Of a DNA stretch of 45,760 nucleotides, positions 1 to 45,760 are shown piece after piece. A model generated the notes under the pieces. The model was not told the DNA's origin. It searched no databases and worked only from the letters and a program-made list of their open reading frames with translations. The DNA is taken from NCBI GenBank assembly GCA_947259575.1, contig CAMYMU010000043.1, positions 15,097-60,856 of the forward strand. Direction: 5' to 3'. The position numbers and the translations under genes are program-made. Positions within the stretch are counted from its first letter, which is position 1. The number at the start of each line of letters is the position of its first letter. The DNA is from an uncultured Ectothiorhodospiraceae bacterium. GTDB lineage: Bacteria > Pseudomonadota > Gammaproteobacteria > UBA6429 > Thiohalophilaceae.

Positions 1-2606
1 CCATCTAGTAAACCAATCGCTTCTGTTTCAAACACACTTTGAAGCCATGGCACATAAGTAATAGCGAACTGCCCTATAGTAACAGCAATGACTGAGATCC
101 ATATAATACGAGTTCCACATACTGCTTTCCAAGTTAACGATGTCCCATACATATTGCGGATAAAGAAAAGATGAAATATTTCCAGTACAACAAGCGTATT
201 CAAGGCCATGGTACGCGCCAGATTTTCTGAGTACCCCTGTAAAATGGCATATTCATAAATACTAAATACACCGGCCAGAAACAGGCCTGCTACCAGAACA
301 ATATGCCACATAAGACCACCGCTTAGCAGTGCGTCTTTACGGGGTCTGGGTGGCCGTTGCATGGTGTTTTCTTCTGTCGGTTCAAACGCCAGCGCGATAC
401 CCAGTGTCACCGCCGTTATCATGTTGATCCACAAGATTTGGATTGGCGTGATTGGTAGGCTTAATCCAAGAATTAACGCGAGGATAATAGTCATAGCCTC
501 ACCGGCATTGGTTGGTAGTGTCCAACTGATCACTTTTTTTATGTTGTCGTATACTGTTCGACCCTCGCGCACAGCAGCAACAATTGAAGCAAAATTATCG
601 TCAGCCAATACTATTTCAGATGCCTCTTTCGCTGCTTCGCTTCCGTTTTTCCCCATGGCAATCCCAACACCGGCACGCTTAAGCGCAGGGGCATCATTAA
701 CACCATCACCAGTCATTGCCACCGTCATTCCATTCGCCTGCAATGCCATGACGAGACGTAATTTATGTTCCGGGCTGGTGCGGGCAAAGATCCCGATATC
801 ACGTACAATAGATTCGAGATCGGTATCATCGAGTTTATCCAGTTCAGTACCGGTTAATACATTGTCACTATTTTGCAATCCAAGTTGTTTGCCAATAGCA
901 ACCGCAGTGACAGCGTGATCGCCGGTGATCATTTTCACATCAATACCCGCCTGATGACATCTGGCGATAGCTTCAATCGCTTCCTGGCGTGGCGGGTCGA
1001 TAAAACCAGCCAGACCGAGGAATATCAGTGAATCTTGAATATCAATTTGTTCAAGCACGGTATGTTCAGGATTCACCGCTTTGGCGGCGAAGGCAAGGAT
1101 ACGCTGACCTTGAGCTGCAATTTGATTGGCTTGTTCATTCCAGTAAGCTGTATCTAGTGGTCTTGTTTCATTACTACCAATACGTTGTTCATGGCACATA
1201 GCAAGCAGGACTTCTGGGGCGCCCTTTATGAAAATGAATGCATGGTTTTCATGGTCATGGTTAAGTGTCGCCATGTATTTGTGCTTGGTATCGAATGGGA
1301 TAACATCAGTACGTGTCCATTGGTTACGTGCCTCGGTAGCATCCAATCCGGTTTTGTTGGAAAAAGCCAACAAGGCGATCTCCATAGGATCGCCGTGCCC
1401 ATTCCACACCTCTTCTTTTCTAATTAGTTCCGAATCATTGCATAGAGCAGCCACTTGCCCTAATTCATGTAGCTCCGAATATTCTTTCACAGAGACTACC
1501 TGGTCATTAATTTTTATATCCCCCAAGGGTTCGTAACCAGTCCCATGGATATTAAAATGTCCATGGCTTGTCACAATCGTGTCGACTATCATTTCATTTC
1601 GGGTGAGAGTGCCCGTCTTGTCAGAACAGATCACTGAAACTGAGCCCAATGTTTCAATAGCAGGTAGTCGTCGAACGATAGCATTACGTCGTGCCATAAC
1701 CTGTACACCCACTGCCAATGTGATGGTCAATACTGCAGGCAATCCTTCAGGTATGGCAGCGACCGCGATCCCGACGACTGCCATAAACAATTCTGAAAAA
1801 TCGTGGTGTAGTACAAAATAACCAAAAAGTAAGATCAGCGCCGAAATGGCAAGAATGAACAAAGTAAGCCATCTGGCAAAAATTGACATTTGCGCTACTA
1901 GTGGCGTATTCAGTGTTTGCACTTCTGTGAGCAAACCGCTTATACGTCCGATTTCTGTCTGTGAACCTGTAGCAACCACCACGCCAATACCCTGACCACT
2001 GGTGACGGTGGTGCCGCTATATCCCATACAAAATCGATCGCCAGTTGGTGCATCAGTGGCGACCGGTTTTGAATGTTTATCAACGGCCATCGACTCACCG
2101 GTCAGTATTGATTCCTGGATCTGCAAACCATGGGTTTTTAACAAACGCAAATCAGCCGGCAGCTTGTCACCTGACTCAAGTAACACAATGTCACCGGGCA
2201 CCAGTTGTTCGCCCCTAACAGTCTGGCGCTCACCTTTGCGGATGACAGAGGCACGTAATGCAAGCATATGCCGGATTGCCTCCATTGCTTTTTCTGCCTT
2301 ACCTTCCTGCAAAAAACCAATAACAGCATTGATGATGACCACCGTGATGATGACAAAAGTATCAACCACATGGCCAAGTAGTGCTGTAATAACAGCCGCG
2401 CCCAAAAGAACATAGATAAGAATATTATGAAAGTGATGAAGAAATCTTAATAGTACATTCGGACGAGATGGCTCTGGTAGTTTATTGGGACCAAAGGTAG
2501 CTAGTCTTTGGATTACGTCAGCCTCACTTAAACCCAAGTGCGTTGTCTCTAATTCAGATAACGTTTGATCAGATGTTTTGCTATGCCAGTGATTAATCTT
2601 TTTCAT
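1..2606 (-). CDS. P-type cation-transporting ATPase (CtpF/PacL-like), C-terminus cut off
   Basis: Translating the minus strand from the ATG at 2606 gives 868 codons open to the window edge, so only the last tens of residues of a roughly 900-residue pump are missing. The order is typical of type II P-ATPases: N-terminal cation-ATPase domain, actuator loop with LTGES, TM4 with PEGLP, phosphorylation site DKTGTLT (Asp near residue 327), hinge TGDGVNDAP (near 633), then the C-terminal membrane helices. It should export a cation from the cytoplasm using ATP. TM5 has NAGE, matching the Asn/Glu calcium ligands of SERCA, but TM6 reads NMITA where SERCA has N-x-x-T-D, so the shared calcium Asp is Ala. 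As I recall, bacterial CtpF-type pumps share this, so the ion is uncertain. It stands alone, with DUF3144 behind it in the same direction. Confidence 0.93.
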
Positions 2607-2649
2607 TGACTTATTATATAGCTAACTTTATTGTGTTTTAACGTATGAG

Positions 2650-2949
2650 TTATGAGCCTCTTGGCTCAACGATATATTTTTCATAGTTTTTAATATAATC
2701 ATCAATATTATCAATAAAATTTATTTCATATTGATCTGTGAAATATTCGATTGCGTCCTCTCTATGTTCTTTAAAATCATCGAAATCTTTAGACATAGAT
2801 GCTGCGATAAAAGCATTGAAACGAGCTGCTGCAAACATAAGAGAAGCACTAACCTTACTATTCGTCGTTGAGTCAGCCTGCTCATTGACGAGAGCAATGA
2901 TTTCATCAGCTCTATCATAGAAGGAATTATCTTTCTTTTGGTTACTCAC
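2650..2949 (-). CDS. DUF3144 domain protein
   Basis: A 99-residue acidic, helical, soluble protein without signal peptide or membrane segment. The pattern YDRADEIIALVNEQ, then VSASLMFAAARFNAF, then EYFTDQYE and DDYIKNYEKY matches my recollection of the DUF3144 family, small proteins of unknown function in Gammaproteobacteria. The length fits the whole domain. The start is an ATG with an AAGGAAAATAAG-like purine stretch upstream. It lies just upstream of the P-type ATPase in the same direction, but a joint role is not implied. Function unknown. Confidence 0.8.
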   Translation of the reverse strand: MSNQKKDNSFYDRADEIIALVNEQADSTTNSKVSASLMFAAARFNAFIAASMSKDFDDFKEHREDAIEYFTDQYEINFIDNIDDYIKNYEKYIVEPRGS

Positions 2950-3119
2950 TTATTTTCCTTTTTAAACTCATAACTATATATAGGTTACCGTACTGCTACA
3001 TAGCACGCCTGCTTTTTTTGTTGATTTAAAACAATAACATATAGGTCTTGCAGTTGTATTGCTCAGTTATAAATCATTCTTGTAAATCTCTGTTTTAGTT
3101 GCTCTTAGCCTGTACTATT

Positions 3120-4310
3120 CTATTCGGTGATAACCATGCCAGCGACTTTTTTAGCATTGTCACGCGCTGTGCTAACATCATCGGCATAGGCCAGTGCTAC
3201 TCCCATGCGTCTGCGCTCAAAGGCTTCTGGTTTGCCGAATAGTCTAATGTCACTGTTTGGGACTTGCAGTGCCTTGTCGACATCATTAAAGGCAATGCCT
3301 TGTTTGTCCATGCCACCATAGATGACGGCACTGGCGCCGGGGGATTGTAAACTGGTTGAAACAGGCAGGCCTAATATCGCACGGGCATGCAACTCAAATT
3401 CATTTTGCATCTGACTGATCATGGTGACCATACCGGTATCGTGGGGGCGGGGGCTGACTTCGCTGAACCAGACATCGTCGCCTTTGATGAAAAGCTCAAC
3501 CCCAAAGATCCCGCGACCGCCTAACGCCGCAGTGACTTTGCTTGCAATTTCCTGTGAGCGTTGTAGCGCTGTGTCGCTCATGGGCTGAGGTTGCCAGCTT
3601 TCAACATAATCACCCTGTTGTTGGACATGACCTATGGGTTGGCAGTAGCTGGTTTCAATCTCACCGTTGGCGTTTAAGGCACGCACGGTTAATAAGGTAA
3701 TCTCATATTCAAATTCAATTTTTTGCTCGACGATGACGCGGTTTTTACTGATGCGACCGCCACTCATGGCATAGTCCCAGGCCTTGTCGATATCTGCTTC
3801 ACTATTAATGGCTGACTGGCCCTTACCCGACGAAGACATGACGGGTTTGACGATGCATGGAATGCCGATATTGTTAACCGCCTGTTTAAACTGGTCGATA
3901 TCATCGGCAAATTCATAGTTTGATGTCGCGATGCTTAGTTCTTCTGCGGTGAGGCGTCGAATCCCTTCCCGATTCATGGTCAGCTGTGTGGCGCGTGCGG
4001 TCGGAATAACTTCTGCGATGCCTTCGCTCTCGATCTTGACCAGTTCGTCGGTGGCAATGGCTTCGATCTCCGGAACAATGATATGTGGCTTTTCCTGTAA
4101 GACCAGTTCTCGCAGTGCAGCTGGGTCGGCCATATTAATCACGTGGGCGCGATGCGCGACTTGATGGCCTGGCGCATTCTCATAACGGTCAACCGCGATG
4201 ACTTCAATGCCTAGCCGTTGTAATGAAATGATGACCTCTTTACCCAATTCACCGCTGCCTAGCAGCATCACCTTTGTTGCTGTTGCCGATAATGGGGTGC
4301 CTAGTTTCAT
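3120..4310 (-). CDS. purT: Formate-dependent phosphoribosylglycinamide formyltransferase (GAR transformylase 2)
   Basis: A 396-residue ATP-grasp enzyme of the expected length for PurT, which makes formyl-GAR from GAR, formate and ATP in purine synthesis (third step, folate-independent). The N-terminal nucleotide-binding fold shows [13 protein letters not shown]. The ATP-grasp part has [27 protein letters not shown] and the metal-binding [15 protein letters not shown]. The start ATG follows AGGAGTGA at good spacing. It is a single gene, transcribed away from the hydrolase at 4452. No operator of the PurR type was recognised in the 140 bases upstream. Confidence 0.97.
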
Positions 4311-4451
4311 TGCTCACTCCTGATCATTATTTTTTATTCGAACTACCCCGTATTATACCGGTCCAATGGTTAAATATCTGAAAAAAATAGTTATTAGCAA
4401 ATCGTGAAGTGCGTATTTTGGTGAAAAATTATCATAGTGTATAGTGAGCAT

Positions 4452-5930
4452 ATGTCTATAATGAGCCGTCCCAATCTGGCGCTATACTTCGTCAGTATCC
4501 TGATACTAGCGCTCGTAGTGTTTTCCAGTGCTGATGCCGTTGCTTACGAGAAAAAATCGTACTATATCGATGACCCTGTTTTTGGTGGACAGAGTTATAT
4601 TGTTGAAGCGGGGCGTAATAACAAGGAATTGGTTGTACTGGTGCATGGGCTTGGTGATGTTGCCTCAGATACCTGGACTGCGTTTATTCCGCAACTTGCA
4701 GAAAACTACCATGTCTTAACGTTTGATCTGCCAGGCTTTGGACGTTCATCAAAATCAAACAAGTTGTATTCGCCCGAAAATTACGTGGCGTTTATCAACT
4801 ATGTGGTAAGACAGTCTGGTCATGAAGACTTCATGTTGGTCGGGCATTCCATGGGTGGCAATATTGCGCTTCGCTATGCTTCTATTTATCCCAATAAAGT
4901 AAAACGCTTAATGCTGATTGATGCTGCGGGTGTTTTACATCGACTCACTTATGGCACTTTCTTTACCCATTTTGGAATTCAACTGATTCCTGAGTTTTAC
5001 CCTCAACAGAACAATGATGTTCGCTCGATTGCTGGTTTAGTCCTGGGTGAACTCGCACGCCAACATAACCTGCTTGAGGCGGGTGAGAAAATGATCCTGA
5101 ATGATCCACTGCTGCGTCAGAAAGTTTTTGCAGGTAATCCATCGGTGATTGCTGCTTATGCGATGATCATGGAAGATTATTCCAGTCTCCTGTCTTCGAT
5201 GAAAGTGCCAACTTTTATCCTGTGGGGTGAGAATGATATTGTTATTCCACTGCGTACCGGCAAGGTGTTAGCCACTAATCTACAGAATGCTGGTCTGGTC
5301 GTTTTGAGCAATACCGGTCATGTACCAATGGATGATAAACCGCTGATATTTTCAAATTTGTTGCGGCGTTTTGTGTCGAGTGATGAACAAACATTCCAGA
5401 CCATGTTAAAACAAACGCGCTATCGTCTTGATCATAATGTCCAGAATACAAGTCAACGGATAGCGAGTTGTAAAAATAGCTCAGGCAAAATCTTCCGTGG
5501 TGACTATCGACTGATTACTATCGATAACTGCAGAAACGTAAATATAGAGAGTGCTCGTATTCAGACTCTGACTGTCCGTAATAGCCAGGTGGTATTGAGC
5601 AATTGTCTAATTAAAAGTCCGGGTAAGACGTTTTTAGTCGAAGGCTCAGATGTGCAGATTAATGGTTGTACCATCAGCGGTTCACCGGCAATCGAATTTA
5701 AAAGATCTGAATTAGATATCGCCGGCACACATATCTCATCTTCACTCACTTCCGGTGGTGTCGCACTCAGGAATGCAGAGAAGTCTGTTACTGCACCCGC
5801 TTCGGGTTCATTGGGGCCGATTCAAAATGGAACCACGTTGATTTTCTCGGTCTCTTCGATAACTTCAAAGTATCATGAGAAGAAGAAGTTACATGGGCCC
5901 GTGATTTTTAAACCAGGGCAGGCCTGGTAA
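4452..5930 (+). CDS. Exported alpha/beta hydrolase with C-terminal beta-helix-like region
   Basis: About 492 residues. The N-terminus is a hydrophobic stretch ending near SADAVA, probably a signal peptide or anchor. The middle is a classical alpha/beta hydrolase: oxyanion region VLVHGLGD, nucleophile elbow GHSMGG (Ser133), acid in GENDIVIP (Asp262) and base in NTGHVPMDD (His290). All three catalytic residues are present, so it should be an active esterase, lipase or similar enzyme. The last ~160 residues hold short repeated strands of the N-x-x-I-x-x-x-x-I type (for example NCRNVNIESARIQTLTVRNS), suggesting a right-handed parallel beta-helix that might bind a surface or polysaccharide. An in-frame GTG at 4437 is possible, but the ATG at 4452 gives a cleaner leader. 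The substrate cannot be told. Confidence 0.85.
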   Translation: MSIMSRPNLALYFVSILILALVVFSSADAVAYEKKSYYIDDPVFGGQSYIVEAGRNNKELVVLVHGLGDVASDTWTAFIPQLAENYHVLTFDLPGFGRSSKSNKLYSPENYVAFINYVVRQSGHEDFMLVGHSMGGNIALRYASIYPNKVKRLMLIDAAGVLHRLTYGTFFTHFGIQLIPEFYPQQNNDVRSIAGLVLGELARQHNLLEAGEKMILNDPLLRQKVFAGNPSVIAAYAMIMEDYSSLLSSMKVPTFILWGENDIVIPLRTGKVLATNLQNAGLVVLSNTGHVPMDDKPLIFSNLLRRFVSSDEQTFQTMLKQTRYRLDHNVQNTSQRIASCKNSSGKIFRGDYRLITIDNCRNVNIESARIQTLTVRNSQVVLSNCLIKSPGKTFLVEGSDVQINGCTISGSPAIEFKRSELDIAGTHISSSLTSGGVALRNAEKSVTAPASGSLGPIQNGTTLIFSVSSITSKYHEKKKLHGPVIFKPGQAW

Positions 5931-5950
5931 CGTGAATACTCCTGGGGAAA

Positions 5951-5975
5951 AAAAGGCCGCAAACGCGGCCTTTTT
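5951..5975. terminator. Bidirectional intrinsic terminator
   Basis: A perfect 6-bp GGCCGC/GCGGCC stem with AAAC loop is flanked by an A-run on the left and TTTTT on the right. It can therefore end transcription of both converging genes, the hydrolase (plus strand) and the coiled-coil protein (minus strand). Confidence 0.9.
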
Positions 5976-5995
5976 ATATTTATATAGATACTTAT

Positions 5996-7213
5996 TTATA
6001 ATGCGTTGGTTAGGCGGTAAGTACGTGTCTGGTTGATACCTTTGTCCATGACTATTTTTTTGACTTCACCGACGCCTTGACAAATCCATGAAACTTGCTC
6101 GATATCGTTCATCATGACCGAAGTAATCTGGGTGTGCATCTTCAAGCAGTTGTCATAGTTTCCAAAAGGAACGCTAACAGATTCAATACCTAAAAGAGTA
6201 TTTTTCTGGATGATTGCCAGTGTCAGATTGCTTGTGGCAATTGCAGCAAATCCAAATGAACTTCCAGGTTGCATCGTACTTGTTAGAATCTCACCTGCTT
6301 GATCAAACACATAGCTTTGTCCGAGTGTGATATTTGCATATGAGGTCTGTGACAAGGCATCAGCGGTCAGCACGTAATCGTATGAATAGACCGTACAATC
6401 ACGAGTTCCACTCGTCAGTGTCTCGGTTATATTGATATCTGCACCGGTTGCAGTGTCAGTACGTGCGATCTGTTGTTGCGAAATGGTGCAGGATCCACCG
6501 TTGATGATCTGGAAATCTTTAGTCGCAACAGTCGGTATATAAAGATTGAAGTCAATAAAAGTCGGTGTTGGCGTACCACCACCGGAGCCTGCTGCTTCGA
6601 GGGTATCTAAGCGTGCGCTGTTGGCGCTAATGCCATTAGCATTGGTCTGTACTTGAGTGGATAAGTTATTGAGATCGGTCTCAACCGTTCCAATTTGTGT
6701 CCCCTGGCCGGTAACGGTACCTTGCAGCGTTTGCAGGTCAGTGGTTAAACCGACAATGCTATCGCTATTGGCCTGGATTTGGCTGGCCAGCGCGGCACGT
6801 GCTGTAGTGTTACCTTGAATCAGTGTGCTGTTGTTACCAATGGCAGTCGTATTTGACTGAACCTGTGTCGTTAATGCGCCCAGGCCATTCGTGTTGCTTT
6901 GTACACGTGTATCCAGTTCACCAATTGCAGTGGTATTCACCTGGGTCTGAGGGTCAGGCGTGTTTGTGCCAGTACCACCACCGCTGGGGAGGTTATCAAT
7001 TTGCGTCTGTAACGATTGAATACCATTGGTATTGGTTTGAACGCGTGAGTCTAGATCGTCAATCTCTGACGCATTAGTTTCAATCGCAGCTTTAGCCTCA
7101 GTTATTTTTGAAAAAATGCTATAGCGCGACCAATTGGTTTTCTCGTCATCATCGGCAATAGCATGAGCAGAAAATAGGCTGATTGTTGTTATGAGTATGA
7201 GTTGTTTACGCAT
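5996..7213 (-). CDS. Exported protein with long Asn/Thr/Gln-rich coiled-coil repeats
   Basis: Starting at the ATG at 7213 (GGAG upstream) gives 405 residues opening with a clean Sec signal peptide, MRKQLILITTISLFSAHAIA. An in-frame start at 7288 would bury this signal and is unlikely. Residues ~35-210 are heptad-like repeats of the form NTNGIxxLxTQ and NTTAIGxLDTRVQ, broken by a GGGTGTNTPDP linker and ended by a GSGGGTPTPT linker. The repeats resemble the stalks of trimeric adhesins or phage tail fibres. The C-terminal ~170 residues are a compact domain with several cysteines (GGSCTISQQQ, GTRDCTVYSY, YDNCLKMH, SWICQGVGE) that may form disulfides. There is no YadA-type beta-barrel anchor. I do not recognise the family; a trimeric periplasmic or surface protein is inferred. 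Confidence 0.75.
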   Translation of the reverse strand: MRKQLILITTISLFSAHAIADDDEKTNWSRYSIFSKITEAKAAIETNASEIDDLDSRVQTNTNGIQSLQTQIDNLPSGGGTGTNTPDPQTQVNTTAIGELDTRVQSNTNGLGALTTQVQSNTTAIGNNSTLIQGNTTARAALASQIQANSDSIVGLTTDLQTLQGTVTGQGTQIGTVETDLNNLSTQVQTNANGISANSARLDTLEAAGSGGGTPTPTFIDFNLYIPTVATKDFQIINGGSCTISQQQIARTDTATGADINITETLTSGTRDCTVYSYDYVLTADALSQTSYANITLGQSYVFDQAGEILTSTMQPGSSFGFAAIATSNLTLAIIQKNTLLGIESVSVPFGNYDNCLKMHTQITSVMMNDIEQVSWICQGVGEVKKIVMDKGINQTRTYRLTNAL

Positions 7214-7405
7214 GGGATTATGCTCCTGTCTCGTCTTGCAACTCATTATATGAATCGAGATATTTTTCGTCGGGCAGGCCTCACACAAGAACTGTGAACG
7301 TGTTCAAACTTTTACACGGTTTTGTCTAAAGATCACGCAAGCCCTTGAAATACAGGTTGTTGGTGACAAAAGTTAACAATTAGTAAGGGTTAATATAGAA
7401 GGCGA

Positions 7406-10312
7406 TCAAGTCGCAATAATCACCCGCACCGCATCGAGTTGGGCGACGGTTGAATCGAGTCTGTCCTGTAATTCGATATTCAATTTTTCAAAATGCTGGA
7501 TTTCATCATCACGTACATTCGGGTTTATCTCTTTTAACGCTACCAGTCGTTCAATTTCATGGGTGAGTAAGCTGCTGGCATGCTGTTTCGCTTCACTCAA
7601 TATTGCCGGGCTGGCTTCTTCAGCAAGTTTATCCGTGATGCTAACCATCTTTTTGAGTATATCACCGTGAGCTTTGATAACTTGCATGGCTGTTTCAAGG
7701 TTTAAGCGGCCCTGGTACTGATTGATCAGCGAATGTGTCAGAGCGTCTTGATATTGTTTGCCATTTTGATCAATGACGATGCGTATATTGTTGGAGGGTA
7801 AATAACGGTTGGTATTGACCGAGCTACTGGAAGAAGACTCTAACAAGTAAAAACATTCGATAAACAGGGTGCCGGCTGGAATGGCTTTGTGTTTTATGGT
7901 CACCATCGCGGTATTACCAAGCTCATTGCTAAGAATATTATCTATCGCTGTCGTCGCGATAGGATGTTCCCAGGTAATAAACTGCATGTCTTCATTAGAG
8001 AGCGCAGTTTCACGGTGGTAGGTAATGGTCATGCCATCTTCACTTAAGCCTGGCAGGCTGATACGTACATGATCGCCGGGGTGGATAACATAACTGTGCT
8101 GTCCATGTACTTCCGTTTCGATACCATAGTTATCAAATACACGATCGAGGAAGTGATTTAATTCTGATTCATGTGACTGCCGGAAAGCGGTATCAACGAG
8201 CTTATTCGCCTTGTCTTCCTTAAAGGAGCTGAGTTCCAGTAATCGATCGCGGCCTTGTTGCAGAGCAGAACTAAACTCTTTGTAGAGCGATTGAGTTGTT
8301 TCCAGCAATGACGGCAAATCTTCCAGCCCTTCATCGATCTGATGTAGTGCTTCGACAAGATTCGTTTCAAGTTTTGAAAACACATGTTGAGCGGCAGTAC
8401 AGGTGAGCTCAAAGGCATTCATGCCTTCGTGATACCAGTGTTTCATGATCGCCTGGGCGCTATTATCCAGGTAGGGGACATGTATCTGTATCGTTTGTGT
8501 CTGACCAATCCTGTCTAAACGACCAATTCGCTGTTCCAGCAAATCAGGATTGAGAGGTAAGTCAAATAAAATGAGATGATGCGAAAATTGAAAGTTACGA
8601 CCTTCACTACCAATTTCTGAGCAAATCAGAACCTGGGTGCCTTCTTCCTGGTCGGCAAAAAAAGCCGCCGCCCGATCTCGTTCTACGATGCTAAGTCCCT
8701 CATGGAACACGGCCGCATGTACGCCATGTTTTGTTTGTAAGACCTGAGCAATATCCATAGCAGATTGAGCGCTGGCAGTAATGACCAACACCTTTTCAGG
8801 TCTTAGCTCTTTTAACTTTTCGGTTAACCAGTTAATACGTGGATCAATCTCTATCCACTCAGGCTGGTTGTCCTGCCTGACGGTGTCATATAATAACTCA
8901 GGGCTCAGCAACAATTGCGCTTCACTAATGGCGGCTTCCTGAAACAACTTAAGGCATTCAGCATATTCATCGGGCAGGGGCAGGGCATAGGAGTTTAGCT
9001 TACGCTCTGGGAATCCTTTTACTGCTGCACGTGTATTTCTGAACAGCACGCGCCCGGTGCCATGTCGATCAAGCAGGTGCTGGATAAGCTCGTTTTTTGC
9101 ATGCTCTCTGTCTTTTTCGCTATTGGCCCCATCTTTAATCGTATCCAGTAATACCTGGTTATCACCCTCGGCAATGGTGTCCTGTAGCACTTGATAATTC
9201 TTTTGTTCTAACTCTTCATCACTGAGTAAGTTCTCAATAGCCTCGGTTACCGGTGCGTAGTGTTTTTCCTCTTCAATGAATTGCTCAAAGTCAGGAAAGC
9301 GGTCCGGGTCAAGCAAACGCAGGCGCGCAAAGTGGCCATCTTTTCCTAATTGTTCAGGAGTGGCGGTGAGCAACAGAACCCCTTTGGTAGCTTGTGCGAG
9401 TTCTTCGATGCAGGTGTACTCGTGACTTGCGTGCTCTGGCGACCATTCAAGATGATGTGCCTCGTCAACCACCAGTAAATCCCACTCACCATTGGTGGCA
9501 TGATCAAAATATTGTTCGTGCTGCGTTAACAAACCAAGTGAACATATCACCAGCTGTTCGGTCTGGAATGGGTTGATAGTGTCATCACCTTCCTGAATGG
9601 CAGCGCAGCGCTGTTCGTCAAAGAGGCTAAAATATAGATTGAAGCGACGAACCATCTCAACCAGCCATTGATGTACCAGTGTCTCTGGTACCACGATAAG
9701 CACGCGGCGTGCACGTTCGTTAAGGAGCTGATGATGCAATACCAAACCGGCTTCAATGGTTTTACCCAGACCAACCTCATCGGCAAGCAGCACGCGTGGT
9801 GCGTAGCGCTGAGCAACTTCATTGGCGATATACAATTGGTGTGGCAGAAAACTAGTGCGGCCGCCAATTAGACCGTGCAGTCTGGATTGGGACAGGCGAT
9901 TTTGATATTGACGGGTTTGGTGGCGCAGTTCAAACCACTTGGGTTTGTCGATCTGGCCATTTAATAAGCGGTCGCCAGGGCGACTGAGTTGCATGAAATT
10001 ATCGAGCTGTCCTTCTTCAAGCCGTTGTTCCTGTCCTTGCTCATCAGTACCAATATAGGTAAGCAGCCCCTCGGCCTCTTCTATACTATTTATATGTAGC
10101 ATCCAGCCGTCATGACTACGGACCGAATCGCCGACGGAAAATTTCAAGCGGGTTAGGGGCGCCGTTTGCCTGGCATAGGTGCGAGTTTCGCCGGTTGCCA
10201 GGAACAGAATTTGTACACTGCGCTGATCCACCGTTAAAACAGTGCCCAGGCCCATTTGCAGTTCGGTATTGCTGATCCAGCGCTGGCCGGGAATAAAGTT
10301 GTGATCGCTCAA
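7406..10312 (-). CDS. rapA: RNA polymerase-associated ATPase RapA (HepA), TTG start
   Basis: Swi2/Snf2 ATPase that recycles stalled RNA polymerase. It shows N-terminal Tudor-like domains (GQRWISNTELQMGLGTV), Walker A ADEVGLGKT, DEAH box VVDEAHHLEW, motif III LLTATPEQL and C-terminal helicase motif QRIGRLDRIGQT. The frame is open up to another TTG at 10390, but the TTG at 10312 has a strong Shine-Dalgarno GAGGTGG eight bases upstream. It gives 968 residues, the length of E. coli RapA, and places the start a few residues before GQRW as in E. coli. It appears monocistronic, divergent from the RDD gene. Confidence 0.96.
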   Translation of the reverse strand: MSDHNFIPGQRWISNTELQMGLGTVLTVDQRSVQILFLATGETRTYARQTAPLTRLKFSVGDSVRSHDGWMLHINSIEEAEGLLTYIGTDEQGQEQRLEEGQLDNFMQLSRPGDRLLNGQIDKPKWFELRHQTRQYQNRLSQSRLHGLIGGRTSFLPHQLYIANEVAQRYAPRVLLADEVGLGKTIEAGLVLHHQLLNERARRVLIVVPETLVHQWLVEMVRRFNLYFSLFDEQRCAAIQEGDDTINPFQTEQLVICSLGLLTQHEQYFDHATNGEWDLLVVDEAHHLEWSPEHASHEYTCIEELAQATKGVLLLTATPEQLGKDGHFARLRLLDPDRFPDFEQFIEEEKHYAPVTEAIENLLSDEELEQKNYQVLQDTIAEGDNQVLLDTIKDGANSEKDREHAKNELIQHLLDRHGTGRVLFRNTRAAVKGFPERKLNSYALPLPDEYAECLKLFQEAAISEAQLLLSPELLYDTVRQDNQPEWIEIDPRINWLTEKLKELRPEKVLVITASAQSAMDIAQVLQTKHGVHAAVFHEGLSIVERDRAAAFFADQEEGTQVLICSEIGSEGRNFQFSHHLILFDLPLNPDLLEQRIGRLDRIGQTQTIQIHVPYLDNSAQAIMKHWYHEGMNAFELTCTAAQHVFSKLETNLVEALHQIDEGLEDLPSLLETTQSLYKEFSSALQQGRDRLLELSSFKEDKANKLVDTAFRQSHESELNHFLDRVFDNYGIETEVHGQHSYVIHPGDHVRISLPGLSEDGMTITYHRETALSNEDMQFITWEHPIATTAIDNILSNELGNTAMVTIKHKAIPAGTLFIECFYLLESSSSSSVNTNRYLPSNNIRIVIDQNGKQYQDALTHSLINQYQGRLNLETAMQVIKAHGDILKKMVSITDKLAEEASPAILSEAKQHASSLLTHEIERLVALKEINPNVRDDEIQHFEKLNIELQDRLDSTVAQLDAVRVIIAT

Positions 10313-10320
10313 AATTGTGT

Positions 10321-10327
10321 CCACCTC
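10321..10327 (-). promoter_or_regulatory. Ribosome-binding site that decides the rapA start
   Basis: The minus strand reads GAGGTGG, then eight bases, then TTG at 10310-10312. No comparable Shine-Dalgarno stands before the upstream TTG at 10390. This supports initiation at 10312 rather than the longest reading frame. Confidence 0.75.
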
Positions 10328-10439
10328 AAAATCGGCCGCTATATTAGTGGATTTGGGCAAAAAAATCCTGATTGTTTTGTTTCTGGGCAAGTTTTCATAA
10401 CAGCTTGATTTTGTTTGTTAAAATATGCCGTTTCTAATG

Positions 10440-10477
10440 GAGCCACATAGACTTAGGTATTAGGTCTGTAGTGGCTC
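10440..10477. other. 13-bp hairpin in the rapA / RDD intergenic region
   Basis: GAGCCACATAGAC and GTCTGTaGTGGCTC pair over 13 bp (one G-T pair, one bulged A) around an 11-base loop. No T-tract follows on either strand, so it is not an intrinsic terminator. It lies in the 5' leader of the RDD gene or near the rapA promoter. The rest of 10313-10628 shows no further recognisable element except the strong AAGGAGG before the RDD start. Confidence 0.5.
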
Positions 10478-10628
10478 GGTAGCGGCAATCAGAAGTCTCG
10501 GACAAGTAAATGCTCAAATATGAGCAGTTAGTGCCGTTAACTATATTTAATAGAAAAGGTTTTCCTTAGCTAGATTTTATGAAAAGTCACTTTTATACTC
10601 GAACATACTTAATTAAGGAGGGGAAAAT

Positions 10629-11138
10629 ATGACGGAAGGTCAAGATAGTAACAATGCTGTGAATCCGTATCAGGCGCCGCAATCGGAGATTGAAGGTAGC
10701 GAGAGCGTAAATGCAGAGCAGGTATTGGCTGAGCGTGGCACACGCCTTGGGGCAGCGATACTGGATAGTTTGTTTTTTATACTCGTAATGGTTCCAATAT
10801 TTTTCATAATTGAAAGCAATGATGATACTGCCATAACAATAGCAGTCAGCATTACAGCGATTGCTGCAATTGTCTTAATTGGATTTAACCTCAAATTCCT
10901 TTATCAGAATGGGCAAACTATCGCAAAACGTATCCTGGGTATTAAGATTGTGCGTACCGATGGAGAACGCTGTGGTCTGGCACGCATTATATTCCTGAGA
11001 AATTTTGTGATCGGCCTATTGGGTAACATTCCACTTATTGGTCCGATCATTAGTATCGCAAATCCATTGTTCATCTTCCGCGGTGATCGACGTTGTCTGC
11101 ACGACTTGATTGCAGATACAAAAGTTATTGTTGCCTGA
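10629..11138 (+). CDS. RDD family membrane protein
   Basis: 169 residues. A polar N-terminus (NPYQAPQSE, a motif often seen ahead of such membrane domains) is followed by an RDD domain: ERGTRLGAAILDSLFF with the Arg and Asp of the first helix, then hydrophobic helices, GQTIAKRILGIKIVRTDG, and RRCLHDLIADTKVI at the end. The name-giving residues R-D-D are present. RDD proteins are inner-membrane proteins, some linked to ion or compatible-solute transport, but their function is mostly unknown. The start has a strong AAGGAGGGGAAAAT upstream, and a terminator follows at 11161. Confidence 0.88.
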   Translation: MTEGQDSNNAVNPYQAPQSEIEGSESVNAEQVLAERGTRLGAAILDSLFFILVMVPIFFIIESNDDTAITIAVSITAIAAIVLIGFNLKFLYQNGQTIAKRILGIKIVRTDGERCGLARIIFLRNFVIGLLGNIPLIGPIISIANPLFIFRGDRRCLHDLIADTKVIVA

Positions 11139-11160
11139 CAGGCATTAAACTAACGCATAA

Positions 11161-11195
11161 AAACCGGTATGGTACTCACCATGCCGGTTTTTTTT
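11161..11195 (+). terminator. Intrinsic terminator of the RDD gene
   Basis: AACCGGTATGGT pairs with ACCATGCCGGTT (12 bp, one G-T pair, loop ACTC), followed by T8. Confidence 0.92.
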
Positions 11196-11302
11196 ATGGG
11201 TTTTTTGGTTTGAGCGTCACCACTCATCGTCAGACATAAACTAAAGTGATATTAGTCTGCTAACTAGCTGAAGGGAGGTTAGTTGGTATTTTTAGCTCGA
11301 TA

Positions 11303-12034
11303 TTAACGCAGCATTTTTTCAAACACATCTGGCCGCCAGGCACGGAAGGCTAGAAACAGGCTGCAACTGAAGCGCTCCTCAATAGGTAGTGCGCGGTCCT
11401 GCTCATTCAGGCTATGAAAATCCTGTACCAGTTGCTTAATGCGGCGGTTGAATTGTTCACGCGAACTTGCCGATAGCATGCCTGAGGGAAACATAAAGCT
11501 TTCATCTTTTCTTTCAAACTTACTTTTTAAGAAATCATCTAGTAAATATTGGGTAAAAAACTTTTGAATAGGGCCACCCGAACGCCAGGCAAATTTGGAT
11601 GAAATCTTTAATTTAATTCTATTTTTCGGCAGTAACTCGATCAGTTTAAGACGATCTAGCTTAGCCAAATAGCGGATGGTTTCTGCTTCGGTCAGCTGGT
11701 AGAGGCTAACAATGTCTTCGAATTGCCAGCCATTGATGACTACATGTGCCAACAATAATAGCTTTATATCAGTAACCAACTCTTGTTCCTGTTCGAGGGT
11801 TAGCTCACTGAGCTGTTGCTGGTTTAGCTCCATTTGTTTTACGACATCACTGATCTCGATTTCCAGTAATTGACAAATTTGATCCAGCCGCCGCAGCGAC
11901 AAGTTTTGTTCGGCAAATAAGCGTTTAACGCTGGCCTCACTTAACTCAAGTGCCTGAGCAACATCGCGATAGGTTAAGCCCTGGCTCTTTAATATGGACT
12001 TAAGGGTTGTTACGATGGGATTTGTTTGTGCCAT
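11303..12034 (-). CDS. XRE-type helix-turn-helix regulator
   Basis: The ATG at 12034, preceded by GGAGG at four bases, gives 243 residues. Residues ~8-65 form a Cro/C1-type helix-turn-helix: LKSQGLTYRDVAQALELSEASVKRLF followed by LSLRRLDQICQLLEIEISDV. The rest is a helical domain (LTLEQEQELVTDIKLLLLAHVV, then a winged-helix-like YQLTEAETIRYLAKLDRLKLIELLPKNR) that I cannot assign to a ligand. A longer frame to 12106 lacks a ribosome-binding site. The gene is divergent from the ynb-like lipid operon starting at 12211, with about 176 bases between them. It is therefore a candidate local regulator, though that is inference only. Confidence 0.85.
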   Translation of the reverse strand: MAQTNPIVTTLKSILKSQGLTYRDVAQALELSEASVKRLFAEQNLSLRRLDQICQLLEIEISDVVKQMELNQQQLSELTLEQEQELVTDIKLLLLAHVVINGWQFEDIVSLYQLTEAETIRYLAKLDRLKLIELLPKNRIKLKISSKFAWRSGGPIQKFFTQYLLDDFLKSKFERKDESFMFPSGMLSASSREQFNRRIKQLVQDFHSLNEQDRALPIEERFSCSLFLAFRAWRPDVFEKMLR

Positions 12035-12210
12035 AGCGCCTCCAAAAGTACTAAATAATAATACCAGGGAGGGAGTATTTTGCAACAATAGCCAATCTAG
12101 TTGCAATAAAAGATACTACTGCCCACACTTGAAGTCATCAGATTACATGTGTGGCAAGGGTTACGAGCAAAAATGCCACTGAAGGCAGATATAAAAAAGG
12201 GGGGAGATCG

Positions 12211-12813
12211 ATGACACTTTACAATATAAAACCACGTTTCCAGGCCTTGCTCAGGCCGCTCGTTAAACGCCTTGCTGACATGGGAGTTACCGCAAACCAG
12301 GTAACAATTGCGGCGGCAATCGGCTCGCTCGCAGTAGGTGGACTGCTGGCTAATTTTTACAGTAGTGCAGCTATTTTCCTGTTAGTACCGATCTGGATGT
12401 TTTTACGTATGGCCTTAAATGCAATCGATGGCATGCTGGCCCGTGAATTTAATCAACAAAGTAAGCTCGGCGCCTACCTAAATGAACTGAGTGATGTTGT
12501 CTCTGATGCAGCGTTATTTTTACCCTTTGCCCTGGTAGCCCCGTTTACAACTTATACGCTGGTATTAGTCGTCTTCCTGGCCATGCTAAGTGAGTTTGCG
12601 GGTGTACTTGGACTTACGGTTGGAGCATCGCGTCGCTATGACGGCCCAATGGGCAAGAGTGATCGTGCCTTTGTGTTTGGTGCACTGGGTTTGTGGATCG
12701 GCGTTGGTGGTGTAATGCCCGCCATAATGTTTTGGTTGATGCCGATTTTAGCTGTGTTAATTGGAATAACAATTGTAAACCGTGTAAGGCGTGCCCTTGC
12801 CGAAGCAAAGTAG
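12211..12813 (+). CDS. ynbA: CDP-alcohol phosphatidyltransferase, YnbA-like
   Basis: The ATG at 12211 with GGGGGGAG upstream gives 200 residues, the length of E. coli YnbA, and the N-terminus MTLYNIKPRFQALLRP resembles it closely as I recall. It is an integral membrane enzyme that would transfer a phosphatidyl (or similar) group from a CDP-activated lipid to an alcohol. The family signature reads N-A-I-D-G-M-L-A-R, then G-A-Y-L-N-E-L-S-D. Two of the four usual Asp residues of D-x2-D-G-x2-A-R-x8-G-x3-D-x3-D are therefore Asn, apparently also in YnbA itself. It is the first gene of a tight cluster ynbA-C-D-x-B-plsC, which suggests an unusual phospholipid or headgroup pathway. Confidence 0.88.
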   Translation: MTLYNIKPRFQALLRPLVKRLADMGVTANQVTIAAAIGSLAVGGLLANFYSSAAIFLLVPIWMFLRMALNAIDGMLAREFNQQSKLGAYLNELSDVVSDAALFLPFALVAPFTTYTLVLVVFLAMLSEFAGVLGLTVGASRRYDGPMGKSDRAFVFGALGLWIGVGGVMPAIMFWLMPILAVLIGITIVNRVRRALAEAK

Positions 12814-12825
12814 AGGATGGAACCG

Positions 12826-14589
12826 ATGAATCATATAAATACAGCAAGACTATGTGAAGAAAAGACATTTATTACGCATGATGGTGTTGAGCTCTTCTAT
12901 CGCTATTGGCCTGCCACATCAGAAAAGCCGAAAGGGGCGATTGCGCTATTCCACCGAGGTCATGAACACTCAGGCAGGTTAATGCATATTGTTGATGAGC
13001 TGGAGATGAATGACTATGCATTTTTTGCCTGGGATGCACGGGGCCATGGACGTTCACCGGGGGAGAGAGGTTTTAGTCCTAGCCTGGCGACGTCAGTGCG
13101 TGATGTAAAAACATTTATCGATTATATTAAAACCGAGCACGATGTAGCTGAACAGGATATAGCAGTGATTGCACAGAGTGTGGGCGCGGTGCTCGTCGCT
13201 GCCTGGGCTCATGACTATGCCCCCAAGATACGTTGCATGGTGCTTGCCTCACCGGCGTTTAAAGTAAAACTGTATGTGCCTTTCGCGCGCACAGGAATAA
13301 AAATAATGCAGGCCGTGCGTGGTAACTTTTTTGTAAATAGTTATGTTAAGGCAAAGTATCTGACCCATGATCCAGAACGTATTGCATCCTTCGAGGCAGA
13401 CCCTCTTATCACCCGACCTATCTCGTCGAATATTTTACTTTCGCTTTATCAAACAGCTGAGCGTATTGTCGAAGATGCTGCTGCGATAACTATTCCTACA
13501 CAGTTGTTGGTATCTGGAGCCGACTGGGTTGTACATCATCAACCGCAGCATCATTTTTATGAACAGCTGGGCAGCACCATAAAGGAAAGGCATATTCTTG
13601 ACGGCTTTTATCACGATACTCTCGGAGAGAAAGACCGTAAGCTAGCACTTGATAAAGTAAATAACTTTATTCAACAGCGATTTTCAGAACCTGTATCCAG
13701 GCCTGATTTAAAAAATGCAGATTTATCAGGTTTCACCCGGTTAGAGTCGGATCAACTGTCTAGCCCGTTGCCTGCTCTTTCACTACGTGGTCTGTACTGG
13801 AATATGACGCGCTTATCCCTAAAGCTAGGTGGCGCCTTGTCTGAAGGCGTCAAACTCGGTCATCAAACCGGCTTTGATTCAGGCAGCACGCTCGATTATG
13901 TCTACAAGAATAAGCCAGAAGGGATCACTCCCGTCGGTAAATTAATTGATACCTCATATTTAAATTCAATCGGCTGGCGTGGTATTCGTCAGCGTAAAGT
14001 AAATATCGAGGAAATGGTCGCCAAGGCTTCATCGCTATTGTCTGAGCAGGGTAAACCGGTGCATATAGTAGATGTGGCATCAGGCCATGGTCGTTACATT
14101 CTAGAAGCAATAAGCAAGGCAGAGTCAAAGCCAGATTCTATCTTGTTACGTGATTATAGTGATCTCAATGTTGAACAGGGCAGTGCCTTGATTTCGGAAA
14201 AAGGTCTTTCTGAAATTGCCAGTTTTGTTAAAGCCGATGCCTTTGATCCTGAAAATTATCAGCGAGATGCGGTTAGCACAACTCTTGGAGTGGTTTCAGG
14301 GCTTTATGAGTTATTTCCTGATAACGCGCTTATTCGTCGCTCGCTGGAAGGGTTTTCATCTGCTATTGAGTCAGGCGGGTATCTTATCTATACAGGACAG
14401 CCGTGGCATCCTCAGCTTGAGATGATTGCCCGCGCGTTAACCAGTCACCGACAGGGACAGGCCTGGGTCATGCGCCGACGCACTCAGGAAGAAATGGATC
14501 AACTGGTTGAAGCGGCAGGATTTGAAAAGATCGATCAACGTATCGATGAGTTTGGTATTTTTACAGTATCACTAGCCAAAAAGAAATAA
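12826..14589 (+). CDS. ynbC: Alpha/beta hydrolase-methyltransferase fusion, YnbC-like
   Basis: About 587 residues in two domains. The first ~290 are a monoacylglycerol-lipase-like hydrolase with FHRGHEHSGR, WDARGHGRS, nucleophile in AQSVG (Ser118), acid in SGADWVV and base in FYHDTLGE. The second, from about residue 400, is a Rossmann methyltransferase with an SAM-loop IVDVASGHGRYI, acidic LLRDYSDLN and later GGYLIYTGQPWHPQ. E. coli YnbC has the same fusion. The ATG at 12826 fits GAGG at nine bases. An in-frame ATG at 12817 abuts GAGG and is unlikely. It follows ynbA by 12 bases. A role as lipid deacylase plus headgroup methylase is inferred. Confidence 0.85.
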   Translation: MNHINTARLCEEKTFITHDGVELFYRYWPATSEKPKGAIALFHRGHEHSGRLMHIVDELEMNDYAFFAWDARGHGRSPGERGFSPSLATSVRDVKTFIDYIKTEHDVAEQDIAVIAQSVGAVLVAAWAHDYAPKIRCMVLASPAFKVKLYVPFARTGIKIMQAVRGNFFVNSYVKAKYLTHDPERIASFEADPLITRPISSNILLSLYQTAERIVEDAAAITIPTQLLVSGADWVVHHQPQHHFYEQLGSTIKERHILDGFYHDTLGEKDRKLALDKVNNFIQQRFSEPVSRPDLKNADLSGFTRLESDQLSSPLPALSLRGLYWNMTRLSLKLGGALSEGVKLGHQTGFDSGSTLDYVYKNKPEGITPVGKLIDTSYLNSIGWRGIRQRKVNIEEMVAKASSLLSEQGKPVHIVDVASGHGRYILEAISKAESKPDSILLRDYSDLNVEQGSALISEKGLSEIASFVKADAFDPENYQRDAVSTTLGVVSGLYELFPDNALIRRSLEGFSSAIESGGYLIYTGQPWHPQLEMIARALTSHRQGQAWVMRRRTQEEMDQLVEAAGFEKIDQRIDEFGIFTVSLAKKK

Positions 14590-14595
14590 GCCAGG

Positions 14596-15954
14596 ATGGG
14601 TAAATCAACAATGCCTGATATGACTTTGACTGTAGCAGAGCAAGGGCTAGAAAAAGGGCTATGGAAACACGCGATATTATGGTTAATGTTTCTCGGACCA
14701 TTTTTCTTCCTGAGTTATGGTTTTGCAAATTCGTTGGCGGCTTCCCAAACTGACATAGGTAGTATCGTCTATGACTGGGAGCAATCGATTCCGTTTATTC
14801 CCTGGACAATTGTTCCCTATTGGTCGATCGATCTGCTCTATGGACTATCATTATTTATCCGCACATCAAAGGTAGAACTCAATAACCATGCAAAGCGTTT
14901 ATTGACAGCGCAGGTCGTTGCAGTAACCTGTTTCATCCTGTTTCCATTAGGCTTCAGTTTTGAACGCCCAGAAGCATCTGGGTTGTTTGGTGGCATGTTC
15001 ACCGCACTGTATGAATTTGACCAACCCTATAATCAGGCTCCCTCACTACATATTGCGTTGCTCGTGATCCTATGGGCATTGTTTGCTAAGCATGTACCGG
15101 GTTGGCTGCGCTGGCCACTGCACATCTGGTGCACCTTGATCGCTATCTCTGTATTAACCACGTTCCAACATCATTTTATTGATATACCTACAGGTGCTGC
15201 CCTAGGTTTACTGTGTTTGTGGTTATGGCCAGATAGCGAACATAGAGTGTTCAAAATGAAATCTTTGCCTCATGTGCAGCGTCGCTTACGTCTTGCCATG
15301 TTCTATTTTTGTGGTTCCGCAGTGTTATTTGTAACAGGTCTCATTTGGGGTGGACTGGGTTTATGGCTGCTTTGGCCTGCGCTGTCACTATTATTAGTTT
15401 CTATTTTTTACACACTACTAGGCAGTGACGGGTTCCAGAAATCACCGGATGGAAAAATGAACCTAGCGATCAAGTGGTTGTTATACCCTTATTTACTTGG
15501 GGCAAGGATCAATTCGCGTTTATGGACAAAAAAAGATGAAAGCGCGGATCATATTCATGATGATGTCTGGCTGGGACGCTTTCCGAGCACACAGGTCATC
15601 AAAGATAATAATTTCAGAACGATTGTCGATCTAACTGCTGAGTTTTTTGCCCCGAGGATTGAAGATAAAACTGGTTTAAAATGGCACAGCCTACCTAGCC
15701 TTGATTTAATCACACCTTCAGAAACAACACTAGCCCATGCTGCAGCATTAATAGAAGAGTCAAGAGGAAAAGGGGCGCTACTCGTATCATGTGCCCTGGG
15801 CTATTCAAGAAGTGCCCTGGCTGTGATAGCCTGGTTGCTTATTACTGATCGTGCAAAAGACATCGACAGTGCTGTTGAGATGGTGAAAGCTAAGCGTCCA
15901 AAGATAGTTTTAAATGACGAAGATCGACAGGTCTTATTAAACCTGAAAAGCTAA
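14596..15954 (+). CDS. ynbD: PAP2-like phosphatase fused to dual-specificity phosphatase, YnbD-like
   Basis: 452 residues. The N-terminal ~230 are a membrane PAP2/lipid phosphatase domain with several helices and the motifs PSLHIA (His152) and TTFQHHFIDIPTGA (His193, Asp196). A linker of further helices follows. The C-terminal ~150 residues are a tyrosine/dual-specificity phosphatase domain with the P-loop SCALGYSRSA (Cys399, Arg405) and the Asp loop near DDVWLGRFPS. E. coli YnbD has the same architecture. Both active sites look intact, so it could dephosphorylate a lipid phosphate, such as a phosphatidylglycerophosphate-like product of the YnbA homologue. It is adjacent to ynbC (6-base gap). 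The exact start (14596 or 14611) is uncertain. Confidence 0.85.
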   Translation: MGKSTMPDMTLTVAEQGLEKGLWKHAILWLMFLGPFFFLSYGFANSLAASQTDIGSIVYDWEQSIPFIPWTIVPYWSIDLLYGLSLFIRTSKVELNNHAKRLLTAQVVAVTCFILFPLGFSFERPEASGLFGGMFTALYEFDQPYNQAPSLHIALLVILWALFAKHVPGWLRWPLHIWCTLIAISVLTTFQHHFIDIPTGAALGLLCLWLWPDSEHRVFKMKSLPHVQRRLRLAMFYFCGSAVLFVTGLIWGGLGLWLLWPALSLLLVSIFYTLLGSDGFQKSPDGKMNLAIKWLLYPYLLGARINSRLWTKKDESADHIHDDVWLGRFPSTQVIKDNNFRTIVDLTAEFFAPRIEDKTGLKWHSLPSLDLITPSETTLAHAAALIEESRGKGALLVSCALGYSRSALAVIAWLLITDRAKDIDSAVEMVKAKRPKIVLNDEDRQVLLNLKS

Positions 15955-16015
15955 ATAAAAGTAAAACTAGAAAAAAATAAATTAAGTAAAATAATATAAG
16001 CTTAGACTCAAAAGT

Positions 16016-16477
16016 ATGCTAATGGATAAGGAGGTTACTCAGAATCGCATCACCACATGTGCAAATCTGCTCGCGCAACATAGTTATGTACATTACTTTT
16101 CAATTTCGCTGACACTGGCCGCATGTGTGATTATGCTTATGATGGCGCTAATGGGATCGCTGACACTGATTTCATTTTTACTCATGCTGGGCATTATTGT
16201 TGCGGGTTTTATAGAGATGATTTTTGCCATTCGCGTTGGCTTTGATGAGAAATTGCTTAGGCAGGTTGGCACATCCAATGTGGCTGAAGAATTGATTTTG
16301 AAAAAATTAGATGATGGACTAATTTTTAACAAACTAGTACCCGCTGATAAGGCTGATCGAAACTTGCAACAAAGACTGACGGCGTGTGTTGGGCTGTTTA
16401 AACGTCAAACATCCGTATGTGCTGTCCAATTAGTCATGGTTATTAGCGCCGCTTTCGTACTGTGGATGAACTCTTAG
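16016..16477 (+). CDS. Unknown inner-membrane protein in the ynb cluster
   Basis: 153 residues with two central membrane helices (SISLTLAACVIMLMMALMG and LISFLLMLGIIVAGFIEMIF), a basic/acidic loop, and a C-terminal helix (VQLVMVISAAFVLWMN). No catalytic motif is visible and I do not recognise a family. Its position between ynbD- and ynbB-like genes and the short 15-base gap to the next gene indicate co-transcription and a possible accessory role. The start is weak: ATG at 16016 or 16022. The 61-base AT-rich gap before it is the largest inside the cluster. Confidence 0.7.
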   Translation: MLMDKEVTQNRITTCANLLAQHSYVHYFSISLTLAACVIMLMMALMGSLTLISFLLMLGIIVAGFIEMIFAIRVGFDEKLLRQVGTSNVAEELILKKLDDGLIFNKLVPADKADRNLQQRLTACVGLFKRQTSVCAVQLVMVISAAFVLWMNS

Positions 16478-16492
16478 ACAGGTATACTTTAT

Positions 16493-17428
16493 ATGATCGC
16501 AAATGTTCCTGAATATTCATTTTATGCCATGGGCGGCGTGATTGGCGTATTGGTAGTATCGACGATAATCCAGTTTTTGTTACCTCTAAAAAACCCAGAT
16601 AAGGATTATAGTGAGCTTAGACAACGTATCACCTCCTGGTGGTGGATTATTGGTTTGCTATTTGTCTTCCTCGCTGTCGGTGGGACTGCGGCTATTGTCT
16701 TTTTTGCATTTATTAGTTTTCTTGCACTAAAAGAATTTATCTCAATCGTTCCAACTCGGCAGGCAGACCGAAATGTAGTGTTTTGGGCATATCTATCCAT
16801 TCCTTTCCAGTATTATTGGGTGGCAATCGGTTGGTACGGTATGTTTATAATTTTCATTCCGGTATATATGTTTTTACTTTTCCCTATGAGAATGGTTCTA
16901 AAAGGAGAGACAGAAGGTTTTATAAAAGCGGCGGGAATTCTGCACTGGTCTGTAATGCTGACAGTCTTTTCGGTGAGTCATGTCGCGTATTTATTGGTGT
17001 TACCAGTTAATAATGAACTGGCCGGTGGGGTTGGATTAGTTCTGTTTTTATTATTTATGACTCAGTTTAATGATGTCAGCCAGTATGTATGGGGGAAACT
17101 GTTTGGTAAACATAAAATAATTCCAAAAGTTAGCCCGAATAAAACCTGGGAAGGGTTCCTGGGCGGTTTGCTTACGATAACACTGGTTGCTGGGTTTGTT
17201 GCGCCTTACCTTACACCGCTTACCCAGTTTCAAGGGTTGATCGCCGGTATTTTGATAAGCATCAGTGGTTTTTTTGGAGATGTTGTGATTTCGTCTGTAA
17301 AGCGGGATCTTCATATCAAAGATAGTGGCAATCTGCTGCCAGGGCATGGTGGGATTCTGGATCGCATGGATAGTTTAATTTATACATCCCCTTTGTTCTT
17401 CCACTATATCTACTATCTACATTTTTAA
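16493..17428 (+). CDS. ynbB: Phosphatidate cytidylyltransferase, YnbB-like
   Basis: 311 residues, polytopic. The C-terminal region carries the full CDP-diglyceride synthase signature, S-V-K-R-D-L-H-I-K-D followed by LLPGHGGILDRMDS, preceded by KVSPNKTWEGFLGG. The enzyme makes CDP-diacylglycerol from CTP and phosphatidate, and could supply the CDP-lipid used by the YnbA-like enzyme of the same cluster. It is homologous to CdsA and, by context, to YnbB. It is followed after 3 bases by the acyltransferase gene. Confidence 0.93.
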   Translation: MIANVPEYSFYAMGGVIGVLVVSTIIQFLLPLKNPDKDYSELRQRITSWWWIIGLLFVFLAVGGTAAIVFFAFISFLALKEFISIVPTRQADRNVVFWAYLSIPFQYYWVAIGWYGMFIIFIPVYMFLLFPMRMVLKGETEGFIKAAGILHWSVMLTVFSVSHVAYLLVLPVNNELAGGVGLVLFLLFMTQFNDVSQYVWGKLFGKHKIIPKVSPNKTWEGFLGGLLTITLVAGFVAPYLTPLTQFQGLIAGILISISGFFGDVVISSVKRDLHIKDSGNLLPGHGGILDRMDSLIYTSPLFFHYIYYLHF

Positions 17429-17431
17429 ACT

Positions 17432-18076
17432 ATGAATCGAATCCTGAAAGTTGTTTTTGTCTTAGTGATAGTTAGACCGTTGGTGCTAGTTCTGCTTGGC
17501 TTGAATATTCGTGATCGTACTAAGCTGCCATTAAAAGGACCAGCGATCATTGCCGCTAATCATAATAGTCATCTTGATACCATGGTGCTATTTAGCCTGT
17601 ATCCATTATCCAGGGTTCACAAGCTGCGCCCGGTAGCGGCAGCAGATTATTTTCTGTCCAATCGTTTTTTAGCCTGGTTCTCACTAAACGTGATTGGCAT
17701 CATTCCGATCTCAAGAACGGGTACAACCAACAAAGAGGATATTTTTACTGATTGCCACCAAGCCCTGGATCAAGGAGATATTCTTATCCTATTCCCAGAA
17801 GGTACACGTGGTGAGCCAGAACAAACTAGTCGACTAAAGAAAGGCATCTATTATTTAGTAAAAGACCGGAGTGATGTTCAAATCATTCCTGTGGTGACCC
17901 ATGGACTCGGTAGAGCCTTACCGAGAGGAGAGGCACTTTTTGTACCTTTTAACTGTGACGTGGCCATTGGAGATGCATTAACGCCGGTTAGCTCTTCAAA
18001 TGAATTGATCAAGCTTCTTTCCACAAGCTATACATATTTACTCGAAAACTGCTTAACCTATAATAAGTTAGACTAG
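17432..18076 (+). CDS. 1-acyl-glycerol-3-phosphate acyltransferase-like (PlsC family)
   Basis: 214 residues with an N-terminal membrane segment and the acyltransferase motifs NHNSHLD (H-x4-D catalytic pair) and LFPEGTRGE (glycerophosphate-binding). PlsC enzymes place the second acyl chain to make phosphatidic acid, the substrate of the CdsA/YnbB-like protein three bases upstream. It is the last gene of the cluster, converging on the PqiA-like gene 12 bases away. I see no strong terminator in that gap. Confidence 0.92.
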   Translation: MNRILKVVFVLVIVRPLVLVLLGLNIRDRTKLPLKGPAIIAANHNSHLDTMVLFSLYPLSRVHKLRPVAAADYFLSNRFLAWFSLNVIGIIPISRTGTTNKEDIFTDCHQALDQGDILILFPEGTRGEPEQTSRLKKGIYYLVKDRSDVQIIPVVTHGLGRALPRGEALFVPFNCDVAIGDALTPVSSSNELIKLLSTSYTYLLENCLTYNKLD

Positions 18077-18088
18077 CAAACAGGTTTA

Positions 18089-18574
18089 CTAATTAACAGG
18101 TGTTTCTATGAGTTTCACGACACGGCTTGTGATGAACATAATTAACAAAACCGCGATGCCAAAAACATACAGGCCGGAATGAACCTCGATACTTGCAATT
18201 GCACCTAGCTTGACGGTGACAAGTAGCACAGCAACCACCAGCACATCGAGCATAGCCCAGCGACCATACTCATGCATCAAGTGTAATACCTTGTTCATTT
18301 TTTCCGAGTCAGGATGGCGAAAATTGAGCAGCCAGAATAATAAACCAATTTTTACAACAGGTAGGACAATGCTAAATCCTGTCACAAGGATAAAAAGGAG
18401 ATAATGTCCATTTTCGAGCAGTTCGTTAACACCCATGAGCACAGAAAATGAATTAGTAAAGAATACTAGTTTAGTAATCGTCATCATGGGCATAACCAGA
18501 CCCGCTATCAAAAGTCCAGTAGCAAGAATGAGTAAGCCAGTTAACGTGTAAGTGTTATATTTTAATAAAGCCAT
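18089..18574 (-). CDS. PqiA-like inner-membrane protein (single domain)
   Basis: 161 residues with four membrane helices. The sequences VLPVVKIGLLFWLL, GRWAMLDVLVVAVLLVTVKLG and ASIEVHSGLYVFGIAVLL match the PqiA (paraquat-inducible protein A) domain. Full PqiA has two such domains, so this is a half-length member. The family is linked to envelope lipid transport with MCE proteins, but no MCE gene is present here. It lies 21 bases downstream of a PlsC-like gene on the same strand, probably co-transcribed with it. Confidence 0.88.
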   Translation of the reverse strand: MALLKYNTYTLTGLLILATGLLIAGLVMPMMTITKLVFFTNSFSVLMGVNELLENGHYLLFILVTGFSIVLPVVKIGLLFWLLNFRHPDSEKMNKVLHLMHEYGRWAMLDVLVVAVLLVTVKLGAIASIEVHSGLYVFGIAVLLIMFITSRVVKLIETPVN

Positions 18575-18595
18575 TCAATCTAATTTTCAGCAATC

Positions 18596-19345
18596 TTATT
18601 CTAAGTAGCGTGATTGCCATTGTACATACAGGTTGTGGACATGTTCCGTATAGACTTGTTTATCTTCAAAGCCTGCCGGATAGATAGCATCATACAGGTA
18701 ATAATTGGCCTGATCATTTTGGCTAGTCATAAAATGCCACATTTTGTGCAATAGTGTGTGTGGTGCACGCCATTCGAAGGTTTCCTGTGCTTCATAATGA
18801 AGAAATACAGGTAATATCGGTATTCCAGTAGTCAACGAAAGATCAAAAGCACCATATTCAAAACGAGAGTGGATGCGACGCCCCTTACAGCCTCCCTCCG
18901 GAAAGATAACCACGTTTTTGCCATTTTTTAGCGTTTGCAGCAGACTTTCATAGGCCGCATTGCGTGAGTCTTTGTTGTCACGCTTAACAAACATGGTTCC
19001 TGCTGCTTGATTAATCTTACCTACAATGAACCAATCGCGGACACCTGCTTTGGCAAGTGGGTAAGCGTTAAACAATGAAGGAATTCCAACATCCTCAAAT
19101 GCAGAGGGATGGTTGGCGATAAGGATATATTGTTCCGGTAAAGGGCGTACATTTTTTTCATGTAGGTGTAAATCGACACCTAAAGCTCGCACAAACGAGG
19201 CACACCAGATGTGGAATAAATGGTGGTAGAAGTTTCGGATGAGTGCCTGTGGCAGCCAGGCGAGTAAATAAAGAAAAACAGTAAATGCTGCAAGCTCCAA
19301 CCAGCTCCAGATCAACCACAACGTACGAAGAATAAAGCTCAGCAT
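18596..19345 (-). CDS. Lysophospholipid acyltransferase-like (PlsC superfamily)
   Basis: 249 residues with an N-terminal membrane helix, motif I NHPSAFEDVGIP, motif III-like FPEGGCKGRR and a PVFLHYE segment. It should transfer an acyl group onto a lysophospholipid or related acceptor. Motif I is odd: between His and Asp there are five residues, so H-x4 lands on Glu rather than the canonical Asp. It is upstream of the PqiA-like gene in an apparent two-gene unit and convergent with the ynb-like cluster, making this a lipid-modification neighbourhood. Confidence 0.85.
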   Translation of the reverse strand: MLSFILRTLWLIWSWLELAAFTVFLYLLAWLPQALIRNFYHHLFHIWCASFVRALGVDLHLHEKNVRPLPEQYILIANHPSAFEDVGIPSLFNAYPLAKAGVRDWFIVGKINQAAGTMFVKRDNKDSRNAAYESLLQTLKNGKNVVIFPEGGCKGRRIHSRFEYGAFDLSLTTGIPILPVFLHYEAQETFEWRAPHTLLHKMWHFMTSQNDQANYYLYDAIYPAGFEDKQVYTEHVHNLYVQWQSRYLE

Positions 19346-19542
19346 TCTAATTCCATATAGTAATTCCCATAGTCTTTAAATATAGACTAAATTTAATATA
19401 CAATGATATTAGAAAATATAATTAATTCAGGAAATCCAGCATAAAGGTCGTAACATTTATAAAGCCATTTTAGCTGGTTTAAAGTGTTTTTGTATTAAGC
19501 TAGCAATATATGAATCGATATTCTGAATAGGCATTTATAGTG

Positions 19543-20571
19543 CTACTGGGCTATTTTCTTCTGTAACTCTTCTGAACGCCAAAGTTGGAAGCTAGGTTGT
19601 TTGCGATATGCTCGGCTGTTTATATATCGAAGTACATTGTTTAATCGATAGAAACCAACTACTGAATCCACGCGTATGATCTCGGCACCTGATTCATCAT
19701 AAAAAATAAGTGTGGGGGCATAATCAAGTGCTAGCTCATCAGCCCATTTCTTCGCGGTCGTCTTTTTACCGTTAGGTTTGACTATGTATGTCGATGACCA
19801 CATATCTAGCTGCACTGAATTCAATCGGTTGAGATGTTTGAGAATGTCCACGCGGTTTAGTGGGCCTGCATGTAAAATATCACAGGAATGACAGTTGCGT
19901 TCTTCAAAAAACACAGCCAGAGGACCCGCTTTTTTCAACTCAAATAGATTGTATGGTGCTGGTTTGAAGATGACACTTTCATTTAGCGTGTCTTGGCCAA
20001 AACTATCTGCTCCTTCGGCACGTGAAAGATAGTCCCGAAACGATTCCTTACGGTGATGTTTATCAGACACAAACTCAAGTGCTGCGCGAAATTGATAAGG
20101 TTTGCGGTATCCAGTTAGTTTTAGGGCGGGTTTGCCTGAGTCATCAAAAAAGAGTGTTGTGGGTGTAAAGTTAGCTTTATATCGAGCAGCAAACATTTTT
20201 TCACTATATTGCTTACCATCTATGTCTGTCACCTGGCTATTACCGCGCGTATTTATGGCAATGACATCAAAGTTGGCGCGTGTATAGGAGACAATATCGC
20301 GTCGTTCCCAGTTGTTTTTTAAATGTGCTTTGCAATAAGGGCAGTATGACTGTCCGAAGTAAATGATAAGGCCACGACGTCCACTGTTTGCTTCATTAAT
20401 ATCTTCCTGGATATCCAGAAAACTGACCTTGAACCAATCCGGTAGACTAAGGGCTTCTGTCAGACGTTCGTCATTTACTGCAGGATCTAGCGCGGGCTCA
20501 CTGCTCGCATATGCAGCCATGCTTAACCAGGTCAGTAGCAAGATAGAATTTAAGAGTTTATGCGGCTTCAT
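19543..20571 (-). CDS. Exported protein with two thioredoxin-like domains
   Basis: 342 residues with a Sec signal peptide ending near AAYASSEPA. The first thioredoxin fold has IIYFGQSYCPYCKAHL (CPYC redox pair), followed by a cis-Pro region NFTPTTLFF. The second has VFFEERNCHSCDILH (CHSC pair) and DYAPTLIFYDESG. Both resemble the SoxW/DsbE-like thioredoxin_2 group of periplasmic redox proteins. It is likely a periplasmic disulfide reductase or a sensor for oxidative damage; its partner is unknown. It has no obvious operon partner, with about 200 AT-rich bases separating it from the acyltransferase. Confidence 0.85.
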   Translation of the reverse strand: MKPHKLLNSILLLTWLSMAAYASSEPALDPAVNDERLTEALSLPDWFKVSFLDIQEDINEANSGRRGLIIYFGQSYCPYCKAHLKNNWERRDIVSYTRANFDVIAINTRGNSQVTDIDGKQYSEKMFAARYKANFTPTTLFFDDSGKPALKLTGYRKPYQFRAALEFVSDKHHRKESFRDYLSRAEGADSFGQDTLNESVIFKPAPYNLFELKKAGPLAVFFEERNCHSCDILHAGPLNRVDILKHLNRLNSVQLDMWSSTYIVKPNGKKTTAKKWADELALDYAPTLIFYDESGAEIIRVDSVVGFYRLNNVLRYINSRAYRKQPSFQLWRSEELQKKIAQ

Positions 20572-21133
20572 GGGACTTTCACGTCAATAATTTGAGCATA
20601 CTAAGTGTTTGAATCTATTGTGGCTTGATCTGCGTCAGTGTTGAAGCGAAATAATACTAAGAAATTGATTCTACCTATATAGATAAATATCTGCTAAAAA
20701 CCGCCAAAAAACAATGGTTACATGTGGGTTGCCTTATACGTCCAATAATTTACGCAATAAAGATGAAAAAACTGGGAAAGCTCAAGTAGATGCATAGTCA
20801 GAATCCCTAGTTGGCAATGCTGAAAATGATGATGACGCTGCGCTTTTTTAATCCCATTATGGGTCATACACTTTGTTGCTCGGTTAGCATGTGATTATCA
20901 ACGTCTATTCTCTTAGTTTGCCAAATTGACATAAATACCCCCTCGAATAAGCAGGCACAAAAGACTAACCCTTATAAAAGTATCAATAAATGATACTAAA
21001 AGTCTGAATACCGCGACTATACATGTCTTGGTTGTATATATCTCACCTATTTACCACACTCTTAACAGGAAGACCTTATTAAGCTGATAAGGCAGATTTT
21101 AGAACTGTTTTAGAAATATAAGGGGGAAGCGGT
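20572..21133. other. 562-base intergenic region
   Basis: No intact gene. On the plus strand from about 20694 to 20851 a frame reads with one internal TAG and ends in an acidic tail NAENDDDAALF plus stop, which may be a decayed coding remnant. A perfect 7-bp inverted repeat lies at 20979-20997. The fusion gene start at 21134 is preceded by AAGGGGGAAG. Confidence 0.4.
20979..20997. promoter_or_regulatory. Possible operator: inverted repeat upstream of the fusion gene
   Basis: AGTATCA and TGATACT are perfect inverted arms around ATAAA. Outer AGACT and AGTCT copies add a second, wider symmetry. It lies 137 bases before the 21134 start. The protein that would bind is unknown. Confidence 0.35.
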
Positions 21134-22771
21134 ATGGAAGAAAACAAACTTATAGAGTTCAAGATAGCTACTGAGGACTGGGAATACGAGCAAATACATA
21201 AGCTAAATTATCAGACCTTTGTCCGGGAAATCCCACAACATGAAGAAAACATTACCGAAAAACTAGTAGATAAGTTTCACGATTATAATACCTATGTAAT
21301 TTGTTTAAGGCGATCTAAAGTGGTGGGGATGCTGGCTATTTGTGACCAACGACCATTTTCTTTGGAAAGTAAAGTTCAGAAACTATTTGAACATTTACCT
21401 CAACATCAATCTGCATGTGAAATACGATTGCTTTCGGTTCACAAAGAGTTCAGAAACTCTCTAGTTTTCTCTGGGCTTATAAAGCTATCTATGCAGATTT
21501 GTTTAGAAAGAGATTATGATCTATCCATTATCTCAGCAACGACTCGACAACTAAGGTTATATAAACACCTGGGATTTATAGCTTTTGGGAAAGTAGTAGG
21601 GAAAGAAGGTGCGCTGTATCAGCCAATGTACATAGATATTTATAAGGCAAGAAAACTAATCGAAAGATCGATGATATTTAAAGATCATAAAGATCTAAAA
21701 AATACTAGCCGGTCTTCAATAAAAAATTATATGCCTGGACCAGTCGATGTATCAGATAAAGTGTCATTCGAGTATTCTAAAAAACCAACTTCACATCGAT
21801 CCCAACATTTTATTCAAGAAGTAAATAGCCTTAAACAACTTCTTTGTAAAAAAGTTAAGGCCCAGAATGTTCAATTATTATCAGGTTCTGGAACCCTGGC
21901 TAATGATGTTGTAGCAACCTACATTGGCGCTATTGGTGGGAGAGGACTACTACTTGTCAATGGTGAATTTAGTCAACGCTTGGCACTACATGCTTCATCG
22001 ATGGGCCTGGATTTCGATATTTTAGAGGAAAAAGACGGCTGTGCTCCGGATTTAGCACGGCTGGAGAAATACCTAGAAGTAAACCCTGAAACAAAATGGT
22101 TATGGTCAGTTGCTTGCGAGACATCTACAGGAGTTATTAGTGATCTAGAAATGCTATCGAAAATATCTAAGTATCACGGAATACGGCTTTGTATTGATGG
22201 AATTAGTGCAATCGGTAGTTTGCCGATGGATTTGTCAGGAGTTTATATGGCAACAGCAGTGAGTGGCAAAGGTATTGGTTCATTGCCTGGTATAGCAATG
22301 GTTTTTTATCAAAATGATTTGCTTCGGCCTAAAGACAAAATACCTCGTTATTTTGATTTGTTACTTTATGAAAATATGCAGGGTGTTCCTTTTACAATAT
22401 CGACTAATGCGGTATATGCACTGAAAGAGTCACTAACCGCTAATAAATATGAATATAAATATGCGGAATATGCTACATGGAGAAGTGAATTAGTTACTGA
22501 ACTAGAAGGTATAGGCCTAAAAGTTATTGCGCAGGACAATTATGCAAATCATGTATTAACCATACAGATTCCACCACAGTATAACTCTGAAGTAATTGGA
22601 AATTGCTTGCACGAAAAAGGTTATGCATTGTCATATAAAAGTCAGTATTTAATAAAGCAGAATAGAATACAACTTTGCTTTATGGGTGAGTGCGAAAAAC
22701 CAGATAGACGTTTTATTCAGGTCTTTAGAAATATATTGAATGATGACTCTATGCGACAAATAAGCCTGTAA
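21134..22771 (+). CDS. GNAT-like acyltransferase fused to class-V aminotransferase
   Basis: 545 residues. The first ~180 resemble the GNAT/autoinducer-synthase-like acyltransferase fold: ...VVGMLAICDQRPF, CEIRLLSVHKEFRNS, then STTRQLRLYKHLGF-type ending. The rest is a PLP-dependent fold-type I enzyme of class V (alanine-glyoxylate / 2-aminoethylphosphonate aminotransferase type): YMPGPVDVSD, LLSGSGTLANDVV, ACETSTGVISD, LCIDGISAIGSLP with the PLP Asp, and the PLP Lys in AVSGKGIGSLPG (Lys379). The fusion suggests a two-step synthesis of an acylated amino compound, but the substrate is unknown. A strong AAGGGGG precedes the start. It has no operon partner before the nitrate regulon. Confidence 0.8.
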   Translation: MEENKLIEFKIATEDWEYEQIHKLNYQTFVREIPQHEENITEKLVDKFHDYNTYVICLRRSKVVGMLAICDQRPFSLESKVQKLFEHLPQHQSACEIRLLSVHKEFRNSLVFSGLIKLSMQICLERDYDLSIISATTRQLRLYKHLGFIAFGKVVGKEGALYQPMYIDIYKARKLIERSMIFKDHKDLKNTSRSSIKNYMPGPVDVSDKVSFEYSKKPTSHRSQHFIQEVNSLKQLLCKKVKAQNVQLLSGSGTLANDVVATYIGAIGGRGLLLVNGEFSQRLALHASSMGLDFDILEEKDGCAPDLARLEKYLEVNPETKWLWSVACETSTGVISDLEMLSKISKYHGIRLCIDGISAIGSLPMDLSGVYMATAVSGKGIGSLPGIAMVFYQNDLLRPKDKIPRYFDLLLYENMQGVPFTISTNAVYALKESLTANKYEYKYAEYATWRSELVTELEGIGLKVIAQDNYANHVLTIQIPPQYNSEVIGNCLHEKGYALSYKSQYLIKQNRIQLCFMGECEKPDRRFIQVFRNILNDDSMRQISL

Positions 22772-22864
22772 CCAGAACTCAAGGATGAGCTAAAGGAGGT
22801 TTAAATCACTATTTACTGACTTTGAACTACGAATTTTAATGTAATGGAAAAATGATCACTCATC

Positions 22865-22932
22865 GTGCGTAGTCTAAAAATAATGTGAGTTTGTAGTGCA
22901 TAAATTTTTAAAAATGTAATTATTTAGTGCAT
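22865..22932 (+). promoter_or_regulatory. Three GTGC half-sites at 31-base spacing (possible NtrC enhancer)
   Basis: GTGC cores start at 22865, 22896 and 22927, exactly 31 bases (three helical turns) apart. The last two sit in identical TAGTGCAT octamers, whose reverse complement ATGCACTA matches the left half of NtrC sites (TGCACTA). They end about 65 bases before the sigma-54 promoter. The full NtrC palindrome is not present, so this is tentative. Confidence 0.4.
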
Positions 22933-22994
22933 GTCAAAAATGGTCTCATGCCTGATAATGTGTAACCCTCTGAAAAGACTAGTACTATTTCTAT

Positions 22995-23010
22995 TGGCAC
23001 CATATTTGCT
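22995..23010 (+). promoter_or_regulatory. Sigma-54 promoter of nasT unit
   Basis: The sequence TGGCACCATATTTGCT has GG (22996-22997) and GC (23008-23009) ten bases apart, matching the sigma-54 consensus TGGCAC-N5-TTGCT at every conserved base. Transcription would start near 23021, about 30 bases before the nasT ATG. Confidence 0.85.
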
Positions 23011-23051
23011 CTAGACCCTGTTAGACCCTTAAAGAATTCAAGTAAATTGAT

Positions 23052-23636
23052 ATGAGCGCGTTACCAGGTGTTCTGATAATTAGTGAAACGTCAGACACTA
23101 CAGATGCATTACAAGTCACTCTAAAAGAGTCGGGCTACCAGATTAAGTCGCATATTACTGTGGCTGAAGATGTGGTTGAGGAAGTTGACCGCTGTCAGCC
23201 AGATATTGTGGTAGTGAAGACTGAGGAAACGAGTCGCTATCTCATGAATCAGTTGTATAACCTGAATCAGGAGAGCCCTAAGCCTATTGTGATCTTTACT
23301 GACAAAAGTGAGAGTGGACTGATTGAAGGTGCGATTACGGCTGGAGTGAGCGCATATGTTGTTGATGGATTGTCGGCAGAGAGAGTGAAACCCGTTCTAG
23401 AAGTTGCAAAATTTCGTTTTGAAAAAGAACAGTCACTACGTAGTGAACTTACCAAAGCAAAGTCACAACTTGAAGAAAGGAAAACTATCGAACGTGCTAA
23501 AGGGATTATTATGAAAAGCCGTGGTCTCGGTGAAGATGAGGCTTATAAGGCTTTACGTAAATTAGCGATGAATAAAAATCAGAAGCTTATTGAAGTTGCC
23601 GAAGATGTGGTTTCAGTTTCTGAGTTATTAATGTAA
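23052..23636 (+). CDS. nasT: NasT-like ANTAR antiterminator with degenerate receiver
   Basis: 194 residues: an N-terminal receiver-like domain (1-120), a coiled coil (125-145) and a C-terminal ANTAR RNA-binding domain (ERKTIERAKGIIMKSRGLGEDEAYKALRKLAMNKNQKL). ANTAR proteins bind paired six-base-loop hairpins and block terminators. Overall it is closest to NasT of the NasS-NasT nitrate system (PKPIVIFTD, GVSAYVV). Where NasT has Asp at the phosphoacceptor strand (PDVxLIDTES as I recall), this protein has PDIVVVKTEE, that is Lys56. Phosphorylation is therefore excluded, and control by a protein partner is likely. It is driven by a sigma-54 promoter, and two ANTAR-type RNA leaders are present nearby. 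Confidence 0.9.
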   Translation: MSALPGVLIISETSDTTDALQVTLKESGYQIKSHITVAEDVVEEVDRCQPDIVVVKTEETSRYLMNQLYNLNQESPKPIVIFTDKSESGLIEGAITAGVSAYVVDGLSAERVKPVLEVAKFRFEKEQSLRSELTKAKSQLEERKTIERAKGIIMKSRGLGEDEAYKALRKLAMNKNQKLIEVAEDVVSVSELLM

Positions 23637-23663
23637 GCAGCCTTAGTTGGCTTAATTTAAATC

Positions 23664-23699
23664 GAGACCAACGTGGGTCTCAAAATAGACAAAGATGTC
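23664..23699 (+). ncRNA. ANTAR-responsive two-hairpin RNA, leader 1
   Basis: Hairpin P1: GAGACC, loop AACGTG, GGTCTC (6 bp). After a linker AAAATA comes hairpin P2: GAC, loop AAAGAT, GTC (3 bp). Both six-base loops have A at position 1 and G at position 4, the recognition rule known for ANTAR proteins such as NasR, NasT and EutV. P2 shares its 3' arm with the 5' arm of the terminator at 23697. Confidence 0.85.
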
Positions 23700-23738
23700 A
23701 TCCATGCTGTTATCCGGCAGGGTTGGTGTCTTTTTTTT
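23697..23738 (+). terminator. Conditional terminator between nasT and the NirB-like gene
   Basis: GTCATCCATGCTG pairs imperfectly (10 of 13 positions, including U-G pairs) with CAGGGTTGGTGTC around an 8-base loop, followed by T8. The 5' arm overlaps the P2 hairpin of the ANTAR RNA, so protein-bound P2 would prevent terminator formation. Confidence 0.75.
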
Positions 23739-23749
23739 GGAGCAAAAGA

Positions 23750-25741
23750 ATGAACATAGCCGTTCATTTAGTAGAAGATGAAGTTGAAGATATGTCGCTA
23801 GAACATCCCATCGTTATTGTTGGGACTGGACCTGTTGGCATAAAAACACTAACAACGCTGTTAGCGGAGTCACCAGACAAAAATATAATTGTGTATGGCG
23901 ATGAGCCGTGGGAGCCCTATAACCGTGTGAAGTTATCATCATTTTTGGCTGGTGAAATTGATTGGGCTGATCTCACAGATTCTCAAAAAATTCCAGAGAT
24001 AAAAAATCTGGTTCAACATCAGAATTGTAAAATCACAAAGATAGATAAGGATAAAAAAGTTGTTATAGACGAACTAGGTCGAGAGCAGAAGTATGAGAAG
24101 TTAATCCTGGCGCTAGGTTCGCGACCACATATCCCTGGTATTGAAGGTGTTGAGCTTGATGGAGTTTATACCTTCCGCGATATGACAGACACAAACCGTC
24201 TTTTGGCTCGTCAAACTAAAAGTAGGACGACTGTTATCGTTGGCGGTGGTGTATTGGGTCTAGAAGCCGGGAAGGCCATGCTCAAAAACAACACAAACGT
24301 CGTTGTGGTCGATCATGCGATGAGGCTGATGTCAAACCAGCTCGATGAAGATGCCAGTGAGTTAGTAAAAGAGCATATATATTCACTCGGTATTCGCTTA
24401 AGTCTAGGTTCTGGCATAAAAAAAGTATTAGGAGAAAATAAAGTTACAGGAATTGAGCTGCTCAATGGTAAAAAAATAGATTGCGATACAGTCATTTTCT
24501 CTACCGGAATAAAACCTAATATCGAACTGGCAAGAGATGCAAAAATATCAATCGGTAAAGGTGTGCGTGTCTCTGACACAATGCTGACTAGTGACCCAGA
24601 TATTTATGCCGTTGGCGAGTGTGCTGAACATAGAAATATTGTTTATGGCCTGGTCGCTCCTGGCTTTGAGCAGGCAAAAGTAGCAGTTGCGGATATTTTC
24701 GGGAAAAAAACGAATTACACCGGTTCAATTATGGCCACACAACTTAAAGTTGTGGGTATGCCTGTTTTTAGCATGGGCCGAACAGGAGAGGGCGAGAGTA
24801 AAAGTATTTTTGTTCAATACATCTACAGTAAGCCAGAAAAGGGTCTGTATCGTAAAATTATTATTTTTCGAAATCGTGTTGTTGGTGCAATTTCAGTAGG
24901 AAATTGGGACACACTACACCGTGTACAAGAGAGTATTACTAAGAATAGATATATATGGCCATGGCAGCTAAAACGATTTAGCAAGATGGGTGACCTATGG
25001 TCGCTAGAGCAGAGTAAAAAGGTTAGTCAGTGGCCAGCTAGTGCTATCGTCTGCAATTGTATGAATGTTTCACGAGGGCAGTGTAGCAAAGCAATTAGTA
25101 CGGGTTGCTCCAGTGTAGAAGAAATTATGCAGTCTACGTCTGCCTCAACTGTTTGTGGGGGTTGCCGCCCACTGATTTCCGAATTGCTTGGTGGTGTGGT
25201 TAAGGCTGAAAAAATTAAGGCAGTAAAATCTTTTATGTTTTACTCATTGCTGACCAGTATAGCGATGTTAGCTGCACTGTTTTTACCAGGCCTTATGTAT
25301 AACCCCTCAGCAGAAGTCAATTTCCAATGGGATCAATTGTGGCGCAATGGATTAATTAAACAAGTGACAGGTTATAGCATTCTGGGAATGACTCTATTCG
25401 GACTACTTATCTCTCTAGCTAAGCGCTGGAAGAAATTTTCTTTTTTTCAGTTCTCTGTATGGCGTTACCTACATGTGCTCATCGGAGTATTTATCGTAAT
25501 AGCGTTGTTTTCTCATACGGGTTTTCGTTTAGGAAATAATTTGAATGGAATGCTAATGGTTTTGTTTTCAGGATTAATTCTTGTGGGAGGGATATATGGA
25601 TTATTCATGTCACTCCAACACAAACTGGATGGAGTCTTTGTAAATAGAGTTCGCGGCTACCTAAACTGGACACACCTGTTACTTTTCTGGCCTGTACCGG
25701 TTTTGCTCTCGTTTCATGTTTTAAAGACCTACTACTTCTAA
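23750..25741 (+). CDS. NirB-like NAD(P)H flavoprotein with [2Fe-2S] and membrane heme-b-like domain
   Basis: The ATG at 23750 with GGAG seven bases upstream gives 663 residues. A TTG at 23723 lies inside the terminator. Residues ~17-400 form a two-dinucleotide-fold oxidoreductase as in the N-terminus of NirB (FAD site VIVGTGPVGIK, NAD site VIVGGGVLGLEAG, FAD tail DIYAVGECAEH). Next is a BFD-like [2Fe-2S] domain, C435-N-C437 and C469-G-G-C472. The C-terminal ~180 residues are membrane helices containing His in YLHVLIG, LFSHTGF, NWTHLLLF and LSFHVLKT, suited to ligate two b hemes. The siroheme nitrite-reductase part of NirB is absent. It probably passes NAD(P)H electrons to the membrane and on to the cytochrome 10 bases downstream. 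Confidence 0.85.
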   Translation: MNIAVHLVEDEVEDMSLEHPIVIVGTGPVGIKTLTTLLAESPDKNIIVYGDEPWEPYNRVKLSSFLAGEIDWADLTDSQKIPEIKNLVQHQNCKITKIDKDKKVVIDELGREQKYEKLILALGSRPHIPGIEGVELDGVYTFRDMTDTNRLLARQTKSRTTVIVGGGVLGLEAGKAMLKNNTNVVVVDHAMRLMSNQLDEDASELVKEHIYSLGIRLSLGSGIKKVLGENKVTGIELLNGKKIDCDTVIFSTGIKPNIELARDAKISIGKGVRVSDTMLTSDPDIYAVGECAEHRNIVYGLVAPGFEQAKVAVADIFGKKTNYTGSIMATQLKVVGMPVFSMGRTGEGESKSIFVQYIYSKPEKGLYRKIIIFRNRVVGAISVGNWDTLHRVQESITKNRYIWPWQLKRFSKMGDLWSLEQSKKVSQWPASAIVCNCMNVSRGQCSKAISTGCSSVEEIMQSTSASTVCGGCRPLISELLGGVVKAEKIKAVKSFMFYSLLTSIAMLAALFLPGLMYNPSAEVNFQWDQLWRNGLIKQVTGYSILGMTLFGLLISLAKRWKKFSFFQFSVWRYLHVLIGVFIVIALFSHTGFRLGNNLNGMLMVLFSGLILVGGIYGLFMSLQHKLDGVFVNRVRGYLNWTHLLLFWPVPVLLSFHVLKTYYF

Positions 25742-25751
25742 GTGAAGATTA

Positions 25752-27137
25752 ATGAGCGCACGCAAACATATTTACTGGATTTACTGGCTACTTATTACTG
25801 TAGGGATAGCTGTGTATTTAACTATGCAATTACTTGGTGAAGATAAAACGGTATATCTGCCTGGCAAAACAAGCCACGGTCATTATCAGATCGAAATGGC
25901 TTGTGCTGCTTGTCATAGCGATCCACTTGGCGGCGGAGAAGTATTGCAGGAAGCGTGTATGAATTGTCATGGTAGTGAGCTGGAAGTCGCTGATGACTCA
26001 CATCCAAAGTCAAAATTCACAAATCCTCGTAACGCAGATCGAGTAGCGAAGTTGGATGCACGAAAATGCGTAACCTGCCACACCGAACATAAAGAAGAAA
26101 TCACGCTTGCGATGGGCGTTACACAACCCGACGATGTTTGCTTTAAATGTCATCAGGATGTTGCAGAAAATCGCCCGAGTCATGAAGGCCTGGAGTTTCC
26201 AACCTGTGCAACCGCGGGCTGTCACAATTTTCACGATAACCGGGCCCTCTATGAAGATTTTTTGTCTAAACATCTGGGCGAGCCTGATGTACATGCAATG
26301 GCAGAAGTCGTTCCTTTGTCGTCAGTTGAGGTCTATCAGACAATTTCAAGCTACCCAATTGAGCAGTTTCCAATCAAGCCTCTTAAGTCAAACGAGGCGG
26401 ATCAACCTATTTCTGTTCGCAAAGACCCTAAAATCGTACAGGACTGGATGGACACAGCACATAGCCAATCAGGTGTTAACTGCAGCGCATGTCATGAACA
26501 AAAAACGGAAGGTTTAGATGAACCAGTATGGGTTGATAAACCAAGCCACAAGGTTTGTTCAACATGTCATACCGATCAGACTAAAGGGTTTTTATCAGGA
26601 AAACATGGAATGCGTCTAGAACAGAATTTAACTCCTATGACACCGGGTAAGGCACGCCTGGACATGAAACGCACGGCACATGGTGATGAACTGTCGTGTG
26701 TGTCTTGCCATAGCTCTCACCGGTTTAATACTAAAGACGCGGCAGTAGAAGCCTGTTTGAGTTGCCATGATGACCAACATAGCAACTCATATAAAGACTC
26801 AAAGCATTTTAATCTATGGCACAAAGAAATAAGAGGGCAGGCGGCTGAAAATACCGGCGTATCTTGCGCTACCTGCCATATGCCTCGTAAAGAAGTTAAA
26901 CACGACGGTATGAAAATAATTATTGCTGAGCACAATCAAAATGACAATTTGCGACCAAATGAAAAAATGCTCCGCAGCGTATGTATGCAATGTCATGGTC
27001 TGGGCTTCTCAATAGATGCTCTTGCAGATCGTGAGCTTGTCGAAAAGAATTTTTCTGAAAAACCTGACGTCCACATTGAAAGCCTGGACATGGTAAAGAA
27101 GCGTCTGGGTTTGAAGAAAGATGTAGATGGTATGTAA
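25752..27137 (+). CDS. Membrane-anchored 11-heme cytochrome c
   Basis: 461 residues with an N-terminal anchor (IYWIYWLLITVGIAVYLTM). Ten CxxCH heme sites lie at Cys 51, 69, 106, 130, 244, 269, 316, 335, 372 and 411. One CATAGCH (C-x4-CH) at Cys152 gives 11 hemes. The C-terminal half (GKHGMR, PMTPGKAR, SYKDSKHF, GVSCATCHMPR, HNQNDNLRPNE, CMQCHGLGF) recalls octaheme HAO/tetrathionate-reductase-like enzymes. The N-terminal half looks like an electron-entry module. It lies between the NirB-like gene and a heme lipoprotein gene. A periplasmic reduction of a nitrogen oxide is inferred, not shown. Confidence 0.9.
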   Translation: MSARKHIYWIYWLLITVGIAVYLTMQLLGEDKTVYLPGKTSHGHYQIEMACAACHSDPLGGGEVLQEACMNCHGSELEVADDSHPKSKFTNPRNADRVAKLDARKCVTCHTEHKEEITLAMGVTQPDDVCFKCHQDVAENRPSHEGLEFPTCATAGCHNFHDNRALYEDFLSKHLGEPDVHAMAEVVPLSSVEVYQTISSYPIEQFPIKPLKSNEADQPISVRKDPKIVQDWMDTAHSQSGVNCSACHEQKTEGLDEPVWVDKPSHKVCSTCHTDQTKGFLSGKHGMRLEQNLTPMTPGKARLDMKRTAHGDELSCVSCHSSHRFNTKDAAVEACLSCHDDQHSNSYKDSKHFNLWHKEIRGQAAENTGVSCATCHMPRKEVKHDGMKIIIAEHNQNDNLRPNEKMLRSVCMQCHGLGFSIDALADRELVEKNFSEKPDVHIESLDMVKKRLGLKKDVDGM

Positions 27138-27162
27138 ATTTATTAACACTTGGAGAGTAATC

Positions 27163-27732
27163 ATGAAATCAAAGATATTAGTTTTATTCAGTAGTATTAT
27201 TGGCTCGGCGTTTTTGTTGTCTGCATGTGGCGAACAAAAGACAACGGGCATTGACCCTCAGATGATGACTGACTCACTGTTTAGCGTGATGGAAGCAGAC
27301 AGGACGGTTTATACCAAGCTTATTATTGGTCGTCTTGCTAAAGATGAGAAAGTCATTAAAGCTTCTGAGCACTGGAAAGATGAGAAGGCACTGGTTTTGC
27401 CAGCACAGATGTTTCGTTATGGCGCAGAACGTGTAGCAGAAAAAGGTGCACCCTTCAGTTATTCCCTGCTTTCGCTATGGCCAGTGAACAAGCAAAACAA
27501 ACCTAAGACAGAAGTTGAAATTAAAGGTTTGAACTACATTGCTGAGAATCCTGGTAAAAACTTCTATTCAGAAGAAGAGCTAGGTGGAGTTAAGTATTTC
27601 ACAGCTGTTTACCCCGACGTCGGTGTCGCACCAGCCTGTGTTTCCTGTCACAACAAGCACAAAGATAGCCCACGTACTGACTTCAAACTTGGTGAAGTAA
27701 TGGGTGGTGTTGTGATTCGCATCCCGATTTAA
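27163..27732 (+). CDS. Heme c lipoprotein with Tll0287-like (DUF3365) domain
   Basis: The ATG at 27163, preceded by GGAGAG, gives 189 residues with a lipoprotein signal (lipobox LLSAC, Cys22). The body matches the Tll0287-like / DUF3365 pattern: PAQMFRYGAERVAEK, FSYSLLSLWPVNKQN, and a single CVSCH heme site followed by HKDSPRTDFKLGEVMGGVVIRIP. Such domains bind one heme and often act as gas or redox sensors. An upstream in-frame start at 27127 would overlap the cytochrome gene and spoil the signal. It probably serves the cytochrome or the globin encoded beside it. Confidence 0.88.
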   Translation: MKSKILVLFSSIIGSAFLLSACGEQKTTGIDPQMMTDSLFSVMEADRTVYTKLIIGRLAKDEKVIKASEHWKDEKALVLPAQMFRYGAERVAEKGAPFSYSLLSLWPVNKQNKPKTEVEIKGLNYIAENPGKNFYSEEELGGVKYFTAVYPDVGVAPACVSCHNKHKDSPRTDFKLGEVMGGVVIRIPI

Positions 27733-27753
27733 ACAAAAGACTATAGGAGAATT

Positions 27754-28173
27754 ATGATGACCCCTGAACAAATCAAATTAGTACAAAGTAGCTGGGAGCA
27801 AGTAAAGCCCATATCTGAAAAGGCTGCGGAGTTGTTTTATGGAAAACTATTTGAGTTAAATCCTGGTTATAAGGCTCTATTCCCTGAGGATATGACTGAG
27901 CAAGGACGAAAATTAATGGCCATGATCAATACCGCAGTTAATAGTTTAAACAATCTCGAAGCGGTTGTACCTGCTGTTGAAGAAATGGGTAAGCGCCATG
28001 TTGGTTATGGTGTTAAAGATGAAGACTATGATGTTGTTGGTGAGGCGCTGTTATGGACTTTAGGTGCAGGCCTTGGTGATGCCTTTACCGAGGACGTTAA
28101 ATCTGCATGGACGGAGACTTATGTCGTACTTTCAACAACAATGAAAAATGCCGCGGCTACTGTAGCAGCATAA
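27754..28173 (+). CDS. Single-domain bacterial hemoglobin
   Basis: 139 residues, a complete globin: QIKLVQSSWEQVKPISEKAAELFYGKLFELNPGYKALF at the A-CD region and the proximal His in MGKRHVGYGV. It resembles Vitreoscilla-type globins and the globin part of flavohemoglobins, without a reductase domain. NO or O2 handling is the usual role. Its place at the end of a nitrate-controlled unit fits protection against NO. The NirB-like flavoprotein in the same operon could be its reductase, which is inference. A strong terminator follows. Confidence 0.95.
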   Translation: MMTPEQIKLVQSSWEQVKPISEKAAELFYGKLFELNPGYKALFPEDMTEQGRKLMAMINTAVNSLNNLEAVVPAVEEMGKRHVGYGVKDEDYDVVGEALLWTLGAGLGDAFTEDVKSAWTETYVVLSTTMKNAAATVAA

Positions 28174-28193
28174 CCCACGTTCCTTGTGGAGAT

Positions 28194-28221
28194 AACCCTG
28201 TGCCTCGGCACAGGGTTTTTT
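28194..28221 (+). terminator. Terminator after the globin gene
   Basis: AACCCTGTGC, loop CTCG, GCACAGGGTT is a perfect 10-bp stem followed by a T-run. It ends the first nitrogen-oxide unit. Confidence 0.95.
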
Positions 28222-28240
28222 ATGTGCGTTTTACATTTTT

Positions 28241-28328
28241 GCACCATCTCAAGGCAATCCCAAAATCCATCTGCCCCATTTTTAAACCTAATTCATCTGA
28301 AATACGAAAAATAGCACCAGAATAGAGC
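28241..28328 (+). promoter_or_regulatory. Two possible NtrC sites upstream of nrtA
   Basis: GCACCA occurs at 28241 and again at 28314, where it extends to GCACCAGAATAGAGC, a fair match to the NtrC palindrome GCACCA-N3-TGGTGC. They are 73 bases apart (seven helical turns), about 170 and 95 bases before the sigma-54 promoter, a typical enhancer distance. Confidence 0.5.
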
Positions 28329-28415
28329 GTTTTTTGATGGTGGTATGGCTTTTATAGTAAGATTTTCGCGGAAAAACTATTAGAAAACAGGTATTTAAGT
28401 ATTCTCTAATATTTC

Positions 28416-28431
28416 TGGCACAGTGCTTGCT
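28416..28431 (+). promoter_or_regulatory. Sigma-54 promoter of the nitrate-transporter unit
   Basis: TGGCACAGTGCTTGCT has GG at 28417-28418 and GC at 28429-28430 with ten bases between, matching the sigma-54 consensus as well as the promoter before nasT. The start of transcription would be near 28442, just ahead of the ANTAR RNA. Confidence 0.88.
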
Positions 28432-28450
28432 CTATAGAACTATAAGTATC

Positions 28451-28494
28451 CCTGATCTAATGGCGGGTCAGGCAATAAATTAGGCAAAGGCGCC
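28451..28494 (+). ncRNA. ANTAR-responsive two-hairpin RNA, leader 2
   Basis: P1: CCTGATCT, loop AATGGC, GGGTCAGG (8 bp with two U-G pairs). After ten bases, P2: GGC, loop AAAGGC, GCC. Both loops are six bases with A1 and G4. P2 has the same form as in leader 1 (3-bp stem, loop AAAG followed by two bases). It begins about ten bases after the predicted transcription start. Confidence 0.87.
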
Positions 28495-28539
28495 CATGAA
28501 CCCACGTCAATTCGACTTGCATTCATAGACGCTTTTTTT
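28490..28539 (+). terminator. Conditional terminator ahead of nrtA
   Basis: A long imperfect stem, 28490-28508 with 28514-28532 (14 of 19 positions pair), closes a 5-base loop and is followed by T7. Its 5' arm includes the 3' arm of ANTAR hairpin P2, as expected for an antitermination switch. Confidence 0.85.
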
Positions 28540-28589
28540 ACGGCCCAGATATTTTAAATAGGAATTTTAGAGAGGTTGAGATAATAGGT

Positions 28590-29981
28590 ATGAAATTTAT
28601 TTTTGGAAGAAGACATTTTTTAAAGAAAAGTATGATGACACTTGCGATGGCAGCAAGTGTTGTTACCGCCAGCATTAGTAGTAGTGCATATGCCGTTGGT
28701 GAACCTGAAAAAGAGGAATTGAAGTTTGGCTTTATCAAGTTAACTGACATGGCACCGTTAGCCATCGCCTATGAAAAGGGATACTTTGAAGATGAGGGCC
28801 TGTACGTTACTTTGGAAGCGCAAGCTAACTGGAAAGTATTACTGGATCGTGTCATTGATGGCCAATTAGATGGGGCGCACATGTTAGCGGGTCAACCATT
28901 AGGGGCAACAATTGGCTTTGGTACAAAGGCCGATGTGATAACCGCGTTTAGTATGGACCTGAACGGAAATGCTATTACTGTTTCCAACGATATCTGGAAG
29001 GAGATGAAAAAACACGTTCCGCACAAAGACGGTAAACCTGTTCATCCAATTAAAGCCGATTATCTAAAGCCCGTCGTCGATCAATTTAAGAAAGAAGGTA
29101 AACCTTTCAAAATGGGCATGGTATTTCCCGTGTCGACACATAACTATGAATTGCGCTACTGGTTGGCAGCAGGTGGTATTCATCCTGGATTTTATGCTCC
29201 TCACAAAGGCGACACGAGCGGTAACTTAAAGGCGGATGCCTTATTATCGGTTACGCCCCCACCACAAATGCCCTCCACAATGGAAGCAGGTACCATCTAT
29301 GGTTATTGCGTAGGTGAGCCCTGGAATCAACAGGCAGTATTCAAAGGGATTGGTGTCCCCGTCATTACTGATTACGAAATCTGGAAAGACAACCCAGAAA
29401 AAGTATTTGGTGTAAGCAAAGCCTGGGCAGAGAAATATCCAAACACACATATTCGTGTCGTCAAAGCACTGATTCGAGCTGCACTTTGGTTAGACGAAGA
29501 CAACAACAAGAATCGTCCTGAAGCAGTGAAGATTCTTGCCAAGAGTCAGTACGTTGGTGCCGATTACGATGTAATTGCCAATAGCATGACGGGTACCTTT
29601 GAATATGAAAAAGGTGACAAACGTGATGTACCAGATTTCAACGTCTTCTTTCGTTATAACGCAACCTATCCTTACTACAGTGATGCAATCTGGTACCTGA
29701 CACAAATGCGTCGTTGGGGACAAATCTCTGAGAAGAAGAGTGATAGCTGGTACAAGGATATTGCTAAGAAAGTTTATCGTCCGGATATCTATGCAAAAGC
29801 AGCGAAGGAACTCATCAAGGAAGGCAAGTTAAAGGCTTCAGACTTCCCTGAGTTTGCAACCGAAACAGGGTTTCGAAAGCCACAGACTCACTTTATTGAT
29901 GGCATTACCTACGATGGTAGCAAACCAAATGAGTATCTAACCAAGTTCAAAATTGGCCTAAAAGGTAAGGACAAGATTTAA
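28590..29981 (+). CDS. nrtA: Nitrate-type ABC transporter substrate-binding protein (NrtA-like, Tat signal)
   Basis: 463 residues of the NrtA/CmpA family. It begins with a twin-arginine signal (GRRHFLKKS, then a hydrophobic stretch ending SSAYAVG), so it is exported folded. The mature part contains [21 protein letters not shown], the [13 protein letters not shown] loop and [13 protein letters not shown], all typical of nitrate/bicarbonate binders. The signal distinguishes it from cytoplasmic NasS, which has the same fold. It is the first gene after sigma-54 promoter and ANTAR leader 2. A hairpin after the stop may keep its message in excess over nrtB. Confidence 0.93.
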
Positions 29982-29989
29982 CGGTGCTA

Positions 29990-30017
29990 CCTCCTGGTAC
30001 GGGATTGTACCGGGAGG
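29990..30017 (+). other. Intercistronic hairpin between nrtA and nrtB
   Basis: CCTCCTGGTAC pairs with GTACCGGGAGG over 11 bp (one G-T) around a GGGATT loop, with no T-run. Its likely effect is 3'-end protection of the binding-protein message, a common arrangement in ABC operons. Confidence 0.65.
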
Positions 30018-30036
30018 TCCTTATGAGGACACACAC

Positions 30037-31044
30037 ATGAATACGCAAGTTATCAAATTATTTGAAAGTATGAATATACCAGGTCATACAAGTAAATTTC
30101 TTGAATGGGCGAAAGACCCATCTAAAGTTTTTAAAACCCTGGGCATTCCGCTACTGTCTATAGCTATCTTTCTCGCTGTTTGGGGTGGTGTTGCCTCTCA
30201 AATTAAAACATCGCTTGGACAAGTACCCGGACCAACACAGGTTTGGCAACAATCTGTAACGCTCTATGATGAACATGTTGAGGAAAGGGAAAAGGAAGAG
30301 AAGTTTTACCAGCGCCAGGAAAAACGTAATGCTAAGAAACTCGAACAAAATCCTGATGCAAAAGTAAAAATTCGTCCTTACACAGGTAAGCCAACATTTT
30401 TTGACCAAATATTTACCAGTATCATTACTGTGTTGACTGGTTTTTTTATCGCTAGCCTAATTGCAATCCCCATCGGTATAGTTTGTGGGCTGAGTACGAC
30501 GTTATATACAGCACTAAATCCACTGATACAGACGTTTAAACCGGTATCACCTTTAGCATGGTTACCCATTGTCACTATCATTGTCAGTGCAGTGTATATA
30601 TCAGATGATCCTCTATTCGAGAAATCATTCTTGACCTCGGCCATTACAGTTACCTTATGTTGCATGTGGCCGACGATAATTAACACGACGGTTGGTGTTT
30701 CAACTATAGATAAAGATTTAGTCAATGTCAGTCGGGTATTACGCCTTGGTTGGTTCACCAATATCTTCAAGATTGTGTTGCCGTCATCGATACCAATGAT
30801 GTTTGCAGGCTTGCGTGTTTCTTTAGGTATTGGCTGGATGGTACTGATTGCAGCGGAAATGTTAGCGCAGAATCCAGGTTTAGGAAAATTTGTTTGGGAT
30901 GAGTTCCAAAATGGTAGCTCTAACTCACTGGCGCGTATCATGGTTGCCGTTATTGCGATTGGCCTGATTGGCTTTGCACTTGATCGGTTAATGTTACTTT
31001 TTCAGAAATATGTCAGCTGGGACAAGTCAGCCGTCATTCGTTAA
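30037..31044 (+). CDS. nrtB: Nitrate ABC transporter permease (NrtB-like)
   Basis: 335 residues of the BPD_transp_1 / SsuC-NrtB type with membrane helices, a conserved cytoplasmic EAA-type loop (INTTVGVSTIDKDLVNVSRVL) and LRVSLGIGWMVLIAAEML. Residues ~75-125 form a charged, Lys/Glu-rich insert (HVEEREKEEKFYQRQEKR) after the first helix, which NrtB proteins of this group can carry. It is in the same operon as nrtA and the ATPase gene. Confidence 0.93.
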   Translation: MNTQVIKLFESMNIPGHTSKFLEWAKDPSKVFKTLGIPLLSIAIFLAVWGGVASQIKTSLGQVPGPTQVWQQSVTLYDEHVEEREKEEKFYQRQEKRNAKKLEQNPDAKVKIRPYTGKPTFFDQIFTSIITVLTGFFIASLIAIPIGIVCGLSTTLYTALNPLIQTFKPVSPLAWLPIVTIIVSAVYISDDPLFEKSFLTSAITVTLCCMWPTIINTTVGVSTIDKDLVNVSRVLRLGWFTNIFKIVLPSSIPMMFAGLRVSLGIGWMVLIAAEMLAQNPGLGKFVWDEFQNGSSNSLARIMVAVIAIGLIGFALDRLMLLFQKYVSWDKSAVIR

Positions 31045-31065
31045 GTGGAGAAGAGGAGAATTAAG

Positions 31066-31899
31066 ATGAAGCATTTAGAAATTTCTCAGGTATCAATGGA
31101 ATTCGAAACGCCTACAGGACCTTTTTCAGCACTGAAAGACGTTGATTTGACGATTAGTGAAGGTGAGTTTGTATCTCTAATCGGTCACTCAGGGTGCGGT
31201 AAGTCGACAGTATTGAATATTGTAGCAGGTCTATATCAGGCAACGGGCGGTGGTGTCATTCTTGATGGTAAAGAAGTCAATGAGCCCGGTCCAGATAGAG
31301 CCGTAGTATTTCAAAATCACTCTTTGTTGCCCTGGCTAACTGCTTATGAAAATGTTGAGTTAGCGGTAAAACAGGTTTTTAGTGGCAAGAAGTCAAAGTC
31401 TGAGATAAAAGACTGGATCAAACATAATCTTGAGTTGGTGCACATGACCCACGCGATGGATAAGCGACCTAGCGAGATCTCGGGTGGTATGAAACAACGA
31501 GTTGGTATCGCCAGGGCGTTGGCAATGGAACCAAAAGTACTTTTAATGGATGAGCCATTCGGTGCACTGGATGCCTTGACGCGTGCACATATGCAGGATT
31601 CATTAATTGAAATTCAGGCACGCCTGAATAATACAGTAATTATGATTACGCATGATGTTGATGAAGCCGTATTGCTATCCGATCGAATTGTAATGATGAC
31701 TAATGGCCCGTCAGCAACTGTTGGCGAAGTTCTTTCTATAGATCTTCCACGCCCTCGTGATCGCGTAAAACTTGCCGGGGATAAGCGCTATAACGAATAT
31801 CGTGCAGAAGTACTTAAATTCTTGTATGAGCGTCAGCGTAAGATTGAACCTGTCAATACAAGTGTCAAGAAGGTCAAAAAAGAAGACAAAGCAGCGTAG
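31066..31899 (+). CDS. nrtD: Nitrate ABC transporter ATPase (NrtD-like)
   Basis: The ATG at 31066 with GAGGAG seven bases upstream gives 277 residues (a GTG at 31045 has no such site). Walker A GHSGCGKST, Q-loop FQNHSLLPW, signature SGGMKQR, Walker B LLMDEPFGALD and switch His TMITHDVDEA are intact. It is a simple ATPase without the NrtA-like regulatory tail of cyanobacterial NrtC, hence NrtD-like. It energises nitrate or nitrite uptake with the two proteins encoded just upstream. Confidence 0.93.
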   Translation: MKHLEISQVSMEFETPTGPFSALKDVDLTISEGEFVSLIGHSGCGKSTVLNIVAGLYQATGGGVILDGKEVNEPGPDRAVVFQNHSLLPWLTAYENVELAVKQVFSGKKSKSEIKDWIKHNLELVHMTHAMDKRPSEISGGMKQRVGIARALAMEPKVLLMDEPFGALDALTRAHMQDSLIEIQARLNNTVIMITHDVDEAVLLSDRIVMMTNGPSATVGEVLSIDLPRPRDRVKLAGDKRYNEYRAEVLKFLYERQRKIEPVNTSVKKVKKEDKAA

Positions 31900-31928
31900 T
31901 TCTAGTAACAGAGTTGATATGTGTGAAC

Positions 31929-31948
31929 GCCAAGGATGGCCCTTTTTT
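31929..31948 (+). other. Short hairpin plus T-run between nrtD and the NIT gene
   Basis: GCCA-AGGA-TGGC followed by CCTTTTTT looks like a weak attenuator. Read as GCC-AAGGAT-GGC, the six-base loop also has A1 and G4, but no partner hairpin lies beside it. It may lower expression of the NIT gene relative to the transporter. Confidence 0.35.
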
Positions 31949-31965
31949 AATCATTTGAGCGAAGA

Positions 31966-32898
31966 ATGTTAAAAGCGGAAAATAAACAAGAAATAATCAG
32001 TGATACATGCGATGTGAATGCGACAAAGTCTGTTGCCCGTTATCTTTATCATTTACGGACCATCACAATTATACGCCATATCATACCCGTGATAATTGCA
32101 AGCCAGCAACACCGTGGATCTCAGCTAGCTTTTCTGGAAGGTGATAGCTTATATCAGAAAAAGCTTTCCGACCTTGAAGCGGAAATGGATCATCGGCTCT
32201 CGACGTTGAAACTACTAAATCGAGAGCTTTCCGAACCCGTACCAGTATGGGATATTGAGCAACTTTTGCAAGAATGGCAAACAGTAAAGGATTGGTCAGA
32301 AGGTCCACTTCTGGAGAATTTCAACTTACACAGCCATTTTATCGAACAACAAATGAAACTGATGTGGCTTTTAGTCGAAAAATCTAACAGTTTTTTCGTA
32401 GGGGACATCGATGACGGGTATTCAGGCAACAATCAAACAGGATCCCATCGCAATACTGATTCCTTACTTATTCGATTGATCTTGAATGAGACGCCCGAAC
32501 TAATTGAACTCATTGCAAGAATACGAGGGTTATCAACGCATGCATTAGTAATAGGTACATGCGATGAAGACCATTATACCTGGATTGAATATTTACTCAG
32601 GGAACTTAATCAGAAAAAAGAATATTTCAGGGAATTATCAAAATCTTTACAAAAATATGTACTACGAGATTTTCCTGCACTGATTGAACTACAAATGCAA
32701 GATGTGCGTATCGTGCAACTTGTTCAGTTTATAGAAAAATTCGTTCTCAGAAAAAACAACATTGAGATGGAAAACCAGGATGTTTTTGTTATGGCTACGA
32801 AAATCATCAACTCTCAAACTGAGGTAATCTATAAGGGGCTGGATTACATTCAGAATAAGATGCATCGAGATTTTGATGGCTGGCATCAGCCTATTTAG
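31966..32898 (+). CDS. Stand-alone NIT (nitrate/nitrite-sensing) domain protein
   Basis: 310 residues, almost all helical, with no signal peptide and no ANTAR, kinase or other output domain. The segment IASQQHRGSQLAFLEGDSLYQKKLSDLEAEMDHRL matches the N-terminal NIT motif (Q-x-E/H-R-G-x-S...), and IARIRGLSTHALV matches the second conserved region. The NIT domain in Klebsiella NasR binds nitrate or nitrite and releases its ANTAR domain. Here the sensor is separate and sits at the end of the nitrate-transporter operon. It is therefore the best candidate to control the NasT-like protein encoded at 23052, which is inference. Confidence 0.78.
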   Translation: MLKAENKQEIISDTCDVNATKSVARYLYHLRTITIIRHIIPVIIASQQHRGSQLAFLEGDSLYQKKLSDLEAEMDHRLSTLKLLNRELSEPVPVWDIEQLLQEWQTVKDWSEGPLLENFNLHSHFIEQQMKLMWLLVEKSNSFFVGDIDDGYSGNNQTGSHRNTDSLLIRLILNETPELIELIARIRGLSTHALVIGTCDEDHYTWIEYLLRELNQKKEYFRELSKSLQKYVLRDFPALIELQMQDVRIVQLVQFIEKFVLRKNNIEMENQDVFVMATKIINSQTEVIYKGLDYIQNKMHRDFDGWHQPI

Positions 32899-33113
32899 TT
32901 GGTGGGAGAATTCTGTATTCAGGGGGCCAAATAGGGACAATTTAGTACTTTATTTGCACTATTAACCCAAATAAACACTATTATGCCTTGTATTACTGGT
33001 TTGCGGTCTTATACTACTTATATGTGTGATGTATCTAGTTAAAACCGGTTATTTCACACGCCGATACATTCTATCCTGGTTCTTGTCAGTAGTTCTCTTT
33101 AGTTTTCTCCTGT

Positions 33114-33170
33114 TAATTACCTCGTAAGATTTGTAACACATTATTATTATATTATTCAAAGAGGTAATTA
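33114..33170 (+). promoter_or_regulatory. Inverted repeat masking the csp ribosome-binding site
   Basis: TAATTACCTC (33114-33123) is the exact complement of GAGGTAATTA (33161-33170), which contains the Shine-Dalgarno of the cold-shock gene two bases before its ATG. In the mRNA the two could pair over 10 bp and hide the start. Upstream, 32899-33113 holds no gene, and I see no clear terminator for the NIT gene. Confidence 0.6.
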
Positions 33171-33172
33171 TT

Positions 33173-33373
33173 ATGGCAACAGGAACCGTTAAATGGTTTA
33201 ACGACTCTAAAGGCTTCGGCTTTATCACTCCAGAAGATGGTAGCGCTGACGTGTTTGCTCACTTTTCTGCTATCAAAAGTGAAGGTTTTCGTTCACTAGC
33301 TGAAGGTCAGCAAGTGACTTACGACGTAGAGTCTGGTCCTAAAGGCCCACAGGCAGCAAACATACAGGTCTAA
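33173..33373 (+). CDS. Cold-shock protein (CspA family)
   Basis: 66 residues, a complete single cold-shock domain: [20 protein letters not shown] with RNP1 KGFGFI, RNP2 DVFAHFS, and the end [12 protein letters not shown]. It binds single-stranded RNA/DNA and acts as an RNA chaperone. It is monocistronic with a long leader and its own terminator. Which csp paralogue it is cannot be decided, and it may or may not be cold-induced. Confidence 0.97.
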
Positions 33374-33398
33374 ATAACCTCGAGTTTACGCTTTACCG

Positions 33399-33426
33399 AA
33401 ACCCCGCGATATTTCGCGGGGTTTTT
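33399..33426 (+). terminator. Terminator of the csp gene
   Basis: AAACCCCGCGA, loop TATT, TCGCGGGGTTT, followed by a T-run. A perfect 11-bp stem. Confidence 0.95.
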
Positions 33427-33692
33427 GTTTGGCCTGGTATTTAAGTCTCGGAACATACATCACTTTCCCGCACCTTTTTAATGCAATTCAATCACACGAT
33501 AAATACTTCAAATTGACCCGAAACATAGGGGTTTCGAAGTGAATCCGGATAAATTCCACAGGCCGGTACGGTGTAATTTACATATTTGTTGTGGCATACT
33601 ATATATAAGTGAATAGTACTCCTCTAATGTAAATTTCTTTGTTGATAGTTTATGCCATGTGTTTAGTGGAGTTATCGGTACATTAGGTCTAG
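33427..33692. other. Intergenic region without a recognised gene
   Basis: AT-rich stretch between the csp terminator and the next gene. I see no tRNA, long repeat or convincing promoter beyond generic AT-rich boxes. Confidence 0.3.
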
Positions 33693-34205
33693 ATGATTAT
33701 AAAGGTAACAAGCCGGATTGCCCGTTGGGGCAGGCTTCTGTTCCTTTCTCTTAATGGGTGCAGCCGCTCGCACTTGTCTGTTCGAAATCCCCCTACAAAA
33801 CTACTGGTTAGTATCGGCTTATTATTTTTTTCTATAACGCCACATTCATATGCTCTGCAATTAAGCAGTGATACTCCTGTTGCAACCGCCGGTTATTATC
33901 AGTTGTCCTGGCTTGGTAAAGTCGAGTCTTTCCAGTTGCAGGAATCGACAACATCCGATTTCAACTCATTCAAGATTATCTACGAAGGTAAGGACCTGGC
34001 CCGTGTCATAAGCGGCAAGTCAGATGGTGATTATTATTATCGTCTACTGAGCAACGAAGGAAATACTTCACAAGTGAGCAATACGGTAAAAGTGACCGTT
34101 AGTCATCATCCTTTAGAAAATGCAGCGATGTTTTTTGTTGCCGGCGCAATTGTGTTTCTTGCAATCTTATACCTGATTTTTAAAGGAAGACGACTCGAAA
34201 GTTGA
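33693..34205 (+). CDS. Unknown exported, C-terminally anchored protein
   Basis: 170 residues. A basic N-terminus leads to a hydrophobic segment (LLVSIGLLFFSITPHSYA) that looks like a signal peptide placed about 35 residues in, so the real start may be downstream. The middle (QLSSDTPVATAGYYQLSW, ...YYYRLLSNEGNTSQVSNTVKVTV) resembles a fibronectin-III-like beta sandwich. The C-terminus is a membrane helix followed by KGRRLES. It overlaps or abuts the next gene and is probably co-transcribed with it. No family or function recognised. Confidence 0.6.
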   Translation: MIIKVTSRIARWGRLLFLSLNGCSRSHLSVRNPPTKLLVSIGLLFFSITPHSYALQLSSDTPVATAGYYQLSWLGKVESFQLQESTTSDFNSFKIIYEGKDLARVISGKSDGDYYYRLLSNEGNTSQVSNTVKVTVSHHPLENAAMFFVAGAIVFLAILYLIFKGRRLES

Positions 34206-34213
34206 TACAAATC

Positions 34214-35458
34214 ATGGAAAAACTCAGTGTTAACAGACAGCGCCTACAGTCAGATATCGAAGCCCTGGCTGAAATCGGCCGCTCTGAAGATTATGGTATC
34301 TATCGCATGGCCTTCAGTGAAGCTGACATGCAGGGACGTGCCTGGTTTAAAAACAAGGCGGAGGAAGTGGGCCTTGATTTCTACCAGGATGGGGCGGCCA
34401 ATCTTCATGCGCGCTATCAATGGGACGACAAACGTCCATCGGTGATGATGGGATCGCATATAGATACGGTGCCGGCGGCAGGACACCTGGATGGTGCCTT
34501 GGGTGTGATTGTGGCACTGGAATGTTTGCGCTGCATTAAAGAATCAAATCTTAATATTGATTACCCCTTAGAAGCAGTCGCCTTTAGTGATGAAGAAGGT
34601 CGTTTTGGCGGTATGCTCGGCTCACAAGCAATCACAGGAATGTTATCGCCCGAGAAAATTATTAAAGCATCAGATCTTAATGGTGTCAGCCTTATTGACG
34701 CGATGAAAAATGTTGGCCTCGATGCCATGGATGCCTTACATGCCAGGCGTAACCCGGAATCTATTCATGCATATCTGGAGCTGCACATTGAGCAAGGCCC
34801 CATGTTGGATGACATGGAGATTAGTATTGGAAACGTTGATGCCATCGCCGGTTTGTTTAAATGGGATGTGACTTTAACCGGTACACCGAATCATGCCGGA
34901 ACCACACCTATGGATATGCGTAAAGATGCTTTCATGGGGTTGAGTGAGTTTGCTTCCCAGTTGCAACGCATACTCGATGAAAATGGTAGCCCACGCAGTG
35001 TTGCAACCATTGGGCGTGTGGAAATCAGCCCCGGTGCAGCAAATGTGATTCCGGGCAAAGTTGAGTTCTCACTGGAAGCTCGTGATACCGATCCCTCTGT
35101 GCTTGATGATCTTGCCAATGCCTTTCGCAAGTCGTTGTCTGCGATAGCCCGTAAACATGAACTGATGTTCGAGTTCCGCGTGCTCAGCGAAATTACCCCT
35201 GTAAAAAGTGACCCAGGTATTGTCGAGTCCATCGAGAATGTTTGTAAATCATTGAGGGTACCATTCTTACAGATGGCCAGTGGCGCAGCGCATGATGCTC
35301 AGATGCTGGCCAAAATTACCCGCGCAGGCATGATCTTTGTACCTAGTAAAGATGGTCGTAGTCATTCTATCGCGGAATGGACGGATATGGATGATATTGA
35401 AAAAGGCGCGAATGTAGCACTGAACACGATGTATCGAATAGCTGGAGGTCAGTTATGA
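34214..35458 (+). CDS. M20-type amidohydrolase (allantoate / N-carbamoyl-amino-acid hydrolase family)
   Basis: 414 residues of the hydantoinase/carbamoylase family, which removes a carbamoyl group from N-carbamoyl amino acids, ureidopropionate or allantoate. The metal site is complete: MMGSHIDTV, GHLDGALG, FSDEEGRFG, LELHIEQGP and GAAHDAQML. The dimerisation/substrate part has GTPNHAGTTPM. The start is ATG at 34214; a TTG at 34202 is the alternative. It begins an operon with ATGA-type overlaps to the next two genes. The exact substrate is not readable from the sequence. Confidence 0.92.
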   Translation: MEKLSVNRQRLQSDIEALAEIGRSEDYGIYRMAFSEADMQGRAWFKNKAEEVGLDFYQDGAANLHARYQWDDKRPSVMMGSHIDTVPAAGHLDGALGVIVALECLRCIKESNLNIDYPLEAVAFSDEEGRFGGMLGSQAITGMLSPEKIIKASDLNGVSLIDAMKNVGLDAMDALHARRNPESIHAYLELHIEQGPMLDDMEISIGNVDAIAGLFKWDVTLTGTPNHAGTTPMDMRKDAFMGLSEFASQLQRILDENGSPRSVATIGRVEISPGAANVIPGKVEFSLEARDTDPSVLDDLANAFRKSLSAIARKHELMFEFRVLSEITPVKSDPGIVESIENVCKSLRVPFLQMASGAAHDAQMLAKITRAGMIFVPSKDGRSHSIAEWTDMDDIEKGANVALNTMYRIAGGQL

Positions 35459-36204
35459 GTGATTTGAATAAGACTGACCTTGAGATAGAGAATGAAGATT
35501 ACTTGCATGTTGATCCACTGGAAGAAAGCTACCGGGAATCCATTGTCGAAGCCCCCGGTATTATTGAATCCATTGAAAAACACAAGACAGCCTTATTGGT
35601 AATTGATCTTCAGTATCTCGATGCGGCACCGGGTATGGGCGTTTTTGCCGATGCTGAAAAATCTGGTGTACCGAAAGAAGCACAGGAATATTATTTTAAA
35701 CGCCTTGATCATGTGGTGTTACCCAATGTACGTAGATTACAGGACAATTTTCGTGATCTAAAAATGGAAGTGATACATACCCGTATCATGTCCATAACCA
35801 AAGACGGCAGGGAACGAAGTGCAGGACATAAACGACTCAATCTACATGCTCCACCGGGTTCTAAAGAATCCGAGTTTCTAGTAGAGGTCGCGCCTAAAGG
35901 TGACGAACTTGTTATTAATAAAACAGCCAGTGGTGTGTTTAATGCCACTAACCTTGAATATCTCTTAAGAAACATGGGGATAAATGGTTTGTTTGTTTGT
36001 GGCGTCTATACGAATGAATGTGTTTCTACCACCGTGCGTGATGCCTGTGATCGCGGTTTTTATACCACTATGATCAACGATGCCTGTGCTACCGTGACCC
36101 CTCAACTCCATAATGCGACTATAGAAACCATAAAGGATCGCTATGCGCGGGTTATGACGACGGAAAACGCGGTTAAAGAAATCAAGGAGCTAGCAGCAAC
36201 ATGA
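35455..36204 (+). CDS. Isochorismatase-fold cysteine hydrolase
   Basis: 249 residues. The catalytic triad of the family is visible: Asp in LLVIDLQYL, Lys in VINKTASGVF and Cys in NECVSTTVRDACDRGF. The cis-peptide region VCGVYTNEC also fits. Members include N-carbamoylsarcosine amidase, ureidoacrylate amidohydrolase (RutB) and biuret hydrolase, all cleaving carbamoyl/urea-like amides, which suits the neighbouring amidohydrolase. The start overlaps the upstream stop (ATGA) and has GGAGGT six bases away. A longer than usual N-terminal segment (~40 residues) precedes the domain. Confidence 0.9.
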   Translation: MSDLNKTDLEIENEDYLHVDPLEESYRESIVEAPGIIESIEKHKTALLVIDLQYLDAAPGMGVFADAEKSGVPKEAQEYYFKRLDHVVLPNVRRLQDNFRDLKMEVIHTRIMSITKDGRERSAGHKRLNLHAPPGSKESEFLVEVAPKGDELVINKTASGVFNATNLEYLLRNMGINGLFVCGVYTNECVSTTVRDACDRGFYTTMINDACATVTPQLHNATIETIKDRYARVMTTENAVKEIKELAAT

Positions 36205-37655
36205 ATAATGTGCACTCCGCCGTACTTGATGCAAGCACAGGCTGGATCATCCTGGCAATCTTTAGTGTCATCTGGATTTTTCTCGGTTGGTTCTGGGGTC
36301 GCAAAGCAAAAAAACTGGATGATTTCATGCTTGCTGGTCGTAATGTGGGTATGGCGCTCGGTACCGCAACGGCCATGGCGACCTGGGTAACTAGTAACAC
36401 CACACTTGTGGCACCGCAGTTTGCATTACAGCTAGGCATCTGGGGAATGCTGGGATACTCGTTGGGAGCAGTTGGCTTAATTTTATTTGCGCCCCTGGTA
36501 AAAAGAATCCGCAGCCTGGTACCCCATGGTTATACCAGTGGTGATTTTATTCGACTACGTTATGGTGTCTGGACCTGGCGTTTATTCCTGTTGATTTCCA
36601 TGTGTTATGCCATTGGCTGGTTGATCAGTATGGGGATGGCCGGCGGTGTTTTGATTCATGCTTTAACCGGAATTGATTACCAGTACGGTATGACCGTTAT
36701 ACTTATTATATGTGTAACCTATACACTGCTTGGTGGCCTACGTGCGGTTATCGGTACGGATTTTATACAAACCATACTTATTCTTATTGGTATTATTATT
36801 CTCGCTGTTCTGACTATCAGTGAAATTGGTTTTGAGAAAATGCATGAGGATGTGCTTACCGAGAGCCCTGAGCTGCTTAACCTGTTAATGCCGGCTGCCA
36901 TCATGTTCCTATTTAATAACTTGTTGTTTGGCATTGGTGAAATATTTCATTCAAACGTTTGGTGGTCACGCGCCTTCGCATTCCGTGAAGGTGTAGGGAG
37001 CAAGGCCTATTTATTTGCAGGGATTATCTGGGCACCGATACCCATCGTGGCTGGTTTTATCGCCTTGTCGGTTTCGTCCCTTGACCTTAATGTCCCAGCT
37101 GCGGACATGGTCGGCCCCATGGTGGCGGCCAAGCTGCTTGGTTTTACCGGTGCGGTGATTGTTTTTGTGGTTGTTTTTTCTTCTCTGGCATCCAGTCTTG
37201 ATTCATTACTTGCAGCAACAAGTGACCTGATACTTCAGGATATATATCGAGGTCATATTAATCCCAAGGCCAGTGATGAACAGCTACGACGTATTGCGAA
37301 AATAATTATCGTGTTACTCGGTATTGTCACCTGGCTTATTTGTTTACCGCGCATTGCGACTTTAGGTAGTTTATTACAATACCTTGGTGCATTTGTTGCC
37401 AGTACGATCTGGCCTATCGCAGCCGGTTTGTATCTGAAAAAAGCCAATGCCACAGGGGCTTTTCTTGCCATGTTACTCGGTACCTTAAGCGGGATCTGGG
37501 CGTTTTTCAGTATTGGTTTTTATGTGGCTGCGCTCGTTTCAGCCGTGGTTTCCATGTCTATCGTATTAATAAGTATGTGGCTAAGACCGGATAACTTTGA
37601 ATGGTCGAAGCTAAACGAACAACCTGAGCAACTAACTGGGGAGAAATCATCATGA
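36201..37655 (+). CDS. Sodium:solute symporter (SSS family)
   Basis: 484 residues with about 13 membrane helices, starting GWIILAIFSVIWIFLGWFWGRK, with KKLDDFMLAGRNVG (typical SSS first loop), AMATWVTSNTTLVAPQFA and the Na-site region SSLASSLDSLLAATSDLILQDIY. It would import the substrate of the hydrolases encoded upstream. It overlaps the upstream gene by four bases and the 40-codon frame downstream by four. Confidence 0.92.
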   Translation: MNNVHSAVLDASTGWIILAIFSVIWIFLGWFWGRKAKKLDDFMLAGRNVGMALGTATAMATWVTSNTTLVAPQFALQLGIWGMLGYSLGAVGLILFAPLVKRIRSLVPHGYTSGDFIRLRYGVWTWRLFLLISMCYAIGWLISMGMAGGVLIHALTGIDYQYGMTVILIICVTYTLLGGLRAVIGTDFIQTILILIGIIILAVLTISEIGFEKMHEDVLTESPELLNLLMPAAIMFLFNNLLFGIGEIFHSNVWWSRAFAFREGVGSKAYLFAGIIWAPIPIVAGFIALSVSSLDLNVPAADMVGPMVAAKLLGFTGAVIVFVVVFSSLASSLDSLLAATSDLILQDIYRGHINPKASDEQLRRIAKIIIVLLGIVTWLICLPRIATLGSLLQYLGAFVASTIWPIAAGLYLKKANATGAFLAMLLGTLSGIWAFFSIGFYVAALVSAVVSMSIVLISMWLRPDNFEWSKLNEQPEQLTGEKSS

Positions 37656-37774
37656 TTGTGTCATCGGGTTTTCTCAGCATTATGGTAATGATGGCATTAA
37701 CGGTAACGATTATCGCACCCATTGTTTTAATTATTTTATGGATTAAGGATTGGATAAAAGGTCAGTTATGGTAA
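37652..37774 (+). CDS. 40-residue single-helix membrane peptide
   Basis: A short frame, start ATG overlapping the symporter stop (ATGA) with GGGGAG upstream. It encodes a mostly hydrophobic peptide (SIMVMMALTVTIIAPIVLII, then LWIKDWIKGQLW). Its stop overlaps the next start at 37768. Coupling on both sides argues it is translated. By position it may be a small subunit of the symporter. No known family recognised. Confidence 0.65.
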   Translation: MIVSSGFLSIMVMMALTVTIIAPIVLIILWIKDWIKGQLW

Positions 37775-38817
37775 AAAAAGTACACCCGAAACTGGAAGAG
37801 CCGGTAGAGGCGGAAAACTGGACAGAGGGAATTGAACAGCCCCTGGCATTATTGGATCAGATTGATGAGGATATTGCTTCAACAGCAGAAATTGCCAATC
37901 ACTCGGTAGTTTCGGCCAGGCAATTTAGTCGACAACAACTGATCCAACTTTGTCGTTTAGCTGCAAAGTTCGAAACACAACAAAGTTTTGGACAGTTTCC
38001 TTTGACAGGTAAGATACTCATTAGCGCCTTTTATGAACCCAGCACCCGCACACGCTTGTCATTTGAAAGTGTCTGGCATCGTCTCGGCGGCGATATTATT
38101 TCGATAACCGACCCTTCAACCACCGGTATTGCGAAGGGCGAATCACTGAAAGACGTGGCCGAAATGATGAACCACTATGGTGACATGGTTGTGTTACGTG
38201 ACTCCAATGAAAAAGCTATTTATGAAATGCTCGACGTTTTGCGTATACCGATTATTAATGCTGGTAATGGTACGGATGAACATCCGACCCAGGCATTAGC
38301 AGATCTGTACGCGATTATTAAATGGCGGCCTGAGTTGATGATGGATGAAGTTAGTGAGGATCAAAAAATTACCATCGGTATTATCGGCAATCCAAGCCGA
38401 ATGCGTACTGTGCGTAGTTTATTGCTATTTTTATCACGTATTAGCCAGGGAATTAATGAAGTCGTCATCATAAGCAATTCAACTGAATCATTCAGCCCAG
38501 GACAGCGTGAAGAACTGGAAGCTGAAGGACTAAAATTACGTGTCACCCATGATCTGGAATCTGAATTACCTAGCTTTGATATCACATACATCAATGCGAT
38601 TGCCTGGGTTGGCAATACCTACGAGGAACATGGTATAGAATACAAGCTTAGTAAATCCTCTCCATTGAAAAAAGGTTCTATTATTCTTCACCCTCTGGCA
38701 CGAGGTGAAGAGTTATCAACTGATCTGGATAACACCGAACATAATTGGTACTTTGCCCAGGCCCGAGGCGCTGTGTTTGCGCGTATGGCATTGATGTCTA
38801 GCCTGGTCCGTTTCTAA
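37768..38817 (+). CDS. Aspartate/ornithine carbamoyltransferase-like protein, non-aspartate substrate
   Basis: 349 residues from the ATG at 37768 (AAAGG upstream). The carbamoyl-phosphate half is intact: STRTR (92-96), KGESLKD, and DEHPTQAL (His172) followed by the hinge. In the second half, where ATCase has YMTRVQKER to hold aspartate (Arg229 and Gln231 in E. coli), this protein reads YINAIAWVG, with Ala277 and Ala279. HPLARGEE replaces HPLPRVDE. It is therefore probably a transcarbamoylase for another acceptor, perhaps run in the catabolic direction on a carbamoyl compound. It is coupled to the 40-residue peptide gene. There is an N-terminal extension of about 45 residues. Confidence 0.88.
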   Translation: MVKKVHPKLEEPVEAENWTEGIEQPLALLDQIDEDIASTAEIANHSVVSARQFSRQQLIQLCRLAAKFETQQSFGQFPLTGKILISAFYEPSTRTRLSFESVWHRLGGDIISITDPSTTGIAKGESLKDVAEMMNHYGDMVVLRDSNEKAIYEMLDVLRIPIINAGNGTDEHPTQALADLYAIIKWRPELMMDEVSEDQKITIGIIGNPSRMRTVRSLLLFLSRISQGINEVVIISNSTESFSPGQREELEAEGLKLRVTHDLESELPSFDITYINAIAWVGNTYEEHGIEYKLSKSSPLKKGSIILHPLARGEELSTDLDNTEHNWYFAQARGAVFARMALMSSLVRF

Positions 38818-38963
38818 TTTTCAGAACTATAGTGCTTGCTGATACTAGGTTAAAATGAACTCTAATATAAACTCCGTTTTTTCGTTCATTCTTGCCTTCT
38901 CTCAGCGGCGCTCATTTCGTTCTGAAATTGTATATTCATTATTCTAGAGGTTTATAGTATTTT

Positions 38964-40982
38964 ATGTGTGGTATAGCAGGTATTTTTCACAGCAATCCCA
39001 ATAGCAAAATCGATCCACAGCTTTTAGTTAATATGGCTGCGATCCAATATCATCGAGGTCCTGATGGTTTTGGTTATAAAATACTTAACGATGAGGGCGT
39101 CGGGTTTAGTCACGCGCGTCTGTCAATTATTGATCTGGATGAAAACCGAGCCAGACAACCATTTGTCTCTGAAGATAATAATCTGTTACTTGCGCATAAT
39201 GGAGAGTTTTACGATTATAAAAGGCTGCGAGCTAATTTGACACTAGATGGCGCGCGCTTTTCAACCAAGAGTGATTCAGAACTCATACTGCATCTTTATC
39301 CGCGTCATGGGCTGGAAGATACGCTTAAATACTTACGTGGTGAGTTTGCTTTTTCCTTATTCGACAAAAAACATGATCGCTTAATGCTGGTTAGAGATCG
39401 TTTTGGTATTAAACCGTTATACTGGACCGAAACCAATGGCAAGATCGTATTTGGTTCTGAATTAAAAGTTATATTTTCTGATCCTGACGTGGAACGTAAA
39501 TTTAATGCGCAGGGTGTTTACCACCAATTAATGCAAACTATCGTGCCGGGTTCTACCGCGTTTGAAGGCATACACCAGGTTAAGCCTGGCAATATGGTTA
39601 TTATTGAAAGAAATCATGGCAAGTTCTCGATTCGTGAACAGTGTTACTGGGATATGGATTTTCCATTACTGGAAGAGAGACAGAAAAACGATAAAGACGA
39701 TGAAGCTTATTATATCAATGGTGTAAAACAAAAATTACTGGAAGCCGTTCAATTACGTCTTGAGGCTGATGTACCGGTTGCCTGTTATTTATCCGGTGGT
39801 ATCGATTCATGTTCAATATTAGGTATGTCCGCAGCGAGTCAACAATCGCCAGTTAAAGCCTTTACCATCGGTTTTGATGATAGTGATTATGATGAAACAC
39901 CGATTGCGCGCGAGATGGCTGAATCGGTGGGTGCAGACCAGGATGTAATGTTACTTAAGGCAGATCACCTCTATGATAATTTTGTTGAGACGCTCTGGCA
40001 TACCGAACGAACGATTTACAATACGCTGGGTGTGGCAAAGTTGTTAATGAGTCGTCATGTCAACAAGGCAAATTATAAAGTAGTGGTTACCGGTGAAGGT
40101 TCCGATGAATTATTTGCCGGTTATCCGGCATTTCGGCGTGATATGTTTTTGCATGGCATGGATACCTTGTCACCAGCTGAACGTGCCGAATGGGAAGGAT
40201 TACTAGCCGAAGCAAATAAACTCTTCAAAGGAGCCATGCTCGCTGAAGATGAGGTTAGTGATTCGGCATTAAATGATGTAGTCGGTTTCACACCTTCTTG
40301 CTTACAACCCTGGTTAGCCTCAGCAGAGCATGTTCCTGGCTTGTTAAGCTCTGGTTTACGAGAACAGCTAGGTGATTATCAACCGGGTAAAGCCATTGCC
40401 GATGCCCTGGATGCGAATATGTTAGAAGGCCGTCATCCGTTGGATAAAGCCCAGTATGTCTGGATCAAAACCATGTTGGAAGGACAAATACTAACCTGGG
40501 GTGGGGATCGAGTAGATATGGCAAACTCTATGGAAGCGCGCCCACCGTTTTTAGATCATCATCTTGCCGAGTTTGCTACCCAAATTCCGCCGACAATGCG
40601 TATTAAAGGTAAGACAGAAAAATATGTATTACGTGAAGCGATGAAAGGTGTTTTACCTAAAACATTGTATGAGCGTGAAAAATTCGCTTTTATGGCACCA
40701 CCTGCCCATACCGATCCAAAGAAGTGGGCTGCCATGAAAGCGTTGGCAGATGAGTATCTATCTGATGAAGCGATTGATAATGCCGGGCTGCTTGACAAGG
40801 ACGGTGTAAAAGCCTTGTTTGAATTACATGAGGCTGATGACACACCTGTCTCAACTCAAGTACAACTGGATGCGGTAATTAATCATATGATTGGTGTACA
40901 AGTGCTTCATCAGCATTTTGTTGAAAATGATATACCGGCACAGGCTAAAGCCAAGGCAGCAGAATTTGGTTGGCAGCCATAA
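38964..40982 (+). CDS. asnB: Asparagine synthase, glutamine-hydrolysing
   Basis: 672 residues. It has an N-terminal class-II glutaminase domain starting MCGIAGIF (Cys2 nucleophile), with RGPDG, HARLSIIDL and AHNGEFYD. The synthase domain has the PP-loop YLSGGIDS, TGEGSDELFAGYP and VDMANSMEARPPFLDHHL. It is about 100 residues longer than E. coli AsnB, similar to the longer proteobacterial/actinobacterial type that sometimes amidates other acids. It lies 146 bases after the carbamoyltransferase, so it may be a separate unit (AGAGG before the ATG) or the end of the operon. Confidence 0.93.
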   Translation: MCGIAGIFHSNPNSKIDPQLLVNMAAIQYHRGPDGFGYKILNDEGVGFSHARLSIIDLDENRARQPFVSEDNNLLLAHNGEFYDYKRLRANLTLDGARFSTKSDSELILHLYPRHGLEDTLKYLRGEFAFSLFDKKHDRLMLVRDRFGIKPLYWTETNGKIVFGSELKVIFSDPDVERKFNAQGVYHQLMQTIVPGSTAFEGIHQVKPGNMVIIERNHGKFSIREQCYWDMDFPLLEERQKNDKDDEAYYINGVKQKLLEAVQLRLEADVPVACYLSGGIDSCSILGMSAASQQSPVKAFTIGFDDSDYDETPIAREMAESVGADQDVMLLKADHLYDNFVETLWHTERTIYNTLGVAKLLMSRHVNKANYKVVVTGEGSDELFAGYPAFRRDMFLHGMDTLSPAERAEWEGLLAEANKLFKGAMLAEDEVSDSALNDVVGFTPSCLQPWLASAEHVPGLLSSGLREQLGDYQPGKAIADALDANMLEGRHPLDKAQYVWIKTMLEGQILTWGGDRVDMANSMEARPPFLDHHLAEFATQIPPTMRIKGKTEKYVLREAMKGVLPKTLYEREKFAFMAPPAHTDPKKWAAMKALADEYLSDEAIDNAGLLDKDGVKALFELHEADDTPVSTQVQLDAVINHMIGVQVLHQHFVENDIPAQAKAKAAEFGWQP

Positions 40983-40992
40983 ATATTAATAC

Positions 40993-41214
40993 CCCGCAGC
41001 TTGCTGAAGAAATGGTGAGCTAAAAGATATACAGGACTATGAAGAACGTCTATTGGTATCGATTGACTAACGCAATGATCCACGTTCCTCGATGCGCTAT
41101 CAACCATGGTTATCGACAATACTCAGGTCAAAATATATGCCTGGTATGACAATGAATGGGGTTATGTTAATCGGATGATGGAACTAGTTAGAAAGGTAGC
41201 CTTGAGCTTATAAA
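40993..41214 (+). pseudogene. Remnant of glyceraldehyde-3-phosphate dehydrogenase C-terminus
   Basis: From 41107 the frame [20 protein letters not shown]...ALSL ends in TAA (41212-41214), the typical GAPDH C-terminus. Just upstream, in another frame, DYEERLLVSID-stop-RNDPRSS matches the preceding GAPDH segment, with TAA (41069-41071) where a Tyr codon is usual and a frameshift near 41090. Only the last ~70 codons survive. It resembles the ArsJ-type GAPDH, from memory. No other part of the gene is in the window. Confidence 0.85.
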
Positions 41215-41230
41215 TAATTGACAAGATATT

Positions 41231-41269
41231 GTACTCCAGCCCATTAATTACGACTGGGCTGGAGTACAG
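41231..41269. terminator. 14-bp perfect hairpin downstream of katG
   Basis: TGTACTCCAGCCCA and TGGGCTGGAGTACA are exact inverted repeats with an 11-base loop, just past the katG stop. There is no good T-run on the minus strand, so it is a processing or terminator-like stem. Confidence 0.55.
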
Positions 41270-41275
41270 AGACAA

Positions 41276-43840
<2,565 letters not shown>

Positions 43841-44794
43841 ATGAATTTACGAGACCTGCAATACATCATCGCTGTGGCCGAGACTCATCACTTTGGCAAG
43901 GCAGCGGAACGATGTTTTGTTAGCCAACCGACCCTGAGCGGTCAGATAAAAAAACTAGAAGAAGAATTAGGGGTAGCGGTTTTTGAGCGTACCAACCGCT
44001 CGGTGGAGATTACACCGGTGGGCGAGGAAATACTGCGCCTTGCGAGACAGATAATGGAACAGGCCGATGCTATTCAGCAACTGGCGCTTGCTCACCAGGA
44101 TCCATTGGCGGGACCATTACGTGTTGGCGCGATTCCGACACTTAGTCCCTACCTGATGCCTTTAATACTGGCCCCTCTAAAAAAGCAGCATGCAAAGATG
44201 CAACTGGTTCTCTCAGAGGAACTGACCGATATCCTGCTACAAAGGCTGCGCAACCATGAAATTGATGCTGCGCTGTTGGCCACAGCAGTAGACGAGCAGG
44301 ATCTGGAAAGTATGCCGTTATTTGATGAGCCTTTCTGGGTGGCCTTTCCTCGTGAGCACGCCTTCTATGAAAAAGACAGGATTACCCGACGCGATCTTGA
44401 TAAGGAAAATCTATTGTTACTGGCGGAAGGTCATTGCTTAGCGGAACAGGCCATGGATGTCTGTCATATGAAAGAACGACAAGTAAAAGGTGAGATGGCT
44501 GATCTACGCGCCGCCAGTCTGGAAACCCTGATACCCCTGGTTAGTGCCGGTTATGGCATTACACTTGTACCGGCCCTCGCTATGCAAGGTTCCTGGACCA
44601 GTGGCAGCGGAGTCGTAGCCCAACCTCTGGCGATGCCAGATGCATCACGACGGGTGTCCCTGGTGTTCCGCCACAGCTATCCAAGACGCGCAGCCCTACA
44701 GGCCTTTGCCGATGTTATCCTCAACAATCTACCCAATACAGTGAAACTACTCGGGCAGGGTAGACGAAAAAGAAAGTCTGCTAAGAAAAAGTAA
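43841..44794 (+). CDS. oxyR: Hydrogen-peroxide-sensing LysR regulator
   Basis: Starting at the ATG at 43841 (MNLRDLQY, as in E. coli) gives 317 residues. The N-terminal winged helix-turn-helix reads FGKAAERCFVSQPTLSGQIKKLEEELG. The redox pair falls exactly at Cys199 and Cys208 in EGHCLAEQAMDVCH, the E. coli numbering, followed by ASLETLIPLVSAGYGITLVPALA. It activates katG when oxidised. In-frame TTG at 43817 and ATG at 43835 are alternatives. The tail is Lys/Arg-rich. Divergent from katG. Confidence 0.97.
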   Translation: MNLRDLQYIIAVAETHHFGKAAERCFVSQPTLSGQIKKLEEELGVAVFERTNRSVEITPVGEEILRLARQIMEQADAIQQLALAHQDPLAGPLRVGAIPTLSPYLMPLILAPLKKQHAKMQLVLSEELTDILLQRLRNHEIDAALLATAVDEQDLESMPLFDEPFWVAFPREHAFYEKDRITRRDLDKENLLLLAEGHCLAEQAMDVCHMKERQVKGEMADLRAASLETLIPLVSAGYGITLVPALAMQGSWTSGSGVVAQPLAMPDASRRVSLVFRHSYPRRAALQAFADVILNNLPNTVKLLGQGRRKRKSAKKK

Positions 44795-44842
44795 TCACAC
44801 CGCCTGCCGCTTTGTGAGTGGCTCCACTAATCCATGTTTGGG

Positions 44843-44868
44843 TGGCTCATCTTTGAGCCATCTTTTTT
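44843..44868 (+). terminator. Terminator of oxyR
   Basis: TGGCTCA, loop TCTT, TGAGCCA, then TC and T6. Confidence 0.9.
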
Positions 44869-44971
44869 CAACAAAGTTATGAATAAGAGTTATCCTGAAA
44901 CAGTAGGGCAGGTAGCTGAAAAGATAACAGCCTTATAATATGCCGAAGCAATATGGATAAACAGGATTTTA

Positions 44972-45514
44972 ATGTCAACAATGAAAATTAACATTCGTCC
45001 CGCTAAACTCGAAGACCTCGATAACATCAATCGCGTGATTGAAGCAGCAATAATGACATGGAACCTTCCTGAACGAGTTAAAAGACTATCATTATCGAGC
45101 TATCTCTATACTTCGATTGATTTTGATCATCTGGATATTGTCGTCAGTGAAGATGATACTCACGGGATAGTTGGGGTTGCCGCATGGGAACAAGCGGACG
45201 CTAACGATGTTCCTGTTGGTAAAACAGCCCTGTTATTACATGGCATATATGTTGACCCATCACATCATCATCAAGGAATAGGTCAGCAGTTGTTGAAGCG
45301 GGCTGAGCAGGCGGTGTTGCACTATAATTTCGATGCTTTATTGGTAAAGGCACAATCCGGTGCGGAAGGCTTTTTCCAGAAACAAGGTATGCGTCTTTTA
45401 CCCATCGAAAATACAGAACGTCACTATGCGGGTCGTTATTGGAAGATAGTTACCGCAATTGGTCGGGGCGAGAGGATTTATGAAGTACATCCCTGTACTT
45501 CACCTTCGACCTAA
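44972..45514 (+). CDS. GNAT family N-acetyltransferase with tRNA-derived tail
   Basis: 180 residues. The acetyl-CoA-binding core is LHGIYVDPSHHHQGIGQQLLKRAEQ, with the N-terminal INIRPAKLEDLDNINRVIE strand and the later FFQKQGMRLLP segment. The substrate is unknown. AGGA lies six bases before the ATG. The last ~17 residues (AIGRGERIYEVHPCTSPST) are encoded by a 20-base copy of the tRNA-Pro 3' end and by the first palindrome of the adjoining element. The natural C-terminus was therefore probably replaced, though the catalytic core looks whole. Confidence 0.85.
   Translation: MSTMKINIRPAKLEDLDNINRVIEAAIMTWNLPERVKRLSLSSYLYTSIDFDHLDIVVSEDDTHGIVGVAAWEQADANDVPVGKTALLLHGIYVDPSHHHQGIGQQLLKRAEQAVLHYNFDALLVKAQSGAEGFFQKQGMRLLPIENTERHYAGRYWKIVTAIGRGERIYEVHPCTSPST
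45460..45479 (+). repeat. Direct repeat of tRNA-Pro 3' end (att-like, copy 1)
   Basis: Twenty bases, TGGTCGGGGCGAGAGGATTT, are identical to 45662-45681, the CCA end and T-arm side of the tRNA-Pro gene. Together the copies bracket a 182-base segment, as after site-specific integration or duplication at a tRNA end. Confidence 0.8.
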
Positions 45515-45595
45515 TGGTCTCAGGCCTGCCTTCGGCAGTTCAAAATCGTTCCCTACGATTTTGTGAACCTCCTACTGAGGGTCCAAATACTCAGT
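45482..45595. repeat. Cluster of four small palindromes
   Basis: In order: GAAGTACA-TCCC-TGTACTTC (45482-45501), CTGCC-TTC-GGCAG (45526-45538), CAAAATCGT-TCCCT-ACGATTTTG (45541-45563) and ACTGAG...CTCAGT (45574-45595). Two share a TCCC loop. It looks like a dispersed intergenic repeat unit lying between the two tRNA-tail copies. Confidence 0.7.
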
Positions 45596-45617
45596 CCATA
45601 TTTCAAAAACAAAAATA

Positions 45618-45650
45618 CCGGTTTCACCAATGGCAAAAACCGGCATTTTT
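45618..45650. terminator. Bidirectional terminator next to tRNA-Pro
   Basis: CCGGTTT and AAACCGG pair around a 12-base loop, with T-rich tracts outside on both strands. On the minus strand it follows the tRNA and would end its transcript. Confidence 0.8.
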
Positions 45651-45661
45651 ATTTTTTCATA

Positions 45662-45739
<78 letters not shown>

Positions 45740-45760
45740 TTGATAATTAGTTTACCAAGT

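Follow-up and report, generated by a model that had tools for sequence, protein, structure and literature searches.

We describe a candidate ANTAR-dependent transcription attenuator between a nasT-like gene and genes for a flavoprotein, an 11-heme cytochrome, a heme lipoprotein and a globin. From sequence, predicted fold and comparison with relatives we give this reading a probability of about 90%. The type of switch is already known; its heme-module cargo and the lack of an identified NasS are unlike the textbook cases. The window, meaning the whole stretch of 45,760 nucleotides that was analysed, carries the element together with its presumed regulator and promoter as follows.

22995..23010, + strand: sigma-54-type promoter pattern TGGCACCATATTTGCT upstream of nasT, an exact consensus match
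23052..23636, + strand: nasT-like gene, degenerate receiver plus ANTAR (Pfam ANTAR E 4.9e-22)
23664..23681, + strand: predicted ANTAR hairpin P1, loop AACGTG (sequence, fold, covariation)
23688..23699, + strand: predicted ANTAR hairpin P2, loop AAAGAT, overlapping the terminator 5' arm (sequence, covariation)
23691..23738, + strand: predicted intrinsic terminator with the T8 tract 23731-23738 (fold -14.0 kcal/mol; as stable in 0 of 200 shuffles)

The sequence-only reading of this DNA had claimed two hairpins with six-base loops carrying A1 and G4 at 23664-23738, the second overlapping in its bases a T8 terminator's 5' arm, this terminator being placed 12 bases ahead of the next start codon. 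Sequence and fold bear out each part of this description. P1 consists of GAGACC (23664-23669), the loop AACGTG (23670-23675) and GGTCTC (23676-23681), and P2 of GAC (23688-23690), the loop AAAGAT (23691-23696) and GTC (23697-23699), both loops having A as their first and G as their fourth base. The P2 loop and the P2 3' arm fall inside the terminator 5' arm (23691-23700, sense orientation), the terminator 3' arm lies at 23724-23733, and the flavoprotein ATG at 23750 is 12 bases past the end of the T8 tract at 23738. Folded by itself, P1 has a z of -3.7; P2 by itself is weak, with three base pairs, -2.9 kcal/mol and a loop drawn with 4 bases. In the minimum-energy fold of 23655-23745 (-25.3 kcal/mol compared to -18.7 +/- 3.0 in 200 shuffles, 5 of which were equal or better), P1 is present and the terminator takes the place of P2, which matches the expectation for an attenuator without bound protein.

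The layout is rare by chance. Using a strict scan (A..G.. loops, a P1 stem of at least 5, a P2 stem of at least 3, loop spacing 19-34 and a T5 run downstream), we found two sites on the + strand of the window (loops at 23670/23691 and 28459/28486) and no site on its - strand, compared to a mean of 0.03 and a maximum of 1 per window in 60 dinucleotide-shuffle rounds over both strands, with a spacing range chosen when both sites were already known. No Rfam family reached its cut-off at the first leader.

Relatives were sought with the membrane part of the flavoprotein as query in 369 genomes of the class, 39 of which matched. The flavoprotein set used for co-occurrence comprised 26 of these 39 genomes, the 13 with weaker matches being left out (8e-13 in G284, E >= 4.7e-6 in the others). 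Out of 26 stretches around the better matches, L045, L053 and L063 were left unscanned (gene cut or match weak), and the leader scan covered 25 upstream regions: that of the window, those of 23 other flavoprotein genes and that of the genome's own nirB. Candidates were dropped for loop spacing (those of L060 and the first pairs in L041, L043, L047 and L055) or by judgement (one in L039 with spacing 21 and a 3-bp P1, and a third in L055 with spacing 21 and a T run only 12 nt past P2), and 9 leaders were kept. Thus a leader whose P2 overlaps a terminator lies ahead of the homologous flavoprotein gene in 8 of the 23 other stretches scanned. The cluster in L046 has a third ANTAR leader (12245-12287); the gene behind it is outer-membrane porin-like and stands after nasT and before the flavoprotein gene.

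In the alignment of the 9 leaders, 94.4% of cells are paired compared to 78.5% in shuffles and 27-51% in slid controls, changes on both sides of a pair are found in 16 cells, where shuffles give 5.7, and the covariation score reaches 0.56, where they give 0.25. Two of the five measures are near the shuffles, namely double-change pairs (6 vs 3.8) and pair types (11 vs 10.3). With covariance model R1 the set was grown to 23 leaders (28 matches, 5 without a regular P1 loop being dropped); here 95.2% of cells are paired, with 50 both-side changes compared to 16.3 in shuffles and a covariation score of 0.63 compared to 0.25. Because the scanner demands pairing and A1/G4, the covariation of the 9 leaders is partly built in, and the 23-leader alignment partly inherits this. 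Both leader sets, of 9 and of 23, show compensatory changes. The earlier reading, which had named missing stem covariation in relatives as a refutation, is therefore not refuted.

The RNA covariance search that had been put forward as another check was run across the class with R2, a model made from the 23 leaders, under stricter filters that lose weak matches. A leader is found at E <= 1e-3 in 42 of the 369 genomes. An ANTAR protein is encoded in 41 of these 42, compared to 114 of 369 genomes overall (counted with no correction for genome relatedness). Eleven of the 42 genomes supplied training sequences (G000, G036, G043, G045, G052, G081, G126, G128, G163, G285 and G311); with these removed, 30 of 31 encode an ANTAR protein, the exception, G178, being a 72% complete assembly. 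For matches at E 0.001-0.01 the fraction is 10 of 14 genomes. At E 0.01-0.05 it is 6 of 17 and the link is gone, so these R2 matches are mostly noise.

The downstream context was examined for the 31 best leaders with loci (2 from the own genome and 29 class-wide). Each of the 31 is followed by a run of five or more T that begins 25-48 nt past the leader. The next gene is NrtA-like in 19 cases, the flavoprotein in 7 and a globin in 1; the other four, read from their protein starts, are three MFS transporters and one porin. Sigma-54-type sites with at most 2 mismatches lie ahead of 16 of the 31 leaders compared to 49 of 620 random stretches. In the genome of the window, R1 matches at E <= 10 fall only at the two window leaders (150 of 269 first-look candidates scored).

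Four weak Rfam matches are found at the first leader, and the one with the lowest E-value is narK RNA (RF03032), which spans P1 and P2 at 16.9 bits, under its 43.2-bit gathering cut-off. In the RF03032 consensus, CGAC-AAAGAC-GUCG comes after a 7-bp hairpin whose loop is AACGGC, an arrangement equivalent to P1 plus P2 with A1/G4, although Rfam pairs the first hairpin only and has the P2 segment unpaired. Class-wide at E <= 0.01, 21 of 31 RF03032 matches overlap R2 leaders by at least 20 nt, and an ANTAR protein is encoded in 24 of the 28 genomes with such matches; the gathering cut-off is passed in 2 genomes only. These sequence comparisons suggest that the Rfam narK RNA is a NasT-type ANTAR leader. 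The family was reportedly defined by Weinberg et al. in 2017. Among the papers listed by our literature searches on narK RNA, which did not extend to that defining paper, we found no statement of ANTAR-leader identity.

The second site of the strict scan lies downstream of the globin gene and ahead of nrtABC.

28194..28221, + strand: probable intrinsic terminator after the globin gene, a 10-pair stem (28194-28217) with T tail
28416..28431, + strand: sigma-54-type promoter pattern TGGCACAGTGCTTGCT, an exact consensus match about 20 nt before the second leader
28451..28472, + strand: predicted second ANTAR leader P1, loop AATGGC (R1 19.4 bits, sequence, fold)
28483..28494, + strand: predicted second ANTAR leader P2, loop AAAGGC (sequence, fold)
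28486..28539, + strand: predicted second-leader terminator with the T7 tract 28533-28539 (fold -14.4 kcal/mol; as stable in 10 of 200 shuffles)
28590..29981, + strand: nrtA, nitrate-type substrate-binding protein (PF13379 E 3.7e-98; Tat-like signal by reading)
30037..31044, + strand: nrtB, permease (TIGR01183 E 5.2e-47, below cut-off)
31045..31899, + strand: nrtC, ATPase (TIGR01184 over cut-off)

R1, which was built without the second leader, marks 28449-28499 weakly (19.4 bits, E 0.5 for the genome), and the higher R2 score of this leader is circular since its sequence was in the R2 training set. Its P2 by itself is no more stable than shuffles. The T7 tract ends at 28539, 51 bases ahead of nrtA. 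The window holds only two perfect sigma-54 patterns, before nasT and before the second leader (0.06 expected); the promoter calls at 22995 and 28416 use the sigma-54 consensus. Sigma-70 promoters and generic terminators in 22700-32000 occur in numbers at chance level, and no + strand promoter between 23638 and 23750 emerges from the search for the sigma-54 pattern or from that for sigma-70. NtrC sites, sought as symmetric TGCACC-N6-GGTGCA with 3 mismatches, show no enrichment at this spacing (14 found vs 17 expected).

Concerning the genes placed under the switch, the sequence-only reading had named those from the flavoprotein to the globin, within the operon of nasT. This set is retained with one amendment: the unit probably ends at the intrinsic terminator after the globin gene, which makes nrtABC a second transcription unit, with its own promoter-type site and leader. 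The genome's own nirB-nirD-nasA operon (contig C47) carries a perfect sigma-54 pattern some 40 nt upstream of nirB and gave no match in the leader search; on the model, therefore, NasT in this genome is predicted to control uptake and the heme module and to leave the reductases alone. On the same contig (L058 2576-9457, - strand), the gene after nirB-nirD-nasA reads as a fusion of DmsB-like ferredoxin and DmsC-like membrane parts.

The genes directly behind the first leader are listed here.

23750..25741, + strand: flavoprotein with a NirB-like FAD/NAD(P)H part, a BFD [2Fe-2S] part and a C-terminal membrane part (Pfam/NCBIfam, alignment)
25752..27137, + strand: membrane-anchored 11-heme cytochrome with 10 CxxCH and 1 CX4CH (profile, fold comparison)
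27163..27732, + strand: Tll0287/DUF3365 lipoprotein with one CxxCH (Pfam PF11845 E 6.8e-20)
27754..28173, + strand: single-domain globin (Pfam globin E 4.6e-17)

The flavoprotein scores below the cut-off of the NirB model. Its membrane part has four invariant His (575, 589, 642 and 656 in 23 sequences), which probably fit two b hemes. The heme count that had been given for the cytochrome is right provided that the CX4CH motif binds heme: all 24 relatives retrieved by way of the flavoprotein keep the ten CxxCH and the CX4CH without change, and a further 79 cytochromes have 10 CxxCH in 79 of 79 and the CX4CH in 78 of 79, the search pattern for the latter set having covered the CX4CH site itself. 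Ten non-motif His are invariant in both cytochrome alignments, and as an eleventh one alignment has H84 and the other H174, H84 standing at 98% in the second alignment. In 54 sequences, the His conserved at >= 95% are the 11 of the motifs and 12 others. About one conserved non-motif His per heme is enough for bis-His ligation, a pattern that favours a wire over an enzyme without proving it.

The C-terminal half of the cytochrome resembles in part, by profile and fold, the HAO/octaheme nitrite reductase/NrfA superfamily. Residues 353-423 match octaheme nitrite reductases (profile E 1e-9), and the best structural comparison is with 4qo5 (Z 10.2 over 202 residues), followed by HAO and nitrite reductases; the best Foldseek E is 1.2e-3. 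Unlike members of this superfamily, the cytochrome adds a five-heme N-terminal part and a membrane anchor, and an open catalytic heme is not evident in it, the non-motif His being about as many as the hemes. An undecaheme cytochrome from Ca. Tenderia is on record in PMC5371394, and UetJ in PMC10734462. In a preprint (PMC12889525), a stand-alone protein of the Tll0287 type showed no strong binding of NO and seemed to be redox-active.

Relatives of the cytochrome are encoded in 474 stretches from a collection of 84,980 species genomes. Among the best 80 of these 474 stretches, 78 have a match to the flavoprotein, its gene immediately preceding that of the cytochrome in 77, a Tll0287 gene is found in 80 and a globin in 57, counts that are lower bounds as flanks end at 10 kb or at contig ends. 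In these same 80, NasT lies within the stretch in at least 27, an NrtA-type protein in at least 30, and a leader (E <= 0.1) ahead of the flavoprotein or globin gene in at least 19, the last count using 46 of 60 matches at E < 0.1. One stretch with such a match (E 0.009) ahead of the flavoprotein gene is L179, from the cultured Halochromatium glycolicum. As NasT and the leader accompany only part of the best 80, the module occurs more broadly than its control by NasT. Overall, the cargo looks like an electron module running from NAD(P)H to the periplasm through the 11-heme cytochrome. The Bradyrhizobium proteins Flp and Bjgb feed and protect nitrate assimilation (PMC4724949), and by this likeness our best guess for the role of the cargo is the handling of nitrite or NO.

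We propose that RNA polymerase would start at the sigma-54-type promoter at 22995 and read through nasT into the leader. Active NasT, probably as a dimer by analogy with EutV, would hold P1 and P2 together and so keep the P2 strand out of the terminator, and transcription would then continue into the flavoprotein, 11-heme cytochrome, heme lipoprotein and globin genes. Without active NasT, transcription would stop at 23738. The leader at 28451-28539 would gate nrtABC in the same manner from its own sigma-54-type promoter. Control by nitrogen limitation would come through sigma-54, and nitrate or nitrite may be the signal.

This layout resembles the leaders of EutV (E. faecalis) and NasR (Klebsiella nasF), which have in common with it A1/G4 hexaloop hairpins and a P2 overlapping an intrinsic terminator, and where the protein blocks termination as we propose for the NasT of the window. 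In PMC3369931, EutV is the established case for both the dual hairpin and the A1/G4 rule, and NasR for the A1/G4 loop. Unlike these systems, the window has a receiver-type NasT with no partner identified, its nasT lies directly before its target, and the cargo is a heme electron-transfer module. The NasS-NasT system of Bradyrhizobium shares with the window a NasT family protein, nitrate transport genes among the targets, and flavoprotein and single-domain globin targets, here like Flp and Bjgb. It differs in that NasS was not found in the genome of the window, whose nirBD-nasA has no leader match, and in that the flavoprotein, unlike Flp, has a membrane part and is paired with the 11-heme cytochrome. 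The effect of NasT on the Flp/Bjgb genes is disputed. In PMC6759348, narK-bjgb-flp, which has a predicted NasT hairpin, was raised and not lowered without nasT, and few NasT-dependent genes had a clear hairpin. Accordingly, a hairpin alone is no proof of direct positive control.

Within this genome, the nasT at 23052, adjoining the leader, is the only ANTAR match. Its ANTAR match is over the cut-off and its receiver match under it (E 4.5e-4), and in the alignment the NasT proteins of the window, L038 and L089 have Lys where several relatives carry the receiver Asp. Sequence matches in the PDB are 1s8n ('putative antiterminator'), 6wsh ('response regulator'), 4akk (NasR) and 1qo0 (AmiR).

A rival reading takes the element as a chance one, a plain intrinsic terminator between nasT and an independently transcribed flavoprotein operon, with an incidental hairpin upstream. 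Such an arrangement would suit a terminator that is stable by itself and a P2 that is weak in isolation; it leaves unaccounted for that P1, P2 and their spacing are kept with compensatory changes, that the element recurs ahead of nrtA, transporter, porin-like and globin genes and tracks ANTAR proteins, and that no promoter pattern was seen on the + strand between nasT and the flavoprotein gene. We therefore rejected it as very improbable. The NasT-leader switch of the sequence-only reading is thus supported by layout, covariation and ANTAR co-occurrence, and the signal that it implied is less certain, since NasS was not found. In Paracoccus, according to PMC3795266, NasT is kept back by NasS as long as nitrate and nitrite are lacking, and P. 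denitrificans without nasS expresses Nas constitutively. A PF13379 search of the own genome gave NrtA and two weaker proteins in an assembly that is 95.85% complete, which makes a gap possible. With the NasS query, the single strong match in each of G000 (95.85%), G398 (99%) and G045 (97% complete) was NrtA (310-316 bits), with a further match of 20 bits in G398, compared to a second match above 400 bits in G335, G381 and G384. Across the order, NasT matches at E <= 1e-30 in 12 genomes, several of them drafts (the G377 stretch is cut by a contig end), and 3 of the 12 have a NasS-level match (>400 bits). Nitrate gating of the leader cannot therefore be assumed.

An alternative of real weight, to which we give somewhat less than even odds, keeps the ANTAR leader and takes the NasT of this NasS-less lineage as constitutive, with its amount, set through the sigma-54 promoter, and not nitrate, in control. 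The NasS searches, the Paracoccus precedent and the perfect sigma-54 pattern ahead of nasT all fit this. On the other hand, G382 and G386 have a NasS-level match and no NasT match at E <= 1e-30, which indicates that drafts can miss genes; a leader would be pointless under a constitutive antiterminator unless the NasT level varies; and the nitrate signal could still be carried by NrtA or by the protein encoded after nrtC.

31966..32898, + strand: stand-alone NIT-like protein, possible nitrate sensor (predicted fold, two four-helix bundles)

This 310-aa protein is NIT-like by its predicted fold (model pLDDT 80 from 4 sequences): the best match is NasR 4akk_B (Z 22.6, rmsd 4.1, 266 residues) by a wide margin over the next fold (Z 13.8), with a Foldseek E of 0.029. 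It might pass a nitrate signal to NasT in trans, like the NIT domain of NasR. Its gene stands at the cluster end both here and in G045, where NasS likewise was not found, and in L195 and L211 the genes next to the flavoprotein-cytochrome module include distant relatives (21-24% identity). Those two retrieved stretches have no NasT match, however, and contact with NasT is purely hypothetical; moreover, no relative was found in G398, which is of the same genus and also lacks a NasS match, and no Pfam profile matched the protein at E <= 10. We consider this route unlikely. Quite unlikely, too, is the full combination, in which a NasS-less NasT would take its nitrate signal from the stand-alone NIT-like protein (NasR split in two genes) and gate a widespread module that leads electrons from an NAD(P)H flavoprotein carrying b hemes to the 11-heme cytochrome in the periplasm and handles nitrite or NO from nitrate assimilation. 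For the element itself, the ANTAR-dependent attenuator is the reading that we retain.

The window has further features of its own. A gene at 21134-22771 fuses a GNAT/FeeM-like N-acyl amino acid synthase part to a class V aminotransferase (PhnW/AepZ-like), and a cspA thermoregulator RNA lies at 33005-33427 (107.8 bits). At 34202-38817, genes for an M20 amidase family protein, an isochorismatase family protein, a symporter-like protein (by reading) and an aspartate/ornithine carbamoyltransferase stand in a row that looks like ureide or pyrimidine nitrogen use. The run at 12151-18076 is of lipid type, judged by reading translations: CDP-alcohol transferase-like, a hydrolase with a methyltransferase-like part, CdsA-like, acyltransferase-like, and a PAP2-like protein with a dual-specificity-phosphatase-like end.

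Finally, the leader serves as a label. It ties a conserved module of flavoprotein, 11-heme cytochrome, Tll0287 lipoprotein and, often, globin to nitrate assimilation and so gives this module a testable function. Our data also suggest that NasT is often present without NasS in this family, which makes the control of such a NasT a testable question.
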